64,000 nt of DNA from Echinicola vietnamensis DSM 17526 (GTDB lineage Bacteria > Bacteroidota > Bacteroidia > Cytophagales > Cyclobacteriaceae), in the NCBI RefSeq assembly GCF_000325705.1, contig NC_019904.1, forward strand, positions 2,110,001 to 2,174,000. Direction: 5' to 3'. The notes below the pieces were generated by a model that worked only from the letters and a program-made list of their open reading frames with translations, made no database searches and was not told where the DNA came from. The position numbers and the translations under genes were made by a program. Below, piece after piece: positions 1-64,000 of the stretch (positions within the stretch are counted from its first letter, which is position 1; every line of letters starts with the position of its first letter).

Positions 1-75
1 GACGTTGATAGGCTGCAGGTGTAAAGCCGGAGACGGCATAGCTGAGCAGTACTAATAGCCCGAAAGCTTGCCTGT
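1..75 (+). rRNA. 23S ribosomal RNA, 3' end (partial)
   Basis: The first ~75 bases match the conserved 3' end of bacterial 23S rRNA: a GACGTTGATAGGC block, the 'gtactaata' block, then the closing-helix strand near 'agcttgcct'. The rest of the gene lies left of the window. The 5S gene follows after about 95 bases, the normal rRNA operon order. The exact 3' end is estimated from the E. coli pattern. Confidence 0.9.
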
Positions 76-168
76 GGACACGTTGTATTATCTTTGGTCA
101 TGTCGAAAGCCAAAAAAGGAAATGAAGATATTGTTCCGTCGCCTGAGAAATTGCGATGGGACGAAGAG

Positions 169-280
169 CTTAGGGTGGTACGGCACGGGGGATCCACCTC
201 TTCCCATCCCGAACAGAGAAGTTAAGCCCTGTCGCGCCGATGGTACTGGGGTTACACCCGGGAGAGTAGGTCGCCGCCCG
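169..280 (+). rRNA. 5S ribosomal RNA
   Basis: A Bacteroidetes-type 5S rRNA. The conserved internal segments 'ccgaacagagaagttaagcc' and 'gccgatggtactg' are present, and the 5' 'tagggtgg' strand can pair with the 3' 'gtcgccgccc' region. Length is about 112 nt, usual for the phylum. It lies directly downstream of the 23S end and is followed by a strong terminator, so it closes the rRNA operon. Termini are accurate to a few bases. Confidence 0.93.
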
Positions 281-290
281 CTTTTATACA

Positions 291-327
291 GGCCCTTCCG
301 CAGTTGCGGAAGGGCCTTTTCTTTTTT
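291..327 (+). terminator. rRNA operon terminator
   Basis: A perfect GC-rich hairpin: the arm GGCCCTTCCGC is matched by GCGGAAGGGCC around a four-base loop. It is followed by TTTTCTTTTTT at 317-327. It sits 11 bases after the 5S gene and is a textbook intrinsic terminator. Confidence 0.93.
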
Positions 328-332
328 GTGCA

Positions 333-611
333 GGTCCCAAAGTGTTGGGGATCTGCCTACTTATGATTGCCGGACATGTGCCCTGCCACATTGGGCTCTG
401 TTTTGCCACGGATGGACACGGATAAACACAGATAGGATGCTTAAGGCGTTGCTAATCCGTGTTCAAATCCCTTATCAGTAACTTACTTATAAAACTACGA
501 TGCCCATGCCTTTGGCTATGCAGAGGACTTCTCGGCAACGCTTGGATTCATCCAGTTCATAGATGAAATAGCATCCTTTAAATAAAGTAGCCCTCAGAAA
601 TATTGCTTGAT
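333..611 (+). repeat. Interspersed repeat, module B, degenerate copy
   Basis: This stretch matches the reverse complement of 28748-29038. Shared blocks include 'gataaacacagataggatgc', 'gatgcccatgcctttggcta' and 'attcatccagttcatag'. The right end 'cctcagaaatattgcttgat' fits the family right end (CCCCAGAAATATGGCTTGATCC) with changes; the left end near 333 is eroded. No coding sequence is supported here. The 137-codon open frame at 68-481 runs through 5S rRNA and this repeat and is rejected. Confidence 0.75.
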
Positions 612-619
612 TTGTTTCT

Positions 620-1026
620 GCCCCTAAGTCCCCTTAAAGGAGACTTTATGGTTGCCCCATCATCGGGCAAGATCAGATGCCCAGCCCCAAAGGGGCGGCA
701 CATCCATAGCCATGGGTGAAGCCCATGGTATATTTGCCCATCCAACGTTTTCGGTTTTAGCCGCATTTACCTCCCTATTCCCCACAAATTCCCGCTAAAA
801 CCCATTCGTGCGGATAGAGCAAAACCATCGCTTTGACGGGGCGGCCTCATCTTTCAAAAGAACATGTCAACATTCATCCCCTGGAAAAGCCATAATGTCC
901 AAACCACCAAATGCATGCTGCGACCTGCATGGAAAGGGATGTATAATTGCCTTGTGCCTTAGCGTCTTAGTAGCCTACCATTATTCCATAGATAAATTTA
1001 TTGCCAGTAGGCTTATTGTTTGATCC
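620..1026 (+). repeat. Interspersed repeat, modules A and D
   Basis: Module A spans about 678-902 and contains 'agccccaaaggggc', the dyad 'ccatgggtgaagcccatgg', 'catccaacgttttcggtttt' and 'cgctaaaacccattcgtgcg'. It matches 58061-58276 and 58921-59141 directly, and 28371-28575 and 38269-38472 in reverse. From ~903 to 1026 a diverged module D ('gcatggaaagggatgtataattg') leads to a terminal 'tttgatcc'. Open frames at 578-766 and 808-1023 are repeat translations, not genes. Confidence 0.75.
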
Positions 1027-1106
1027 ATTATTTTTGACATTTCTACCATAAATGCATTGGGCTTTGTATATTGTATTATATTGATTTTTACCAAATTGAC
1101 TTGATT

Positions 1107-1424
1107 ATGGGCACTAACAACACATCTTTTGATGAAGTCGAAAAATTACTTCAGGAAATTGGGCATAAAATTGAGGAGCTTATAGCTAAAGGTGCTGAAA
1201 TGAGTGGTGAGGCGAAAGTGGAAGTAGAGAAAAAAGTAGAGACCCTTAAAAAGGATAAGTTCTCCATAGAAAAGGAATTTTATAAGAGGAAACAAGCCTT
1301 TGAGGAAAAATACCATTCCAAAAGGGCAACGGTAAGCCCTTTGCTCGAACAGTCCAAGACACATTTTCATGCAGGGCTTAAGGCATTATCGGATGCTGTG
1401 AAAAACCTAATCAATAATAAATAG
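1107..1424 (+). CDS. Small helical coiled-coil protein, unknown function
   Basis: A 105-residue protein if translated from the ATG at 1107 (MGTNNTSF...); an upstream ATG at 1071 would add 12 poorly compatible residues. It is almost entirely charged helix rich in Lys and Glu, with heptad-like spacing (EKLLQEIGHKIEELIAKG, then VEVEKKVETLKKDKFSIEKE), and has no Cys, signal peptide or membrane segment. The C-terminal third, around QSKTHFHAGLKALSDAVKNL, could form an amphipathic helix. It stands alone between repeats and a 550-base gap. It resembles small stress-associated or apolipoprotein-like helical proteins in composition only. Coding potential looks real (lysine-rich, sensible codon use), but no function can be assigned. 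Confidence 0.6.
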   Translation: MGTNNTSFDEVEKLLQEIGHKIEELIAKGAEMSGEAKVEVEKKVETLKKDKFSIEKEFYKRKQAFEEKYHSKRATVSPLLEQSKTHFHAGLKALSDAVKNLINNK

Positions 1425-1968
1425 GTTCTGTAGGCTGATGTTTTAGTAGCATTGACCACTCTGTTTCCCATAGAACCCCTTTTATAGCCAATAGTGGAAG
1501 CCCAGCATTATAAGGTTATGGCAATCCTTTCAAAAATGCGAAGTCAAAATTCATATTCTCCATGAATATGCTTTGATCTATATTTATGCCATATATCATG
1601 GGGGAATTAGAAAAAAGTTGAGGGTAGCGATTTAGATGATTATTTATATTCCTTACTAACCTTGATTATTATTCTGCCACAGATTATTTTTTTTAAGCGT
1701 TGCTTAAAATGACCTTAATCATTACCATGGGCTTGCCTTGGCAATGAATAGGGGGTAGCAAAGGCTTCTATGTGCTGTCTGTTGGATTCTTTAGGGTATC
1801 CATCTTGTTTGCGAGAAACTGGCCGCAGATGTTCTAGGAGATCATCCTGTATGCACTCATCCAGTCCATCGTTTAAATGCCATTTTTCAGGGAAGCTGTT
1901 CCCCGTAATATCACTTGATCGTATAGCATTTACTAAATGACAATTGGTTTTATGGGGTAAATTTTCCT
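1425..1968. other. Intergenic region without a supported gene
   Basis: About 545 bases with no convincing gene. The minus-strand frame at 1715-1981 (88 codons) has no family I recognise. Part of it, 'gcactcatccagtccat' near 1853-1872, resembles the interior of the module B repeat ('catgcatccagtccatag' near 56440), so this may be a decayed repeat. The right end carries the uup promoter candidate. Confidence 0.5.
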
Positions 1969-1976
1969 TATTTTTG
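1944..1976 (+). promoter_or_regulatory. Candidate Bacteroidetes promoter for uup
   Basis: A TAnnTTTG-type -7 box (TATTTTTG, 1969-1976) has an imperfect TTGG 21 bases upstream (1944-1947). The box ends only three bases before the ATG at 1980, which predicts a nearly leaderless transcript. The -33 box is weak. Confidence 0.4.
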
Positions 1977-1979
1977 GAC

Positions 1980-3884
1980 ATGAATTACCTTTCTGTAGAA
2001 AAACTCTCGAAGAGTTTCGGAGACAAACCATTATTTCACCAGATTTCTTTTGGAATAGATCAAGGACAAAAAATAGCCTTGGTGGGTATAAATGGTGCTG
2101 GCAAGTCCACCTTGATGAAAATAATTATGGGGATGGAAATTCCCGATGAGGGGGAGGTGGCCATAAATCAAGGCATCAAGACCGCTTATGTTCATCAGAA
2201 TCCGGTGTTTGAGGCTAACCTAACTATCTATCAGACCTTATTTTCTGATTCCTCCAGTGAGCCCCTAAAGGCCATCGAAGCCTATCAAAAGGCCATGTTA
2301 GCGGCAGAGTCGGGGAAGGACAATGCTGATGAGCTGAATGGTATAATGGAGAAAATGGATCGGCTTCAAGCATGGGACTTCGAATATCAAATTAAAGAAG
2401 TCTTGGGAAAGCTAGGCCTTCATGATACCGACCTTCCTGTAGGGAATCTCTCTGGTGGACAACGAAAGCGTGTTGCTCTTGCGAAAGCCATCCTAGAAAA
2501 ACCAGATTTACTTTTATTGGATGAGCCTACAAACCATTTGGATCTAAAAACGATTGAATGGCTTGAAGATTACCTTTCTAAAGCTAATTTGTCCCTCTTT
2601 ATGGTGACGCACGATCGTTATTTTCTGGAAAAAGTAACCAACGAAATCCTGGAATTGGATGCTGGTAAAATCTACAGATATACGGGGAATTATAGCTATT
2701 TCTTGGACAAGAAAGCTGAAAGAAGGGAAGTTGAAGCCAGTGAACAAGAAAAGGCCAAAAGCCTATACAAAAAAGAACTTGAATGGATTCGTCGTCAGCC
2801 TAAAGCAAGAGGTACGAAAGCGAAATACCGGGTAGATGCTTTTGAGGCTACCAAGGAAAAGGCTTTTCAGCGGAAAGAAGAACGAGAGGTGGCGCTTCAG
2901 GTATCGGCAAAAAGGCTAGGCGGGAAGATCATAGAACTCGAAAAGCTGTTTAAGCGCTATGGCGATAAAAGAATAGTGAGCGATTTTTCTTATACCTTTA
3001 AAAAAGGTGATAAGATAGGAATTGTGGGGCCTAATGGAGCGGGTAAAACTACTTTCCTGAACATGCTTACAGGAACTTTGAAGCCAGATAGTGGGGACAT
3101 TACCATTGGGCAAACTACTGCCTTTGGGTATTATAGGCAGGAAGAGCATTCCTTTGATGAAAGCAAACGGTTGATAGATTTGGTCAAGGAAGTGGCGGAA
3201 GTGGTCACTTTGTCCAATGGTAGCACAATTACCGCTTCCCAATTTCTGAATCAATTTGGTTTCCCCCCAAAACAGCAGCATACTCCAATTTCCAAACTCT
3301 CTGGAGGTGAAAAGAGAAGATTACAGCTTTTAATGGTCTTAATTAAGACCCCGAATTTTTTAATTCTGGATGAGCCCACCAATGATTTGGATATCGTTAC
3401 CTTAAACACCTTGGAAGATTTTTTAGAATACTTTCCAGGTTGCATGATTATTGTTTCACATGACCGGTATTTTATGGATCGCTTAGTGGATCATATCTTC
3501 GTGTTTCAAGGTGGCGGTCAGATTAAGGATTTCCCTGGTAATTATTCTGACCTACGGGAGTGGGAGAAGGAGGAGGAAGCTAAAGCCGCGGCCGATAAAT
3601 CCGTGACCAAAACCCAACCATCTGTCCATGAAGGGGCCTCTGAGAAAGCTAAAAAAAGTAGTAAAGCCTCCTTTAAACAAAAGCAGGAATTCAAGGCTGT
3701 ACAGGAAAAGATCAATCAGCTGGAGCTCGAGAAGGGCAGCCTTATTGAAAAGATAAATGAAGGTACAGAGGACCATGAATTGCTATTGGAATGGTCTACC
3801 GCTATACAGGGAATTGATGAGCAACTGGAAGAACTAGAATTCAGATGGCTCGAGCTGAGCGAGCTGGATGATATTATGGATTAG
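1980..3884 (+). CDS. uup: ABC-F family ATPase, Uup-like
   Basis: A soluble tandem ATPase (634 aa from the ATG at 1980; the frame could open at 1944 but the extra residues are not family-like). Two nucleotide-binding domains are visible. The first has Walker A GINGAGKST at ~36-44, signature LSGGQRKR at ~156 and Walker B LLLLDEPTNHLD at ~178. The second has GPNGAGKTT at ~350, LSGGEKRR at ~439 and LILDEPTNDLD at ~461. No membrane segments are present. An acidic/basic linker near 540 leads to a C-terminal coiled coil (KAVQEKINQLELEK...), the mark of the Uup subgroup, which binds DNA or ribosomes. ABC-F proteins act on the translating ribosome; Uup also affects transposon excision and Holliday-junction processing in E. 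coli. The next gene starts one base after the stop, so the two are probably co-transcribed. Confidence 0.93.
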   Translation: MNYLSVEKLSKSFGDKPLFHQISFGIDQGQKIALVGINGAGKSTLMKIIMGMEIPDEGEVAINQGIKTAYVHQNPVFEANLTIYQTLFSDSSSEPLKAIEAYQKAMLAAESGKDNADELNGIMEKMDRLQAWDFEYQIKEVLGKLGLHDTDLPVGNLSGGQRKRVALAKAILEKPDLLLLDEPTNHLDLKTIEWLEDYLSKANLSLFMVTHDRYFLEKVTNEILELDAGKIYRYTGNYSYFLDKKAERREVEASEQEKAKSLYKKELEWIRRQPKARGTKAKYRVDAFEATKEKAFQRKEEREVALQVSAKRLGGKIIELEKLFKRYGDKRIVSDFSYTFKKGDKIGIVGPNGAGKTTFLNMLTGTLKPDSGDITIGQTTAFGYYRQEEHSFDESKRLIDLVKEVAEVVTLSNGSTITASQFLNQFGFPPKQQHTPISKLSGGEKRRLQLLMVLIKTPNFLILDEPTNDLDIVTLNTLEDFLEYFPGCMIIVSHDRYFMDRLVDHIFVFQGGGQIKDFPGNYSDLREWEKEEEAKAAADKSVTKTQPSVHEGASEKAKKSSKASFKQKQEFKAVQEKINQLELEKGSLIEKINEGTEDHELLLEWSTAIQGIDEQLEELEFRWLELSELDDIMD

Positions 3885-3885
3885 C

Positions 3886-4911
3886 ATGAAAGAAATAGAT
3901 TATGTAATCATTGGAGCTGGCCAATGTGGCTTGTCGGCTGGAATGTATTTGCAAAAGGCCAAGGAGGATTTTATCATTTTGGACCAGCACTTGGAGGTGG
4001 GAGATTCTTGGCGGAATCGATTTGAATCGCTTAAGCTTTTCTCCCCAGCAGCTTACTGTCAGTTACCTGATTTAAAAATGGCTTTACCCTCCAGTGTACG
4101 GCCTACAAAAAATCAGCTGGCAGATTATTTTTCGCGCTATGCCAGTCACTTTGATTTGCCCGTCCATACAAAAAACAGGGTTACAGAAATTTCTAAATTG
4201 GGGGAAGCATTCCTTGTCAAAACTACCTTTGAAGAAATCAAGGCCAAGAAAGTAATTGTAGCAAATGGGCTATGCCAAAAGCCGTTTATCCCTGAATGGG
4301 CTGATAATTTAAGCATTCCATACATCCACAGTGGGCAATACCGTACGCCCATTTCCGTAAAAGGAAAGAAAGTGCTGATTGTAGGAGGCGGGAATTCTGC
4401 TGCACAGATTATAGCAGATCTTACCAACTATTTTGAGATCCACTGGTCCACTATAAAGAAGCCGAAATTACGTTCCTTGTCGGTTTTCGGGAAGAACATT
4501 CTTTGGTGGGGAGAAAAGTTCAATAAGCTTAAGAAGCCTGCCAAAGAAAAGCGTATCGGAAAAGCAGAGCCTATTTACCTGTTTGACGACTTGAAAAAGA
4601 AAATCAAGAAGGCCAAGAGACAACCTGAAGTGATAGGAGCGGGAAGTAACCAAGTTACATTTTCGAATCAAAAAACCGAGCAATATGAGTTTGTTCTTTT
4701 TGCTACGGGATTTACTTCGGATTATAGTTTTATAAATATTGAGGGGTTTGAAAATGACATGGAAATGCTACGGAAACAGCAGGGTGTTTCAAGCGTTTCC
4801 GGGTTGTACTTTTTAGGGATTCCTTTTCAGCGTAGCCGCAGCTCACACCTCATCTATGGTGGTCAGCGAGATGCTGCGTTTATAGTGGAAATTGCTCGAA
4901 ACGCTGATTAA
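3886..4911 (+). CDS. Flavin-containing monooxygenase-like NAD(P)/FAD oxidoreductase
   Basis: A 341-residue flavoprotein of the CzcO/flavin monooxygenase superfamily. The N-terminal FAD-binding Rossmann motif GAGQCGLSAG is at residues 10-19, a second nucleotide-binding glycine motif GGGNSAAQI is near 166, and the conserved FATGFTSDY is near 271. The ATG at 3886 is chosen because MKEIDYVIIGAG places the dinucleotide fold at the normal distance from the N terminus. It starts one base after the uup stop, so translation is probably coupled. The family oxidises soft nucleophiles or ketones, or reduces small molecules; the substrate is not apparent. No signal peptide or membrane helix, so cytoplasmic. 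Confidence 0.85.
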   Translation: MKEIDYVIIGAGQCGLSAGMYLQKAKEDFIILDQHLEVGDSWRNRFESLKLFSPAAYCQLPDLKMALPSSVRPTKNQLADYFSRYASHFDLPVHTKNRVTEISKLGEAFLVKTTFEEIKAKKVIVANGLCQKPFIPEWADNLSIPYIHSGQYRTPISVKGKKVLIVGGGNSAAQIIADLTNYFEIHWSTIKKPKLRSLSVFGKNILWWGEKFNKLKKPAKEKRIGKAEPIYLFDDLKKKIKKAKRQPEVIGAGSNQVTFSNQKTEQYEFVLFATGFTSDYSFINIEGFENDMEMLRKQQGVSSVSGLYFLGIPFQRSRSSHLIYGGQRDAAFIVEIARNAD

Positions 4912-4959
4912 CCGTTCCTTTTTGTGGTGCTTTAAGCATTCGGCATGTTTATAAAGGCT

Positions 4960-5823
4960 CTAAATATGTTCCAGGGTATGATGGATCAAATGGTCTACGA
5001 CCTCACTTGGGTTTCCCACAAATGTATGGGTTATTCTGTTGGCCACAATGGCGTTTAGGCTGAGGACTTCATGCCCCAGCATTTTGCCCATGGCATAATA
5101 ACCAGCCGTTTCCATTTCAAAATTGGTCAATTGGAATCCGTCCACTTCCATTGCCGATAATCGTTCGATAATGTCAGGAATAGCCGGTTTGAGCCGGACT
5201 TCCCTGCCCTGTGGTCCGAAAAAGCCAGGACAAGTAGCAGTGTTACCCAAGATCATGTCTTTGGTGTTCATCTGTCCAAGAAGCTTTTTGGAACCTTCAA
5301 AACAATAAGGGAGGAAGTCTACACCAAGTGATTGCTGAACGGCTTCTCTAATCGCTTGCTCCTTGTCGGAGTAATCAGCCGCATAGTATTGCATCAAGGT
5401 GTCCAAGCCTACTGCATATTCCGAAGCAACCAAAGCTCCTGCAGGGATTTCTTCACGCATGCTTCCAGATGTGCCGACACGTACGATATTGAGTGCGGTA
5501 TGCTTGGGCTTTACCTGTCGTGTCTGAAGGTCGATATTGACCAGCGCATCCAGTTCAGTCATGAAAATTTCGATATTATCTGTTCCCATTCCTGTGCTCA
5601 TCACGGAAAGTCGCTTTCCTTTGTAGGTGCCCGTATGGGTGACAAATTCACGCTTGGCGACCTTTATGTCCACGTGATCAAAATATTGTGATATTTTGGG
5701 AACCCGTTCTGGATCACCTACAGTAATAACATTTGAAGCCAGAAATTCTGGCTTCAAATTTAGATGATAGATGCTTCCATCGGGATTGATGATCAGTTCA
5801 GATGCTGGAATTACCTTAGTCAT
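4960..5823 (-). CDS. Nucleoside phosphorylase (uridine phosphorylase-like)
   Basis: A 287-residue member of the PNP/UDP phosphorylase family. GDPERVPKI binds phosphate near the N terminus, VGTSGSMREEIPAG lies in the middle, and FEMETAGYYAMG carries the ribose-binding Met/Glu region near the C terminus. The family cleaves nucleosides with phosphate to base and ribose-1-phosphate, for salvage in the cytoplasm. The open frame extends much further upstream, but that part runs inside the preceding gene. The ATG at 5823, giving MTKVIPASEL, is the natural start and overlaps the end of trhO by 8 bases, which suggests translational coupling. Confidence 0.88.
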   Translation of the reverse strand: MTKVIPASELIINPDGSIYHLNLKPEFLASNVITVGDPERVPKISQYFDHVDIKVAKREFVTHTGTYKGKRLSVMSTGMGTDNIEIFMTELDALVNIDLQTRQVKPKHTALNIVRVGTSGSMREEIPAGALVASEYAVGLDTLMQYYAADYSDKEQAIREAVQQSLGVDFLPYCFEGSKKLLGQMNTKDMILGNTATCPGFFGPQGREVRLKPAIPDIIERLSAMEVDGFQLTNFEMETAGYYAMGKMLGHEVLSLNAIVANRITHTFVGNPSEVVDHLIHHTLEHI

Positions 5824-6799
5824 TGACGGTAGGTTTTGAAATTTCTTTTTCAGATTTCCTGTGTAGCCCTTTGTAGGGATTATAACCGTTGGTGTTTTTT
5901 TGATAGTAGCCTGTACCGTCGTAAGGCCGCTTTTCGGGATGTTCCTTGCATTCATCAGAACATGCACCTTCGTATTTCCAGCCACATGCTTCACAGATGG
6001 GCACATGAATGTTGCATTCAGGATTGGCACAGTTGACCATTCGGTCGGATGGTGTTCCACAGCAGTGGCATTTGGAAATCACCTTTGGGTTGACTTTGTT
6101 TACATCGACAGCTACCCTATTGTCAAATACGTAGCATTTGCCTTCAAAGTCAGCTCCGTCGGCTTCCATGCCATATTTAATGATCCCTCCATGGAGCTGA
6201 TAGACATCCTCAAAACCTTGCTCTAGCAAATAAGCTGATGCTTTCTCACATTTAATTCCACCAGTGCAATAAGTGAGCACCTTTTTGTTTTTAAGGTGTT
6301 CCAGCTCTTTTACCTTTTCAGGAAAGTCCCTGAAATTGTCAATGTCCAGCCTGAGGGCATTTTTGAAGTGGCCTAGCTCATGCTCATAATTCGATCGAAC
6401 ATCTAGGATCACTACGTCTTCTTGATCTTTTAGGGCCTTGAATTCAGCGGGTTCAAGGTGCTTTCCCGTTCGTATGTTTGGATCGAGATGCCGCAAACTG
6501 GAATGCACGATCTCTGGCTTTACCCTTACATGGATTTTTGCAAATGCATGTTTGTCAAAATGATCTACTTTGAATTCTGTTTTGGCGAAGCGAGGGTCCG
6601 ATTTTACGTATTCCATGTACTTGTCACAATCCTCTTTCAAGCCTGAAACAGTTCCATTCAAGCCTTCGGAAGAAATGATGATTCGTCCCCGGATATTGTT
6701 TTCTACACAAAACAAATGATGTTCTTCTCTGTATGCTTCAGGATCCTTGATCTCTGCATAGCAGTAATAAAGTAAAACGCTGTAATCTAAATTTTCCAT
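5816..6799 (-). CDS. trhO: tRNA uridine(34) hydroxylase, rhodanese family
   Basis: A 327-residue protein of the YceA/TrhO family, which makes 5-hydroxyuridine at tRNA position 34. It has an N-terminal acylphosphatase-like region with RGRIIISSEGLNGTVSG, a central rhodanese domain with VVILDVRSNYEHELGHF, and the catalytic loop CTGGIKCEKAS at ~176-186. The C-terminal part is Cys-rich (CHCCGTPSDRMVNCANPEC...CEACGW), as in many Bacteroidetes members, and is probably a zinc site. The start at 6799 (MENLDYSVLLYY) is preferred over the frame start at 6889, whose extra residues are unlike the family. The nucleoside phosphorylase overlaps its stop. Confidence 0.92.
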   Translation of the reverse strand: MENLDYSVLLYYCYAEIKDPEAYREEHHLFCVENNIRGRIIISSEGLNGTVSGLKEDCDKYMEYVKSDPRFAKTEFKVDHFDKHAFAKIHVRVKPEIVHSSLRHLDPNIRTGKHLEPAEFKALKDQEDVVILDVRSNYEHELGHFKNALRLDIDNFRDFPEKVKELEHLKNKKVLTYCTGGIKCEKASAYLLEQGFEDVYQLHGGIIKYGMEADGADFEGKCYVFDNRVAVDVNKVNPKVISKCHCCGTPSDRMVNCANPECNIHVPICEACGWKYEGACSDECKEHPEKRPYDGTGYYQKNTNGYNPYKGLHRKSEKEISKPTVND

Positions 6800-6860
6800 A
6801 ACTAAAGCCCTGTTTCCGACAGGGTGTTTTGGTTTTTTATTGGTTGAATATACTAAATTA

Positions 6861-7496
6861 TTACTTGATGGGCGCGGCTGGATTCCCAAAGACGGTGGTT
6901 TCTTCTTCTACGTCTCCTACTACGACCGATCCGGCTCCAATGCGGGCATTTTCTCCAATTTTTACTCCTGAGACGACCGTTACGCCAGAACCGATGAAGG
7001 CACCTTTACCGATCGTTACGCCAGAATTGATGACGGCTCCAGCCCCTACCTGCACAAAGTCTTCCAGTTTAGCACCATGGTCGATGATCGCACCGGTGTG
7101 AAATATGCCATGGCTGCCGATTTCTGCTCCAGAACCTATGGTTACCCGTGCATTGATGAAATTTCCATGGCCAATGGCTGCATCAGTGGAAATATAAGCT
7201 GTTTTATGAATTGCATTGATCGGCTGGGTTTTTCTTCTGTCGTTTAGAAGCTTTACCAAAAACTGCCGGTATTGGTTGTCGTCCACGGCTACAAAGGCTT
7301 CGGATTTTTTCCCGATAAGCTTTAAGTAGCCATCATCTTCAGGATTCCCCAAAACAGGCACCACATTGATTTCGGTACCGTGCAGACTTTCATCTTCATC
7401 CAAAAAGCCGTATACCGTAACTTCGTTGCTGTTGAATATTTCCAGAGCTGGCTGCGCGATGCCCTTTGCGCCTAATATAATGACTGGTTTTTCCAT
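6861..7496 (-). CDS. NeuD-like sugar O-acyltransferase (left-handed beta-helix)
   Basis: A 211-residue two-domain acyltransferase. The N-terminal Rossmann-like PglD/NeuD domain (VIILGAKGIAQPALEIF) binds the sugar nucleotide or acyl acceptor. From about residue 95 the protein shows hexapeptide repeats (INARVTIGSGAEIG, GAVINSGVTIGKGAFIG, SGVKIGENARIGAG) that form the left-handed beta-helix where acetyl-CoA binds, ending in the usual VFGNPAAP. Such enzymes acetylate amino-sugars in surface glycans; the substrate here is unknown. It has its own promoter candidate at 7517-7548. A hairpin at ~6806-6826 (CCCTGT/ACAGGG) lies between it and trhO and may be a weak terminator. Confidence 0.87.
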   Translation of the reverse strand: MEKPVIILGAKGIAQPALEIFNSNEVTVYGFLDEDESLHGTEINVVPVLGNPEDDGYLKLIGKKSEAFVAVDDNQYRQFLVKLLNDRRKTQPINAIHKTAYISTDAAIGHGNFINARVTIGSGAEIGSHGIFHTGAIIDHGAKLEDFVQVGAGAVINSGVTIGKGAFIGSGVTVVSGVKIGENARIGAGSVVVGDVEEETTVFGNPAAPIK

Positions 7497-7516
7497 GGTT
7501 TCAATCGTTTAGTCCG

Positions 7517-7548
7517 CAAAATTACGCCAAATTCCGGTTGGAACCAAA
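7517..7548 (-). promoter_or_regulatory. Bacteroidetes promoter for the NeuD-like gene
   Basis: On the minus strand, TTTG (7545-7548), a 20-base spacer and TAATTTTG (7517-7524) match the Bacteroidetes consensus TTTG-N19-TAnnTTTG with only one base of spacing difference. The -7 box ends 20 bases upstream of the ATG at 7496. Confidence 0.62.
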
Positions 7549-7551
7549 ATG

Positions 7552-8844
7552 TCATTTTGAAGGCCTCAATACGTTCTGGCCAATTTTACATTCCAAGCAT
7601 TTTTTGGGACTGCAATACAAGTGGTGGACCCCGATCATTCCCTGTGTATCAAAGGCATTTTCTGGATGCCAGTTTTCTTTTGTAAAGGCCGATATGATGC
7701 GGTTTTCTTCTGCTGGAATATCCTGTAAAAAGTCAAAGCAGCGTTCACGCCATTCTGCTTCATCGGTATATTTCCCGTATGCGTACCATAAAGGCACGAT
7801 GAAATTGATACCTAAAAGATGTAGGGTTCGTTTGCTTAAAAGTCTGTTTTGTGGCTTGCCGCTCGCTTTACTCAGCTGGTAGTGATATTCCCAATATCCA
7901 TTTGGCTTTGCGCGAAACAGCTGCCTAAGGTCGGATACTTTACGGACTTCATGTGTCAAAAGTGAAAATAAATTGGGACTGTTGGATAGTATTGCCACCA
8001 ATTGACTAATTCTTACAGAGGGGTAGTTGCCAGGTCTTACCCGCATAAATTTCCATTCCGACGGGTAAATGGCTTCAGGCAAGTGGTATTTTTTTCGATA
8101 AAACTCGTATTCTCTTTTCATAAAGAAGGTGTAGTCATCGGGGTTTTCTTGATAGCAGAAGCCTGCTTGTCCCATCAGGAGGGCTTCTTGGATCAAGGGC
8201 TGGTCAGCATGTTTTTTGACCAATCGGTAGGGCATTTCCCTGGCCAACTTCAGCATCGGGGTGCTGTTTACCTTAAAGCCAAAGCAGTAAAAAAGCCATC
8301 TGTAAGCTACTTCCTCCCAGTCTCCTGCCGTAGCGTGTACTTCTTGATGAATCAGTTGGGCCTTTTTTTGCAGCCGTTCGACCAAAGCCCTTTCCAGCAT
8401 CGAAAACTTTATGATGGGTTTTACCTCCGATAAAAAGTCACTACAAAGCAACCGCTTCCGTGTGCTGATGAGGCGCTGATAGTTTCTTAATACATCCAAA
8501 AACACCCGGCCTTTCAAAGCCAATGTAGGAATGGTCGTCCCATCTTTTCGGCTCACTTCGGTGTCGTGATCCCACACTACATGGAGAATGACAGCGTCGT
8601 AGTTTTTGTCATTTTCATGGCCATGGGCATTCCAGTCTGATGTTTTGATATGGACTTCCACACTGCCAAAGAAGTCCATTCCGTCCAGTATGATATGGGC
8701 TTCCGAAAAGTCAGGCCCTTCATGGAAATTTTGAAACCCGATTTTTTTTATCGCTAATGGAAGGCCGGATACTGTTGTCAACTCACGTTTTTCAAAATAC
8801 TGATACCGCCAAATTGCATGGATAAAGTCTTCTCTAAAATGCAT
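7552..8844 (-). CDS. DUF2851 family protein
   Basis: A 430-residue protein of the Bacteroidetes-typical DUF2851 family, function unknown. Recognisable features are the N-terminal IHAIWRYQYFEKRELTT, the block FHEGPDFSEAHIILDG followed by VEVHIKTSDWNAHGH, then HVVWDHDTEV. This looks like a nuclease-style core: conserved D/E/H and 'E..IKTSDW..H' could be metal or DNA ligands, but that is inference. The C terminus has a CSPKKCLECKIG cysteine cluster (three Cys) that could bind metal. No signal peptide or membrane segment. It is transcribed toward the NeuD-like gene with a promoter in between. Confidence 0.85.
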   Translation of the reverse strand: MHFREDFIHAIWRYQYFEKRELTTVSGLPLAIKKIGFQNFHEGPDFSEAHIILDGMDFFGSVEVHIKTSDWNAHGHENDKNYDAVILHVVWDHDTEVSRKDGTTIPTLALKGRVFLDVLRNYQRLISTRKRLLCSDFLSEVKPIIKFSMLERALVERLQKKAQLIHQEVHATAGDWEEVAYRWLFYCFGFKVNSTPMLKLAREMPYRLVKKHADQPLIQEALLMGQAGFCYQENPDDYTFFMKREYEFYRKKYHLPEAIYPSEWKFMRVRPGNYPSVRISQLVAILSNSPNLFSLLTHEVRKVSDLRQLFRAKPNGYWEYHYQLSKASGKPQNRLLSKRTLHLLGINFIVPLWYAYGKYTDEAEWRERCFDFLQDIPAEENRIISAFTKENWHPENAFDTQGMIGVHHLYCSPKKCLECKIGQNVLRPSK

Positions 8845-9013
8845 AACACCACAAAAAATCCATAAAATCTATTTTTTTAACCCTAGAATTTAGGATGAAA
8901 TCCATAGAACAAAAAAATATCCTCGTTTAGGACTGTAATTTAGGTGATGTATGAAAAGAACATGCAAATAACAACAGTGGAATTCCCGAGATATTAGATT
9001 TTCGGAGGAAGCA

Positions 9014-9829
9014 TCAGCCGTATTTTTCCAGCAGGCGAGCCATCTCCTGCTGAAGCTTGCTTGCTTCAGCTCGTGCTGCATCGCCAAAATCAGCTCCATC
9101 AGAAGCATAAATGATGCCTCGAGAGGAGTTTACCAAGAGTCCGCAATTGCTGTTCATGCCGTATTTGGCCACTTCTTCCAGGCTTCCTCCCTGGGCCCCT
9201 ACACCGGGCACCAAAAAGAAGTGATCCGGAGCATATTTTCGTACTTCAGCAATCTTTGCCCCATTGGTAGCTCCCACGACATACATCAGGTTGTCGTCTG
9301 ATCCCCACCGTTGGCTTTTTTCTAATACCTGTTGGAAAAGCGGTTTGCCACCTTCTGTTTCCAGTACTTGGAAATCCGAGCTGCCCCCATTGGAGGTCAA
9401 TGCTAACAGGATGACCCACTTGTCTTCAAACTCCAAAAACGGACTTACACTGTCTTGCCCCATGTAGGGGGCTACGGTGATGGAATCAAAGTCCATTTGC
9501 TCAAAAAATGCTTTGGCGTAGAGCTTTGAGGTATTTCCTATATCGCCCCTTTTGGCATCTGCAATGGTGAAAATATCCTTGGGAATGTAGTCGAGGGTTT
9601 TTTGGAGGCTTTCCCAGCCTTTTGGGCCGAGGGCTTCGTAAAAAGCGATATTAGGCTTGTAAGCCACTGCAAAATCGGCCGTTTTATCGATGATCTCTCT
9701 ATTGAACGCGAAAATGGGATCTTGTTCTTTTAATAGGTGGGAAGGGATTTTGGCCAAATCCGTGTCCAGCCCTACACAAAGAAAAGATGATTTTTGTTGA
9801 ATGTTACCAAAGAGCGTTTTCTTATCCAT
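9014..9829 (-). CDS. pyrF: Orotidine 5'-phosphate decarboxylase (type 2)
   Basis: A 271-residue PyrF that decarboxylates OMP to UMP, the last step of de novo pyrimidine synthesis. The N-terminal LCVGLDTD and the active-site motif [11 protein letters not shown] (~90-100), with the catalytic Asp/Lys/Asp array, are intact. The C-terminal phosphate-binding loop [11 protein letters not shown] is present. Length and motif order fit the longer mycobacterial-type (type 2) branch. Another pyrimidine gene, pyrD, is 4 kb away on the same strand but not in the same operon. A good -7 box lies just upstream. Confidence 0.95.
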
Positions 9830-9846
9830 TTTTCTAAAGGTTTCCG

Positions 9847-9877
9847 CAAAAGTAGGAAATTACCCGCCAATCTGAAA
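9847..9877 (-). promoter_or_regulatory. Bacteroidetes promoter for pyrF
   Basis: On the minus strand, TTTC (9874-9877, one mismatch to TTTG), a 19-base spacer and TACTTTTG (9847-9854) give near-consensus spacing. The -7 box ends 17 bases upstream of the pyrF ATG. Confidence 0.5.
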
Positions 9878-9904
9878 CTTGATGTTCCGGAATGACCGTT
9901 TTTT

Positions 9905-10088
9905 GGATCAAGCCATATTTCTGGGGCGAGAAATTTTGCTATTTAGGGGATAATGATTTGCCATGAAGGCTCAATGGCACAAAGCAATTATTAATGACTT
10001 TCCGTGTAGATTACAGCATCCACTTGGTGTCTTAGGGCATTTTTATTTAGCCTTGGTTTTGCCATCGATATAGGCTTAATTCCTGTTA
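9905..10088 (-). repeat. Interspersed repeat, module D copy
   Basis: Starts with GGATCAAGC, then 'catatttctgggg', the inverted right end of the repeat family. The interior ('aaagcaattattaatgactttccgtgtag', 'cacttggtgtcttagggc', 'ttggttttgccat') matches 38810-38928. It lies head-to-tail with the next element. Confidence 0.65.
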
Positions 10089-10092
10089 TTTT

Positions 10093-10250
10093 GATCAAGC
10101 CATAAATCTGGGCGATGAACACGGATTTGCGATGCCTAAACATCCTATCTGTGTTTATCAGTGTTTATTTGTGGCCAAATAGCAACCAAAAGTGACAAAG
10201 GACATATTTGCCCATCGAAATAGGTTAGCCCCATCTTTTCTGCTTGATCC
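10093..10250 (-). repeat. Interspersed repeat, short module B element (158 bp)
   Basis: Bounded by GATCAAGC (10093-10100) and GCTTGATCC (10242-10250). The interior ('catcctatctgtgtttatca', 'ttgtggccaaatagcaacca', 'cccatcgaaataggttagcc') matches 28913-29038. It is a shortened form of the element at 28748-29038. The minus-strand frame at 10158-10391 is a translation of this repeat and is rejected. Confidence 0.72.
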
Positions 10251-10275
10251 GTTTTGTTGAATAGGACATAAGAAA

Positions 10276-10344
10276 GAGACTGTCTCAAAAAAACAGTTCT
10301 CTAATTGGTGATAAACTGATTTGGCTGATGTATGAGACAGTCTC
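10276..10344. repeat. 69-bp element with 12-bp terminal inverted repeats
   Basis: GAGACTGTCTCA (10276-10287) and TGAGACAGTCTC (10333-10344) are perfect inverted repeats, and each arm is itself nearly palindromic. The sequence resembles the ends of the 139-bp elements at 28576 and 38473 (GAGGCTGTTTCA...) and IS-type termini, so it may be a deletion remnant of a mobile element. Read on the minus strand, the hairpin is followed by TTTCTTAT and lies 34 bases after the lolA stop, so it could also serve as the lolA terminator. Confidence 0.55.
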
Positions 10345-10377
10345 GTGTAGAATATATGATAATTTTTTCCGGTGTTA

Positions 10378-11031
10378 CTAGCGCAAATCAATGATTTCTA
10401 CGCCGGGATATTTTTGGGGATCAAACGTAAAAAAGGATTTTCCTAGGGAGACATTTGTATCGACTTCATTAAACTCATACTTAAAGGTGCCACCGTCGCT
10501 ATCGGATACTTCCCATGCCAATAAGTCCTTATTGCTTTTATCCACAAATAATATGATCTTCTGGAATTGTGCTTTGGCACTTTCGGCCGTGAGTAAAATT
10601 TCAATTATTTTTTTCCCATCTTGGCTTTTTTCGCCTTTGAGAACGTAATTATAGCCTTTTTTATACAAGTTATAGATACTGGAAGGGGTAAGTTCATCGG
10701 TGTTATCACTCACCGTATTCACAGTGACTTCTTGGTAATTATTGGATTTGATAAAAGTCCAAACCGTCTCACCATCATTGTAAACCTCTTGGTCGGGCAA
10801 GACCAATTTGTAACGATTGCCATTGACGGCTACTTCTCCTGAACTACGCTGACTTGCGCCGTCCAGATCATTGTAATAATAATACTCAAAGGTAGCTTTA
10901 AGGCCATCCAAGGATTGATATCGCGCACTCATTTGATCTAGCAATGCCTTGGCATCTGGATCCTTTTGCGCCCATAAATTTGTTTGTATACAGCCTAAAA
11001 GTAGACTGAGTAGTATGATCTTTTTTAACAT
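10378..11031 (-). CDS. lolA: Outer-membrane lipoprotein carrier protein LolA
   Basis: A 217-residue periplasmic chaperone that moves lipoproteins from the inner to the outer membrane. A signal peptide (MLKKIILLSLLLGCIQTNLWAQ) is cleaved after ~21 residues. The mature part opens with DPDAKALLDQMSARYQSLDGLKATFEYYY and has the curved beta-sheet pattern of LolA, including DGETVWTFIKSNNYQEVTVNTV near the middle and KSFFTFDPQKYPGVEIIDLR at the end. The downstream position behind ftsK with a 30-base gap is common in Bacteroidetes and in E. coli, which supports the assignment. Confidence 0.9.
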   Translation of the reverse strand: MLKKIILLSLLLGCIQTNLWAQKDPDAKALLDQMSARYQSLDGLKATFEYYYYNDLDGASQRSSGEVAVNGNRYKLVLPDQEVYNDGETVWTFIKSNNYQEVTVNTVSDNTDELTPSSIYNLYKKGYNYVLKGEKSQDGKKIIEILLTAESAKAQFQKIILFVDKSNKDLLAWEVSDSDGGTFKYEFNEVDTNVSLGKSFFTFDPQKYPGVEIIDLR

Positions 11032-11061
11032 AATTGTAATCCAGTTAATAAGCTCTCGCCG

Positions 11062-13539
11062 CTAGAGGCTACTCAATAACTGTTCCAAACTGACTTCATC
11101 TTGAATTAATACTTCCCTGGCTTTACTGCCTTCGAAAGCTCCTACGACCCCAGCAGCTTCTAACTGGTCGATGATCCTTCCGGCACGGTTGTATCCGAGT
11201 TTTAACTTCCTTTGAATGAGGGAGGTACTTCCTTGTTGGTGCATGACAATAAGCCGGGCGGCATCCTCAAAGAGCGGGTCACGATCTGCAAGGTCTACTT
11301 CTCCTACGCTGCTGTCTCCATCTTCACCCTCAAACTCCGGCAATAGATAGGCGTCACTGTATCCTCGTTGCTCTCCGATCCATTCACAAACCCTTTCCAC
11401 TTCAGGGGTGTCCAGGAAAGCACACTGTAAACGAATCACGTCAGAACCTTGGGAAAGCAGCATGTCCCCCATGCCGATAAGCTGTTCAGCACCCCCTGCA
11501 TCCAAAATCGTCCTACTGTCCACTTTGGAGGTTACCCTGAAAGATAGCCTTGCCGGGAAGTTTGCTTTGATGATACCGGTAATCACATTTACGGATGGGC
11601 GCTGTGTGGCCACGACCAGGTGGATGCCAATAGCCCTGGCCAACTGGGCCAAGCGGGCAATAGGGCCTTCTATTTCCTTACCGGCTGTCATCATCAAATC
11701 CGCCAATTCGTCAATGACCAGCACGATGTAAGGCATGAATTTATGGCCTTTTTCAGGATTGAGCTTTCGGGCCACAAACTTGGAATTGTATTCTTTTAGA
11801 TTCCGGCAGCCGGCGTCTTTAAGCAGGTCATAGCGGTTGTCCATCTCGATACAAAGGGAATTTAAGGTATAAATTACCTTTTTGGTATCAGTGATGATGG
11901 CATCTTCGGCATTGGGCAGCTTGGCTAAGAAATGCCTTTCGATTTTGTTGAACAAGGTCAATTCTACTTTCTTGGGATCGACCAGCACAAACTTCAACTG
12001 CGATGGATGTTTCTTGTAAACCAAGGAGGCCAAAATCACATTTAGCCCGACGGACTTACCCTGCCCCGTGGCACCGGCCATCAACAAGTGCGGCATTTTC
12101 GCCAGATCAAAGACAAATACTTCGTTACTAATGGTTTTGCCCAAGGCCACAGGAAGGTCCTTGTCACTTTTCATGAACTTTTCAGTGCCCAACACGGATC
12201 CGGCTGCTACCAGCTCCCTGTTTTTATTGGGGACTTCTATACCGATGGTGCCCTTTCCGGGAATGGGAGCAATGATCCTGATTCCCAAAGCCGCCAAGCT
12301 CAAGGCAATATCGTCTTCAAGGTTTTTGATCTTGGATATTTTGACCCCAGGATCCGGTACAATCTCATACAACGTTACCGTTGGGCCAATGGTCGCTTTG
12401 ATCTCTTGGATACCGATTTTGAAATTGACGAGCGTTTCGACGATTTTGTTTTTGTTTTCTTCAAGCTCTTGCCTGGTCACCGTCACCTTTTGTTGGTCGT
12501 ATTCATTGAGCAGGTCAATGCTCGGGTATTGGTAGCTTGGAAGGTCCAGTGTAGGATCGTAGGGGTCCAGGTTTTCTACTTCGCTGACTTTCTTCTCTTC
12601 GTGCGCCGTGGTTTCTACGGTAAACTTTTTCTCGTCTGCTGGTTTTTCCTTCTCTTGGACATCATCTGCTGTTTCGAGGTCGTCGATATTGAAAGCAGGC
12701 TCTGAAACAGGCGTCTTTTTCTTCTCGGGTTGAGCGGATTTAATGGTCCAGCTTTGCTCGTCCTCCTCTTCCTGATCACTCATCATTACTTCTTCTTCAT
12801 CCTCCTCCATTTCATCTTCTTGGGATGGTTCGCTGATATTGGACTCTCTTGATACCGGTGCGGCCGGCTTGGGAGCGATGTAAGGATCGTCGGATTTTAG
12901 GTCGTGCTGTAACCAGTCAATGTGGGTGATGTTAAAGAAAAATACCACAAAAATCAGCAGCGAACCGAAGATCAAAATGAATGTACCCCATCCTAGAAAT
13001 TCATCCGCCAATACTGCCATTTCATAGCCAAATCCGCCACTTAAAAACTGAAGATAGCTGAATCCTTTTAGGATGTGGACGACATAACCTAGCAAAAGTC
13101 CCAACCAGAAAACAAAGAACAGTGCAAATGCGCTGTACTGTGTCATGGGGACGAGTGATTTTTTAAATGCCCATTTGAATCCAAGTAAAAAGAGGAAAGG
13201 AGGCAATAAGAAAGCGGCCAGCCCAAACCATCTGAATATTAGCCAATGGGAAACGTAGGCACCTGCGTATCCAAGCCAGTTCCTGGCTTCGGCGGCATTT
13301 TGTCGCAAGGTCACTTCCGCATTTCCGCCTGAGACCACGCTCTGATCGGCCGGGCCGGTAAAAAGGTACCCCAAAAAGGCAAAAAACAAAAATAGCCCGA
13401 TCATCATAAACAAAATCCCAAATGATAGCCCTATTTTCTTGTCTTTTAATGCTCCCAATGAAAAGTTAAAGGAGCTTTTCTTCTTTTTGGCTTTTTCTTT
13501 TTTTCTGAATGTATTTGATTTATAAGTGTTTGAAGCCAT
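11062..13539 (-). CDS. ftsK: DNA translocase FtsK/SpoIIIE
   Basis: An 825-residue septal DNA pump that clears chromosome ends during division and activates XerCD at dif. The N terminus is basic, followed by four predicted membrane helices (about 35-210), then an acidic low-complexity linker (SQEDEMEEDEEEVMMSDQEEEDEQ, ~245-275). The motor domain carries Walker A GATGQGKS at ~487 and the Walker B region YIVLVIDELADLMM. The C-terminal gamma winged-helix domain (STSLIQRKLKLGYNRAGRIIDQLEAAGVV) reads KOPS-type DNA signals. The linker is short compared with E. coli FtsK (1329 aa), as is normal for the phylum. It is downstream of pyrD by 63 bases and upstream of lolA by 30. Its partner recombinase XerD is encoded at 18757-19662. 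Confidence 0.95.
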   Translation of the reverse strand: MASNTYKSNTFRKKEKAKKKKSSFNFSLGALKDKKIGLSFGILFMMIGLFLFFAFLGYLFTGPADQSVVSGGNAEVTLRQNAAEARNWLGYAGAYVSHWLIFRWFGLAAFLLPPFLFLLGFKWAFKKSLVPMTQYSAFALFFVFWLGLLLGYVVHILKGFSYLQFLSGGFGYEMAVLADEFLGWGTFILIFGSLLIFVVFFFNITHIDWLQHDLKSDDPYIAPKPAAPVSRESNISEPSQEDEMEEDEEEVMMSDQEEEDEQSWTIKSAQPEKKKTPVSEPAFNIDDLETADDVQEKEKPADEKKFTVETTAHEEKKVSEVENLDPYDPTLDLPSYQYPSIDLLNEYDQQKVTVTRQELEENKNKIVETLVNFKIGIQEIKATIGPTVTLYEIVPDPGVKISKIKNLEDDIALSLAALGIRIIAPIPGKGTIGIEVPNKNRELVAAGSVLGTEKFMKSDKDLPVALGKTISNEVFVFDLAKMPHLLMAGATGQGKSVGLNVILASLVYKKHPSQLKFVLVDPKKVELTLFNKIERHFLAKLPNAEDAIITDTKKVIYTLNSLCIEMDNRYDLLKDAGCRNLKEYNSKFVARKLNPEKGHKFMPYIVLVIDELADLMMTAGKEIEGPIARLAQLARAIGIHLVVATQRPSVNVITGIIKANFPARLSFRVTSKVDSRTILDAGGAEQLIGMGDMLLSQGSDVIRLQCAFLDTPEVERVCEWIGEQRGYSDAYLLPEFEGEDGDSSVGEVDLADRDPLFEDAARLIVMHQQGSTSLIQRKLKLGYNRAGRIIDQLEAAGVVGAFEGSKAREVLIQDEVSLEQLLSSL

Positions 13540-13602
13540 AATTCTTCAATATGTCCCTGGTGTAATAGGTAAGTTAATTGTAATCGACTAATAATTAAAG
13601 CA

Positions 13603-14649
13603 TCATTTGTTGTAATACTCCTTAAGGCCTTTCTTGATTGCTTTCATCAATCCCGGTCCTTCGTAAATCATCCCAGAGTATACCTGTACCAAAGAAGCCC
13701 CTGCTTCAAGCTTTTCAATGGCGTCTTGTGCACTGAAGATTCCCCCTACGCCGATAATGGGAAACGCTTTTCCAGAATGCTCAGAAAGGTAGCGGATGAC
13801 TTCCGTGCTTCTTTTTCCGAGGACCTTGCCACTTACTCCTCCTGCGCCCAACGCTTCTACCTGCTGCGGATCTGTTTTGAGTGCAGTTCTGTCAATGGTA
13901 GTATTGGTGGCGATCACGCCATCAATTTGGGTTTCCTTGACGATTTCGATGATGTCATCCAGCTGTCCATCGCTCAGGTCCGGGGCTATTTTTAGCAGAA
14001 TGGGCTTTGGGTGGTCTTTTTGGTCATTGCGCTCCTTTACTACTGAAAGCAGCTCCTTGAGCGGCTCTTTCTCTTGAAGATCCCGGAGATTGGGCGTGTT
14101 GGGAGAACTGACATTGACCACAAAATAGTCGACATAGGAATGCAGGCTGTCCAGGCAATACAGGTAGTCTGATGCCGCATGTTCGTTAGGCGTGACCTTG
14201 TTTTTGCCGATATTTCCCCCAATAAGGACCTTGGAAGTCCGCTTTTTGAGTCTTTTTACAGCTTCATCCACCCCGCCATTGTTAAAGCCCATGCGATTGA
14301 TCAAGGCTTCATCTTCAGGAAGTCTAAAAAGTCTGGGCTGGGGGTTTCCGTCTTGGGGCTTGGGGGTCAGGGTGCCAATCTCAATAAAGCCAAACCCCAA
14401 CATTGCCATCTCATCAATCAACTTGGCATCCTTGTCAAATCCAGCAGCCAATCCTACTGGGTTTCTAAATTTCAGCCCAAACACCTCTCGTTCCAGCGAA
14501 GGATGCTCATATCCATACATGGTTTTGAGTACTCCTTTTAGTAGGGGTAAATTAAACGTGGTTTTTGTCATAGAAAAGGTGAAGTGATGGGCTTCTTCCG
14601 CACTTTTCTTGAATAAAAATGGCTTTAAAAGGGATTTGTACACAGACAT
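13603..14649 (-). CDS. pyrD: Dihydroorotate dehydrogenase, quinone-dependent (class 2)
   Basis: A 348-residue membrane-associated FMN enzyme that oxidises dihydroorotate to orotate and passes electrons to menaquinone. The N-terminal class 2 extension ([23 protein letters not shown]) forms the membrane-docking helices. [12 protein letters not shown] and [19 protein letters not shown] are diagnostic, and the catalytic serine lies in [14 protein letters not shown] at ~175. The C-terminal FMN-phosphate site is [13 protein letters not shown] and LVQVYSG. It heads a minus-strand group with ftsK and lolA. Confidence 0.95.
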
Positions 14650-14981
14650 TGTCGATTGATTTATCCGCTAAATTAATTGAATTAGACGAAACCTTCATGA
14701 TGGAATAATCAATATCTAGAAATCAATTGCGGATAAAGTTCAAAAGCTTCGTTCTAAGCTCCCAGAAGAATCATACTTAAAAGTGCTGGAAGCGAGGAGG
14801 CCAAATGGAATGCACACCAGTCTGCCACTAGTACTGATGGCGATGACTATTTTTTTGATAACGTTTAAACGCTGCAAAGATAGTATGGATGTTGGGTAAA
14901 GCCCTTGAAAAAATCCCTGAAGTCATCAGTACTATTTTGTGTATATTTACTCATTGAGCCCATGGCAAATTTGATTTCGTA
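14650..14981. other. Divergent intergenic region pyrD / GH95
   Basis: About 330 bases between divergent genes, with no open frame of interest. A 10-bp palindrome CGTTTAAACG lies near 14861-14870 ('gataacgtttaaacgctgc'). LacI-type and other dimeric repressors of sugar genes bind such dyads, so it is a possible operator for the GH95 gene, but nothing else supports this. No repeat family member is present. Confidence 0.4.
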
Positions 14982-17384
14982 ATGATTGACACTAACCCTT
15001 TAATGATGCAAAGATTTACCTTGATCCTCGGATTTTTAACAAGCAGTGTGTTTTTTTCCTGCTCTCCGGATACTTCCAAAGACCGTGATGATCGTCCTTC
15101 CACTGTGCTTTGGTATGAACAACCTGCCGGTTCATGGGAAGAGGCACTACCCGTCGGAAATGGCCGGCTGGGCGCCATGGTGTTTGGGCAAACGAGCACC
15201 GAGAGAATTCAGCTTAATGAAGATTCGATGTGGCCAGGTGCCGCCGATTGGGGAGATAGCAAAGGAAGTCCTGCAGATTTGGCCTCCCTTCGGGCACTGG
15301 TGAAGTCCGGAAGGGTTCATGAGGCGGATAAGGAAATTATCGACAAATTTTCTTATAGAGGAATCGTTCGCTCTCATCAGACCATGGGGGATTTGTTTAT
15401 TGATTTTGGGGATGAAAGGGAAATTCAGCACTACAGGAGACAGTTAAGCCTTGATGATGCCCTTGTATCGGTGCGTTATCAATCAGGAGGGGAACAGTAC
15501 ACCGAGGAGGTGTTCGCTTCTGCCGTAGATGATGCGTTGGTCATTCGGCTGACCACTACAGATGAAGCGGGTATGAATTTCAAGCTTCGTCTGGGCCGGC
15601 CAAAAGATGATGGCCACCCCACGGTGAACGTAAATGCTCCAGCAGCAGATGAATTGGTCATGGATGGAGAAGTGACCCAATATAAAGCCGCGAAAGAAGG
15701 TCAGCCTACACCGCTGGATTATGGCGTGAAGTTTCAGACCAAACTTAAGGTCGTCACGTCAGGAGGGGCTTCTTCCGCGGAAAATGGGGAGCTTCGTTTG
15801 GAAGGCGTAAAGGAGGCCGTGATTTATTTGGTATGTAATACTTCTTACTACGAGGATGATTATGCGTCAAAAAATGAAAAGACGCTTCAGAAGTTGGGGA
15901 CAAAGGGCTTTGACGAACTGCTTTTAGCACATCAAGAGGATTTCGATGAATATTATTCCAGGGTATCCCTTGATTTGGGAGGCCATGCGCTTGATACTTT
16001 GCCCACTGACAAGCGCTTGAAAAGGGTTCAAGATGGTCGTAAGGACGAAGGATTGGCGGCAGCTTTGTTCCAATATGGGCGGTATTTGCTTATTTCATCT
16101 TCCCGACCCGGCACCAACCCGGCAAATTTGCAAGGGATTTGGAACAAGGATATCGAGGCGCCTTGGAATGCGGATTACCATCTTAACATCAATTTGCAAA
16201 TGAATTATTGGCCGGCAGGCCCTACCCATCTGCCAGAGATGCATCTTCCACTTTTTGATTATGTGGATCAATTGATCCAACGAGGGAAAATTACGGCGAA
16301 GGAGCAATATGGGGTTGAGCGGGGAAGTGTGGTGCACCATGCATCTGATTTATGGGCAGCTCCATGGATGCGTGCAAACAGGGCCTATTGGGGCGCATGG
16401 ATACACGGAGGAGGCTGGATATCCAGGCATTATTGGGAGTATTTTCAATTTACAGGTGATACCACTTTCCTGAAAGAGCGGGGATATCCTGCGTTGAAGG
16501 AATTTGCGGCATTTTATATGGATTGGCTCCAGAAAGATGATCAAACAGGATTATATGTCTCCTATCCTGAAACGTCGCCGGAAAATTCTTATTTGGCTGC
16601 CGATGGTCAGCCTGCAGCGATCTCTTATGGAGCAGCGATGGGACATCAAATCATCAGTGATGTGTTTCAAAACACCCTTTCAGCCGCCAAGGTACTTTCC
16701 ATAGAAGATGACTTTACCGAAGAGGTGAGCGGGAAATTGGCGAAGCTATATCCCGGAGTGGGCATCGGGCCTGATGGAAGGATTTTGGAATGGAACGAGC
16801 CTTATGAAGAACCGGAAAAAGGACACCGGCATATGTCCCATCTTTATGCCCTTCATCCAGGAGATGATATTACGGAGGATATTCCAGAGGCCTTTGCCGG
16901 TGCCCAAAAGACCATCGATTACCGCCTTCAGCACGGCGGCGCAGGTACCGGGTGGAGCAGGGCCTGGATGATCAATTTTAACGCGAGGCTGCTGGATAGT
17001 AAGTCTGCTGAAGAAAACCTCTACAAACTCTTGCAGGTTTCTACCGCCAAAAACCTCTTTAATGAGCATCCACCGTTTCAGATAGACGGTAACTTTGGTT
17101 TTACCGCTGGAGTAGCAGAGCTATTACTGCAGTCGCATGAAGGATTCCTTCGTATTCTTCCAGCGCTGCCCGAAAGCTGGCAAAGCGGGAGTGTAAAAGG
17201 TCTGGTGGCCAGGGGGAATATAGAAGTTGATATGATTTGGGAAGGAGGCCAGCTATTGAAGCTCGGACTGAAGAGCGCGACCAACCAGACCAAGCCTATA
17301 CTGTACAATGGGAAGAAAATGTCCGTGACCCTTTCAGCAGATGAAAAGGTTTGGCTGGATAAGGATCTTAATGTCGTGAGGTAA
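14982..17384 (+). CDS. GH95 family alpha-L-fucosidase/galactosidase-like lipoprotein
   Basis: An ~800-residue glycoside hydrolase of family 95, whose members remove terminal alpha-1,2-L-fucose (or alpha-L-galactose) with inversion. The N-terminal domain opens with WYEQPAGSWEEALPVGNGRLGAMVFG, a GH95 hallmark. The catalytic (alpha/alpha)6 barrel contains SSSRPGTNPANLQGIWN and NADYHLNINLQMNYW. The C-terminal region has GAGTGWSRAWMINFNARL and QIDGNFGFTAGVAELLLQSH. A lipoprotein signal is present (TLILGFLTSSVFFSC), so it is exported and lipid-anchored. The ATGs at 15003 or 15006 would give a more typical signal peptide than 14982. No SusC/D or sulfatase gene is nearby, so it is an orphan enzyme rather than part of a visible locus. 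Confidence 0.88.
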   Translation: MIDTNPLMMQRFTLILGFLTSSVFFSCSPDTSKDRDDRPSTVLWYEQPAGSWEEALPVGNGRLGAMVFGQTSTERIQLNEDSMWPGAADWGDSKGSPADLASLRALVKSGRVHEADKEIIDKFSYRGIVRSHQTMGDLFIDFGDEREIQHYRRQLSLDDALVSVRYQSGGEQYTEEVFASAVDDALVIRLTTTDEAGMNFKLRLGRPKDDGHPTVNVNAPAADELVMDGEVTQYKAAKEGQPTPLDYGVKFQTKLKVVTSGGASSAENGELRLEGVKEAVIYLVCNTSYYEDDYASKNEKTLQKLGTKGFDELLLAHQEDFDEYYSRVSLDLGGHALDTLPTDKRLKRVQDGRKDEGLAAALFQYGRYLLISSSRPGTNPANLQGIWNKDIEAPWNADYHLNINLQMNYWPAGPTHLPEMHLPLFDYVDQLIQRGKITAKEQYGVERGSVVHHASDLWAAPWMRANRAYWGAWIHGGGWISRHYWEYFQFTGDTTFLKERGYPALKEFAAFYMDWLQKDDQTGLYVSYPETSPENSYLAADGQPAAISYGAAMGHQIISDVFQNTLSAAKVLSIEDDFTEEVSGKLAKLYPGVGIGPDGRILEWNEPYEEPEKGHRHMSHLYALHPGDDITEDIPEAFAGAQKTIDYRLQHGGAGTGWSRAWMINFNARLLDSKSAEENLYKLLQVSTAKNLFNEHPPFQIDGNFGFTAGVAELLLQSHEGFLRILPALPESWQSGSVKGLVARGNIEVDMIWEGGQLLKLGLKSATNQTKPILYNGKKMSVTLSADEKVWLDKDLNVVR

Positions 17385-17407
17385 TTAATTTGTAATCAGT
17401 GTTAGGT

Positions 17408-17425
17408 AGCCCTGATAGCAGGGCT
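17408..17425. terminator. Possible weak bidirectional terminator hairpin
   Basis: AGCCCTG pairs with CAGGGCT around a four-base loop, between two convergent genes (GH95 ends 17384, cytochrome ends 17471). No good T-tract follows on either strand, so the assignment is weak. Confidence 0.35.
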
Positions 17426-17470
17426 TAAAACAATAGTGGCATAAGGACAGGCTGTAGAGGAGGTCTCTAG

Positions 17471-18463
17471 TTATTCAGTGTTAGAATTTATCTTGGCAAA
17501 CGTTACTTTTTCGATTGGGTTGTTGATCGGTTCCAAAGATCTAAGATACTCATAGATTGAAGCTAAGTCTGTTGTATCCATACCAGCATACATGGTCCAA
17601 GGCATGATGGTTTGGAATTCTCCTTCACCGACTTTTGTTGGGGTATATAGCTCAGGGGAATATTGCTTAAATTGCCGTACAAAATCCTCCTTTGACTTAT
17701 TACCCAATCCTGTGGAGTGAAAGGTTAAATTGGAGGATCTTACTATATTTCCATTAGGAGAGGGGAATGCTCTTCCTCCTCCTAAATATGGGCCTACGAA
17801 TTTTCCTTTTTCGAATTTGGTGTGGCATTCACCACATGCTGCAGCGGTGACCAAATATTCACCATATGCTATTACATCTTCTTTATTGGGTCGTGTAGTG
17901 GGGGTAGCTTTACTTGGCATGGTCCTTATAATGAAATTAACTGGGAAATCGATCTCTCTTGGGGGAATGTTACTTTTTTGGGGGGCTAGGGTCCTAATGT
18001 ATGCGATGACTGCCTTAATGTCTTCGGGGTCAAGTTTTCCGTAACTTTGGTAGGGCATTACGGGAAATATGGGCTCACCATTCTTTTTAACTCCAGTAGT
18101 GATCAATCGGTAAAGTTCACCATCTGTCCAGTTTCCTATCCCCTCAGGAGTGATGTTGGGGGATACAAAGACTCCTGGAAGTCCCATGGACCTATCGAAT
18201 CGATCGCCACCTAAACCTTTAGTGCCCGGGTGAGGAGGTCCGGAGAATAGGGAGTAGTTACGGTCGGAGTGACAATCCATGCAGAGCATAACGTGATTCG
18301 CTAAATACTCTCCTCGGGCTATTTGTTCAGTGCTTCCCTCTATTTCCAATTCCTCAGGATCTCCTACATTGGGCAGAACAGTTTTCATATAGATACCTGC
18401 TATAATCAAAATCGCTATAAATATGGCTGTTCCATAAAGTATAATCTTAGCTAGTTTTTTCAT
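17471..18463 (-). CDS. Dihaem c-type cytochrome, membrane-anchored
   Basis: A 330-residue cytochrome c with two CXXCH haem sites: CMDCH at 61-65 and CGECH at ~209-213. An N-terminal uncleaved helix (KIILYGTAIFIAILIIAGIYM) anchors it, with both haem domains on the periplasmic side. Likely axial Met residues are in FPVMPYQSYGKL and TIMPWTMYAGM, one per domain. The layout resembles the dihaem cytochrome subunits of alcohol/aldehyde or sugar dehydrogenases, which pass electrons from a dehydrogenase to the respiratory chain, but no dehydrogenase is adjacent. It stands alone. A flanking AT-rich 290-base gap upstream holds nothing recognisable. Confidence 0.88.
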   Translation of the reverse strand: MKKLAKIILYGTAIFIAILIIAGIYMKTVLPNVGDPEELEIEGSTEQIARGEYLANHVMLCMDCHSDRNYSLFSGPPHPGTKGLGGDRFDRSMGLPGVFVSPNITPEGIGNWTDGELYRLITTGVKKNGEPIFPVMPYQSYGKLDPEDIKAVIAYIRTLAPQKSNIPPREIDFPVNFIIRTMPSKATPTTRPNKEDVIAYGEYLVTAAACGECHTKFEKGKFVGPYLGGGRAFPSPNGNIVRSSNLTFHSTGLGNKSKEDFVRQFKQYSPELYTPTKVGEGEFQTIMPWTMYAGMDTTDLASIYEYLRSLEPINNPIEKVTFAKINSNTE

Positions 18464-18756
18464 GGTGCTGGAGTGGTTAAAAACACTATAATTTAGTGTG
18501 TATTAGTGGGTTATCAAAAAAATAATATCTCCTATGGTTATGGGCGGGGATTTAAAAAAATGACACATGGTATATTTTATTCTTAGGATAAGACTAATTT
18601 TAGTATTTTTAGTCTCAATAAGTATAATTGATTCTAGTTTTTTGAATGTATAAATGGAATGAAAAACATTTTTATATCGATGAAATACTTTCGTTATAAT
18701 GTTTAATAGCTGTTTAGTCGGTCATGAAATTCTTTGGTGGTATCGATTGCCCCTTT

Positions 18757-19662
18757 TTATTTTCTAGGATGGAAATCGGTCAATACCTGCCGTAAATATT
18801 CCCGGTCCAGGTGTGTGTAGATTTCCGTGGTGGTGATGCTTTCGTGGCCCAGCATCTCTTGGACGGCCCTAAGGTCCGCTCCTCCCTCAATCAGGTGAGT
18901 GGCAAAGCTATGCCTAAACGTGTGGGGGCTAACCTTCTTTTTGATGCCGACTTCTTCGACCAGTTTTTTGATGAAAATAAACACCATCACTCGGGTCATC
19001 TTTTTGCCCCGCCTATTCAGAAAAACGTATTCCTCATGCCCCGGAGCGATCTTTTGATGGTTCCTGACTTCATCTAAATACAGTTTTAGGTAGCGCAAGG
19101 CATCTTTTCCTACGGGGACCAAGCGTTCTTTATTGCCTTTGCCAAGGATCCTCAGAAAACCAATGTCTGAATAGACCATGCCCAGTTTGAGTTCTACCAG
19201 CTCGGATACCCGCAGCCCGCTGCTGTACAGGACTTCTAGCATGGCCCTGTTCCGGTGGCCTTCTGGCGTCCCGAGTTTGATGCCTTCCAGAAGTTTGACG
19301 ATTTCTTCATAACTGAGGGTGTCGGGAAGTTTCCTCCCTAGTTTTGGTGCTTCCAGCAAGATCGCGGGATCTTCTTCCAGTTTGTCCTCATAGACCATAA
19401 ATTTAAAAAATGCCTTTACTCCTGAGATTACGCGAGCCTGTGTGTATTCTGAAATTCCCAAGCTGGCCAGTTCGCTCACAAAAGCTCTCAGATGATTTAA
19501 TTGGGTGGTCAAGGGAGTGATGCCAGGAAAAGCATCCTTCATGAATGCGGAAAGCTTTTCCATATCTCGACGATAGGCTGAGATGGAATTTTTACTGAGG
19601 GAGCGCTCGATCTTCAAATAGTATTCAAATTGCTTGATGTGATTTTCCCAAGAGTCGGCCAT
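18757..19662 (-). CDS. xerD: Tyrosine recombinase XerD
   Basis: A 301-residue site-specific recombinase (ATG at 19662, MADSWENHIKQ; the open frame reaches 19683 by a TTG). The N-terminal SAM-like DNA-clamp domain is followed by the catalytic domain with Arg in SSGLRVSEL (~147), HTFRHSFATHL (His/Arg, ~246) and the nucleophilic Tyr in ITTTEIYTHLDREYL (~280). This is the complete R-H-R-H-Y set. It lacks phage or transposon neighbours and is next to housekeeping genes, so it is the chromosomal Xer protein that resolves dimers at dif with FtsK (encoded at 11062-13539). It could be XerC by name, since Bacteroidetes paralogues are close. Confidence 0.9.
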   Translation of the reverse strand: MADSWENHIKQFEYYLKIERSLSKNSISAYRRDMEKLSAFMKDAFPGITPLTTQLNHLRAFVSELASLGISEYTQARVISGVKAFFKFMVYEDKLEEDPAILLEAPKLGRKLPDTLSYEEIVKLLEGIKLGTPEGHRNRAMLEVLYSSGLRVSELVELKLGMVYSDIGFLRILGKGNKERLVPVGKDALRYLKLYLDEVRNHQKIAPGHEEYVFLNRRGKKMTRVMVFIFIKKLVEEVGIKKKVSPHTFRHSFATHLIEGGADLRAVQEMLGHESITTTEIYTHLDREYLRQVLTDFHPRK

Positions 19663-19680
19663 AAGTGCATCTTTTCTGTC

Positions 19681-19688
19681 CAAAGATA
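19681..19688 (-). promoter_or_regulatory. Candidate -7 box for xerD
   Basis: TATCTTTG on the minus strand fits TAnnTTTG exactly and ends 18 bases upstream of the xerD ATG. No clear TTTG lies about 19 bases further upstream, so only the -7 box is supported. Confidence 0.4.
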
Positions 19689-19732
19689 AAATTAAAGCCC
19701 CACTTTTTTATCCATTTCCTGCTTCCAATGCT

Positions 19733-19740
19733 TAACTTTG
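19733..19740 (+). promoter_or_regulatory. Candidate -7 box for aroQ
   Basis: TAACTTTG fits TAnnTTTG and lies 40 bases upstream of the aroQ start. The -33 box is not clear. Confidence 0.4.
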
Positions 19741-19780
19741 ATCAAAATTTGGGATAGCATACTTCAAACCATTTAAAATT

Positions 19781-20200
19781 TTGAAAATACTGATCATTAA
19801 CGGCCCTAACCTGAACCTTTTGGGCAAAAGAGAACCGGAAATCTATGGCAGCAAATCCTTTGAAGACTTCTTTGGAGAGCTGGAGACAACTTTTTCCAAT
19901 ATCTCCCTGAGCTATTATCAAAGCAATGTAGAAGGAGAATTGGTCAATAAAATTCACGAAGTGGGATTTACCTACGATGCCATTTTGCTGAATGCAGGAG
20001 CTTATACGCATACTTCAGTGGCGATTTCTGATGCCATCGCAGGCGTCACGACTCCTGTTATGGAAATCCACATATCAAACATCTACAAAAGGGAAACCTT
20101 CAGGCACAAAAGCATTATTTCTAAAGAGTGCATCGGTATGATCGCTGGGCTTGGTCTCAAGGGCTATGCACTGGGCATTCAGTATTTTCTTGAAAACTAA
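19781..20200 (+). CDS. aroQ: 3-Dehydroquinate dehydratase, type II
   Basis: A 139-residue enzyme that converts 3-dehydroquinate to 3-dehydroshikimate in the shikimate pathway. The sequence begins with the invariant INGPNLNLLGKREPEIYG, which contains the active-site Arg/Tyr loop, then LLNAGAYTHTSVAISDAI and the His-containing MEIHISNIYKRE. The frame has no suitable ATG: the protein must start at TTG 19781 (MKILIINGPN), or less likely ATT just upstream. Any later ATG would delete the active-site loop. Length is normal. It is followed 12 bases later by the aminotransferase gene, so the two are likely co-transcribed. Confidence 0.95.
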   Translation: MKILIINGPNLNLLGKREPEIYGSKSFEDFFGELETTFSNISLSYYQSNVEGELVNKIHEVGFTYDAILLNAGAYTHTSVAISDAIAGVTTPVMEIHISNIYKRETFRHKSIISKECIGMIAGLGLKGYALGIQYFLEN

Positions 20201-20212
20201 CACCTATCAAAA

Positions 20213-21268
20213 ATGATTACATTCGCTCCAGGGCCATCTAAGGTCTATGACCAGCTGGCACAATACCTTCAGGATGCTTTTGACCAAGGCATCATGAGCG
20301 CCAATCACAGAAGCGCGACCTTTATGAATCTCTATCAGGAAACGGAAACGCTGATCAAGGAAAAGCTTCATGTTCCTGAGGATTACAAATTGCTGTTTAC
20401 CTCCAGTGCCACCGAAAACTGGGAGATCATCGCCCAGTCCATCGTGGAAAGTGCAAGTTTTCATATTTATTCAGGGTCTTTTGGGAAGAAATGGCTGAAT
20501 TTTGCGCAGCACTTAAATGCCGATACCCAGTCTCTTAAGCTGGATACGGAAACGGAATTGGACGTGGCAGGATTGGAGATCGATGAAAAATTTGACCTTA
20601 TTGCCATTACCCAGAACGAGACTTCCAATGCCACAGAGGTGAGCAATGAACTGATTCGCCAAGTGGGGAAAAAATTTCCCAACAAAATGATTGCAGTGGA
20701 TACGACTTCTTCCATGGCCGGTATTGAGCTGGACTTTGCTGCTGCGGATATTTGGTATGCTTCTGTACAAAAGTGCTTTGGACTCCCTGCAGGGCTTGGG
20801 CTGCTCCTGCTATCTCCTAAGGCCATTGAAAAATGCCAACGGAAAGGAGAGCAAGGCCGGTACAATAGCTTGGGCTTTATGCTTGAAAATGCCGCCAATT
20901 ACCAAACCCACTATACCCCCAATGTGCTAGGCATTTACTTGCTAAAGCGTAGCCTGGAGGACCGACCTGAGATACAGGAAACCGATAAAATGCTGCGTGA
21001 TCGTATGCGGCAACTGGAAAATACGATTGCCCAGTCGGATAAGCTGATGATGCTGGTGCAAAACCCCAATACCCGAAGCAAGACGGTCATGGGGATTTCC
21101 GGTACGGAAGAATTTATCAAGCAAGTCAAGAAGACGGCAGAGGAAAAAGGAATGCAAATGGGCAGCGGGTACGGCCCTTTAAAGCCGACCAGCTTCCGTA
21201 TCGCTAACTTTCCCGCCATTACAGATGGGGAGTTTGAAAAATTATTGACCTTCTTAAAAGAGTATTAA
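20213..21268 (+). CDS. Class V aminotransferase, phosphoserine aminotransferase-like
   Basis: A 351-residue PLP enzyme of the SerC/alanine-glyoxylate aminotransferase group. FAPGPSKV opens the protein, SANHRSATF carries the substrate-binding His/Arg, LLFTSSATENWE is the PLP-phosphate region, VDTTSSMAGIELD includes the PLP-ring Asp, and the Schiff-base Lys is in ASVQKCFGLPAGLG near 187. The C-terminal block GYGPLKPTSFRIANFPAI matches the substrate-carboxylate Arg region of SerC. True SerC has QKNIGPAG at the Lys, so the substrate may differ. It probably transaminates 3-phosphohydroxypyruvate or glyoxylate; cytoplasmic. Downstream of aroQ. Confidence 0.82.
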   Translation: MITFAPGPSKVYDQLAQYLQDAFDQGIMSANHRSATFMNLYQETETLIKEKLHVPEDYKLLFTSSATENWEIIAQSIVESASFHIYSGSFGKKWLNFAQHLNADTQSLKLDTETELDVAGLEIDEKFDLIAITQNETSNATEVSNELIRQVGKKFPNKMIAVDTTSSMAGIELDFAAADIWYASVQKCFGLPAGLGLLLLSPKAIEKCQRKGEQGRYNSLGFMLENAANYQTHYTPNVLGIYLLKRSLEDRPEIQETDKMLRDRMRQLENTIAQSDKLMMLVQNPNTRSKTVMGISGTEEFIKQVKKTAEEKGMQMGSGYGPLKPTSFRIANFPAITDGEFEKLLTFLKEY

Positions 21269-21325
21269 TCCATAAATTGAAATTATTCAAAATTTAAATT
21301 CTAATTTCGCGCAAAAATTTAGATA

Positions 21326-21904
21326 ATGTTTGATTTCAAAGAAGTTATTTCGGTTTCATTGATCTTGTTTTCGGTCATTGATATCTTGGGGTCTATCCCC
21401 ATTATCATCAATCTGCGCCGTAAATCAGGCCATATCCAGTCGGAGAAAGCGACCATCGTGGCGGGGATATTGATGGTTTTATTTCTTTTATTGGGAAAAA
21501 ACATCCTAAACCTGTTTGGGATAGGAGTGGATGATTTTGCCATTGCGGGTGCCTTGATCATTTTTGCACTGGGGGCAGAGATGATCTTGGGCGTTGAGAT
21601 TTTCAAGCCCGATCCTGAGGCCGACGCATCGAGCACGTCGATTGTTCCGATTGCTTTTCCGCTCATCGCAGGCGCAGGGACGATGACGACGATCCTGACC
21701 CTCAAGGCTGAATTTCACCAAATCAACATAGCCATAGGGATTCTGATCAATTTGGTCGTCGTGTACATGGTGCTGAAGAGTACCACATGGCTGGAGAGAA
21801 AACTAGGAAAAACAGGCTTGGATGTGCTCAGAAGGATTTTCGGAATCATCTTGCTGTCGATTGCGATCAAAATCTTTAAGACGAATCTATTTGATAACTT
21901 CTAG
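21326..21904 (+). CDS. MarC family integral membrane protein
   Basis: A 192-residue inner-membrane protein with about six hydrophobic helices. The family features are visible: LFSVIDILGSIPIIINL near the N terminus, GVDDFAIAGALIIFALGAEMILG in the middle, IVPIAFPLIAGAGTMTTIL and the C-terminal GLDVLRRIFGIILLSIAIKIF. MarC was once linked to multiple antibiotic resistance, but that role was not supported, and the family function is unknown. It is followed by an intrinsic terminator and by rnhA. Confidence 0.88.
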   Translation: MFDFKEVISVSLILFSVIDILGSIPIIINLRRKSGHIQSEKATIVAGILMVLFLLLGKNILNLFGIGVDDFAIAGALIIFALGAEMILGVEIFKPDPEADASSTSIVPIAFPLIAGAGTMTTILTLKAEFHQINIAIGILINLVVVYMVLKSTTWLERKLGKTGLDVLRRIFGIILLSIAIKIFKTNLFDNF

Positions 21905-21938
21905 GTGTTTATATAAAATACCCAGAATGTCAATTAAC

Positions 21939-21969
21939 ATGTCAGCTAGAAATGGCTGACATTTTTTTT
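21939..21969 (+). terminator. Intrinsic terminator after the MarC gene
   Basis: ATGTCAGC (21939-21946) pairs perfectly with GCTGACAT (21955-21962), followed by a run of T to 21969. The T-run merges into the -7 box of the rnhA promoter (TACTTTTG, 21969-21976). Confidence 0.88.
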
Positions 21970-21976
21970 ACTTTTG
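21969..21976 (+). promoter_or_regulatory. Candidate -7 box for rnhA
   Basis: TACTTTTG fits TAnnTTTG exactly and ends three bases before the rnhA ATG at 21980, which predicts a nearly leaderless mRNA. No good -33 box is visible because the terminator occupies that place. Confidence 0.35.
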
Positions 21977-21979
21977 GGC

Positions 21980-22432
21980 ATGATTTTGATTTATACAGAT
22001 GGCGCGGCCAAAGGAAACCCCGGGAATGGAGGGTACGGAACAATCTTGAAATTCAGGCAACATGAAAAAGAACTGTCGGAAGGATTTCGTCTGACGACCA
22101 ACAATCGAATGGAGTTATTGGCGGTCATCAAGGGACTGGAGGCCATCAAGGTAGATGGAATCCCCGTAAAAGTTTACTCGGACAGTAAATACGTGGTGGA
22201 TGCGATCACCAAGGGGTGGATTTGGAGCTGGCAGAAAAAGGGGTTCAAGGATAAAAAGAACGTGGACCTGTGGAAGCGCTATATTCCCCTGCACAATAAA
22301 TACAAACCGCAATTTCAATGGGTGAAGGGGCATGCCGGCCATCCAGAAAACGAACGCTGTGACCAACTGGCTGTCGCTGCAGCTGAATCGTCCAAGCTTT
22401 TGGTAGACGAGGCGTACGAGAGAGAAAATTAG
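21980..22432 (+). CDS. rnhA: Ribonuclease HI
   Basis: A 150-residue enzyme that cuts RNA in RNA-DNA hybrids (R-loops, primers). The four acidic catalytic positions are visible: Asp in IYTDGAAKGNPGNGGYG, Glu in NNRMELLAV, Asp in VYSDSKYVVDAI, and Asp in GHPENERCDQLA (preceded by the conserved His of KGHAGH). The start is the ATG at 21980 (MILIYTDG), although the frame opens at TTG 21974. A very short leader follows from the promoter position. Next gene 47 bases on. Confidence 0.96.
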   Translation: MILIYTDGAAKGNPGNGGYGTILKFRQHEKELSEGFRLTTNNRMELLAVIKGLEAIKVDGIPVKVYSDSKYVVDAITKGWIWSWQKKGFKDKKNVDLWKRYIPLHNKYKPQFQWVKGHAGHPENERCDQLAVAAAESSKLLVDEAYEREN

Positions 22433-22479
22433 GTTTTGTACTTTGGCGTCTGTCCATGTCAAAAGAGAAATAGTCAATC

Positions 22480-23199
22480 ATGGCCAATACTTATTTTCAG
22501 TTTAAGCAGTTTACCATTCACCAGGATCATTGTGCCATGAAGGTGAGCACTGATGCTGTTGTTCTTGGGGCTTTAGCCAAGCATGCATCACCAAATAGCA
22601 TTTTGGATATTGGGAGTGGTACTGGTGTGATTACCCTGATGCTTGCTCAGCGGTTTCCTGAAGCTACCGTACAGGGGATTGAACTGGACGAAGCGGCCGC
22701 CAGCCAGTCAAGGAGAAATGTCCAAAAAAGCCCTTGGCCAGGACGTGTGGAGATAAAGTGTATGCGTTTTCAGGCGTTTGAAAAAGAGTCCACTGAAAAT
22801 TATCCGCTTATCGTCAGCAATCCTCCTTACTTTCCCAAGCATCATAAGTCTGCAGATTTACAGCGAAACCTGGCACTGCATAACGACGAGCTGTCATTTG
22901 GTGATTTGATAAAGGGAGTTGTGAAGCGTCTTGATAAAAATGGAGGGTTTTTTTGGGTGATACTGCCGCCCCAGCAAATGAAGGAGCTGGATAAAATCGC
23001 GCGCTTCTTTGGGTTACATGCGCAGGAGTGGTATGAGTTGAAGGACAGGCCGTCTACCAAAACGTTGCGGCACATCAAGTCATTCAGTTTTAATGCGAAG
23101 CCATCGCCTGAAATGAATACCATCTGTATTAAAAATGAGGATTTTACTTATACGGCAAGTTACCAAAACTTGCTTAAGGATTTTTTATTGACCTTTTAG
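22480..23199 (+). CDS. tRNA1(Val) (adenine(37)-N6)-methyltransferase-like
   Basis: A 239-residue SAM-dependent methyltransferase of the TrmN6/YfiC group. FQFKQFTIHQDHCAMKVSTDAVVLGALA is the N-terminal signature, ILDIGSGTGVITLMLAQRF binds SAM, and SNPPYF at ~112 is the adenine-N6 catalytic motif. The family modifies A37 of tRNA1(Val) in E. coli. Its last 15 bases overlap, tail to tail, the convergent gene at 23185, so both stop codons lie within each other's coding sequence. Confidence 0.9.
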   Translation: MANTYFQFKQFTIHQDHCAMKVSTDAVVLGALAKHASPNSILDIGSGTGVITLMLAQRFPEATVQGIELDEAAASQSRRNVQKSPWPGRVEIKCMRFQAFEKESTENYPLIVSNPPYFPKHHKSADLQRNLALHNDELSFGDLIKGVVKRLDKNGGFFWVILPPQQMKELDKIARFFGLHAQEWYELKDRPSTKTLRHIKSFSFNAKPSPEMNTICIKNEDFTYTASYQNLLKDFLLTF

Positions 23200-24531
23200 G
23201 ATGACTGCTTCCTCATCGAAGGTAATGCCATTATTGGCCAATAGTTTCAGGACAGGTAAATAAATTTCTTCTTTTATGGGAAGGTGGAGCCCCCGAAGTG
23301 GAATTTCCCCTTCCAAGAAGAGGTCAACGGCAGCAGCCAAAGGGAGTCCAACGGTTTTGGCCATCGCAGTATATTCATGATTTTCGCCTTTAATGATCAT
23401 GCTGGAGGTGATGCTTTTTTTGGTACCAGAAGGGCTTACCGTTTCAAGTTGATGCTGCATGACCACCATGTCCTTGTCGGAGGGAGAAAGGTTCCATTTG
23501 TCCTCCAGGATCGCCTGTAATATCACTGCTGGGCTCCCCTTAAATAATGAAAGGGGCGTATGGTCAAACAATCCTAGCCAAGCCAATTTCTCTATGATCT
23601 CCTTATCCACCCAAGGTAATAGCCGCTGGATTTTCTCTTCCAAACGGTGCACGGGATCATAGGGGAGAAAGGCATTGGTGAACATCCGCATGGTGAAATC
23701 GTGTGGCAAATCCATCTCAAACGAATCGTCCGTCAATCCCAGCTGGACCAGGACATCCCAGCTTTTACAAAAACCGGCCCTTCGTAGGGTGCCCCGTATG
23801 ATCGTAGGAATACCCTCCAGCCCATACACACCCCGGTAATTCAGGGAGTCCCTATTGGCATAGCCATCGAAATCACCTTCTTCCTTAAAGGAGATCAGGT
23901 CTGTCCTTCTGAAAAGCATGTGATACGGAATGAACTTGTAACGTCCGTTCCTGATAAACCGCGAGGTACTTTGCCCTGCCAGGACAACATTTCTCGGGTT
24001 CCACGTAAATTTATACTTCCATGGATTATCCGCTTCACTTTCGGAGGAGAGCAATCCACCGCAATAGGATTTGAAAAGGACGATTTGGTTTCCTTCGGCT
24101 TTTTCGGCGTCGATCAGCTTCATGGCGGACATGTGATCGATTCCCGGATCCAGGCCACACTCATTCAGAAAAAACAGGTTATGGGCAGTTATTTCCTTGG
24201 CAAGCTCCTTCATTTCAGCGGACTCGTAAGATGCGGAGAAAAAATGCTTTCTTTCGGTTACGGCTGCTTTTGCCACTAATGGGTGTAAAAAGGCCGGAAC
24301 CATGGAGACCACTATGTCCACTTGCTTGATAAGTGTGTGCAGTTTCCTTTTGTCATGGATGTCTATACTTGCCGCCTCCCCTGAAGGGTGTCCGGCAAGT
24401 TTCTTCTCTGCCACCTTTGCATCCACATCAGCAAGTATCACTTTACGATTCTTGGCCGGTGCGTCCTTCAGCAAGAAATCTACCAGTACTTTGGAGGATT
24501 TGCCGGCTCCGATGATCAGAATTGTCTTCAT
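23185..24531 (-). CDS. Saccharopine dehydrogenase-like (Lys9 family) oxidoreductase
   Basis: A 448-residue NAD(P)-dependent enzyme of the saccharopine dehydrogenase/reductase family. The Rossmann motif IIGAGKSSKVLVDFL is at the start, ADVDAKVAEKKLAG follows, and the domain core includes NECGLDPGIDHMSAMKLID and FKSYCGGLLSSESEADNPWKYKFTWNPRNVV. The last two blocks are typical of the yeast Lys9-like branch, which forms saccharopine from glutamate and aminoadipate semialdehyde. In Bacteroidetes this gene is usually tied to lysine degradation, but no lysine-ketoglutarate reductase is nearby. Cytoplasmic. Convergent with the methyltransferase with a 15-base overlap. Confidence 0.86.
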   Translation of the reverse strand: MKTILIIGAGKSSKVLVDFLLKDAPAKNRKVILADVDAKVAEKKLAGHPSGEAASIDIHDKRKLHTLIKQVDIVVSMVPAFLHPLVAKAAVTERKHFFSASYESAEMKELAKEITAHNLFFLNECGLDPGIDHMSAMKLIDAEKAEGNQIVLFKSYCGGLLSSESEADNPWKYKFTWNPRNVVLAGQSTSRFIRNGRYKFIPYHMLFRRTDLISFKEEGDFDGYANRDSLNYRGVYGLEGIPTIIRGTLRRAGFCKSWDVLVQLGLTDDSFEMDLPHDFTMRMFTNAFLPYDPVHRLEEKIQRLLPWVDKEIIEKLAWLGLFDHTPLSLFKGSPAVILQAILEDKWNLSPSDKDMVVMQHQLETVSPSGTKKSITSSMIIKGENHEYTAMAKTVGLPLAAAVDLFLEGEIPLRGLHLPIKEEIYLPVLKLLANNGITFDEEAVILKGQ

Positions 24532-24743
24532 TTTGAGTTTATTGGGTTAAGTATATGAAGATGAACATTTAATCTTTGACCTTAAAATATTTTAATGGAA
24601 ATTAGTTGGGCGCAAAAAAAGCTCCCGCTTAAACCAAGCCGAAGGGGAGGATCGTTAGAATAACTGCTGAAAATGCCTTTGCGAAAGTGGAGACATTAAG
24701 GTATAAAAAATAGAACAGAGCGCGCCAACTAAATTCACATGAT

Positions 24744-25226
24744 ATGAGTGAAAAGATTGAACAAAAGGTAATATTACATTTACTTGATATAAATGAGCTT
24801 AGTGAATCAGAGATTGCGCTGCTGGAGAAAGCAAAAAAAGCAATGAAAAATGCTTATGCTCCGTATTCTCATTTCGGGGTAGGCGCTGCGTTGTTGATGG
24901 AGGATGGACAGATTTTGGCTGCCAATAACCAGGAAAATGCCTCTTTTCCCGTTGGGGTATGTGCCGAGCGGGTGCTGCTGGGATTTGCCCATGCCAATTT
25001 TCCTGAGCTCAGGCCGCTGAAGATCATGATTGTAGCGCAGCGGTTCCATGAAGCAGGCTTTGCTACCGTTTCCCCGTGTGGCCTGTGCCGCCAGACGATC
25101 AATGAGTACGAGGTTAAATTTGGCCGGCCCATTGAGATTTTAATGCTCACCCCTGAGGGTAAGGTCCTCAAGGCAGCAAATGTCAGCCAGCTCCTACCGT
25201 TTAAATTTGATGACTTAAATAGTTAA
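24744..25226 (+). CDS. cdd: Cytidine deaminase
   Basis: A 160-residue zinc enzyme that deaminates cytidine and deoxycytidine to uridine for salvage. APYSHFGVGAALLM is the substrate loop, NASFPVGVCAERVLL includes the catalytic Glu and first zinc Cys, and VSPCGLCRQTINEY supplies the other two Cys (tetramer type, three Cys ligands). Length is slightly longer than usual because of an N-terminal ~20-residue extension. The esterase gene follows 6 bases later. Confidence 0.95.
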   Translation: MSEKIEQKVILHLLDINELSESEIALLEKAKKAMKNAYAPYSHFGVGAALLMEDGQILAANNQENASFPVGVCAERVLLGFAHANFPELRPLKIMIVAQRFHEAGFATVSPCGLCRQTINEYEVKFGRPIEILMLTPEGKVLKAANVSQLLPFKFDDLNS

Positions 25227-25232
25227 ATCCCC

Positions 25233-25883
25233 ATGTATCAACATGTGTCGTATGAAGCTACAGGTGCATATGCCACCTCCCAATTGCCCCTAGGAGATGA
25301 AACTGATTTATGGATAATTCTTCATGGATATGGCCAGCTAGCACCTTATTTTCTCAGGAAATTTAAAAGCCAGTTTACCGATCACCGGCTCTTTGTAGCC
25401 CCAGAAGCACAAAACCACGGTTATCTTAAGGGATTTTCGGGGCGTGTAGGTGCCAACTGGATGACCAAACACGAAAGGGAAATCGACATCCTTAATAACC
25501 ACCGGTTTTTAAATCAGGTGTTGGCCAAAAACCTGGGCCAGTTTTCCGGCTCTCCGTCGATTCATATTTTGGGGTTCTCCCAAGGCTGTGCGACGGCGAC
25601 CCGTTGGGCTGCTGCACTTTCCAGTCCCATCAAAAGCCTGACCCTCTGGGGAGGGGGCTTTGCACATGACATGGATTTCGGAGAGGCTTCAAACAAGTTT
25701 TCAGACACGGACGTTCGGTTTGTGGAGGGGGATAGTGATGCGTTCGTAACTGCGGAGAAAAAGCTTGAGCAAGAAGAATTCCTTGCAAAAATGAACATGA
25801 AAAAAGAAACGATCCTTTACAAGGGAGGACATGATATTTATGAAACTCCATTGAAAAAGATCGTTTCACTAGCCGAAGCTTAA
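25233..25883 (+). CDS. Alpha/beta hydrolase (esterase, YpfH-like)
   Basis: A 216-residue soluble serine hydrolase of the phospholipase/carboxylesterase group. The nucleophile elbow GFSQGCATATRWA is at ~113, WIILHGYGQLAPYFLRKF forms the oxyanion region, and the catalytic His is in YKGGHDIYET near the C terminus. The Asp is probably in VEGDSDAFV. No signal peptide, so cytoplasmic. The substrate is unknown; short acyl esters are likely. It lies 6 bases downstream of cdd and ends 4 bases before the stop of the convergent ThuA gene. Confidence 0.82.
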   Translation: MYQHVSYEATGAYATSQLPLGDETDLWIILHGYGQLAPYFLRKFKSQFTDHRLFVAPEAQNHGYLKGFSGRVGANWMTKHEREIDILNNHRFLNQVLAKNLGQFSGSPSIHILGFSQGCATATRWAAALSSPIKSLTLWGGGFAHDMDFGEASNKFSDTDVRFVEGDSDAFVTAEKKLEQEEFLAKMNMKKETILYKGGHDIYETPLKKIVSLAEA

Positions 25884-25887
25884 GGGA

Positions 25888-26664
25888 TTATTCGATGGGA
25901 TACCCTTTGGCAGCCCACCAGATGCCTCCATAAACGTGGTCCAGAAAATCCTCATCTTCATAGGCTGCTTCTACGTGGCCGAGGGCCGTGTAGAAAACCC
26001 TTCCTCCATCGTATTCATGGTACCAAGACATGGGATGAACCTCGCCCATGGCCATTGATTTTCCGTCCCTGGAGCCAGGATCATAGGAAGTTTCGTCCAG
26101 CTGCAAAAGGATGTGAACATCCTCGTTGAAGTTTTTAAATGCATACCATTCGTCCGTCCAAAGCCACTTTTCGTTGAGGTGGTAAGTGGCGGGATGGTTT
26201 CTGTCCACGACGTTTAGCCTGGCCGTCTGTTGAGCAGGGTGGTGCATGAATTGGCCGCCGATCAGCTTGGTATACCAGTCCCAGTTGTACTCGGTGTCGG
26301 TAGCACTGTGGATGCCTACGACGCCCTTTCCGCTTTGGACAAAACGTTTAAATGCTTCTTTTTGCTCATCAGAAAGGATGTCACCAGTGGTGCTCGCCAT
26401 GATGATGACATCATAATCTTTTAAAGACTTATCATTGAAGATGGTAGCGTCTTCTGTCGCGTAAACACTGAATACACGGGTGTCGGCCATGTCCTTTAGT
26501 GCTTTGACTGCATTGGGAATGGATTGGTGCCTAAATCCTTGGGTTTTGCTAAAGATTAGGGCCTTAAATTGTCCTCGCTGGCCAAAGGACTGATCTGCCA
26601 GGAGAAAGGTGATCATAAGCGTGAAAAAGCCGATAAGCCATGGCTTTTGATGAGTGAGCTTCAT
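25888..26664 (-). CDS. ThuA-like domain protein, exported
   Basis: A 258-residue protein with a ThuA (trehalose utilisation) fold, a class I glutamine-amidotransferase-like domain. A signal peptide is present (WLIGFFTLMITFLLADQSFGQ). Family landmarks are ALIFSKTQGFRHQSIPNAVKAL, YDVIIMASTTGDILSDEQKEAF, GVVGIHSATDTEYNWDWYTKLIGGQFMHHP, and the final PMSWYHEYDGGRVFYTALGH. ThuA in rhizobia acts with ThuB in trehalose catabolism via 3-keto sugars; Bacteroidetes ThuA-domain proteins often sit in 3-keto-glycoside or PVC-like sugar clusters. Its upstream neighbours are a VanX-like peptidase and an SDR on the same strand. Confidence 0.88.
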   Translation of the reverse strand: MKLTHQKPWLIGFFTLMITFLLADQSFGQRGQFKALIFSKTQGFRHQSIPNAVKALKDMADTRVFSVYATEDATIFNDKSLKDYDVIIMASTTGDILSDEQKEAFKRFVQSGKGVVGIHSATDTEYNWDWYTKLIGGQFMHHPAQQTARLNVVDRNHPATYHLNEKWLWTDEWYAFKNFNEDVHILLQLDETSYDPGSRDGKSMAMGEVHPMSWYHEYDGGRVFYTALGHVEAAYEDEDFLDHVYGGIWWAAKGYPIE

Positions 26665-26697
26665 TGGTTATTATTTTAGGTTTAACGTATTGGTTGA

Positions 26698-27477
26698 TTA
26701 TTCTACAATTTTATAACGACTTTTGGCTTCCTGAAGGCTGAAGGCATTAAAGTGCCACCACTCGGAGCCAATTTCAGAAAATCCAGCTTTGTTCATAGCT
26801 GCTCGAAGGATTTTGCGGTTGTTGACCTGCTGAGCAGTGATTTTGCCCGCGGCAAGCATCTGCTCTTCCCGGTCGGGATAGGCAGGGTAACCGAAATAGT
26901 CATAGTGGGTACCCATATCCAATGGCTTGCCAGTGGAGCGGTTTGCCAACGTCAGGTCCACGGCGACACCGTAATTATGAAGGCTGCCCTTTTGGGGATT
27001 GGCTACGTATAAAGGCTTAAGGCTGTCGGGCTTGTCAAGGTCATCCCAAAGGATTTGTTGGACAGACCGGGGCCTCACCCCATCGTAAATCAGGAACGTC
27101 AAATCGGAATGCTCCTTTTGTAGGTTGGTGAGGGCTTCCTTGAGCATTTTGACCACCTCTGGCTGTAGGTAGCAATTTACCAATGGCCCATACACGTCCT
27201 TTCCGAAAAAATTGTCCGTTGTGCTGTATTTTAGCTCCACAAAAACTTCCGGGAGTTGGGCTTTTACATTCACCAGTCCTGCCACGATAAGCCCCTTTTC
27301 CAGCTTGCCCAAGGAATCCTTGGGGGCAGTAACCGGTTCCTTGGCTGTCGTGGGATCGAGGTCCTTGATGGCCGAAGGGGTGACCGACTTGTCGGCGGCG
27401 CTTTCAGATTGGTGGCCTGTTCGACCATTACAGGCCATGACCATAGCTAAAATAAAAAGATATAAAAGATGACGCAT
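26698..27477 (-). CDS. D-Ala-D-Ala dipeptidase (VanX/DdpX-like), lipoprotein
   Basis: A 259-residue zinc peptidase of family M15D. A lipoprotein signal (LLYLFILAMVMAC, Cys at 16) is followed by a long polar linker. The zinc motif SLHNYGVAVDLTL (SxHxxGxAxD), the upstream IYDGVRPRSVQQILW, and the catalytic Glu/His pair in SEWWHF are all present. The family cleaves D-alanyl-D-alanine; outside vancomycin-resistance loci it recycles cell-wall peptide. No van-type ligase is nearby, so resistance is unlikely. Its ATG overlaps the stop of the SDR gene as TAATG, so translation is coupled. Confidence 0.9.
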   Translation of the reverse strand: MRHLLYLFILAMVMACNGRTGHQSESAADKSVTPSAIKDLDPTTAKEPVTAPKDSLGKLEKGLIVAGLVNVKAQLPEVFVELKYSTTDNFFGKDVYGPLVNCYLQPEVVKMLKEALTNLQKEHSDLTFLIYDGVRPRSVQQILWDDLDKPDSLKPLYVANPQKGSLHNYGVAVDLTLANRSTGKPLDMGTHYDYFGYPAYPDREEQMLAAGKITAQQVNNRKILRAAMNKAGFSEIGSEWWHFNAFSLQEAKSRYKIVE

Positions 27478-28235
27478 TAGGATTGGTCTTTATAAACGGT
27501 GTTACTGTTGGCCTGCTTTCCTGCCAGTACGGTGATGTCGGTCATGACCACATGTGCCGGTCTGGTGACGGCAAAGTGGACGATGTCAGCAATATCTTCT
27601 GGCTTTAGGGGCTCAAATCCCTCATAAACGTGTTTTGCCCTTTCTTCATCTCCTTTAAACCGGACCAACGAAAATTCGGTCTCGACCAAGCCCGGATGAA
27701 TGCCTGTCACACGGATGTTGTATTTGGTCAAGTCCAGTCGCATTCCTTTGGTGATGGCGTCCACGGCATGCTTGGAGGCACAATAGACGTTTCCGTTTGG
27801 ATAGACTTCCTTGGCAGCGATAGAGCCAATATTCACAATATGCCCGGCTTTTTTGTCAATCATGCCCGGCATGACCTTTTTGGAAACGTATAGCAATCCC
27901 TTTACATTGATGTCCATCATGGCATCCCAATCCGCGGGGTCTCCTTCTTGAATGGGATCTAGCCCATGGGCGTTTCCAGCATTATTGATCAATACATCAA
28001 TGTCGCTCCATGGTTTTGGTAGGCTGTCTAGTGCAGCGTCCACTGCTGCTTTATCTCGAACATCAAACACCAAATAGTGATAATCGACTGATGGGGACAG
28101 CTTACTTTGCAGCGCTTGGAGACGTTCTTCACGTCTGCCAGTGGCAATTATGTTATAACCGGAATTTGATAATGCTATGGCACATTCCCGGCCGATACCG
28201 GAGGTCGCTCCTGTGATTAAGGCAATTTTATTCAT
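27477..28235 (-). CDS. SDR family NAD(P)-dependent oxidoreductase (YdfG-like)
   Basis: A 252-residue classical short-chain dehydrogenase. It has the cofactor motif TGATSGIGRECAIAL (8-22), the NNAG motif in VLINNAGNAHG, the catalytic Ser in VNIGSIAAKEVYP and the Tyr/Lys in VYCASKHAVD. The sequence resembles YdfG, which reduces 3-hydroxy acids and malonic semialdehyde. Cytoplasmic. First gene of the operon with the VanX-like and ThuA genes (TAATG overlap, then a 33-base gap). Confidence 0.9.
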   Translation of the reverse strand: MNKIALITGATSGIGRECAIALSNSGYNIIATGRREERLQALQSKLSPSVDYHYLVFDVRDKAAVDAALDSLPKPWSDIDVLINNAGNAHGLDPIQEGDPADWDAMMDINVKGLLYVSKKVMPGMIDKKAGHIVNIGSIAAKEVYPNGNVYCASKHAVDAITKGMRLDLTKYNIRVTGIHPGLVETEFSLVRFKGDEERAKHVYEGFEPLKPEDIADIVHFAVTRPAHVVMTDITVLAGKQANSNTVYKDQS

Positions 28236-28370
28236 ATGCTTAATTTAGCGCAATTAGACGTGTAATAAAAAGAAAGTTATAAGAATGGCTTCCATCATGC
28301 ACCAATGCCCCTTAATTTAAGATGAATTACACGGTGCTATCATTCAAAACCCAGTCCATCTCAGGGAAGT

Positions 28371-28575
28371 GGGATCAAGCAATATTTCTGGGAAATGTTT
28401 TTCGACATGTTCTTATGAAAGAAAATTTCAAACCGCTAAAACGATGCTTTTCCTCTATCCGCTCGAATGGGTTTTAGCGGGAAGTTGTGGGAAATAGGAC
28501 GGTCAATGAGGCTAAAACGGAAAACGTTGAATGGGTTAATTTACCATGGGCTTCATCCATGGCTACGAATGTGCC
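28371..28575 (-). repeat. Interspersed repeat, module A copy
   Basis: Starts GGGATCAAGC then 'aatatttctggg', the inverted family right end. Its interior has 'cgaatgggttttagcggga', 'gctaaaacggaaaacgttga' and the dyad 'ccatgggcttcatccatgg'. It is the reverse complement of the modules at 58061-58276 and 678-902. The 139-bp element at 28576 interrupts its end. Confidence 0.78.
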
Positions 28576-28714
28576 GAGATTGTTTCAAAAATAATTAATC
28601 CGTCATCACGAGCGGAGTGAAGTGATCTAGATGTGCTTTGATTGCACGTATGACGAGATTGCTTCTTCCGATATCCATCGGAATCGCAATGACGAGAACT
28701 TATGAGATAACCTC
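28576..28714. mobile_element. 139-bp MITE-like element, copy 1
   Basis: Imperfect terminal inverted repeats: GAGATTGTTTCA at the left, and the reverse complement of TTATGAGATAACCTC at the right. Interior 'cgtcatcacgagcggagtga' and 'tcgcaatgacgag' form a nested inverted repeat. The second copy at 38473-38611 has the same length and nearly the same sequence. No coding capacity, so it is non-autonomous. Confidence 0.72.
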
Positions 28715-28747
28715 TGGTTTTCGAGTTTACATCAAGCACCATACCAC

Positions 28748-29038
28748 GGATCAAGCAATATTTCTAGGGGCAACTTTGTTTAAAAGGATGCTGTTTCGAC
28801 TATGAACTGGATGAATCTAGGCTTTGCCGAGAATTCCTCTTCATAGCCAAAGGCATGGGCATCGTAAACTTTTAAGTCAAGTAAGCTACTGATAAAAGAT
28901 TTGAACGCGGATTTACCATTTCTTATGCATCCTATCTGTGTTTATCAGCGTTCATCCATGGCCAAATAACAACCAAAGGTGGGGGAGAACATATTTACCC
29001 ATCGAAATAGGCTAGCCCCCATCTTTTCTGCTTGATCC
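28748..29038 (-). repeat. Interspersed repeat, module B element with terminal inverted repeats
   Basis: Bounded by GGATCAAGC (28748-28756) and GCTTGATCC (29030-29038), 291 bp. Interior blocks 'agccaaaggcatgggcatcg' and 'cctatctgtgtttatcagcg' match 333-611, 10093-10250 and 56145-56498. No protein is supported. Confidence 0.75.
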
Positions 29039-29088
29039 GGAAAGTGGATGAATGGAATGGGGTTGGGAAACCCAGAAATAAGGTCGGC

Positions 29089-29886
29089 TTACTGAAAGTT
29101 TAAATAGACGGTAATGGACTTGCGACGTAGTTCGTCGATGGCACCGGCAAAACGTTGGTCGGAGGTTTCGGATTTGTAGATATTGCTCAAGCCATGCGAA
29201 AACCTTATTTCAGGAGAAAACTTAAAGAACTTGAAATAAAAATCGAATCCCATGCCCAGCTCCAAGGCCACATCTTTGCTTTTGAGCACCAACTGATCAG
29301 CGTCGGCTTCATCTTGGGACTTGGTGCGAAACATGGGGTTGGCCCCGGCCACGAAGAACATACGTGTGTTGTCAAACCGCATGGACTTATATTTGATGAG
29401 CAAAGGCATTTCGACCATGGTCATTTCCGTGATGGTCGTTTCGGTATATGGCATGCCATCGCCGGGGACTATTAAGTCTTCCCAAACCACCCCTCCGTTA
29501 TTGGCAAAGTAAGTGATGTCTGTTTGAAATTCGTAAAAACCTACCTTGGGAGTTCCGGTTAAGGTGAGTTGGTCGTGCAGGCGCATTTTCAATAAGAAGC
29601 CCAAAGAAAATCCCGGCGAGAACACCGGTTGGATGCTTCGGATATTGGCAAATGCAGGATTTTCAGGGTCCATGAAGGCTTCACTGTACTTTAAGCGGAG
29701 GCTTGAAGTATGGGCCGCCAGGAAAAAACCGTAGCTTAAAAATTGGTCATCTTGGCCAGATTTATTGATAGGCCTGTAGTGGTCCTGTGCCAAAGCAGAA
29801 GACCATGAGCCTATCAGGAGCAGAAAAACAAGGGCTATTTTTCTCCAATATAAATCGAACTTATGCCAAAGGTTAAGGGTCTGCAT
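29089..29886 (-). CDS. porT: PorT family outer-membrane beta-barrel protein, type IX secretion
   Basis: A 265-residue outer-membrane protein with a signal peptide (KIALVFLLLIGSWSSALAQ) and alternating beta-strands: SYGFFLAAHTSSLRLKYSEAF, SPGFSLGFLLKMRLHDQLTL, MPLLIKYKSMRFDNTRMFFVAGANP, and RRKSITVYLNFQ at the end. The pattern, and the position directly behind menG, match PorT/SprT, a component of the type IX secretion system. Members of this family were first tied to gingipain export in Porphyromonas. No other in-frame ATG exists near the N terminus, so the ATG at 29886 is required. That makes a 52-base overlap with the 3' end of menG in a different frame. Confidence 0.8.
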   Translation of the reverse strand: MQTLNLWHKFDLYWRKIALVFLLLIGSWSSALAQDHYRPINKSGQDDQFLSYGFFLAAHTSSLRLKYSEAFMDPENPAFANIRSIQPVFSPGFSLGFLLKMRLHDQLTLTGTPKVGFYEFQTDITYFANNGGVVWEDLIVPGDGMPYTETTITEMTMVEMPLLIKYKSMRFDNTRMFFVAGANPMFRTKSQDEADADQLVLKSKDVALELGMGFDFYFKFFKFSPEIRFSHGLSNIYKSETSDQRFAGAIDELRRKSITVYLNFQ

Positions 29887-30557
29887 TTTGTGTTTTTAAA
29901 TCCGACTTTTTCCAGTACTGCCAGGAATTTGTCTCCATCGGGGAAGGCTTGTACAGATTCTGGTAAATATGTATAAGCCGATTGATCCTTGGAAACAAGT
30001 TTTCCTATCTGAGGTAAAATATACTTGAAATAAAAGTTGTATCCTTGTTTAAACGGAAACTTTTTGGGCTTAGAAAATTCTACGATAACAGTTTTGCCGC
30101 CCGGCTTCAATACGCGGTGCATATCTGCCAATCCCTTTTCAAGGTTTTCGAAGTTCCTTACTCCAAAAGAAACGATGACAGCATCAAATTTATTTTCTTC
30201 AAAAAGCAACTTTTCAGAATCGCCCATCTGTAATTCGATCAGGTGGTCGAGCTTTTTGTTCTTGATTTTCTTTTTGCCTTCGGCCAGCATTCCCTCAGAG
30301 ATGTCTACGCCGATTACTTTTTCGGGGTTAAGGGCCAGTGCCTCGATGGCAAAATCACCCGTGCCCGTGGCAATGTCCAAAATCACCTTCGGTTGGTCCT
30401 TTTGGAGCATCTTGATGGCCTTTTTTCGCCAGGTGATGTCGATTCCCAAGCTCAAGAGGTGGTTCAGCAGGTCATAGCGCTTGCTGATATTGTTAAACAT
30501 GTTGGCCACTTGGGCCTTTTTTCCGTCTTGCTGATCTTTGTAGGGAACTACTGACAT
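29835..30557 (-). CDS. menG: Demethylmenaquinone methyltransferase
   Basis: A 240-residue SAM-dependent C-methyltransferase of the UbiE/MenG family that completes menaquinone synthesis. It opens with KKAQVANMFNNISKRYDLLNHLLSLGIDITWRK, typical of the family, and has the SAM motif ILDIATGTGDFAIEA and post-motif VIVSFGVRNFENLEKGL. Bacteroidetes respire with menaquinone, so MenG is the better name than UbiE. The 3' end overlaps porT by 52 bases; this gene order is common in the phylum. Confidence 0.94.
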   Translation of the reverse strand: MSVVPYKDQQDGKKAQVANMFNNISKRYDLLNHLLSLGIDITWRKKAIKMLQKDQPKVILDIATGTGDFAIEALALNPEKVIGVDISEGMLAEGKKKIKNKKLDHLIELQMGDSEKLLFEENKFDAVIVSFGVRNFENLEKGLADMHRVLKPGGKTVIVEFSKPKKFPFKQGYNFYFKYILPQIGKLVSKDQSAYTYLPESVQAFPDGDKFLAVLEKVGFKNTKCRPLTFGISSIYIGEK

Positions 30558-30633
30558 GGGATTTGAATACTGTTTGAGTGCGCAATATTACTAAGTAAAC
30601 ACGAGCAATGGAAAAATGTTAACCATTAATTGG

Positions 30634-30666
30634 TTGTCAGGTTTTAACAGGAAAGGCTTACCTTTG
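30634..30666 (+). promoter_or_regulatory. Bacteroidetes promoter for engB
   Basis: The -7 box TACCTTTG (30659-30666) is exact for TAnnTTTG. A TTG in 'ggttgtc' lies 22 bases upstream (30634-30636). The ATG follows at 30684. Confidence 0.55.
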
Positions 30667-30683
30667 TACAAAATAACGTAGCG

Positions 30684-31289
30684 ATGATAAAAAAGGCGAC
30701 ATTTTTAACCAGTAATTCTGATTTCAGGAATTGTCCAGACCCCACCAAGCCGGAGTTTGCTTTTATTGGCAGGTCCAATGTGGGCAAGAGTTCCCTGATC
30801 AATATGCTGGCCAATAATAAAAACCTGGCCAAAACATCCGGTAAGCCAGGAAAGACGCAGCTTATCAATCATTTTGATGCAGAGGGGAAATGGTGGATCG
30901 TGGATTTGCCCGGATACGGTTTTGCACAAGTAAGTAAAAGCATCAAGGCAGATTGGGAAAAGATGATCAAGGGCTACTTGACCAGCCGTCCCAACCTCAA
31001 AGCCACCTTTGTATTAATTGATAGCCGTCTGGATCCACAGAAGAGGGATTTGGATTTCATTCTTTGGTGTGCCCAGAACGGTGTTCCCATTGTGTTGGTG
31101 TTTACCAAGGCCGATAAGCTATCGGTCAGCAAGGTGAAAGGAAATGTCAATAAGTTTCTTGCGGCTTCGCAGGTGATCTTTGAAGAGCCTCCGTTGTATT
31201 TTGTGACTTCCTCTACCACTGCAGTGGGGCGGGAAGAACTGGTAGGGTTTATGGAAGAAGTTGCCGAGGAATTTGACCCGGAAAATTAA
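30684..31289 (+). CDS. engB: Ribosome biogenesis GTPase EngB/YsxC
   Basis: A 201-residue GTPase needed for 50S subunit assembly. G1 is GRSNVGKSSLINML, G2 lies in SGKPGKTQLINHF, G3 is WIVDLPGYGFAQ, G4 is VLVFTKADKLS and G5 lies in YFVTSSTTAVG. Length fits the family. Divergent from menG/porT, a usual order in Bacteroidetes. Confidence 0.95.
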   Translation: MIKKATFLTSNSDFRNCPDPTKPEFAFIGRSNVGKSSLINMLANNKNLAKTSGKPGKTQLINHFDAEGKWWIVDLPGYGFAQVSKSIKADWEKMIKGYLTSRPNLKATFVLIDSRLDPQKRDLDFILWCAQNGVPIVLVFTKADKLSVSKVKGNVNKFLAASQVIFEEPPLYFVTSSTTAVGREELVGFMEEVAEEFDPEN

Positions 31290-31295
31290 ATTAAC

Positions 31296-31325
31296 TTGGG
31301 CTTTTAAGTCGAAAGCCTATATTTG
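31296..31325 (+). promoter_or_regulatory. Bacteroidetes promoter for the DUF5606 gene
   Basis: TTGG (31296-31299), an 18-base spacer and TATATTTG (31318-31325) match the consensus well. The start codon lies 24 bases downstream. The box begins 29 bases after the engB stop, so the gene has its own promoter. Confidence 0.6.
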
Positions 31326-31349
31326 CAAGCTGATTTTAATAAGAGAACT

Positions 31350-31787
31350 ATGGAGTTTAAAGAAATAGCTACCGTGGCTGGAAAGCCAGGATTGTATAAA
31401 GTGCTTAAGCCTAGCAGGAGCGGGGTGATTTTGGAATCAATGGATGCCAAAAAAGCAAAGTTAGTAGTGGGTGCAAATCACAGGGTGTCCATCCTGAGCG
31501 AGATTTCAATTTATACCATGACCGAAGAAGGTTCCAGCCCGCTACAAGAGGTGATGATCACGATCGAGAAGGAATTTGAAGGAGATACTGGCTTGGCGAA
31601 AGGAGCGGACAACGATGAATATATTGCTTTTATGAAGCATATTCTTCCCGAGTTTGATGAGCAGCGCGTATACCCATCGGATATCAAAAAACTGATTTCT
31701 TGGTACCGCATTATCCGTGAACAAGCACCGGAAGTCCTGCAAGAAGATGCAGCTGCAGATGGTGAAACCGAAGAAAAAGAAGATTAA
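31350..31787 (+). CDS. DUF5606 domain protein
   Basis: A 145-residue cytoplasmic protein conserved in Bacteroidetes, function unknown. The ATG at 31350 (MEFKEIATVAGKPGLYKVL) is preferred to the TTG at 31323. An N-terminal ~60-residue beta-rich part (SRSGVILESMDAKKAKLVVGANHRVSILSEISIYT) resembles the small barrels of translation-factor-like domains. A helical part follows (EYIAFMKHILPEFDEQRVYPSDIKKLISWYRIIRE), with an acidic tail. No catalytic motif can be seen. Confidence 0.78.
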   Translation: MEFKEIATVAGKPGLYKVLKPSRSGVILESMDAKKAKLVVGANHRVSILSEISIYTMTEEGSSPLQEVMITIEKEFEGDTGLAKGADNDEYIAFMKHILPEFDEQRVYPSDIKKLISWYRIIREQAPEVLQEDAAADGETEEKED

Positions 31788-31812
31788 TTACGCGATAACC
31801 ACAAAAAGAAAT

Positions 31813-31862
31813 AGCTACTTTTAGGGAAAACCATTGGGGTTCTTTAAAAGTAGCTTTTTTTT
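31813..31862 (+). terminator. Terminator hairpin abutting the next start codon
   Basis: AGCTACTTTTA (31813-31823) pairs perfectly with TAAAAGTAGCT (31845-31855), followed by a T-run to 31862. The ATG of the next gene is at 31863, immediately after the T-run. It ends the DUF5606 transcript and leaves no room for a standard promoter for the next gene downstream of it. Confidence 0.82.
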
Positions 31863-32165
31863 ATGAATACTTCAGAACATATTTCGGAAAGCATCGAACT
31901 GCTCCAAAAGGATTTTGAACTTACCGTTCCTGATGAACCCTTAAATCGTGAGCAGCTGATCAAACTGTTGACACCGATCGTGGGGGAACTGCTTAACAGG
32001 GACCTGGAGCGGTTGCTTCAAGTTTGTTATCGGATAGATTTGGGAGAGGCCCGTCTAAAGCATCTCCTCCATGAAGCCAATCCAGAAACCATGGCCTCAG
32101 AGCTCAGCGAAGCCTTGGTGGATCGACAGCTCCAAAAGGTCCAATTGCGTCGAAAATACAGGTGA
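31863..32165 (+). CDS. Small acidic helical protein, unknown function
   Basis: A 100-residue protein, helical and acidic in the first half (EHISESIELLQKDFELTVPDEPLNREQLIKLLTPIVGELL) and basic at the end (RQLQKVQLRRKYR). It has one Cys and no signal peptide. Blocks such as NREQLIKLLTPIVGELLNRDLERLLQVCYRIDLGE look conserved-like and may fit an interaction protein, but I recognise no family. A terminator lies immediately upstream of its ATG, so expression may depend on readthrough. It ends one base before the convergent fbp stop. Confidence 0.6.
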   Translation: MNTSEHISESIELLQKDFELTVPDEPLNREQLIKLLTPIVGELLNRDLERLLQVCYRIDLGEARLKHLLHEANPETMASELSEALVDRQLQKVQLRRKYR

Positions 32166-32166
32166 A

Positions 32167-33198
32167 TTATTGGCTGATCTCTGTTTCCTTCAAGAACTCC
32201 TGGGATTCTTCGACCATGGCTTTAGAGCCAATGTACAGCGGTGTTCTTTGGTGAAGGGAAGTGGGCTTGATGTCCAAGATCCTGTTTTTTCCATCCGTGG
32301 CCGAAGCGCCAGCTTGCTCGGCTATAAAAGCCAGGGAATTGGCCTCGTAGAGCAACCGTAGCTTGCCATGAGGGGCTTTTGCGGTGCTGGGATAAATATA
32401 GATCCCGCCTTTGAGAAGGTTTCGGTGAAAGTCTGCCACCAAGCTGCCAATGTACCGTGCACTGTAATTTCTTTCCTTGCACGCTTCAATGTAGTTGTTT
32501 ACGCCATCACTGACTTGTGATTTTAAGCCTTCATTGATGCTGTATATGCTGCCGTTCTCAGGGGCTGTCACGTTGGGATGGCTGAGGAAAAACTCTCCCA
32601 AAGACTGCTCGTAGGTAAATCCATTTACGCCCTTTCCGGTGGTGTAAACCAGCATGGTCGAAGAGCCGTACAGCACATAGCCTGCTGCCACTTGCTTGGA
32701 ACCGGGCTGCATGATGTCTTCTGGCTGGATAGGGCTGCCTACGGGAGTGACCCGGCGATAGATGGAGAAAATGGTCCCAATAGAGATGTTGACATCAATA
32801 TTGGAGGAGCCGTCCAAAGGATCCATGGCCACCACATATTTGCCGCTGCTGTTCTGCAAATCGATCACTTCATCATCTTCCTCGGAGACAATGGCACAAA
32901 CTTCGCCTCCTTTGGTCAGTGCACGGCAAAAGCGGATGTTGGCCACCACATCCAGTTTTTGTTGTTCTTCACCTTGTACATTGGTGTTTCCGAACGCTCC
33001 GCTGATGTTGGAAAGCCCGGCACGGTTGATCTCACGGTTGACGATTTTGGATGCCAAAGCGATGTCCCTGAGTATTTGTGACAGCTCTCCGGATGCAAAC
33101 GGAAAATCGTCTTGTTTACTCTTGATAAATCGGTCAAGGGTGACGCCTACTGAATAGCCTAATGCGGAGTTATTAGGCTCATATGGTTTTGTCTTCAT
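32167..33198 (-). CDS. fbp: Fructose-1,6-bisphosphatase, class I
   Basis: A 343-residue gluconeogenic enzyme that removes the C1 phosphate of fructose-1,6-bisphosphate, metal-dependent. The metal-binding motifs [16 protein letters not shown] and the Glu in [11 protein letters not shown] are present, and the substrate-binding block [33 protein letters not shown] is near the C terminus. The ATG at 33198 ([12 protein letters not shown]) is the start; the frame open to 33396 crosses the aspartokinase gene on the other strand. Divergent from aspartokinase. Confidence 0.95.
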
Positions 33199-33256
33199 AT
33201 CTTTGAAAAAGTAAATTTTGAAATATAACCCAGTGTAAATTACTACATATATTTTT

Positions 33257-34528
33257 ATGACAAAAGCAATTGTATACAAATTTGGTGGGGCTTCTGTAAA
33301 AGATGCTGCGGCGATCAAAAACCTCTCAAACATTTTATTCAATCGATTGCGGAGCCCAATGGTCATCGTCGTTTCGGCCATTGGAAAAACCACCAATGCC
33401 CTGGAAGAAATTTTACGACTGAAATATGATGGCGTAGATTTTTATTCGAATATTACAATTTTGAGAAAAAACCATTTAGCAATTTGCCAAGAGCTTTTTG
33501 AGGAAGGGGACTTGGTGTTTGGGATGGTAGAGAATATTTTTTTACAGCTGGCCAGGGTTTTGGAGGTGCCCCTGACCAAGGAGAATTACGATGAGTATTA
33601 TGATCGAGTGGTAGGGTTTGGGGAACTGCTCTCCACAAAAATCATCCATGCATACCTGTGTCATCGCCAGCAATATTGTATTTGGCAGGATGCTCGGGAC
33701 TTTATCCTCACAGACGATAATTTCCGGTTTGCGAAAGTGGATTGGGAACAGACTGCTCGGCAGTGTCAGCAGAAGCTGGTTCCTGTGCTGAAGCAGCTGC
33801 CCGTGGTTACGCAGGGGTTTGTCGGCAGTACGAAAGATGGTCAGCCCACTACTTTGGGCCGTGAGGGGTCAGACTTCTCAGCGGCCATTTTCGCGAAGAG
33901 CTTAGGAGCCGAATCGGTGACTATCTGGAAGGATGTCCCGGGAGTCCTTAATGCCGACCCCAAGCGCTTTGAGGAGACGGTTAAATTTGACCGGTTGGAT
34001 TATAAAGAAGCTGCAGAGATGACGTTTTATGGTGCCTCGGTGATTCATCCACGGACGATCAAACCGTTGGCAAATGCTAAGATTCCACTTTTCGTAAGGT
34101 CATTTTTACAGCCTGAGGAGCAGGGGACGGTAATTGGGGATTTTGGAGAAGGAAGCATCAATGTGCCGACCATTGTCGTGAAGGATAGGCAGGTATTGGT
34201 GACTTTTGAGGTGACTGATTTTACCTTTATCAACGAATCCCATATGCATCAAGTCTATGCCGAATTGGATAGGCTTAAGCTACGGGCCAATTTGATCCAA
34301 TCTTCGGCGATTACCATTTCGATTTGTACGGATAGAGAGTTGTTTAAGCTCGAACAGTTGCTGGAGGAAATGAAGGGCATATTTAAAGTAAAGTACAATG
34401 AAGGCCTACAGCTGGTTACTGTCAAAAATTATGATGAGCGAACCAAGAAAAGGTTTCTGGATCATCGTGAAATACTGTTGGAGCAGACCACACGGAGTAC
34501 TTTTCAAGTGGTTTGCCGGCAAGCGTAA
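33257..34528 (+). CDS. lysC: Aspartate kinase
   Basis: A 423-residue monofunctional aspartokinase that phosphorylates aspartate, entering lysine, threonine and methionine synthesis. [17 protein letters not shown] is the N-terminal nucleotide motif, [14 protein letters not shown] follows, and [20 protein letters not shown] and [13 protein letters not shown] form the Asp/ATP site. Two ACT-like regulatory domains occupy the last ~130 residues ([31 protein letters not shown]), so feedback inhibition by lysine or threonine is probable. Divergent from fbp with a 58-base gap. Confidence 0.92.
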
Positions 34529-34567
34529 GCTTAAAAGACTTGACTGGGCAGGCAAAAGGAGGAGTTT

Positions 34568-35440
34568 TCAGAGCAGTTTTTTGACCACTTTTTTGATGCC
34601 GGGAAGGTAGCTTTGCCCAAAGAGGTTGAGGTGTACCAGGAGCGGATAAAGGTTATGGATGTCTACCCTGGATTCGAAATCAGGTTCGAGGGGGAAGATT
34701 TCATGATAGGCCTCATAGAATTCACTTCTAAATCCTCCAAAGAGCTTGGAAAAGGCCAAATCCATTTCACGGTGACCAAAATAGATGGCCGGGTCAATCA
34801 GACAGGGGTCGCCCTTGGTGTTGACAATGACATTTCCTGACCATAAGTCTCCATGGAGCAAGGAAGGTTTTTCGTTGGGGATGAGGTCTTTCAGTTTTGG
34901 GTAGACTTGTTGGAGTTTTTTATAGAAGTCCTTGCTGATCAGTCCGTCATAATAGGCTTTTCCGGCCATTGGTTCGAGTCTCTCTTCGGCAAAGAAATCC
35001 GGCCAGTTGTTGTTAAAGGTGTTCCGCTGGGGGAGTGCAGCAATATAGTTGTCCTCATCCAGCCCAAACTGCGGGGACGTGGCCATGTGCAATTCGGCAA
35101 GTCCATGGCCGAGGTTTTTCCAATAGCTGGCATTGGGGTATCCGCCGTGAATCCACTCGATGAGCATGTAATTTTGGGAGGCTATCCGGCCTGCGCCAAT
35201 GGTTTTTGGTATTTGGAGTGGGGCATGCTTGTGGAGCAGGGTCAGTCCCTTGATTTCCTGCAGAAACATGTCCGAGGACGGCAGGTGGTTGGACTTTAAA
35301 AAAAGCGCACCCTTGTCAGTGTCCAAGAGTACGCTTTGGTTCATGGTGCCGGCAGAAATCAGCCGGACAGATTTTAATTTGGTAGGTTCTGGTATGGCAT
35401 CGGTTAAGACTTCTTCATAAAATGAATGGGACTTATGCAT
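34568..35440 (-). CDS. Fructosamine/ribulosamine 3-kinase family protein
   Basis: A 290-residue kinase of the FN3K family that phosphorylates ketosamines on glycated proteins, which destabilises and repairs them. The ATP region LISAGTMNQSVLLDTDKGALFLK, the catalytic loop LLHGDLWSGNVIVN near 190, and LIDPAIYFGHREMDLAFSKLFGGF all fit the family. Bacterial homologues mostly act on ribulosamines and erythrulosamines. Its start overlaps the end of the LMW phosphatase gene by 8 bases, so the two are coupled, a pairing that is known for this family. Confidence 0.9.
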   Translation of the reverse strand: MHKSHSFYEEVLTDAIPEPTKLKSVRLISAGTMNQSVLLDTDKGALFLKSNHLPSSDMFLQEIKGLTLLHKHAPLQIPKTIGAGRIASQNYMLIEWIHGGYPNASYWKNLGHGLAELHMATSPQFGLDEDNYIAALPQRNTFNNNWPDFFAEERLEPMAGKAYYDGLISKDFYKKLQQVYPKLKDLIPNEKPSLLHGDLWSGNVIVNTKGDPCLIDPAIYFGHREMDLAFSKLFGGFRSEFYEAYHEIFPLEPDFESRVDIHNLYPLLVHLNLFGQSYLPGIKKVVKKLL

Positions 35441-35918
35441 ATACCTGATGTTCTTTTTTTAACTGAACAATGAATTCTTTAATGGATTCGTTCAAGATTT
35501 GGTAAACATTTTCGAAACCATCTTCCCCTCCATAATAGGGGTCCGGAACCTCATTTGAGCTGGCGTTTGGCTGGAATTCCCTCATCAGGTAGATGCGGTC
35601 ATGACTGAGGTTATAACTTTCCATCAGCTGGAGGATGTTTTTTTTGTTCGACTTGTCCATGGCAATAATGTAGTCAAAATCCCTAATATCGGCATGGTTA
35701 AGTTGTCTTCCACGGTGGGAAATGGCGATGCCGTGCCTTTTGGCGCTGGCGACACTGCGCTCATCGGGTAGCTCTCCGATATGGTAATCGGATGTGCCAC
35801 AGCTATCACTCTGGAATTTATACGCCAAATCAAGCGAGTTGATCTGGTGGTTAAAAATAGCCTCAGCAAGAGGCGATCTGCAAATATTGCCTAAACAAAC
35901 AAATAAAACTTTAATCAT
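35433..35918 (-). CDS. Low-molecular-weight protein-tyrosine phosphatase
   Basis: A 161-residue phosphatase. The P-loop VCLGNICRSPLAEAIF (Cys8 nucleophile, Arg14) is at the N terminus, and the general-acid Asp lies in EVPDPYYGGEDGFE near 122. LMW-PTP homologues can also act as ribulosamine-5-phosphatases that complete a kinase-based deglycation pathway; the adjacent FN3K-type kinase points that way. Cytoplasmic. It overlaps the kinase by 8 bases and starts 2 bases after the DUF6588 gene ends. Confidence 0.93.
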   Translation of the reverse strand: MIKVLFVCLGNICRSPLAEAIFNHQINSLDLAYKFQSDSCGTSDYHIGELPDERSVASAKRHGIAISHRGRQLNHADIRDFDYIIAMDKSNKKNILQLMESYNLSHDRIYLMREFQPNASSNEVPDPYYGGEDGFENVYQILNESIKEFIVQLKKEHQVYA

Positions 35919-35920
35919 AT

Positions 35921-36910
35921 TTATCTAATTGAAACTCCTAATCCGACATTTACGGTGTTAAATTCCTGGAAGGTATAGTCTCCATTGAGGAAGACCGGCC
36001 CAAATTTCAGCCTTGCTCCCACTGTTCCCATTGCTCCTTTTGCGGTATAAGCCAACCTGACAGGGTCTACAAACTCTTGCGAGGTGCCGCTGATCTCATA
36101 GGTGCCCAGCATATTGTAATCCGATGTTCCGGAATTATAGCCAACGGCTCCATAAACCGTAAGGATGGACAATTTTTTACTGACCAATCCCTGGACCGTC
36201 CAGGTGCTCACATTCATCGTCGCGACCTGTCCTTGTACTTCATCGATATAGTATTTCGCATCTAATGCATTATAAGCGGCTAAGATCGAGAAGTCCACTG
36301 GTATGATGTTAATGCCTTCAAAATATTGCTTGAAGTCATGCTTTATGCCAATTCCCCACTGGGATACCTCCGTGTCTTCGATGGTAATTTTGGGAATAAA
36401 TCTCCCGATGATTTCAAAGCCTGCCGGCAATCCTACAGCCCCTTGGATCAGCGGTGCAGGAACATACTTTACCGGAATGTCAATACCCGGAGGGATGTCA
36501 GCCTCTGCGATTGGGGTTTCTCCATCATATATCTCAAGTACACCTGTAGCGTCAGGATTGCCGTATAACGTGGGGAGCTGGGTCGGCCCAGTGACATCCT
36601 TCACCCTGATTTTTTCATATTCGGCAGGATTAAAGGTGAATGTTTCATAGTGGGAAGGTACTGCTGCACCACTGACAGCAAACTTCAGGTCAAATCCCAG
36701 TACGCCATGTGTTTTGGCGGTTTGTGCCCAGCCAGATCCCATGCTATAAATAAATCCTTTTGCCGCAGGCTCTACATAATAGCCCATGTAAGTGTTCAAG
36801 TCTTCCTTACCTGCATTAAGGATTTGTTCAATATTTACATTGCCTTGTCCAAAGGCTGATGATCCATGGACCATCAATCCTGCAAAACAAAAATATAATA
36901 ATTTTTTCAT
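35921..36910 (-). CDS. DUF6588 family outer-membrane protein
   Basis: A 329-residue exported protein with a signal peptide (YFCFAGLMVHGSSAFGQ) and many amphipathic beta-strands in the second half (VGARLKFGPVFLNGDYTFQEFNTVNVGLGVSIR ends the protein in an aromatic/Arg pattern typical of beta-barrels). Recognisable block: GLPAGFEIIGRFIPKITIEDTEVSQWGIGIKHDFKQYF. The family is Bacteroidetes-specific and of unknown function. It precedes the phosphatase gene by 2 bases, but a shared role is not apparent; divergent from perR. Confidence 0.8.
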   Translation of the reverse strand: MKKLLYFCFAGLMVHGSSAFGQGNVNIEQILNAGKEDLNTYMGYYVEPAAKGFIYSMGSGWAQTAKTHGVLGFDLKFAVSGAAVPSHYETFTFNPAEYEKIRVKDVTGPTQLPTLYGNPDATGVLEIYDGETPIAEADIPPGIDIPVKYVPAPLIQGAVGLPAGFEIIGRFIPKITIEDTEVSQWGIGIKHDFKQYFEGINIIPVDFSILAAYNALDAKYYIDEVQGQVATMNVSTWTVQGLVSKKLSILTVYGAVGYNSGTSDYNMLGTYEISGTSQEFVDPVRLAYTAKGAMGTVGARLKFGPVFLNGDYTFQEFNTVNVGLGVSIR

Positions 36911-36991
36911 CAGGTTAGTTGGTTTAAGAAATTAAAGGTAATGAAATTTAGAGTAAACTCTCCAAGGTAGAAACGACGGAAAGAAATAATT

Positions 36992-37022
36992 TTTGCATTT
37001 CTAATTAACTTTCTTACTTTTG
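36992..37022 (+). promoter_or_regulatory. Consensus Bacteroidetes promoter for the perR-prx region
   Basis: TTTG (36992-36995), exactly 19 bases, then TACTTTTG (37015-37022): a perfect match to the consensus. The start site is expected near 37029, on the PerR-like palindrome. Confidence 0.75.
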
Positions 37023-37028
37023 CGGAAC

Positions 37029-37043
37029 TATTATTAAATAATA
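37029..37043 (+). promoter_or_regulatory. PerR/Fur-type operator (7-1-7 palindrome)
   Basis: TATTATT-A-AATAATA is a perfect 7-1-7 inverted repeat, the geometry of Fur-family boxes and close to the PerR box TTATAATnATTATAA. It sits 7 bases after the -7 box, at the expected transcription start, 17 bases upstream of the regulator's own ATG. This position predicts repression of the promoter by the encoded regulator. Confidence 0.65.
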
Positions 37044-37060
37044 ATCATTCTCAACAAAGA

Positions 37061-37474
37061 ATGGATACCGAAACGATAAAAGAGAAAATAGCACAAGGGG
37101 GACTGAAGTTTACGCATCAGCGGATGGTGATCTATGAGGCTGTATCCAAAACCCATAATCATCCCACTGCTGAATGGGTGTATGAGCAAGTCCATGAGCA
37201 CAACCCTTCTATTTCTCTTGGGACGGTTTACAAGACCTTGGATACCTTTGTGAATGCACATATCATCCAGAAATTCATTGACAATAACGGGGTGATGCGT
37301 TTTGATGCGATTTTGGAAGCGCATAGCCATTTGTATGACAAGGAAACCAATGAGATTCGGGATTACCGCAACACTGAACTGGAAAAATTGATCAAGGAGT
37401 TTTTTGATAAAAACCAGATCCAGGACTTTGAAGTGGAGGACATATCAGTGGTCATCAAGGGCCATAACAAGTAA
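37061..37474 (+). CDS. perR: Fur-family transcriptional regulator, PerR type, cysteine-free
   Basis: A 137-residue winged-helix repressor: the N-terminal DNA-binding part (GGLKFTHQRMVIYEAVSKTHNHPTAEWVYEQV, then ISLGTVYKTLDTF) is typical of Fur/PerR. His residues (H32, H34, H44-46, H88-H90) and Asp (DA near 83) provide metal ligands. There is no cysteine at all, so the CxxC structural zinc site common in PerR is missing; the equivalent loop reads HLYDKETNEIRDY. The gene is 52 bases upstream of a peroxiredoxin gene and has a 7-1-7 operator, so peroxide sensing through metal-catalysed His oxidation is likely, as in B. subtilis PerR. Confidence 0.88.
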   Translation: MDTETIKEKIAQGGLKFTHQRMVIYEAVSKTHNHPTAEWVYEQVHEHNPSISLGTVYKTLDTFVNAHIIQKFIDNNGVMRFDAILEAHSHLYDKETNEIRDYRNTELEKLIKEFFDKNQIQDFEVEDISVVIKGHNK

Positions 37475-37526
37475 CAATTGAAAACAAATTTTCTAAACAT
37501 AACTAATCAAATAAAACGTAAAAAGT

Positions 37527-38156
37527 ATGTCATTAGTAGGAAAAAAAGCCCCATTATTTAGTGCACCAGCCGTAATCAATGGCGAAGAAATCGTAGATAA
37601 CTTCTCTTTGGAGCAGTATGTCGGTAAGCAAGAAGTGATCTTCTATTTCTATCCAAAAGATTTCACATTCGTGTGCCCTACAGAGATTTTGGCTTTCCAA
37701 GAGAAATTGGCCGAATTCGAAAAAAGAGGTGTAGCGGTAGTGGGCGCTTCTTGCGACACTGAAGAGACTCACCTGGCATGGTTGGCCACTCCTAAGGCTA
37801 ACGGTGGTATCGAAGGCGTAACCTATCCATTGGTGGCTGATCCAGCCAAGACCATCGCTCATAACTTTGGCGTTTTGGCCGGAGAGTGGAACTACAATGA
37901 AGAAGGTGAATTGATCTATGAAGGTGCTCCTGTAGCGTTCAGAGGTTCTTTCTTGATCGATAAAGAAGGTGTGGTAAGACACGAAACCATCAATGACCTT
38001 CCACTAGGAAGAAACATCGATGAGATGATCAGATTGGTAGATGCCCTTCACCACGTAGAAAAGCATGGAGAGGTTTGTCCTGCCAACTGGGAAGAAGGTA
38101 AAGAAGCCATGAAAGCGACCAAAGAAGGTGTATCTGAATACCTAGCTAAAAACTAA
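37527..38156 (+). CDS. 2-Cys peroxiredoxin
   Basis: A 209-residue AhpC/Prx1-type peroxiredoxin that reduces hydrogen peroxide and organic peroxides. The peroxidatic Cys is in DFTFVCPTE (~51), with the resolving Cys in EVCPANWEEGKEAMK (~171). GRNIDEMIRLVDALHHVEKHGE forms the region before it. The lack of a C-terminal GGLG/YF pair suggests a robust (less overoxidation-sensitive) form, though that is inference. It is probably co-transcribed with perR from the promoter at 36992, and ends in a terminator at 38183. Confidence 0.95.
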   Translation: MSLVGKKAPLFSAPAVINGEEIVDNFSLEQYVGKQEVIFYFYPKDFTFVCPTEILAFQEKLAEFEKRGVAVVGASCDTEETHLAWLATPKANGGIEGVTYPLVADPAKTIAHNFGVLAGEWNYNEEGELIYEGAPVAFRGSFLIDKEGVVRHETINDLPLGRNIDEMIRLVDALHHVEKHGEVCPANWEEGKEAMKATKEGVSEYLAKN

Positions 38157-38182
38157 TCACTGCTGAATTCAGCAAATAATTT

Positions 38183-38213
38183 AAAAGCCCTGAAGCGATT
38201 CAGGGCTTTTTTA
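38183..38213 (+). terminator. Terminator after the peroxiredoxin gene
   Basis: AAAAGCCCTGAA pairs with TTCAGGGCTTTT around a four-base loop, followed by further T. Strong intrinsic terminator 26 bases after the stop. A 14-bp palindrome TGCTGAATTCAGCA (38161-38174) precedes it. Confidence 0.92.
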
Positions 38214-38268
38214 GTTTTCAGCCACAAAGATACTATGGCAGCATGGGTGTTTTATCTTACTTTTTTTC

Positions 38269-38472
38269 GGATCGAGCCATATTTCTGGGGGGTGAATGTT
38301 GACATGTTCTGATGAAAGAAAATTTCACACCGCAAAAACGATGGTTTTCCTCCATCTGCACGAATGGGTTTTAGCGGAAATTTGTGGAAAATAGGGAGGG
38401 TAATGCGGCTAAAACGGAAAACGTTGAATGGACAAATTTACCATGGGCTTCACCCATGGCTATGGATGTACC
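38269..38472 (-). repeat. Interspersed repeat, module A copy
   Basis: Starts GGATCGAGC then 'catatttctgggg'. The interior matches 28371-28575 and the reverse of 58061-58276, including 'ccatgggcttcacccatgg'. It is interrupted at 38472 by the 139-bp element. Confidence 0.78.
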
Positions 38473-38611
38473 GAGGCTGTTTCATAAATAAATAATCCGT
38501 CATCACGAGCGGAGTGAAGTGATCTCGATGAGCTTTCATTGCACGTATGACGAGATTGCTTCTTCCGATATCCATCGGAATCGCAATGACGAGGACTTAT
38601 GAGACAACCTC
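38473..38611. mobile_element. 139-bp MITE-like element, copy 2
   Basis: Terminal inverted repeats GAGGCTGTTTCATAA (38473-38487) and TTATGAGACAACCTC (38597-38611) with two mismatches. The interior is nearly identical to 28576-28714, and both copies interrupt the same module A repeat at the same place. No coding capacity. Confidence 0.75.
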
Positions 38612-38698
38612 TAGCTTTCGAGCATATATAACGATCGCTACAAAATACTTTATACCTTGTATTTCACCTCTCTCCAGATTACACCATGGATAAAATGT

Positions 38699-38928
38699 GA
38701 TCAAGCCATAATAATGGAGTGCTTATATGAGGGCATTACAAAAGTCCTTCCCCGCAGTCCACATTTCAAATGCGGACTAGATGATGCATTGAGTTATCGG
38801 AACAATGATATGCTGCCAAGGCCTCAGGCCCAAAGCAATTATACATTTCCTTCCGTGCAGGACCAACGTGCACTTGGTGCCTTTGGGACGTTATGGCATG
38901 TTTATTTAACCGTGGTTTTGCCATTATG
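38699..38928 (-). repeat. Interspersed repeat, module D copy
   Basis: Opens with GATCAAGC then 'cataataatgg'. 'caattatacatttccttccgtgcag' and 'cacttggtgcctttgggacg' match 9905-10088 and the left half of the element at 57923. The 110-codon frame at 38657-38989 is a translation of this repeat and has no family features. Confidence 0.65.
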
Positions 38929-39050
38929 TAATGCTGGCAGTCCCCGACTTTTCCGCTTAATCTTTTTTTTTATGTCCTCGCTTTGGTGACTTCCTAATTG
39001 ATGCGGGTGTCCGTACATTCGCCTAATGAGCGATACGCCGGACGACAGGC

Positions 39051-40376
39051 ATGAGTCAGAAAACTGCTATCGATGTAAGGTCGTTTACCGGCTTCTTGCT
39101 ATTTTTGGGCATGAAGGTGTTATATGATTTTTCGGTTTGGGTTTTTTCCGGAATGCTCAGGATGGCCAGTGGAGGAGACTCCAAATTGGCGCGTTTGGTG
39201 AGGGGGAGGAAGCCTGTTTTTGATGAAATAGCCATTTTTCGAGAAAAGCATCATGGAAAAGTAGCTTGGTTTCATGTGGCTTCCCTTGGAGAATATGAAC
39301 AGGCCAAGCCGGTGATTGCACGATTAAAACAGGAGTTTCCGGCAATGGCGGTTTTGGTGACTTTTTTCAGTCCCAGTGGCTATGAAAATGTCATCAAAAA
39401 GCCACAGCCAAATGTGGACGGGGTGACGTATTTGCCTTTTGATACCGAAGGAAATGCCAAGCATTTTTTGAATTTGGTAAAGCCATCGGTGGTGTTTTTT
39501 GTAAAGTATGACCTGTGGGCCAATTTTATCTTTGAAGCAAAAAAACGGCAAGTTCCCTTGTTTTTGTTTTCGGCTGCTTTGCGTAAGGATCAGGTTTATT
39601 TTCAGTTTTACGGAGGGTTTTTCAGAAAAGTGCTGAAATGCTTTGACCATATCTATGTTCAGAATGACCAGACGCAAAGGTTGTTAGGGGAAATAGGCGT
39701 TTCTGAGACGACGGTGACCGGAGATACCCGCTATGATAATGTCCGCGCCATCAGCCAATCTCCCAAGCAATTTCCTGAGATCGAAGCTCTTTTTGGGCAG
39801 AAAAAGGTGATGGTGATCGGAAGTGCTTGGCCGGAAGACATGGAGGTGATCCTGCCATTTGTCAATAGTCATGAAGATTTTCACTACATCATCGCACCGC
39901 ACGATATCAATGACGCCCAAATAGCTGATTGGCAGCTCCAGATCAAGCATCCATCCATAAAGTATTCAGAACTGGATGGGGCCTCGTCGGAGGGGGTGAA
40001 GGTGCTCTTTATAGATAATATCGGCATGTTGTCTTCTCTTTACCAGTATGCTAAGGTCGCTTATGTCGGCGGGGCATTTGGAAAAGGGCTGCATAATATT
40101 TTGGAGCCATTGGCTTTCTATATACCTGTACTTTTCGGGAAATTGAAAAAGGCCAGTAAATTTCCTGAAGGAGGAATCAGCCAGCAATATGGTTGTGGAT
40201 TCGAAGTGGAGGATGCTGCAGCATTCGAGAAAATAATCTTAGCTTTGGAAGCGCCCGAGGCCTACGATCAAGCCGTGAATGCAGCGGAGAAACTGGTCAT
40301 GGATAACCTTGGCAGTGCAGCTAACATCATCAACAGCGTGAAAAATACGGTCCAATGGAGCAAAAAGGAAGGGTAA
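39051..40376 (+). CDS. waaA: 3-deoxy-D-manno-octulosonic acid (Kdo) transferase
   Basis: A 441-residue inner-membrane glycosyltransferase (GT30) that adds Kdo to lipid A. The N terminus has one hydrophobic anchor (FTGFLLFLGMKVLYDFSVWVF), then WFHVASLGEYEQAKPVI, LVTFFSPSGYENV, and the donor-binding C-terminal domain with ESIGSAWPEDMEVILPF-like block (VIGSAWPEDMEV), IIAPHDIN and VAYVGGAFGKGLHNILEPLAFYIPVLFG. Bacteroidetes often add a single Kdo. The last 22 bases overlap rsgA. Confidence 0.92.
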   Translation: MSQKTAIDVRSFTGFLLFLGMKVLYDFSVWVFSGMLRMASGGDSKLARLVRGRKPVFDEIAIFREKHHGKVAWFHVASLGEYEQAKPVIARLKQEFPAMAVLVTFFSPSGYENVIKKPQPNVDGVTYLPFDTEGNAKHFLNLVKPSVVFFVKYDLWANFIFEAKKRQVPLFLFSAALRKDQVYFQFYGGFFRKVLKCFDHIYVQNDQTQRLLGEIGVSETTVTGDTRYDNVRAISQSPKQFPEIEALFGQKKVMVIGSAWPEDMEVILPFVNSHEDFHYIIAPHDINDAQIADWQLQIKHPSIKYSELDGASSEGVKVLFIDNIGMLSSLYQYAKVAYVGGAFGKGLHNILEPLAFYIPVLFGKLKKASKFPEGGISQQYGCGFEVEDAAAFEKIILALEAPEAYDQAVNAAEKLVMDNLGSAANIINSVKNTVQWSKKEG

Positions 40377-41284
40377 TAAAGAGTACGGGAAGCTGGTACG
40401 AGGTAGAGACGGAAAAGGGACCGATTCGGGCTCGGTTAAGGGGGAAGTTCAAGCAGGACGACCTTAAGCTTACCAATCCGATAGCAGTAGGTGATTTTGT
40501 GCTATTGGCTAAGGAAATCAATCAAGAGAGTGCGGTGATCTCCAGTATTTTGCCCCGGGAAAACTACATCATCAGGAAGTCTACTCGAAAGCAAAACTTT
40601 TCCCACATTTTGGCTTCCAATATTGATCAGGCATTCTTGGTGGTGACGTTGAAGCAGCCGCGGACCTCCTTAGGGTTTATCGATCGGTTTATCGTAAGCA
40701 CGGAGAGTTTTAGGATTCCCACGACCATTGTGGTAAATAAAATGGACTTGGTCAAGAAGGAAAAGGACAAGGAATTCCTTCAGGACATCCATGATATTTA
40801 TGAGCCATTGGGATATCCCGTGGTGGAAATTTCTGCCCTCGATGATGAAGGGCTCCAGGAGGTGTTTTTGCCGAAGTTGTCCGGGAAGACCACTTTGCTC
40901 TCGGGGCATTCTGGAGTGGGCAAGTCCTCTTTGCTGAACAAGATCATTCCGTCTGCTTCCCAGACGACCAAGGAGGTGTCCTCTTTTACCTCAAAAGGAG
41001 TGCATACCACTACCTTTGCAGAAATGTTTCCGCTGGAAGGTGGAGGTTACCTGATCGATACACCGGGGATCAAGGAATTTGGGATTCTGGATATCGATGA
41101 CCAAGAGCTTTCGCATTATTTTGTGGAAATGAGAAAATACTTGGGGCAGTGCAAGTATAACAATTGCAAGCACCTTAATGAACCCGGCTGTAAGGTTTTG
41201 GAGGTGCTGGAAGAGGGATATATTCACCCTTACCGGTACGATAGTTATGTCAAAATCTTACATGAAGAGGATACTTTCCGGTAA
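40355..41284 (+). CDS. rsgA: Ribosome small-subunit-dependent GTPase A
   Basis: A 309-residue circularly permuted GTPase in late 30S assembly. An OB-fold starts the protein (GRVIKSTGSWYEVETEKGPIRARLRGKF), then the permuted G domain: G4 VVNKMDLV, G1 GHSGVGKSSLLNKI, G3 LIDTPGIKEFG, followed by the zinc site C-X4-C-X-H-X5-C (QCKYNNCKHLNEPGCKV). All are present. It overlaps waaA by 22 bases in a different frame. Confidence 0.95.
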   Translation: MEQKGRVIKSTGSWYEVETEKGPIRARLRGKFKQDDLKLTNPIAVGDFVLLAKEINQESAVISSILPRENYIIRKSTRKQNFSHILASNIDQAFLVVTLKQPRTSLGFIDRFIVSTESFRIPTTIVVNKMDLVKKEKDKEFLQDIHDIYEPLGYPVVEISALDDEGLQEVFLPKLSGKTTLLSGHSGVGKSSLLNKIIPSASQTTKEVSSFTSKGVHTTTFAEMFPLEGGGYLIDTPGIKEFGILDIDDQELSHYFVEMRKYLGQCKYNNCKHLNEPGCKVLEVLEEGYIHPYRYDSYVKILHEEDTFR

Positions 41285-41385
41285 ATGGTGGACGGTGCTG
41301 GTGTTGATTTCGTCCAAGCCGTTAGGGCCAAGGATGAAATTATGCCGATTTTTTGACCTTTCAATATTTAATTTTTCGATCCCAT

Positions 41386-41393
41386 TACCTTTG
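41386..41393 (+). promoter_or_regulatory. Candidate -7 box for the phosphoribosyltransferase gene
   Basis: TACCTTTG fits TAnnTTTG exactly and ends 55 bases upstream of the ATG at 41449. The nearest TTTG is too far (30 bases), so the -33 box is uncertain. Confidence 0.4.
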
Positions 41394-41448
41394 AATCCAT
41401 TCCCATTTGAAGTAATTTTCGCAGGCAAAACCGATTGATTAGACCATC

Positions 41449-41952
41449 ATGAGTGAGATAAAAACATTAGTGTTGAACCATAAGCAAATCCAACAGAAAA
41501 TCATTCGCATTGCTTATGAAATATATGAAAGGAATGCTGGAGAGCAAGCGTTGGTATTTGCTGGAGTGACAGGTATGGGGAGTGTGTTGGCCGGAATTTT
41601 GGCGGAAAAGGTCAGGGAAATATCAGGATTGGACATACAGCAGGTGGAGGTTTCGTTGGATAAGTTCACCAAAAAACAACCAGCGGTCACCGTAAGTCCA
41701 GCGGTAGACCTGACGGACAAGTGTCTGGTCATTGTGGATGATGTGTTGAATTCTGGCCGTACGCTTACTTACGTGATGGAGCCTTTTGTGAAATATGCCG
41801 TTAAGAAGATCGAAATCGCTGTTCTGGTGAACCGAAGCCATAAGAAGTTTCCCGTATCTGCAGATTATACAGGCTACGAATTGGCCACTACCTTAAGTGA
41901 AAACATTGAGGTGATGCTTGACGACCATGATTCCACGGTTTATCTGCAGTAG
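41449..41952 (+). CDS. Phosphoribosyltransferase, PyrR-like
   Basis: A 167-residue type I phosphoribosyltransferase. The PRPP-binding motif is VIVDDVLNSGRTLTYVME near 98-115, with a flexible loop near VFAGVTGMGSVLAGIL. The shape and length match PyrR or uracil/hypoxanthine phosphoribosyltransferases. PyrR homologues in Bacteroidetes are enzymes more than attenuators; a role in pyrimidine salvage or regulation cannot be decided. Cytoplasmic. panB is next, 55 bases away. Confidence 0.82.
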   Translation: MSEIKTLVLNHKQIQQKIIRIAYEIYERNAGEQALVFAGVTGMGSVLAGILAEKVREISGLDIQQVEVSLDKFTKKQPAVTVSPAVDLTDKCLVIVDDVLNSGRTLTYVMEPFVKYAVKKIEIAVLVNRSHKKFPVSADYTGYELATTLSENIEVMLDDHDSTVYLQ

Positions 41953-42006
41953 CTAAAACCTCCAATTCTTATTGATCAATTTTAAATTCTGAAAATCCCA
42001 AATACC

Positions 42007-42828
42007 ATGTCTGTACACCAGTCCTCTAATATCAAGCGAATTACCACCCACGTTTTGCAGGAAATGAAGACACGTGGTGAAAAAATTTCCATGTTGACCG
42101 CCTATGATTTTTCCATGGCGGGGATTTTGGATGGAGCAGGCTTGGACATCATTTTGGTGGGAGATTCTGCTTCCAATGTGATGGCTGGACATGAAACGAC
42201 CCTTCCGATTACCTTGGACCAGATGATTTATCACGCTTCTTCAGTGGTGAGGGCGGTTAAGAGAGCGTTGGTGGTCGTGGACATCCCTTTTGGGTCCTAT
42301 CAAGGCAATTCTTCCGAGGCCCTTCGTTCGGCCATTCGCATCATGAAAGAATCAGGAGCCCATGCGGTGAAAGTAGAAGGAGGGGCAGAAATCAAGGAGT
42401 CAGTGGTGCGGATATTGAGTGCCGGGGTGCCTGTGATGGGACATCTGGGCCTTACCCCGCAATCGATTTACAAGTTTGGTACCTATACCGTCAGGGCTAA
42501 AGAAGAAGAGGAAGCCGCCAAACTGATTGCAGATGCCAAGGTGTTGGAGGAATGTGGCTGCTTTGCCATTACCTTGGAAAAGATACCTGCCCAGCTTGCC
42601 AAAAAGGTAGCGGAAACGGTATCCATTCCCGTTATTGGGATAGGAGCAGGACCTCATGTGGATGGCCAAGTGTTGGTGGTGCATGACATGTTGGGCATTA
42701 CCCAAGAGTTCAAGCCAAGATTTTTACGGCAATATGCAGACTTACGTGGCATTATGACCGAGGCGGTAGAAGGATACATCAAGGATGTCAAATCCAATGA
42801 CTTCCCCAACGAGAAGGAGAGTTACTGA
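42007..42828 (+). CDS. panB: 3-methyl-2-oxobutanoate hydroxymethyltransferase
   Basis: A 273-residue TIM-barrel enzyme that makes ketopantoate from alpha-ketoisovalerate and methylene-THF for coenzyme A synthesis. The conserved blocks are [71 protein letters not shown] and the general-base region [20 protein letters not shown]. All key residues are intact. No panC neighbour. Confidence 0.95.
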
Positions 42829-42931
42829 AGGTGCGGGTAATAGGGATCCATTAAATATCTACAGACATGTGCCCAAGATTATGTTGTCCCTTATCGGTTT
42901 TGATAAGTTGTTTAGAGGCAATTTAAAGCAC

Positions 42932-44020
42932 TTATTTTTTAAAATCAGCAATAAAGACCACAGGATTTGCTTCTGTTTGGGAAGAGATCAAGCGTTTGTG
43001 GGGTGGGATTCGTTTTCCGTTCAGTTGATAGAATGATTGCAGTTCATCTGACGTGTGGTAATACCAGGCAAAGTGCTGGTTAGCCCCGCAAAAATTGATG
43101 TTGGAAGGTGAAGGAAAAAGATCGTTTTGTAATTCTTTTAAGACATAGCCTTTTTGGTGTTTCCAGTCGATCAATAGATACCTTTGGATATGACGATGCT
43201 TGATCCTGAAAAGGACATTTTCAGCAGAAATCTGAATTCCATTTCGTAGGTTGGAATATCCTGAAAAGGAATTGAAGGAATGTAGCCTTTTCAATGGATC
43301 AGTCTCCTGATCAAAAGTTTCAACAGGATAAAACTGACCATTAAAATCGAGGTGCCATTTTTCTACCAATTTCCCCGTGATTTGGTAAAGGGTATCAAGA
43401 AAGGGGTGATAATGAATGGTGCGTTGGTTGCTGATGATAAAGTAGCGTTCATCGGAGAGGTGCGGACGTAGAAGACTATTGGAAATCCATTTATGGGATT
43501 TGCTTCCGTTTTTTTCTAATTGATAGACCGTTTCAGCGGTTGTGGTATTGAGATAACCCATGATAGCATTATCCCTAAGACAGATTCCTTCAAACGGATG
43601 GGGAATTGCGATAGTGCCCAATTTTTCGAGCTCGGGGTCAAAAAGATGAATTTTCCGATGGTATGCATCCAGGGCATAAATCGTGTCCTTCCGAAACGCA
43701 ATATCGTTGATGTGATGGCCTTCCAGAGGGCCTGTTCCAAAATCATCTTTATAGGCAAGTAGTTTGCCATTTTCGCGGTCGAAAACCTTAATAGACTTTG
43801 TCAGGTCAAAATCCAGTACCAAAATGTATTTATTGGAAACGATTAACCTATCGATGTTCCCTACAATGATGCTTTCATCAAGTTTTATAGGCGTGAGTGT
43901 GCTAAAGAACTTGCTGAGCGGATAGCTTACCTCCGTTTGTCGAATAGGAATGCTGTTGGGATGTTTTTTGGATCCACAGGATAAAAGAAGAAAAATTGAT
44001 ATCTTAATAAAAATGCGCAT
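42932..44020 (-). CDS. 6-bladed beta-propeller lipoprotein
   Basis: A 362-residue lipoprotein (lipobox IFLLLSC near residue 15) with the Bacteroidetes 6-bladed beta-propeller pattern. Repeated blades are seen: IIVGNIDRLIVSNKYILVLDFDLTKSIKVFDRENGKLL, INDIAFRKDTIYALDAYHRKIHLFDPELEKLG, and others with a D-x-Y or D-x-D turn. These proteins bind unknown ligands outside the membrane; no enzyme activity can be deduced. It stands alone between panB and icd, convergent with panB. Confidence 0.75.
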   Translation of the reverse strand: MRIFIKISIFLLLSCGSKKHPNSIPIRQTEVSYPLSKFFSTLTPIKLDESIIVGNIDRLIVSNKYILVLDFDLTKSIKVFDRENGKLLAYKDDFGTGPLEGHHINDIAFRKDTIYALDAYHRKIHLFDPELEKLGTIAIPHPFEGICLRDNAIMGYLNTTTAETVYQLEKNGSKSHKWISNSLLRPHLSDERYFIISNQRTIHYHPFLDTLYQITGKLVEKWHLDFNGQFYPVETFDQETDPLKRLHSFNSFSGYSNLRNGIQISAENVLFRIKHRHIQRYLLIDWKHQKGYVLKELQNDLFPSPSNINFCGANQHFAWYYHTSDELQSFYQLNGKRIPPHKRLISSQTEANPVVFIADFKK

Positions 44021-44205
44021 GACTAAAATGTTTCAATCAATATAACTAAAATTTTAATAGTTTAAAATATCATACAGTATTTATTGAACAGGGATTTATG
44101 GGGAATAGGAAAGGAATATGGCGTAAATCAAAATGAAGTTTTGTGCGATGTGCTGAGCTGTAATGGAGGCAACTGGCTGTCCCTCTGCATATTCAGTCGC
44201 AAACC

Positions 44206-44235
44206 TTTGAATACGCGATATTTTGCGTAATTTAG
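44206..44235 (+). promoter_or_regulatory. Bacteroidetes promoter for icd
   Basis: TTTG (44206-44209), an 18-base spacer and TAATTTAG (44228-44235, one mismatch to TAnnTTTG). The start codon is 107 bases downstream, leaving a long 5' leader in which nothing else is recognised. Confidence 0.5.
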
Positions 44236-44282
44236 CGGCAAAATCAAGTGCTTAGGCATTTATACGAGAATTTATTGTTTAG

Positions 44283-46586
<2,304 letters not shown>

Positions 46587-46610
46587 TACCTGACTGATAG
46601 TTATAATATG

Positions 46611-46640
46611 AAAAGGGCTCCATTTTGGAGCCCTTTTTTT
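46611..46640 (+). terminator. Terminator after icd
   Basis: AAAAGGGCTCC pairs with GGAGCCCTTTT around a short loop, followed by a T-run to 46640. Very strong hairpin 24 bases after the icd stop. Confidence 0.93.
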
Positions 46641-46644
46641 AAGA

Positions 46645-46679
46645 AAATGGGCTGGCAAAAATATTTTGCCAGCCCATTT
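46645..46679. terminator. Second, convergent hairpin (bidirectional terminator)
   Basis: A 16-bp perfect stem, AAATGGGCTGGCAAAA (46645-46660) with TTTTGCCAGCCCATTT (46664-46679). It lies 28 bases after the stop of the convergent DUF1080 gene, followed on the minus strand by TTCTTAAAAAAA, so it likely ends that transcript; on the plus strand TATTTATTT follows. Confidence 0.82.
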
Positions 46680-46707
46680 ATTTATTTGAAACAACTGATA
46701 GAGTTGT

Positions 46708-47466
46708 TTACAATTCCTTGATCATAATATTCTTAAACCAGACGTTGTTACCGTGGTCTTGAAGGGCGATTTTACCTTCTTGGTATTGACCAAATCCTTC
46801 AGTGTTTTTGAATTTACTGTTGGCGATAAGTTCATTCCAGCTATCGTTCCAAAGGGTGGTCTCCACGGTGGTGACACCGTTGAGCTTGAAGGTTAGTTTG
46901 CCTTGGTTAACGATGATCTCTGAAGTGTTCCACTCGCCGACAGGATTTTCAGCTTCCTCAGTAGCCTTGATCAGGTCGTAAAGGTCACCTGTGCGGTGTT
47001 TTTCGATTTTGCCATCCGGATGGCCGTCATTGTCCAGCAGTTGGTATTCGGGGCCAGTATTCCAGGAATGTTTATATTTATCCAGTTCTTGTACCAAAAA
47101 TATGATGCCGCTGTTTCCATTTTCGGAAATCTTCCAGTCCAGCTTAAGGTGGAAGTTGCCATAGACCTTGTCAGTAACAATATCGCCACCACCGTTTACT
47201 TGCCAGTTTTCTTTATTGGAAGCGTCCAGGTAGAGGACACCGTCTTCTACTTTCCAGGCAGGACCTACGGTTTCTTTGTTGTAGCTGGTCCACCCGTCTA
47301 GGTTTTGGCCGTTAAAGAGTGGAGTCCATTCTTCTTGTGAGGCTGTTTCGGTTTTCACTGCAACCTCCTCTTGAACGGATTCTTTTTCAGTGTCGCCTTT
47401 TTCGGCTGAGCCGCAGGCTGAAGCCAAAAGTCCAAGGACGGACAGGGATAATATGGATTTTTTCAT
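46708..47466 (-). CDS. DUF1080 (3-keto-disaccharide hydrolase family) lipoprotein
   Basis: A 252-residue lipoprotein (MKKSILSLSVLGLLASAC, Cys18) with a DUF1080 concanavalin-like beta-sandwich. WTPLFNGQNLDGWTSYNKETVGPAWKVEDGVLYLD is the family's N-terminal block, DIVTDKVYGNFHLKLDWKISENGNSGIIFLVQE and GPEYQLLDNDGHPDGK follow, and GQYQEGKIALQDHGNNVWFKNIMIKEL closes it. Members cleave 3-keto-glycosides, formed when a dehydrogenase oxidises a sugar at C3. The acidic stretch after the Cys (SAEKGDTEKESVQEE) may mark export to the outer membrane. It ends the minus-strand operon with a cytochrome c, a TIM barrel and a Gfo/Idh oxidoreductase, which supports a 3-keto-sugar pathway. Confidence 0.9.
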   Translation of the reverse strand: MKKSILSLSVLGLLASACGSAEKGDTEKESVQEEVAVKTETASQEEWTPLFNGQNLDGWTSYNKETVGPAWKVEDGVLYLDASNKENWQVNGGGDIVTDKVYGNFHLKLDWKISENGNSGIIFLVQELDKYKHSWNTGPEYQLLDNDGHPDGKIEKHRTGDLYDLIKATEEAENPVGEWNTSEIIVNQGKLTFKLNGVTTVETTLWNDSWNELIANSKFKNTEGFGQYQEGKIALQDHGNNVWFKNIMIKEL

Positions 47467-47482
47467 AATGTAAAATCGATTA

Positions 47483-47508
47483 AAAGAGGGTTTTTTAATA
47501 CCCTCTTT
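47483..47508 (-). terminator. Intra-operon hairpin between cytochrome and DUF1080 genes
   Basis: AAAGAGGGT and ACCCTCTTT form a perfect 9-bp stem with an A/T loop, in the 53-base gap between the two genes. On the minus strand it is followed by 'taatcg', without a T-run, so it may be a partial terminator or an mRNA-stabilising hairpin that sets relative expression. Confidence 0.5.
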
Positions 47509-47519
47509 AAGGTTTAGGG

Positions 47520-47945
47520 TTATTTCTTAAGCATTAGGATGTATTTCACCATTTTTTTGGCATCGTCTTCTGAGAGGCCTGGGTGAGCAGGCATGGGGAC
47601 CTGTCCCCAAACTCCGTTGTTTCCATCTACCACTCTTTTGGCTAACGTCTCGATGTTTTCATCAGTACTTTCGTATTTCTCTGCTACATCTTTGTAAGCA
47701 GGGCCTACGATTTTTCTTTCTACCATATGGCAGCTGGGGCAATCTGATTCTTTTACCAGGGCCAATCCTTCTACGTAATCAGGATTGTCCTTGTACATTT
47801 CGTCGAAACTCATTTCTTTCTTTGGTGCAGCAGATTCTGCAGCACTGGTGGTTTCTTCCGATTTGGTGTCTGACCCTCCGCCGCAGGCGTAGGCCATACC
47901 GGCAAGTGCAATGGCACCTGCGCTAGCTAATTTACTCAAGTTCAT
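47520..47945 (-). CDS. Lipoprotein c-type cytochrome
   Basis: A 141-residue monohaem cytochrome c. The signal peptide ends at a lipobox (ALAGMAYAC, Cys21). A Ser/Thr/Glu-rich linker follows, then the haem domain with the CPSCH site and distal Met in QVPMPAHPGLSEDDAKKMVKYILML. It resembles the small class I cytochromes that receive electrons from a membrane dehydrogenase. In this operon it probably accepts electrons from the GMC oxidoreductase of the divergent operon. Length and single haem are typical. Confidence 0.9.
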   Translation of the reverse strand: MNLSKLASAGAIALAGMAYACGGGSDTKSEETTSAAESAAPKKEMSFDEMYKDNPDYVEGLALVKESDCPSCHMVERKIVGPAYKDVAEKYESTDENIETLAKRVVDGNNGVWGQVPMPAHPGLSEDDAKKMVKYILMLKK

Positions 47946-47972
47946 TGGTTCTATAGGTTTGTTTGTATTTAG

Positions 47973-49025
47973 TTAAATTCCTAACACTTTTTTGTTGAGC
48001 GCATCATCGGTACCTGCGGAAGCAAAATCATCAAAGGTCTTTTCGGTTACCCTGATGATCTTTTCACTGATAAACTTGGCTCCTTCGATGGCTCCTGCTT
48101 CGGGATGCTTGATGGCACATTCCCATTCCAGGACAGCCCAGCCGTCAAAGCCATATTGGGACAATTTACTGAAAATAGCGTTAAAGTCCACTTGGCCATC
48201 TCCTAAGGAACGGAACCTCCCGGCCCTGTCAATCCAACCTTGGTAGCCACCATAGACACCTTGTTTTCCCGTTGGGTTGAACTCGGCATCTTTGACATGG
48301 AACATCTTGATCCTGTCTTTGTAGAAATCGATGAACTGAACATAGTCCAAGCACTGCAATACGAAGTGGCTTGGGTCATAAAGGATGTTGGCCCGAGGAT
48401 GCTGGTTTACTTTTTCGAGGAACATCTCAAACGTCACGCCGTCGTGCAGGTCTTCCCCTGGGTGCAGTTCATAGCATAAATCTACACCATTTTTGTCAAA
48501 TTCATCCAGAATGGGCAGCCACCTTTTGGCCAATTCCTCAAATCCAGCCTCAACCAGTCCTGCTGGACGCTGCGGCCAAGGGTAAACGGTATGCCACATC
48601 AAGGCGCCACTGAAGGTGCCGTGTTTGGTCAAGCCCAGGTTTTTGGACGCTTTGGCAGCATACATCAGTTGCTGGGTCGCCCATTTGGTCTTTCCTTCCA
48701 GGTCTCCTTTTAGCTCTTCCGGTGCAAATGCATCAAAAAGCTCATTGTAGGCAGGATTGACGGCTACCAACTGCCCTTGTAAATGGGTGCTCAATTCAGA
48801 GATTTCCAAGCCAGCGTCGGCTACGGTTTGTTTGATCTCATTTGCGTATTCAGGTTCTTCAGCAGCTTTTTTAAGGTCCATGAACCTGCCGTCCCAAGAA
48901 GGTATCTGTACGGCCTTGTAGCCGATGCTTGCTGCCCATTCACAGATGCTTTTAAGGCTGTTAAAGGGTGCCTGGTCATCTGCAAATTGCGCCAAAAATA
49001 GCGCGGGGCCTTTGATGGTCTTCAT
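47973..49025 (-). CDS. Sugar phosphate isomerase/epimerase (TIM barrel)
   Basis: A 350-residue AP-endonuclease-2-like TIM barrel of the xylose-isomerase/epimerase superfamily. No signal peptide is present, so it is cytoplasmic. Metal-ligand candidates are visible: E in DLCYELHPGEDLHDG, H in YDPSHFVLQ, H in MFHVKDAEF and E in WAVLEWECAIKHP. In other Bacteroidetes clusters these enzymes isomerise or epimerise keto sugars. In-operon gaps are 27 bases to the cytochrome and 187 bases to the Gfo/Idh gene. Confidence 0.85.
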   Translation of the reverse strand: MKTIKGPALFLAQFADDQAPFNSLKSICEWAASIGYKAVQIPSWDGRFMDLKKAAEEPEYANEIKQTVADAGLEISELSTHLQGQLVAVNPAYNELFDAFAPEELKGDLEGKTKWATQQLMYAAKASKNLGLTKHGTFSGALMWHTVYPWPQRPAGLVEAGFEELAKRWLPILDEFDKNGVDLCYELHPGEDLHDGVTFEMFLEKVNQHPRANILYDPSHFVLQCLDYVQFIDFYKDRIKMFHVKDAEFNPTGKQGVYGGYQGWIDRAGRFRSLGDGQVDFNAIFSKLSQYGFDGWAVLEWECAIKHPEAGAIEGAKFISEKIIRVTEKTFDDFASAGTDDALNKKVLGI

Positions 49026-49212
49026 ACAAAAGGGTCTTTTAAGTTTATTAAATTAATCGTTTTAGCAAATGAATTTGGAATGCAAAATACATTCTTTCAT
49101 GGTATTCTTTAAATATTTTGTCAGCTTTTTGCTCCAAAGTTCCTTGAAAGCGTGTCTTTTGGGGCTAAACGGTGCTCCTGCGCACGTTTACTCACGGAAA
49201 ATAGCGCCAGAC

Positions 49213-50382
49213 CTAAATTTCAAACTTGGTCCACTTTTGCTCGGATTGGCCACTTTTGACGACTTGCTCTATAAAAGCCATGCCTCTTACGCCGTCTTCT
49301 GTTCCTGGAAAATCCAACCATTCTTTTTCTGGTGTTTGGTTGTTGAGCTTGGCCAATAAGGTCCTTGCAAAGTTGTGGTAGTGATTGGCAAACGCTTCCA
49401 GGTAACCTTCCGGGTGGCCAGCCGGCGTGCGGGTATTGGCTAGGGCATAGCTGGAAAGGTAGGGAACGTTGGCTCCAGCGCGGTAGATTTGGTCCGGTTG
49501 TTCAGGATGGCGGACGATCAGAGAGTTGGCATCTTCCTGCTGCCATTCCAGTCCTGCTTTGTCTCCATAGACCCTGATTTTTAGGTTGTTTTCTGCTCCC
49601 GTGGCGACTTGGCTGGCCATGAGGACTCCAGAAGCCCCATTGTCAAACTTCAATAAAACGATGCCATCGTCATCCAAGGTCCGTCCCGGCACGACGGTGT
49701 TCAGGTCGGCGCACAGTTTGTCCAGTTTCAATCCACTGACGTACTCGGCCAAGTTCATCGCATGGGTGCCAATGTCTCCCATACAGCCGGCTACTCCACT
49801 TTTTTTAGGGTCTGTCCGCCAGGCCGCTTGTTTGTTCCCTTCATCAGAAAAATCTTTCCAAAGCCAGCCTTGAGGGTATTCGACGTACACTTTCCTGATT
49901 TTGCCCAATGTGCCATTGGCAATAAGCTGTTTGGCTTCTTTTACCATTGGATAGCCCGTGTAGGTATGGGTAAGACAAAAAAGCATGCCGGTTTCCTGAA
50001 TGACTTTGTCCAGCTGCTTGGCTTCGTCCAGGGTGAGGGTCATGGGTTTGTCCAAAACCACGTGAAAGCCATTTTGCAGGGCCTTGATGGTCGGATCGAA
50101 GTGGGCATGGTTTGGCGTGACAATGCTCACAAAGTCGATGCGCTCTCCTTCCGGGAGTTGTTTTTCTTTTTCGAACATCTCGTCATAGGACTGGTATACC
50201 CGTTTGGGATCCAGAAAGAGATCTTTCCCCGCTTGTGCTGATTTTTCTGGTCGGCTGCTGAATGCACCCGCTACCAAGGCGATCTGCCCGTCAATATTGG
50301 CAGCAATCCGGTGAACGGCTCCGATAAAAGCGCCCGGTCCGCCACCGATCATGCCCATTCGGAGTTTACGATGGTTCGTCAT
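49213..50382 (-). CDS. Gfo/Idh/MocA family oxidoreductase
   Basis: A 389-residue NAD(P)-dependent sugar oxidoreductase. The Rossmann motif MIGGGPGAFIGAVHR is at residues 11-25, HVVLDKPMTLTLDEAKQL carries the EKP-like motif (here DKP), and the C-terminal domain has GCMGDIGTHAMNLAEYVSG with the active-site D..H pair. No signal peptide, so cytoplasmic. In 3-keto-sugar routes these enzymes reduce a keto sugar back to the free sugar or oxidise C3 of a substrate. First gene of the minus-strand operon; divergent from the permease operon with 284 bases between. The frame start at 50382 is suitable. Confidence 0.9.
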   Translation of the reverse strand: MTNHRKLRMGMIGGGPGAFIGAVHRIAANIDGQIALVAGAFSSRPEKSAQAGKDLFLDPKRVYQSYDEMFEKEKQLPEGERIDFVSIVTPNHAHFDPTIKALQNGFHVVLDKPMTLTLDEAKQLDKVIQETGMLFCLTHTYTGYPMVKEAKQLIANGTLGKIRKVYVEYPQGWLWKDFSDEGNKQAAWRTDPKKSGVAGCMGDIGTHAMNLAEYVSGLKLDKLCADLNTVVPGRTLDDDGIVLLKFDNGASGVLMASQVATGAENNLKIRVYGDKAGLEWQQEDANSLIVRHPEQPDQIYRAGANVPYLSSYALANTRTPAGHPEGYLEAFANHYHNFARTLLAKLNNQTPEKEWLDFPGTEDGVRGMAFIEQVVKSGQSEQKWTKFEI

Positions 50383-50666
50383 TATATTTGGTTTTTATAA
50401 AACTTAGTGATTTCCTACTGTAATGGATTTCCTGCTTTTGCCATGTGGAAAAGGCCAGGAGTAAAGCTTGAATATTTGATAAAATGCGATATAGTCTTGT
50501 GAGTGGCAATGAACAAATAATAGCTACTGTTATACTTTCATGATTGTATTCAACGAAATTAAAATTAAGCTAAAAACACTAAAATTTAAATTATTATTTA
50601 AGTAGTTTGGCTTTTTCTTTTTAAGTTGGGAATTAAAATTAACACAAAAAAACCTATTAAAAACCT

Positions 50667-51899
50667 ATGAGTTTCAATACGAAGTTTAAACTGTCCTTTA
50701 TGATGTTCCTCGAATTTTTCATTTGGGGAGGTTGGTTTGTTACCTTGGGGTTGTTCCTTGGAAACAACTTAGGGACGAATGGAGCACAGGATGCAGCTGT
50801 GTTTTCGACACAATCACTGGGAGCCATTATCGCTCCTTTTATCATTGGGTTGATAGCCGACAAGTACTTTAATGCAGAACGGATTTTGGGAATCCTTCAT
50901 CTGATTGGCGCGGTATTGATGTACCTTATGTACACCGCAACTGATTTCGAATCGTTTTACCCTTATGTGTTTGCCTACATGGTGGCGTATATGCCCACGT
51001 TGGCTTTGGTGAATTCGGTTTCCTTTAATCAGATGAGCAATCCAGAAAAGGAATTTGGTGTCATTAGGGTGTGGGGAACGATTGGTTGGATTGTGGCCGG
51101 ATTGGTGATCAGTTTGGTGTTTGCTTGGGATTCCACGGAAAATGCCGCAGCTGGAATGTTGAAATATACCTTTTTGATGACCTGCATTGCCTCCTTGGTA
51201 TTGGGTGTTTACAGCTTTATGCTGCCAAAGACGCCTCCAAAAATTGCCAAAGGCGAGAAAAAGTCCATTTCAGAGATTCTGGGGCTTGATGCTTTTACAC
51301 TTCTGAAAGACCGAAATTACTTGGTTTTCTTTTTGTCTTCGGTATTGATCTGTATCCCCCTTGCCTTTTACTATCAAAATGCCAGTAAATTTTTCGGTGA
51401 GATCGGTATGACGAATCTTACCAGTAAAATGGCCTTGGGGCAAGGCAGTGAGGTGCTCTTCATGCTGCTGCTTCCGATCTTCTTTGGTAAATTCGGTGTG
51501 AAGAAAACGTTGTTGGTAGGCATGTTGGCCTGGGTGGTCCGCTATGCGTTGTTTGCCTTTGGTAATGTCGGGGAGCTTTCTTTTATGCTTTTGACAGGGA
51601 TTGCCCTTCATGGGATTTGCTATGATTTCTTTTTTGTTTCCGGGCAGATTTATACAGACTCCAAAGCAGGCGAAAAGTTCAAGAGTGCTGCACAGGGAAT
51701 GATTACCCTCGCAACCTATGGCGTGGGCATGTTGATCGGCTTCTGGGTAGCAGGATGGGCATATGACACCTATGAAATGAGTGATAAAGTCCACGACTGG
51801 AAGACGATCTGGTTGATTCCGTCAGGAATTGCCGTATTGGTAGCCCTGATCTTTGCCGTGGCGTTTAAACAGAAAAAAACTACGCCTGTAGAGGCTTAA
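50667..51899 (+). CDS. Nucleoside permease-like MFS transporter (NupG family)
   Basis: A 410-residue inner-membrane protein with about 12 hydrophobic helices and the NupG/XapB-type N terminus (FMMFLEFFIWGGWFVTLGLFLGNNL). NGAQDAAVFSTQSLGAIIAPFIIGLIADKYF and EFGVIRVWGTIGWIVAGLVI are family-typical. Family members import nucleosides with H+; in Bacteroidetes sugar clusters members probably take up sugars or their products. It opens the plus-strand operon with two TIM barrels and the GMC dehydrogenase, with a 12-base gap to the next gene. Confidence 0.87.
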   Translation: MSFNTKFKLSFMMFLEFFIWGGWFVTLGLFLGNNLGTNGAQDAAVFSTQSLGAIIAPFIIGLIADKYFNAERILGILHLIGAVLMYLMYTATDFESFYPYVFAYMVAYMPTLALVNSVSFNQMSNPEKEFGVIRVWGTIGWIVAGLVISLVFAWDSTENAAAGMLKYTFLMTCIASLVLGVYSFMLPKTPPKIAKGEKKSISEILGLDAFTLLKDRNYLVFFLSSVLICIPLAFYYQNASKFFGEIGMTNLTSKMALGQGSEVLFMLLLPIFFGKFGVKKTLLVGMLAWVVRYALFAFGNVGELSFMLLTGIALHGICYDFFFVSGQIYTDSKAGEKFKSAAQGMITLATYGVGMLIGFWVAGWAYDTYEMSDKVHDWKTIWLIPSGIAVLVALIFAVAFKQKKTTPVEA

Positions 51900-51911
51900 T
51901 ATTTTGTCAGA

Positions 51912-52775
51912 ATGAAGCCTCGTAGATCAGCAATAAAGAAAATGATGGTGGGGTCGGCAGTACTTAGCGGCTTGCCCTACTTGAATCTCAAAGCAAAAAA
52001 TAAAGAAATGTTGAAAGGAAATATAAACCATTCGGTGTGCCGGTGGACCTATGGTCACCTGTCGCTCGATGAGTTATGCGTACTGATCAAAGATATTGGG
52101 TTTAATGCCATCGACTTGCTGGGACCTGATGACTGGCCCACCGCACAGAAGTATGGAGTGTACAGCTCCATGTGCAATGGTGCTGAAATTAGCCTTGAGG
52201 AAGGTTTTAGCCATTCGGAATACCACGATACCCTCATCAAAAACTATACGGAAATGATCCCCCTTGTGGCCAAAAACGGTTACAAAAACCTGATTTGCTT
52301 TAGTGGGAACAGAAATGGTATGGATGATGAAACAGGCCTGCAAAATAGTGTAAAGGGATTGCAGAAATTATTGCCGCTGGCAGAAAAACATGGTGTCACC
52401 CTGACGATGGAATTGCTGAACAGCAAAGTAGACCATCCCGATTATATGTGTGACAAAAGCGTGTGGGGCGTAGAGCTGTGCAAGCGGCTGGATAGTGAGC
52501 ACTTTAATTTGCTCTATGATATTTACCATATGCAGATCGATGAAGGGGATGTGATCAGGACCATTGGTGAAAACCACCAATACTATGGACATTATCATAC
52601 AGCGGGGAATCCAGGGAGGAATGAAATTGATGATACCCAAGAGCTAAACTACCCAGCGATCATTAAAGCCATTGCGAAAACAGGCTTTAAAGGCTATATT
52701 GCTCAGGAGTTTATCCCTAAGGCTGATGACAAGGCGGCATCGCTCCGAGAAGCCATCGCCCTATGTGACATTTAA
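51912..52775 (+). CDS. Hydroxypyruvate isomerase-like TIM barrel, Tat-type signal
   Basis: A 287-residue TIM barrel of the hydroxypyruvate isomerase/sugar epimerase family. The N terminus MKPRRSAIKKMMVGSAVLSGL has a twin-arginine motif and hydrophobic segment, so it is probably exported folded. The barrel carries metal-ligand candidates E in TMELLNSKVDHPDY, D in LLYDIYHMQIDEGD, H in YYGHYHTAGNPGRNEID, and E in IAQEFIP. In-operon, 12 bases after the permease and 34 before the GMC gene. It may isomerise a 3-keto sugar in the periplasm. Confidence 0.85.
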   Translation: MKPRRSAIKKMMVGSAVLSGLPYLNLKAKNKEMLKGNINHSVCRWTYGHLSLDELCVLIKDIGFNAIDLLGPDDWPTAQKYGVYSSMCNGAEISLEEGFSHSEYHDTLIKNYTEMIPLVAKNGYKNLICFSGNRNGMDDETGLQNSVKGLQKLLPLAEKHGVTLTMELLNSKVDHPDYMCDKSVWGVELCKRLDSEHFNLLYDIYHMQIDEGDVIRTIGENHQYYGHYHTAGNPGRNEIDDTQELNYPAIIKAIAKTGFKGYIAQEFIPKADDKAASLREAIALCDI

Positions 52776-52809
52776 ACCAGAATAACCTAATAAAACCTAT
52801 AGATGAATT

Positions 52810-54489
52810 ATGGCAAATCAAGAGTATGATGCAATTGTTGTTGGCTCAGGTATAAGCGGTGGTTGGGCTGCTAAAGAGCTGACAGAGAAAGGGCTCAAGG
52901 TTTTGCTACTCGAAAGGGGGCAAAATGTAGAGCACGTAAAAGATTATAAGAATGCGACCTTGCCGCCTTGGGAAATTCCCCACAGAGGAAGGCGTACAAC
53001 GGAAATGGTGGAAAACCATCCTAACCTAAAACGTGACTATGTGCTGAACGAATTGGTGTTGGACTGGTGGGCTCATGAAGATACTTCTCCTTATGTAGAG
53101 GAAAAACCCTTTACCTGGTTTAGGGGCTACCAAGTGGGAGGAAGGTCCCTGCTCTGGGGCAGGCAAAGTTATCGCTGGTCCGATCTGGATTTTGAGGCAA
53201 ACCTAAAAGAGGGTATTGCGGTGGACTGGCCAATCAGGTATAAGGATATCGCACCCTGGTACGATTATGTGGAGAAGTTTGCGGGGATTGCTGGGAACCG
53301 TGACGGGTTGGATGTGCTTCCCGATGGGGAGTTTATGCCGCCATTTGCGATGAACTGCGTGGAGAAGGATGTAAAGGAGCGAATTGCCAAGCATTTTGAA
53401 GGAAAACGTCACCTGATCAATTCTCGGGTGGCCAATATTACAGAGCCACTTCCTGGGAGGCCAGGCTGTCAAGCGAGGAATAAGTGTTGGTTAGGCTGTC
53501 CTTTTGGAGGGTATTTTAGTACACAGGCTTCTACCTTGCCGGCTGCGATGGCTACCGGAAACCTAACCCTTCGACCATATTCCATTGTACACCGTGTATT
53601 GTACGATAAAGACACCAAGAAAGCGACGGGAGTAGAAATCGTGGATGCCGAAACCATGGAAACCATCGAGTATAAATCCAAGATTGTATTCCTTTGTGCT
53701 TCGGCCCTTAATTCTGCTCACGTATTGATGCGTTCGGCAACCGATATCTGGCCGGAAGGATTGGGCAGTAGCTCTGGTGAACTTGGCCACAATGTAATGG
53801 ATCACCATTTCCGGTTAGGCGCAAGTGGAACAGTAGAAGGGTATGATGATAAATACTATTTCGGCAGAAGGCCTGGAGGTATTTACATTCCAAGGTACCG
53901 GAATGTAGGAGATGATAAGCGTGACTATGTACGTGGTTTTGGCTACCAAGGAGGTGCCAGTAGAAGCGGATGGGGAAGAGATGTGGCAGAGATGAACATT
54001 GGCGGTCCGATGAAAGAAGCCTTAACTGAGCCAGGACCATGGAGCATGGGCATGATGGCGTTTGGTGAAATCCTGCCTTACCACGAAAACACCATCAAGA
54101 TCAGTAAAGATGTGAAGGATAAGTGGGGCATGTATGCACTGGTCATGAATGCTGAGATCAAGGACAATGAGCAGAAGATGCGTAAGGACATGATGAATGA
54201 TGCCGCTGAAATGCTGGAAGCAGCAGGGGTCAAGAATATCCATACGTATGATTCTGGATATACCTTCGGACAGGGGATTCACGAAATGGGAACTGCTCGA
54301 ATGGGCAGGGATCCCAAAACCTCCGTCCTGAACGAAAACAACCAAGTATGGGATGCCAAAAATGTGTTCGTGACTGATGGGGCAGCAATGACTTCTGCCG
54401 CTGCGGTAAATCCGTCACTGACCTATATGGCACTGACGGCCCGAGCAGCAGATTTTGCTGTGAAGGAACTCAAAAAAGGAAACCTTTAA
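52810..54489 (+). CDS. GMC family FAD-dependent sugar oxidoreductase
   Basis: A 559-residue flavoprotein of the glucose-methanol-choline family, the catalytic subunit type of FAD-dependent glucoside/sugar 3-dehydrogenases. The FAD motif VVGSGISGGWAAKELTE (10-26) and ERGQNVEHV lie at the N terminus, GGRSLLWGRQSYRWSDLDFE near ~115, and the C-terminal HEMGTARMGRDPKTS and AAVNPSLTYMALTARAADF supply the active-site His/Asn region. It has no signal peptide of its own; it is probably co-exported with the Tat-signalled small subunit encoded next. A cytochrome lipoprotein (47520) is the probable electron acceptor. Confidence 0.92.
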   Translation: MANQEYDAIVVGSGISGGWAAKELTEKGLKVLLLERGQNVEHVKDYKNATLPPWEIPHRGRRTTEMVENHPNLKRDYVLNELVLDWWAHEDTSPYVEEKPFTWFRGYQVGGRSLLWGRQSYRWSDLDFEANLKEGIAVDWPIRYKDIAPWYDYVEKFAGIAGNRDGLDVLPDGEFMPPFAMNCVEKDVKERIAKHFEGKRHLINSRVANITEPLPGRPGCQARNKCWLGCPFGGYFSTQASTLPAAMATGNLTLRPYSIVHRVLYDKDTKKATGVEIVDAETMETIEYKSKIVFLCASALNSAHVLMRSATDIWPEGLGSSSGELGHNVMDHHFRLGASGTVEGYDDKYYFGRRPGGIYIPRYRNVGDDKRDYVRGFGYQGGASRSGWGRDVAEMNIGGPMKEALTEPGPWSMGMMAFGEILPYHENTIKISKDVKDKWGMYALVMNAEIKDNEQKMRKDMMNDAAEMLEAAGVKNIHTYDSGYTFGQGIHEMGTARMGRDPKTSVLNENNQVWDAKNVFVTDGAAMTSAAAVNPSLTYMALTARAADFAVKELKKGNL

Positions 54490-54507
54490 CCCAAAACGAC
54501 ACTAATT

Positions 54508-55059
54508 ATGGCAATGAACAGAAGAGATGCACTGAAGAGCTTCGCCCTGATGATGGGAGGGACCATGGTAGGTGCCAATGCCTTGCTAACCGGTTGTACG
54601 CCGGATAAGCAGATAGAAGGGCTCGATTTCAGCCCAGAAGAAATTGACTTTCTGGATGAAATAGGCGATACCATTATTCCTACTACGGATACGCCTGGAG
54701 CCAAAGCCGTAGGGATTGGATCCTTTATGGTAATGATGGTAAAGGATACGTATTGGGAGGAAGAACAAAAGCAGTTTATCGATGGACTCAATAGCCTCAG
54801 AAAGGGATTTAAGGAGGAAGTCGGAAAGGACTTTATGGATGCTTCCCAAGAGGAAAGAACGGCTTACCTGAATAAGTTGAATGCTGCGGCACGTGAAGAA
54901 AATGGACCTAAGTACTTTAACATGTTGAAGGATTTGACCGTTTTGGGATACTTTACTTCCGAAATTGGTGCCACGCAAGCGTTGAATTATGTGGAGGTTC
55001 CTGGAAAATGGGAGCCTTGTATAGATTACAAAAAAGGGGATAAAGCCCACGCGATCTGA
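54508..55059 (+). CDS. Gluconate 2-dehydrogenase subunit 3 family protein, Tat lipoprotein
   Basis: A 183-residue small subunit of membrane FAD-dependent sugar dehydrogenases. The signal NRRDALKSFALMMGGTMVGANALLTGC combines a twin-arginine motif with a lipobox Cys (~30). FSPEEIDFLDEIGDTIIPTTDTPGAKAVGIGSFM is the family block, then KYFNMLKDLTVLGYFTSEIGATQALNY. In characterised complexes this subunit carries the Tat signal that also exports the signal-less GMC subunit. It starts 18 bases after the GMC gene. Confidence 0.9.
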   Translation: MAMNRRDALKSFALMMGGTMVGANALLTGCTPDKQIEGLDFSPEEIDFLDEIGDTIIPTTDTPGAKAVGIGSFMVMMVKDTYWEEEQKQFIDGLNSLRKGFKEEVGKDFMDASQEERTAYLNKLNAAAREENGPKYFNMLKDLTVLGYFTSEIGATQALNYVEVPGKWEPCIDYKKGDKAHAI

Positions 55060-55066
55060 TCCCATA

Positions 55067-55099
55067 AACGGAACAGTGCTCAGGCGCTGTTCCGTTTTT
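55067..55099 (+). terminator. Intra-operon terminator-like hairpin
   Basis: AACGGAACAG (55067-55076) pairs with CTGTTCCGTT (55087-55096), then T-run to 55099. It is 8 bases after the subunit 3 stop and 28 bases before the next ATG, so the last gene may get less transcript or its own promoter. Confidence 0.75.
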
Positions 55100-55126
55100 C
55101 TACATTCTTATTATCAAAACCCTACT

Positions 55127-56035
55127 ATGAACAAAAGAAGAAAGTTTTTAAAGCTGGGAGCGGCTTTTACTGCAGGTTCATTTTTGCCTTTGCAGTTTTG
55201 TTCTTCTCCCAAAAGTGAAAGTGAAACGGCCGTTGTAGAAGAAGCGGTAAAAGAATCAGTAAAGGAAAAGCTGGAAAGTTTTGGCATACAGTTGTACTCG
55301 GTAAAAGGAGATATGGCTGAAAATGCGCAAGAAGCCATCAAGAAAATCGCCGGATATGGCTACAATCAGATCGAAGGGTTTGATGGTGGTAAGGGCATCT
55401 TTTGGGGGATGAAAAATACGGATTTCAAGGCCTTTACAGAGGACTTGGGCCTGGACTTCGTTGCGTCCCATGCCAACGTTTTTGAAAATACGGAGAAATT
55501 GGCTGCGGAGGCTGGTGAGATTGGTATGAAGTACCTTATCGCTCCTTACGTAGGCCCTCAGGAGTCCATGGAGGATTGGAAGAAAATGGCCGATAGGTTT
55601 AATAAGGTAGGAGAAATATGCAAGTCAAATGGACTTCGCTTTGCCTACCATAACCATGGTTATACGTTTGAAGAACAGGAAGGACAAATGCCGCAAGATT
55701 TCTTGCTGGAGAATACTGACCCGGAATTGGTGGACTTCGAACTTGATATTTATTGGGCCGTAACCGCAGGAGCTGATCCTGAGAAATATTTCGAAAAGTA
55801 TAAAAATAGGTTTAGGCTCTGTCACGTAAAAGATCGTGAAAAGGGAGCGCCAGCCGGTGAACATAATGCTTCGACAGTATTGGGTACAGGGACTATTGAT
55901 TACAGCAAAGTCCTAAGGACAGCAAAGGATAATGGCATGGACTACTTTATTGTGGAGCAAGAGAAGTTCTCTGGCGTCACTCCAATGGAAGCGGCTGAAA
56001 AAAATGCAGCCTATCTAAAAGCCTTAGAAATATAG
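55127..56035 (+). CDS. Sugar phosphate isomerase/epimerase, Tat-exported lipoprotein
   Basis: A 302-residue TIM barrel with signal MNKRRKFLKLGAAFTAGSFLPLQFC: twin-arginine motif and lipobox, so an exported lipoprotein. The ATG at 55127 is chosen because it starts the signal peptide; the frame runs from 55076. Metal-ligand candidates: H in YHNHGYTFEE, E in DFELDIYW, H in LCHVKDREKG and E in YFIVEQEKF. This is a typical 3-keto-sugar epimerase/isomerase companion of GMC and DUF1080 proteins. Last gene of the operon. Confidence 0.87.
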   Translation: MNKRRKFLKLGAAFTAGSFLPLQFCSSPKSESETAVVEEAVKESVKEKLESFGIQLYSVKGDMAENAQEAIKKIAGYGYNQIEGFDGGKGIFWGMKNTDFKAFTEDLGLDFVASHANVFENTEKLAAEAGEIGMKYLIAPYVGPQESMEDWKKMADRFNKVGEICKSNGLRFAYHNHGYTFEEQEGQMPQDFLLENTDPELVDFELDIYWAVTAGADPEKYFEKYKNRFRLCHVKDREKGAPAGEHNASTVLGTGTIDYSKVLRTAKDNGMDYFIVEQEKFSGVTPMEAAEKNAAYLKALEI

Positions 56036-56061
56036 CCTGGAGTAATATCGATCCAGTGACC

Positions 56062-56093
56062 AAAAAGGACGGCTCGTTAGGGCCGTCTTTTTT
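56062..56093 (+). terminator. Terminator of the GMC operon
   Basis: The hairpin 'ggacggc...gccgtc' with an 8-base loop is followed by TTTTTTG. It lies 27 bases after the last stop of the operon. Confidence 0.85.
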
Positions 56094-56144
56094 GTTTTAG
56101 GTAGCTACCGACATTATGTGCTTTAAGGCAAGCAGCATGGTTGT

Positions 56145-56498
56145 GGGTCAAGCAGAATCGACGGGGATAGCCTATTTCGGTGGCTTAACAATTTGCCACC
56201 TTTGGTTTCTATTTGGCCAACGGGTGAACGCTGATAGGATGCTTAAGGCATTGCAAAACTACGTTCATCCCTTTTGACCAGGGTTAATAGTTTTAATGGT
56301 TGTTTGCCCTTCGTAGTGAAGTAAAGGGTTCTATAAGGCTTTGGGTATGCTGCTTGGTGATCATGCTCTCAGCGCATCCTTATCATCTGCAATAACCGTT
56401 TCCATGATGTCACTCGGTGTCACTTTCTCCACATGCATCCAGTCCATAGTTGAAATGCCTTTCTTTTTGGAAAACTCCCCAGAAAAATGGCTTGGTCC
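56145..56498 (+). repeat. Interspersed repeat, module B element (354 bp) with degenerate ends
   Basis: Bounded by GGGTCAAGC (56145-56153) and GCTTGGTCC (56490-56498), preceded by 'ccccagaaaaatg', the family right end. 'ggtgaacgctgataggatgc' and 'cctttggtttctatttggcc' match 28748-29038 in reverse. No gene is supported between 56036 and 56534. Confidence 0.7.
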
Positions 56499-56534
56499 AT
56501 GATTGTTACAAGCGCTCTGTTTACGGGATTGGCA

Positions 56535-57260
56535 TTATAATTTTGAGACCGCATTCTTTTTTACGTAAGCATCTTGTCCTTCCCAATCGATTTTATACCA
56601 CATGTCCTCGGAGGATTTGATGATGACCCGGTGTCCAGGGTTTACCTTTTCAATGAACTTTCCTGCCGCCGTAGGTTGCCCCATGATGATGGTTGGGCTT
56701 TCTTTTATGATTCCTGATTGAGGCGCCACAAGGAAGTTATTGCTCATAAATACCAACAAAATAAGGATGGCAGATGGAATCAGGTATTTTGGCTGGTGCG
56801 TTTTCTTTTTTACAAAGATAAAAATCAGTGAAACAACCAGCAGTAGGGCAAGGGTGCCTGTAATGGGCTGTTGGTAATCGGTAAGGATTTTAAAGAACTG
56901 GGCACTGTCCGAGACGGTGTACCCCTTCAGGTCTGGCTGGTCGGTAAGGGATTTGATTTTACTGATGACCTTTGGTGAAGGGTTATGGTCGTAATATTTC
57001 GAAAGGTATAAGGAGGCGTCTTCATAGTTGCCCATGCCCTCGGTAATGTATGCCATCTTAAGAAGCATGGCCGGAGAGTATGCTTCGTCATTCTGGAGGA
57101 TGTCTGTATACAAATTATAGGCCTCTTTATAGCTTTTAGCATTGAACAAAGAATCTGCTAAAATCAGCTTATTGTTATCTGCTTGACAATTAATGCTTTG
57201 CAGAATGATGGTTAAAAAGATTGAAAATTTTATAATAAAGTTTCGATTGATGTTTGGCAT
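56535..57260 (-). CDS. TPR-membrane-SH3 protein, BatE-like
   Basis: A 241-residue protein with a signal-like N terminus (FIIKFSIFLTIILQSINC, also a possible lipobox), TPR-like helices (ADSLFNAKSYKEAYNLYTDILQNDEAYSPAMLLKMAYITEGMGNYEDASLYLSKYYDHNP), two membrane helices (TGTLALLLVVSLIFIFV and LIPSAILILLVFMSNNFLV), and a C-terminal SH3-like domain (TAAGKFIEKVNPGHRVIIKSSEDMWYKIDWEGQDAYVKKNAV). The order matches the BatE-type proteins of the aerotolerance family, but no other bat gene is nearby. Function unknown. Divergent from the tRNA operon. Confidence 0.75.
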   Translation of the reverse strand: MPNINRNFIIKFSIFLTIILQSINCQADNNKLILADSLFNAKSYKEAYNLYTDILQNDEAYSPAMLLKMAYITEGMGNYEDASLYLSKYYDHNPSPKVISKIKSLTDQPDLKGYTVSDSAQFFKILTDYQQPITGTLALLLVVSLIFIFVKKKTHQPKYLIPSAILILLVFMSNNFLVAPQSGIIKESPTIIMGQPTAAGKFIEKVNPGHRVIIKSSEDMWYKIDWEGQDAYVKKNAVSKL

Positions 57261-57284
57261 TTTTAAAATAGTCTCTTAAATTTG
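57253..57284 (+). promoter_or_regulatory. Bacteroidetes promoter for the tRNA operon
   Basis: TTTG (57253-57256), a 20-base spacer and TAAATTTG (57277-57284) fit the consensus. The first tRNA begins about 90 bases downstream. The -33 box lies across the start codon of the divergent gene at 56535-57260. Confidence 0.6.
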
Positions 57285-57374
57285 CAGTCCAATTACGATA
57301 AAGATATAACAAAAAGCAAGTCGAAATTGATAAAAAAACGAAAACCAAAAGTGGTTTTTATGGCTTGAAATCAT

Positions 57375-57447
57375 GATTCCGTAGCTCAGCTGGTAGAGCA
57401 ATACACTTTTAATGTATGGGTCCTGGGTTCGAGCCCCAGCGGGATCA
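57375..57447 (+). tRNA. tRNA-Lys (TTT)
   Basis: A complete 73-nt cloverleaf: acceptor GATTCCG/CGGGATC, D arm GCTC...GAGC, anticodon stem ATACA/TGTAT with loop CTTTTAA giving anticodon TTT, T arm CTGGG/CCCAG with TTCGAGC, discriminator A. CCA is not encoded. Identical to the fourth tRNA of this operon. Confidence 0.97.
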
Positions 57448-57508
57448 CTTCTTCTTTTCTGGAAAGAAAAGAGCACTGTTCCGAACGAGTGACAGGAAGA
57501 AATATTTA

Positions 57509-57583
57509 CGGGGTGTAGCGTAGCCCGGTCATCGCGCCTGCTTTGGGAGCAGGAGGTCGCAGGTTCGAATCCTGCCACCCCGA
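57509..57583 (+). tRNA. tRNA-Pro (TGG)
   Basis: A 75-nt cloverleaf: acceptor CGGGGTG/CACCCCG, anticodon stem CCTGC/GCAGG with loop TTTGGGA and anticodon TGG, T arm GCAGG/CCTGC with loop TTCGAAT, discriminator A. Confidence 0.96.
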
Positions 57584-57610
57584 CTTTCATACTTTGTCAT
57601 AAAAGTATCA

Positions 57611-57684
57611 GGTCCTGTAGCTCAACTGGATAGAGCAACTGCCTTCTAAGCAGTAGGTTAAAGGTTCGAGTCCTTTCAGGATCA
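57611..57684 (+). tRNA. tRNA-Arg (TCT)
   Basis: A 74-nt cloverleaf: acceptor GGTCCTG/CAGGATC, D arm GCTC...GAGC, anticodon stem ACTGC/GCAGT with loop CTTCTAA and anticodon TCT, T arm AAAGG/CCTTT with TTCGAGT, discriminator A. A hairpin GCGGAAA/TTTCCGC follows at 57691-57708, probably an RNA-processing feature. Confidence 0.96.
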
Positions 57685-57776
57685 CAGCGAGCGGAAAGTA
57701 ATTTCCGCTTATTTATTGAAAAGCTTACGTTGTACCTAAAAGAAGGTACGGTAGTTTGCAAAAAAAAGAAAATCAT

Positions 57777-57849
57777 GATTCCGTAGCTCAGCTGGTAGAG
57801 CAATACACTTTTAATGTATGGGTCCTGGGTTCGAGCCCCAGCGGGATCA
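57777..57849 (+). tRNA. tRNA-Lys (TTT), second copy
   Basis: Identical over 73 nt to 57375-57447, and both are preceded by 'aatcat'. It is the last tRNA of the operon, followed directly by a terminator. Confidence 0.97.
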
Positions 57850-57852
57850 CAT

Positions 57853-57880
57853 AAAGCCTGACTTTCGAGTCGGGCTTTTT
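57853..57880 (+). terminator. tRNA operon terminator
   Basis: AAAGCCTGACT pairs with AGTCGGGCTTT around a TTCG tetraloop (57864-57867), followed by T. A strong intrinsic terminator 4 bases after the last tRNA. Confidence 0.92.
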
Positions 57881-57922
57881 GCGTTGATAAGGGATGCTAA
57901 AATGACGAGGCAGGCCTGTTGT

Positions 57923-58276
57923 GGATCAAGCAGAAAAGTTGGGGATGCCAGTTTTATTCAATGGCAGAACCACGGGTGAAAAAATGCCACAACGTCTCAA
58001 AGGCACCAAGTGCATGTAGGTCCTGTATAGAATGGAATGTATAATTGCTATGTGCCTAGCCCCGGAGGGGCGATATATCCATAGCCATGGGGGAAGCCCA
58101 TGGTGATTTTGCCCATCCAACGTTTTCGGTTTTAGCCGCATTTCCCTCCCTATTCCCCATAACTTCCCGCTAAAACCCATTCGTGCGGATAGTGGAAAAC
58201 CATGGTTTTAACGCTGTGAAATAATCTTTCACAAGAACATGTCAACATTCATCTCCTCAGAAACATGGCTTGATCC
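57923..58276 (+). repeat. Interspersed repeat, composite D+A element (354 bp)
   Basis: Bounded by GGATCAAGC (57923-57931) and GCTTGATCC (58268-58276). The left half carries the reversed module D ('caaaggcaccaagtgcatgt'), the right half module A ('agccccggaggggc', 'ccatgggggaagcccatgg', 'cgctaaaacccattcgtgcg'). The antisense frame 57926-58180 is a repeat translation and is rejected. Confidence 0.78.
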
Positions 58277-58337
58277 CAAATCAGGTACAACTGATTTTTT
58301 CAACTTGGAAAGTTTGGGATAGTTGAGCCTGTCCTTC
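58039..58337 (+). repeat. 299-bp direct repeat, copy 1
   Basis: Matches 58904-59202 with about seven differences over 299 bases, by eye. It contains module A plus 61 bases beyond the GCTTGATCC end ('caaatcaggtacaactgatt'...). The two copies flank the 565-bp element at 58338-58902. Confidence 0.82.
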
Positions 58338-58902
58338 GGATCAAGCCGAAAAGTTGGGGGCATTTTACAACTTTTAGTACTAATTTCGTGTAGAGAAGCT
58401 ATCATCCGTGCCGCTGGCACTCCTTCGGAAGGTTGAGGAGCGCTTGAGTTCCTGCGGATGAATCCGCAGGTTACAAAATTTATCGTGCCGCAGGCACTTT
58501 GCCCCGATTTGTACCTTGGAAACCGCAGTAGCCTAGGGTGCCGAATGGCGGGATAGGCTGAAAGAATGATTAGTTGATTTGGATCGTACAAGCCGTCGCA
58601 GCTATCTGCTCATGTATGGTTTGGCTTGGTTGAGGATAAACCCTAAATATGCGTTGGCAACTGATCATCCTGCCTAATCCGCCCTTGGCGGAGGGCCATA
58701 TAGAAGGTGCGGGTGACCACCTGCACCAACAATGATTACACACAAAAGGGTAAGTTCCGTAGGAACGGCAGATATAAATGCAAATAGGAACATTTTTTTT
58801 AAAGGCGTTTGACCTGTGGAGGAAGTCCATCGTTTTTACGGTATGAAATTTTCTTTTATAAGACCATGTCAATATTCGTCCCTCAGAAATATGGCTTGAT
58901 CC
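58338..58902 (+). repeat. Interspersed repeat, module C element (565 bp)
   Basis: Bounded by GGATCAAGC (58338-58346) and GCTTGATCC (58894-58902). The interior holds inverted repeats 'gtgccgctggcac', 'cctgcggatgaatccgcagg' and 'gtgccgcaggcac', then a truncated module A end (58818-58902). Open frames at 58229-58591 and 58570-58872 on the minus strand are not supported. Confidence 0.65.
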
Positions 58903-58903
58903 T

Positions 58904-59202
58904 GTATAATTGCTATTTGCCTAGCCCCGGAGGGGCGATATATCCATAGCCATGGGGGAAGCCCATGGTAATTTTGCCCATCCAACGTTTTCGGTTTTAG
59001 CCGCATTTCCCTCCCTATTCCCCATAACTTCCCGCTAAAACCCATTCGTGCGGATAGCGGAAAACCATTGTTTTAACGCTGTGAAATAATCTTTCACAAG
59101 AACATGTCAACATTCATCTCCTCAGAAACATGGCTTGATCCCAAATCAGGCACAACTGATTTTTTCACCTTGGAAAGTTTGGGATAGTTGAGCCGGTCCT
59201 TC
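58904..59202 (+). repeat. 299-bp direct repeat, copy 2
   Basis: Second copy of 58039-58337, beginning 865 bases downstream of the first. Module A right end GCTTGATCC is at 59133-59141. About 180 bases without recognisable content separate it from the GH16 gene's terminator. Confidence 0.82.
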
Positions 59203-59325
59203 TTGGATTGGCATTGCCATACAGGGACAGGCCCCAAACGGATGGCTTGTTACCTGTCAAGGAAAGTCATAAAAGTATCATGGAAATTCTAAAAAGACCC
59301 TTCAGGAGATCAGGGTTAATATAAA

Positions 59326-59357
59326 ATCCCCGTCAAAATATGAAATATGACGGGGAT
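59326..59357 (-). terminator. Terminator of the GH16 gene
   Basis: ATCCCCGTCA pairs with TGACGGGGAT. On the minus strand it is 24 bases after the GH16 stop and is followed by TTTTAT. Confidence 0.85.
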
Positions 59358-59380
59358 CCAGAATAAAGAGGTCGATTATG

Positions 59381-60253
59381 TTACTTTTCAATCATCTTAT
59401 AAACCCTTACGTAGTCAATCTTGAACGTGGCAGGGAAAGCTTCTTCATCCACTCCTTCAGCACCTCCCCAGTCGCCTCCAATGGCAAGATTTAGCAGGAT
59501 GTGAAAGGGTTTGTCAAAGGGCCAAGAAGGATATCCTTTGCCGTCGTTGGTAAAGGTGAAAAGAAGCTTGTTATCAATGTAACCCCTGATGGCATAGGGC
59601 GTCCAATCTACCCGGTAGGTGTGGTATGCCTCGCTGACATGCTCTACCATCCGGTTTTTGCCCACTTGCGTGCCGTTTTTATGGTTAAAGGCTTCTGTAT
59701 GGACGGTAATGTGGACGATGCCTTGATCATAGCCGACATGCTCCATGATGTCGATTTCTCCAGAGGCAGGCCATCCGCCATATTCCCAATCGGTAGGAAG
59801 CATCCAGATGGCAGGCCATGTGCCTTTGCCCTTGGGCAGGCGAGCTTTTGCCTCAATACGTCCATAAAGGAAATCACCTTTGCCTTTACTGACCAATCTG
59901 GCCGATGTAAAGGCACTGTTTTCCTTGGTTTCTTTTTTGGCCGTAATGGTCAATACACCGTTGCCTACCCGCGCATTGTCCAGTGTCTCGGTATAATATT
60001 GGAGTTCGTTGTTGCCCCAGCCATGGCCTCCAGTGTCGTATCCCCATTTATCAGGATTCGGATATCCTTCATAGTCAAATTCGTCTTGCCATATAGGCGT
60101 GTCTTCAAATTCCCAGCCCAAGTCCTGTGGTGGTTTGGGTGCTGGGATATTTGGGGTAGGGGCTTCAGATTGGCCAGAACAGGCCATTGGGAAAAGCCCA
60201 ATTACTACAAAGGCCAAAGGGGGGTAAAATAGGTTTGATAGTGTTTTTTTCAT
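59381..60253 (-). CDS. GH16 beta-glucanase (laminarinase-like) lipoprotein
   Basis: A 290-residue lipoprotein (signal up to FPMAC, Cys near 25) of glycoside hydrolase family 16. The catalytic site is GEIDIMEHVGYD (two Glu and an Asp). PIWQDEFDYEGYPNPDKWGYDTGGHGWGNNELQYYT and KGKGTWPAIWMLPTDWEYGGWPASG surround it, matching beta-1,3-glucanases. It cuts internal beta-1,3- or mixed-linkage bonds, retaining mechanism. It lies 13 bases downstream of GH5 in a SusC/D locus, which points to beta-glucan (laminarin) use. Confidence 0.92.
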   Translation of the reverse strand: MKKTLSNLFYPPLAFVVIGLFPMACSGQSEAPTPNIPAPKPPQDLGWEFEDTPIWQDEFDYEGYPNPDKWGYDTGGHGWGNNELQYYTETLDNARVGNGVLTITAKKETKENSAFTSARLVSKGKGDFLYGRIEAKARLPKGKGTWPAIWMLPTDWEYGGWPASGEIDIMEHVGYDQGIVHITVHTEAFNHKNGTQVGKNRMVEHVSEAYHTYRVDWTPYAIRGYIDNKLLFTFTNDGKGYPSWPFDKPFHILLNLAIGGDWGGAEGVDEEAFPATFKIDYVRVYKMIEK

Positions 60254-60266
60254 GAATTGATAGCAT

Positions 60267-61625
60267 TTATGGTTTAGGAGCGACCGCCTGAATCGTTTGG
60301 TTATTTGGAACGGTATTGCTGAAATGGATATTTTGTAAAACGGTCTCCATGGCGGATTTGCCTTCCGTAGGATATGGAGGAGGAATCCTTCTCAGTGCTG
60401 CATTTTCACGCTCGTCAAATCGCTTGTACGTCCAGTGGCACCAGCCTATATTGGCTTGTTCTAGTTTTTCAATGTTTTGCTTTAGCCATTCGTTGTCATT
60501 TTCTCCTGTCTCGCCCACCCATACGGGTACTTGATGCCGTTCCCTAAAAGCAATGAGGTTGACGATTCGGTTGATTTGGTTCGGGTTTGGATCAGGTACG
60601 GTGTCCTCTTCGACGGGAATCCAGTAGCGATGGGCGTTGTAGATAAGGTTTTCGGAATGCCTGAAGGTGGAAGGTTCCATTAGGTCGTAATTGTTTCCCC
60701 ATCCATTGCCCTCGACCATAATGATGTGCAGGTCTCCCAGGTCCCTGATGGCCGTGATCAGACGGTCAAATAGATCATGAATGGGTTGATTGGAGGGGAT
60801 ATTATTGGGTTCGTTAATCAGGTCATACCAAGCAATCCTGTCGTCGTGGATGTATTTCTTAGAGAGCATTTTCCAAAGGGTTATTGTGACTTCCTGATAG
60901 ATGAGCCGTTGTTTCTGGTCTTTTCGCTTCCATAGGTCGTTTTTGACCAGAATGTCGGCAATGTTTGCGTCCGTGCCTTGTCCTCCCGGGGCAGCATGAA
61001 GATCTAAAATGACGTACATTTCATTGGTTTCACACCAATCCAGGAGCTTGTCCAAAAGTCGGATGCCTTCAAGTTGGTCAGGTTGGGCAAACAGGGAGCC
61101 TTCGTCCAGCCATTTGGAAAGGCCGTTGACATAGTGTTTCAGTTGGGTAGTGTCCTGTATGGCCTTGTTTCTCCATGAGCGCTGTGCAGCAGTGAGAAAC
61201 AGTTCATAATGCATGGGGACTCTTACAGCGTTAAATCCAAGGGAGGCGATGTCATCAATATCCTTTTGGGTGATAAAATTGTCTCGCCATTCTTGATAAA
61301 ACGCTTCTACGTTTTCAGGAGAAACGCCCTGGTTGTACAGGTGGTTTTTCATTTGCCATTGTGTCCCTATTTCTTCTCCGTTAGGGTTGAGCATGTATCC
61401 TTCTTGTAGAAGCCAGCCTCCCAGGCCGACAGCTCTTAGCATTACCTTTTCTCCATGTTCGTTGATGATATGCGTTTGGTCGACGGAGAGCCGGGTTAGC
61501 CTATGGGAAGATGCTTTGGAGGAGGATGCTGTATGGTGCCGATTGTTCCCAGAATGGCAACACATGAACAATATAAGGCTACCAATACTCAAAAACAACC
61601 TTAACAGATTGGATCGTTTAATCAT
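60267..61625 (-). CDS. GH5 family glycoside hydrolase
   Basis: A 452-residue exported (beta/alpha)8 enzyme. A signal segment with Cys (LILFMCC) suggests a lipoprotein. LRAVGLGGWLLQEGYML and LGFNAVRVPMHYELF mark the N-terminal barrel, the acid/base Glu is in WYDLINEPNNIP and the nucleophile in PVWVGETGENDNEW, with HRYWIP in between. These residues fit GH5, possibly an exo-beta-1,3-glucanase or endoglucanase subgroup. Located between SusD and GH16, transcribed together. Confidence 0.92.
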   Translation of the reverse strand: MIKRSNLLRLFLSIGSLILFMCCHSGNNRHHTASSSKASSHRLTRLSVDQTHIINEHGEKVMLRAVGLGGWLLQEGYMLNPNGEEIGTQWQMKNHLYNQGVSPENVEAFYQEWRDNFITQKDIDDIASLGFNAVRVPMHYELFLTAAQRSWRNKAIQDTTQLKHYVNGLSKWLDEGSLFAQPDQLEGIRLLDKLLDWCETNEMYVILDLHAAPGGQGTDANIADILVKNDLWKRKDQKQRLIYQEVTITLWKMLSKKYIHDDRIAWYDLINEPNNIPSNQPIHDLFDRLITAIRDLGDLHIIMVEGNGWGNNYDLMEPSTFRHSENLIYNAHRYWIPVEEDTVPDPNPNQINRIVNLIAFRERHQVPVWVGETGENDNEWLKQNIEKLEQANIGWCHWTYKRFDERENAALRRIPPPYPTEGKSAMETVLQNIHFSNTVPNNQTIQAVAPKP

Positions 61626-61642
61626 TATAATGGGGTTAAAAT

Positions 61643-61676
61643 AGCCCTCACGCCAGGTTTTCTGGTCATGAGGGCT
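61643..61676 (-). terminator. Hairpin between SusD and GH5 genes
   Basis: AGCCCTCA pairs with TGAGGGCT (with inner CCAG/CTGG). On the minus strand the hairpin is followed by ATTTTAACCCC, a short T-run, 13 bases after the SusD stop. It may be a partial terminator that lowers expression of GH5 and GH16 relative to SusCD. Confidence 0.65.
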
Positions 61677-61688
61677 TTGGGCATAGGG

Positions 61689-63212
61689 TTATTTCGTGCC
61701 TCCGTATTCTTGGTTTTGTTCGATAAGGGTATTGTCCAGCTCCAACAGAGGAATGGGGAGTATTTCGTGCTTTCCTGATACAAATCCTTTTTCGGAGAGT
61801 TCATCTGCAGCTATTCCATTTCGGATAAGGTCAAACCATCTATGGCCTTCCCCTGCAAGTTCGATTCTTCTTTCGATAAGGATGTTTTCTAAGGTCGCCG
61901 GTATGGGGGAGAGCCCTACGCGCGCTCGGACAGCGTCCATGAGCTGTTGGGCGCGGCCGCTGTCACCACCTCCTCTAATGAGGGCTTCAGCTTCCAAAAG
62001 ATACGTGTCTGCCAATCGGATTTCGTACATGTTTTGACGGAAATTGAGTTCCATCACGCCACCTCCCGTAGAGCGGTCAGCTTCTCTTCCAGCGAACTTT
62101 TTCAAGAAATAACCGGTGTTCATGTAGCCTTTTTCATAGGTGACTGCACCGGCTTTTTCTAGGCTATCCAAATTGGCGACAGTGGCATGCGATCGGGGGT
62201 CACCTTGGATGGTGCTGAAAAACTCTTCGGTAAAGGGCAGGAAGCTCCAGCCGGAAACAAAGTCAGGAGCATCCGGGCTGATGGCATTGTATCCCCTAGG
62301 ACCGACCATGATGTTTAGCACGTTCCCTTCTGTACAGCCTACACATCCCCAATCGCCGTTTGACTGATTGGTGAAGTTGATTTCAAATATGGATTCGCTG
62401 TTGAACTTATTGTCGACAACCCACAAGTCGGCAAAATTGTCCAACAGCTTGTATCCATACTGACTGGTTTCTCCGGGGGTTCCATTGACCGCTGCAAATT
62501 CCTGCGCGGCAAGGTCAAACTTTTCCTGATGGAGGTATACTTTCCCAAGTAATGCCCTGGCCATGCCAATGGTAGCCCTTCCTGCTTCTGTGGCCAAATC
62601 CACTGTGGCGGGAAGGGTTTGGATGGCGGCATGAAGGTCGCTTTCTATTTGCTGGTAAACTGTGGTAGGATCGGTCTGCGGCACATCATACATCTCACTG
62701 GTAGGTACCGGAGAAGTCAGCAAGGGAATGTTTTCAAATAATCTTACCAGATCAAAATAGAAATAGGCCCTTAAGAATTGGGTTTCTGCTGTATACCTTG
62801 CCTTTAGGTTTTCATCCATTGGGACTTCGGGGAGTTTCTGCAGTAATACGTTAGCCCTGAATACGCCAGAAAATCCTTTGCTCCATAATTCTCCTTGGGG
62901 TCCCGTGGCAGGGTCGAGGGTGTAGTTTGACCATACCTGCAATGGGGTGATGTCGGTAGGGCCTCCACCGCCAGCATAATGGTCGTCGGAAGCAGCGTTT
63001 AGGGCATTTTGCTTGGTGACAAAACCATTGCCTGTCCATCCCACTACATCATAAATGGCCACCAGTCCATTGTAGGCTTCTTGTTGATTCTGATAGTAGT
63101 TCGCCTCTAGGTTGGTGCCTTTTGGCTGAATTTCGAGAAAGGAATCACTGCAGGCCCCCAGGGTAAGCAGGGCCATTGCTGATGCGATTATATTATTTTT
63201 ATATGATTTCAT
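61689..63212 (-). CDS. SusD/RagB family nutrient-binding lipoprotein
   Basis: A 507-residue outer-membrane surface lipoprotein (SAMALLTLGACSDSFLEIQP, lipobox Cys near 21). TPR-rich SusD fold: YYQNQQEAYNGLVAIYDVVGW, RYTAETQFLRAYFYFDLVRLFENIPLLTSPV (conserved), ATIGMARALLGKVYLHQEKFDLAAQEFAAV, and the C-terminal LIERRIELAGEGHRWFDLIRNG. It caps the SusC barrel and binds the glycan. 20 bases downstream of the SusC gene. Confidence 0.95.
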   Translation of the reverse strand: MKSYKNNIIASAMALLTLGACSDSFLEIQPKGTNLEANYYQNQQEAYNGLVAIYDVVGWTGNGFVTKQNALNAASDDHYAGGGGPTDITPLQVWSNYTLDPATGPQGELWSKGFSGVFRANVLLQKLPEVPMDENLKARYTAETQFLRAYFYFDLVRLFENIPLLTSPVPTSEMYDVPQTDPTTVYQQIESDLHAAIQTLPATVDLATEAGRATIGMARALLGKVYLHQEKFDLAAQEFAAVNGTPGETSQYGYKLLDNFADLWVVDNKFNSESIFEINFTNQSNGDWGCVGCTEGNVLNIMVGPRGYNAISPDAPDFVSGWSFLPFTEEFFSTIQGDPRSHATVANLDSLEKAGAVTYEKGYMNTGYFLKKFAGREADRSTGGGVMELNFRQNMYEIRLADTYLLEAEALIRGGGDSGRAQQLMDAVRARVGLSPIPATLENILIERRIELAGEGHRWFDLIRNGIAADELSEKGFVSGKHEILPIPLLELDNTLIEQNQEYGGTK

Positions 63213-63232
63213 GATTGATCGTATTTTGGGTT

Positions 63233-64000
63233 TTAAAAGCCGATTTGAACACCTAACATATAAGATCTGGCCTGCGGATAGATGCCGCGGTCAATGCTCA
63301 TCACGCCACCACCAATCTCAGGATCGTATCCTGAGTATTTAGTGAATGTGGCGAGGTTTTCACTCATGACATAAACCCGTGCCCGGTTCATAGCCACTTT
63401 ACTGATTAGATTTTTCGGAAGTGTATATCCCAGCTGAAGGGTTTTGATCCGGAAATAATCTCCATCCTCAAGGTAGAAGTCAGAAGGGTTGTTGAAGTTT
63501 TTATTGGGGTCACCTTCTACGATCCTTGGGTAGTCATTGGAAGTGCCCGGTCCCGTCCATCGGTTCAGCACTTCTGTTTGCCAGTTGGCGTTGCTGATGT
63601 CGAGACGTCGTAGTCCTTGGAAAATTTTATTCCCTGCAACCCCTTGACCGAAGAATACCAAGTCAAAGTTATTCCATTGGAAGTTGGCCGTAAAACCGTA
63701 AGACCAGGTAGGGGTAGGGTTACCGATAAAGGTCCTGTCTGCTTCCGTTATTTGACCATCTTTGTTTAGGTCCGCCCAAATAAAATCTCCCGGTTGGGCA
63801 TTGGGCTGTATCATTTCACCATCCGTATTGGTATAGTTTTCGACATCTTCGATGGTTTGGAAGATTCCTTGCGTTTGGAATCCATAGAAGGAATTCATGG
63901 ATTGTCCGACCGCCGTTCTGGTGATGGGGTAGGAACTTGCCTGGAAGCTTTGCCCTCCCGAGAGATATGAAATGTCTGTGCCCAGATTGGTGACTTCGTT
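63233..64000 (-). CDS. SusC/RagA TonB-linked outer-membrane protein, C-terminal part
   Basis: The 3' 255 codons of a SusC-type TonB-dependent transporter; the gene runs off the right edge of the window. The frame stays open to base 64000: upstream of the Met at 63898 it reads ...YLSGGQSFQASSYPITRTAVGQS and joins MNSFYGFQTQGIFQTIEDV, without a stop. Typical C-terminal blocks are RTFIGNPTPTWSYGFTANFQWNNFDLVFFGQGVAGN, DYFRIKTLQLGYTLPKNL, VYVMSENLATFTKYSGYDPEIGG and the final MLGVQIGF (aromatic end for barrel assembly). Full proteins are usually ~1000 aa. Together with SusD it imports oligosaccharides. Confidence 0.95.
   Translation of the reverse strand, partial: NEVTNLGTDISYLSGGQSFQASSYPITRTAVGQSMNSFYGFQTQGIFQTIEDVENYTNTDGEMIQPNAQPGDFIWADLNKDGQITEADRTFIGNPTPTWSYGFTANFQWNNFDLVFFGQGVAGNKIFQGLRRLDISNANWQTEVLNRWTGPGTSNDYPRIVEGDPNKNFNNPSDFYLEDGDYFRIKTLQLGYTLPKNLISKVAMNRARVYVMSENLATFTKYSGYDPEIGGGVMSIDRGIYPQARSYMLGVQIGF

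Follow-up and report, generated by a model that had tools for sequence, protein, structure and literature searches.

Oxidative, non-hydrolytic breakdown handles glycosidic bonds on which glycosidases do poorly. The pathway is not new and has been described in other bacteria: its chemistry has been published (PMC10628242, PMC7676230), as have a cluster type and its Caulobacter mutant phenotypes (PMC9007349). Four chemical steps are shared between the GlycDH-AtOGE-AtHYD-Gfo operon of A. tumefaciens (PMC10628242) and a locus of Echinicola vietnamensis DSM 17526, which we analysed within a window of 64,000 nt (the whole stretch of DNA under study). The E. vietnamensis hydratase is 67% identical to AtHYD (structure 8ro4), and the metal and catalytic residues of its lyase match those of AtOGE by spacing. 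Compared with the operon as published, Tat signals mark the lyase and one other TIM barrel here, and a DUF1080 lipoprotein, a cytochrome c and an encoded MFS-type permease are present in addition. Oxidation, elimination, hydration and reduction are also common to the levoglucosan pathway LgdA/B1/B2/C of Bacillus smithii as described in PMC7676230, whereas the oxidoreductase differs, the Gfo protein here reaching 119.7 bits against a levoglucosan dehydrogenase cut-off of 650.

The lacABC/DUF1080 cluster of Caulobacter crescentus has described relatives in Halomonas, Algoriphagus and Indibacter (PMC9007349). By that description a three-part dehydrogenase, DUF1080, a transporter, two epimerase-like proteins and a reductase are common to lac-type clusters and E. 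vietnamensis, and the families encoded together here (GMC, small subunit, cytochrome, DUF1080) are consistent with a LacABC-type cluster. Indibacter alkaliphilus LW1, a species named in the same paper, carries the nine genes of the window in identical order (locus L036). PMC9007349 took cleavage to be hydrolytic and did not settle what becomes of the keto-sugar, a gap which the hydratase and lyase assignments made here would fill. The locus connects the A. tumefaciens enzymes with these Bacteroidota lac-type clusters, predicting transport of one specific intermediate together with a single hydratase step.

Bacteroides BT2156-BT2160 and the 3-keto-glucopyranoside-1,2-lyases AL1/BT1 (8tcd, 8tct) have the lyase fold and the DUF1080 family in common with E. 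vietnamensis. BT2158 is of the Gfo/Idh type. It is described as the oxidising enzyme there, a periplasmic glycoside 3-dehydrogenase (PMC11300592), where E. vietnamensis has a GMC-cytochrome complex instead.

Two divergent operons and their conservation

The two divergent operons listed in the first-pass annotation were borne out by coordinates and Pfam matches, with all nine expected families confirmed. Every one of the nine proteins exceeded the curated Pfam cut-off of its expected family in a profile search that included PF06439, PF05199/PF00732, PF13618, PF01261 (the three TIM barrels, at 1e-37, 5e-22 and 3.1e-16) and PF01408. The minus-strand operon (50382-46708) encodes Gfo, TIM barrel, cytochrome c and DUF1080 proteins with gaps of 187, 27 and 53 bp, and the plus-strand operon (50667-56035) encodes permease, TIM barrel, GMC protein, subunit 3 and TIM barrel with gaps of 12, 34, 18 and 16 or 67 bp. 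The 284 bp between them (50383..50666) are a putative shared promoter region, judging by the sequence and the conserved layout.

For comparison we took 80 loci anchored on the hydratase in other genomes, of at most 21 kb and in part truncated at contig ends, counting a gene as present at tblastn E≤1e-10 over more than 35% of the query. Near the hydratase we found Gfo in 78, cytochrome c in 71, DUF1080 in 67, GMC and subunit 3 in 53 each, the 287-aa TIM barrel in 53, the 302-aa TIM barrel in 44 and the NupG-like permease in 28 of the 80 loci. Window genes flanking the cluster served as control and were much rarer for isocitrate dehydrogenase (6/80), a DUF5128 protein (0/80) and GH16 (8/80), with an SH3 protein at 22/80. 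The clustering is not due to chance. The divergent arrangement of GMC and Gfo-hydratase recurs in 46/80 loci, spanning Cyclobacteriaceae and Chitinophagaceae. Across 59 genomes, a GMC of the same subfamily and the hydratase occurred together in 35, GMC only in 1, hydratase only in 6 and neither in 17 (raw counts, kinship ignored). This conserved clustering and co-occurrence support the scheme proposed earlier of extracytoplasmic C3 oxidation, cleavage, import and reduction.

The cluster is a two-operon locus that would break glycosides by oxidation and subsequent splitting, not by hydrolysis. We give a probability of roughly 0.8 to the reading that it uses glycosides non-hydrolytically, with its steps split between the two sides of the inner membrane, based on families, active-site residues, export motifs and conserved clustering seen in sequence or models. 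Counting against it, of 57 long loci 17 yielded no GMC, 9 no DUF1080 and 13 neither permease type (NupG-like, MFS_1).

Proposed oxidation and cleavage outside the inner membrane

The GMC FAD oxidoreductase (52810..54489, plus strand; PF00732/PF05199) was aligned to the fructose dehydrogenase large subunit. Its C220-x5-C226-x3-C230, H491 and N534 are invariant at the 97% level among 53 aligned sequences. Family, conserved cysteines and catalytic His/Asn point to a C3 glycoside dehydrogenase of the GMC plus small subunit type, in which this would be the catalytic subunit, of the LacA/glucoside-3-dehydrogenase type and predicted to hold a [3Fe-4S] site. The Gluconate_2-dh3 small subunit (54508..55059, plus; PF13618, 2.2e-38) is a Tat lipoprotein with RR and a lipobox-like motif in 52/52 orthologues, and probably carries the GMC subunit out on its own Tat signal. 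The lipoprotein c-type cytochrome (47520..47945, minus; PF00034, 2.2e-8) is the likely electron acceptor of the complex; C69-x2-C72-H73 and Cys21 are invariant at the 97% level among 70 aligned sequences, and a simple rule scored a lipobox-like motif in 43/69. The GMC subunit would oxidise C3 of the glycosyl residue, and electrons would pass from FAD through the [3Fe-4S] centre and the cytochrome to respiration.

Among solved structures, the GMC protein is closest to fructose and glucose dehydrogenases, and weak matches to IolE/IolG and levoglucosan dehydrogenase occur in the locus. A periplasmic respiratory sugar oxidase resembling these dehydrogenases, next to an unrelated operon for e.g. 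inositol or levoglucosan, nevertheless appears very improbable: the operons are kept together, divergent, in the 46 loci above, and the NCBIfam scores lie far under cut-off (IolE, TIGR04379, 62.8 and 70.1 against 290; IolG, TIGR04380, 55.9 against 355; levoglucosan dehydrogenase, NF052479, 119.7 against 650). A myo-inositol pathway was rejected on the same scores, as was levoglucosan dehydrogenase for the Gfo protein.

Two exported proteins are candidates for cleavage. The 302-aa TIM barrel (55127..56035, plus) has its start corrected from the listed GTG at 55076 to an orthologue-supported Met at 55127 with a Tat signal; a hydrophobic stretch behind the RR was scored in only 23/35 orthologues. 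Its sequence, residues and model suggest a 3-keto-glycoside lyase of the 3-keto-beta-glucopyranoside-1,2-lyase type with an AtOGE-type metal site. The DUF1080 lipoprotein (46708..47466, minus; PF06439, 6.3e-53; lipobox LASAC) resembles 8tda (1.8e-40) and 8rr2 (2.3e-40) and is probably also a lyase, with an alpha preference that we presume from the B. theta enzyme; its orthologues have an N-terminal hydrophobic stretch in 60/63 and a lipobox-like motif in 30/63 cases. The TIM-barrel lyase would cleave beta-linked 3-keto-glycosides by beta-elimination and the DUF1080 protein, by the same chemistry, probably the other anomer, giving an aglycone or sugar and a 2-hydroxy-3-keto-glycal.

The first-pass annotation had DUF1080 hydrolyse the 3-keto-glycoside outside, the TIM barrels isomerise and 3-keto-glucose enter the cell. 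PF06439 does carry the name 3-keto-disaccharide hydrolase, and in Caulobacter Price et al. regard the DUF1080 protein as a putative 3'-ketolactose hydrolase (PMC9007349). We consider this improbable, since an AtHYD-type hydratase would then be superfluous and the neighbouring operon encodes an OGE/8tcd-type lyase. The cleavage step stands, with hydrolysis replaced by what is most likely beta-elimination.

We count two published observations against the elimination pathway: a lactose phenotype was absent for ten Pedobacter DUF1080 genes in the data described in PMC9007349, and deletions of BT2157 and BT2158 left growth of B. theta on raffinose-family sugars unimpaired (PMC11501099).

The three TIM barrels had all been taken for isomerases or epimerases, and only the Tat-exported 287-aa protein (51912..52775, plus) looks like one; the others are assigned as AtHYD-type hydratase and 3-keto-beta-glucoside lyase. 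A hydrophobic stretch behind the RR was scored in only 41/53 orthologues of the 287-aa protein, which would probably epimerise or isomerise the keto-sugar outside. As a sub-case of the elimination pathway, and not exclusive of it, the main substrates might be galactosides or lactose, on the Caulobacter pattern, with the 287-aa protein acting as a 3-keto-hexoside 4-epimerase that feeds galacto-intermediates to a gluco-specific hydratase. YcjR (3-keto-D-glucoside 4-epimerase) is among its best structural matches, and the two epimerases of the Caulobacter cluster are described as mattering on lactose (PMC9007349); hydroxypyruvate-isomerase-like chains, however, score slightly above YcjR (3ngf 26.9, 1k77 26.2 against 24.6), and we regard this specialisation as rather unlikely.

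Proposed import, hydration and reduction

The permease (50667..51899, plus; PF03825, 5.7e-115) belongs to the nucleoside-H+-symporter family and is NupG-like; identity with NupG itself was rejected (TIGR00889, 370 bits against 446.1). An MFS_1 permease takes its place in other loci. The NupG-like permease is the probable importer of the keto-sugar intermediate, and would bring the keto-glycal across the inner membrane. The TIM barrel at 47973..49025 (minus) matches 8ro4 at 1.4e-169 (235/350 identical over the full length) and has E186, H188, D217, H220, H243 and E302 in common with it; we assign it as an AtHYD orthologue, a cytosolic 2-hydroxy-3-keto-glucal hydratase. Export features (RR, lipobox, hydrophobic stretch) were found in 0/80 of its orthologues; hydration would therefore come once the sugar is inside, which makes the unsaturated keto-sugar the probable cargo of the carrier. 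Import and reduction as previously proposed are upheld, with this hydration added between them. The hydratase would add water to yield 3-keto-glucose, and the cytosolic Gfo/Idh/MocA oxidoreductase (49213..50382, minus; PF01408, 4.2e-20, PF22725, PF02894) would reduce it to glucose. Family and adjacency suggest this probable 3-ketoglucose reductase: its gene and that of the hydratase share a strand in 71/80 loci, the reductase gene lying no more than 300 bp upstream, and RR or a hydrophobic stretch occurs in just 4/78 orthologues. Counting against the pathway at this step, no reductase of such a role was identified among the solved structures compared with it, and the score of the Gfo protein lies far under the cut-off of the BT_2158 glycoside 3-dehydrogenase (42.5 against 750).

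This copy of the locus suggests on which side of the inner membrane each step takes place. We infer the imported species, as we do the activities, the substrate and the role of the 287-aa protein. Tentatively, and with the odds somewhat against it, these could be read jointly: the membrane would cut the pathway unusually, a reactive unsaturated 2-hydroxy-3-keto-glycal being imported by a class of carrier that is not known to transport it (NupG-like in E. vietnamensis, while other genomes have a dissimilar MFS_1 type in that position), with a pair of exported lyases, unrelated to each other and acting on opposite anomers, and a periplasmic keto-hexoside epimerase. Many glycosides would then funnel to one intermediate, handled by a single hydratase and reductase. 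A further point against the elimination pathway is that plasmids of Azospirillum and Sulfitobacter carry hydratase and reductase in xylA/xylB operons, so that the hydratase may serve other sugars.

Hydratase and mode of cleavage

The nine genes in two divergent operons described by the first-pass annotation were borne out, with a correction to its three isomerase/epimerase TIM barrels. One of these, encoded at 47973-49025 (minus strand), showed full-length similarity to chain 8ro4, "2-hydroxy-3-keto-glucal hydratase" (1.4e-169; 235/350 residues identical), and had six active-site candidates, picked by analogy to the fold, in common with it. The parts of PMC10628242 covered here assign to the A. 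tumefaciens hydratase, on preliminary evidence, the conversion of 2-hydroxy-3-keto-glucal to 3-keto-glucose, which is then reduced by the operon's Gfo/Idh/MocA oxidoreductase (Gfo). Because a hydratase would otherwise make no sense in the cluster, cleavage should be eliminative.

Oxidation-elimination chemistry is already known from the covered parts of PMC10628242 and PMC7676230. For lactose use by Caulobacter, lacABC, DUF1080, a transporter, two epimerases and a reductase matter, and similar clusters are mentioned for Halomonas, Algoriphagus and Indibacter (PMC9007349, in part). The cluster type is thus known as well, and the cluster described here therefore adds one more member to it. Within the literature covered in part we found no statement of the compartment split, double lyase, single hydratase copy or exchangeable carrier, which may be stated elsewhere.

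Conservation among relatives

We compared 80 loci centred on hydratase matches, the best of at least 583 confirmed relatives; all were Bacteroidota by title, and the set leans towards kin. Neighbours in these loci (in brackets, in the 57 loci of at least 18 kb) were Gfo in 78 (57), cytochrome c in 71 (51), DUF1080 in 67 (48), the GMC dehydrogenase in 53 (40), its Gluconate_2-dh3 partner (subunit 3) in 53 (39), the 287-aa TIM barrel in 53 (36), the lyase TIM barrel in 44 (31) and the NupG permease in 28 (24). At stricter identity all nine genes were present in 14 of the 80, including Indibacter alkaliphilus LW1. Flanking control genes were found in 0 to 22 of the 80 loci (DUF5128 0, isocitrate dehydrogenase 6, GH16 8, SH3 protein 22).

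Among 59 related genomes, own genome included, the hydratase (E<=1e-20) was present in 41, always as a single copy, with only a fragment in G018. A GMC match (E<=1e-3) occurred in 43 genomes, of which 36 were counted in the cluster subfamily (best E<=1e-180). Subfamily GMC and hydratase occurred together in 35 genomes, GMC alone in one (G013), hydratase alone in six and neither in 17, in line with the co-occurrence in related genomes expected from the first-pass annotation. In one Echinicola relative (L131, G010:C1:3906361-3908036) GMC was matched by one piece covering residues 1-117 and, in another frame, by an overlapping one covering residues 101-559, and this gene may be interrupted or misassembled. 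Three or more tandem GMC paralogues next to the hydratase locus in L079 and L084 suggest substrate diversification.

A Hymenobacter plasmid (Bacteroidota) carried all nine kinds of genes. Outside Bacteroidota, a Sphingomonas parapaucimobilis plasmid encoded side by side relatives of Gfo (50%), hydratase (66%) and GMC (48%), together with DUF1080 (23%), subunit 3 (29%), lyase TIM (28%) and 287-aa TIM (32% over 39% of the protein) relatives; its annotation adds genes for a cytochrome c and an MFS protein. Croceicoccus had hydratase, Gfo, subunit 3 and GMC, and DUF1080 was not found within the 21 kb.

Compartments, dehydrogenase and permease

Simple motif rules served to score export features in the orthologues of the best 80 loci. 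An RR motif within the first 30 residues was found for the 287-aa TIM (51912-52775, plus strand) in 53/53, subunit 3 (54508-55059, plus) in 52/52 and the lyase TIM (55127-56035, plus) in 34/35 sequences, and an N-terminal hydrophobic stretch in 41/53, 52/52 and 23/35, respectively, as well as in 60/63 DUF1080 proteins and 66/69 cytochromes. Each of the two features was seen in 0/80 hydratases and 4/78 Gfo proteins (49213-50382, minus). Given this distribution, hydration and reduction most likely occur in the cytosol and elimination outside; the order proposed in the first-pass annotation would keep its outer cleavage and inner reduction and gain a cytosolic hydration step. A lipobox-like motif was present in 52/52 subunit 3 proteins and in only 30/63 DUF1080 proteins and 43/69 cytochromes, so that anchoring of the latter two varies more than their export.

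The GMC protein aligned throughout to the fructose dehydrogenase large subunit (1e-38), which shares all three cysteines of C220-x5-C226-x3-C230, presumably ligands of a [3Fe-4S] cluster, and has the His and Asn that correspond to H491 and N534. Across 53 aligned GMC sequences these five residues were invariant at the 97% level. GMC orthologues showed RR in 0/53, lipobox in 0/53 and a hydrophobic stretch in 1/53; as GMC lacks its own signal while subunit 3 has RR and lipobox-like motifs throughout, the two are likely exported together as a complex, judging from sequence.

With elimination outside and hydration inside, some intermediate has to pass through the membrane; the candidate for its carrier is the permease (NupG, 50667-51899, plus). 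Among the 57 long loci, 24 had the NupG type and 23 a dissimilar MFS_1 protein (Pfam search of three MFS proteins), three of them both; 44 had either type and 13 neither. BLAST of one MFS protein against NupG gave no significant similarity. Of these 44 loci, 43 had the permease gene no more than 1 kb away from a core gene, L087 being the exception. In L063, L064, L077 and L093 the MFS gene was flanked by those for the 287-aa TIM and Gfo, the position that NupG takes in the window.

Other modules, deviating loci and genome setting

The genome (a single contig of 5,608,040 bases; nearest kin Echinicola) encodes one hydratase and four GMC relatives, of which the three besides that of the cluster (L111, L112, L113; 41%, 32% and 28% identity) each adjoin their own subunit 3. 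There were also ten DUF1080 domain matches, two within one ORF. Two DUF1080 genes (L114, L117) have neighbours whose products carry an RR signal and are weakly similar to Gfo by BLAST, a pairing that resembles BT2157/BT2158, BT2158 being a periplasmic glycoside 3-dehydrogenase (PMC11300592, in part). They may form another type of 3-keto-glycoside module; a Tat-type Gfo relative was found in 23 of the 80 hydratase-centred loci. We infer that the single hydratase-reductase pair, encoded in the window, is supplied by several modules for oxidation and cleavage.

Some plasmids are counter-examples to the clustering. On those of Azospirillum and Sulfitobacter (L123, L124) hydratase and Gfo lie within xylA/xylB (xylose) operons with sugar ABC transporters, a setting that suggests an additional role for the pair with a pentose-linked substrate. 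An A. tumefaciens plasmid had the hydratase and Gfo with ABC transporters, plus a lyase-TIM relative (26%); a GMC match was found on none of these three plasmids. Rufibacter (L097:8832-12476) had a minimal set of Gfo, hydratase and MFS_1 permease; GMC, DUF1080 and the lyase TIM gave no match across the 21 kb of that locus. Two Chitinophaga loci (L080, L110) lacked GMC but had Gfo, hydratase, cytochrome and DUF1080, with ThuA-domain genes next in line; one of those in L110 encodes a 1138-aa ThuA/sugar dehydrogenase/PKD/cytochrome c fusion. This arrangement may represent an alternative module for oxidation or cleavage.

Downstream of the cluster, past four tRNA genes (57375-57850), lies a beta-glucan utilisation block of SusD-like protein, GH5 and GH16 (59381-63212). 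Since 5 of 10 further Echinicola stretches also have this block next to the cluster, beta-glucan-derived oligosaccharides are a substrate candidate. Elsewhere in the window, a class-V aminotransferase (20213-21265) agrees with Echvi_1811, a SerC candidate of E. vietnamensis DSM 17526 (PMC7311316, in part), and at 14982-18463 a GH95-family gene is convergent with the gene for a 330-aa protein that has a cytochrome c match (PF00034) above cut-off.
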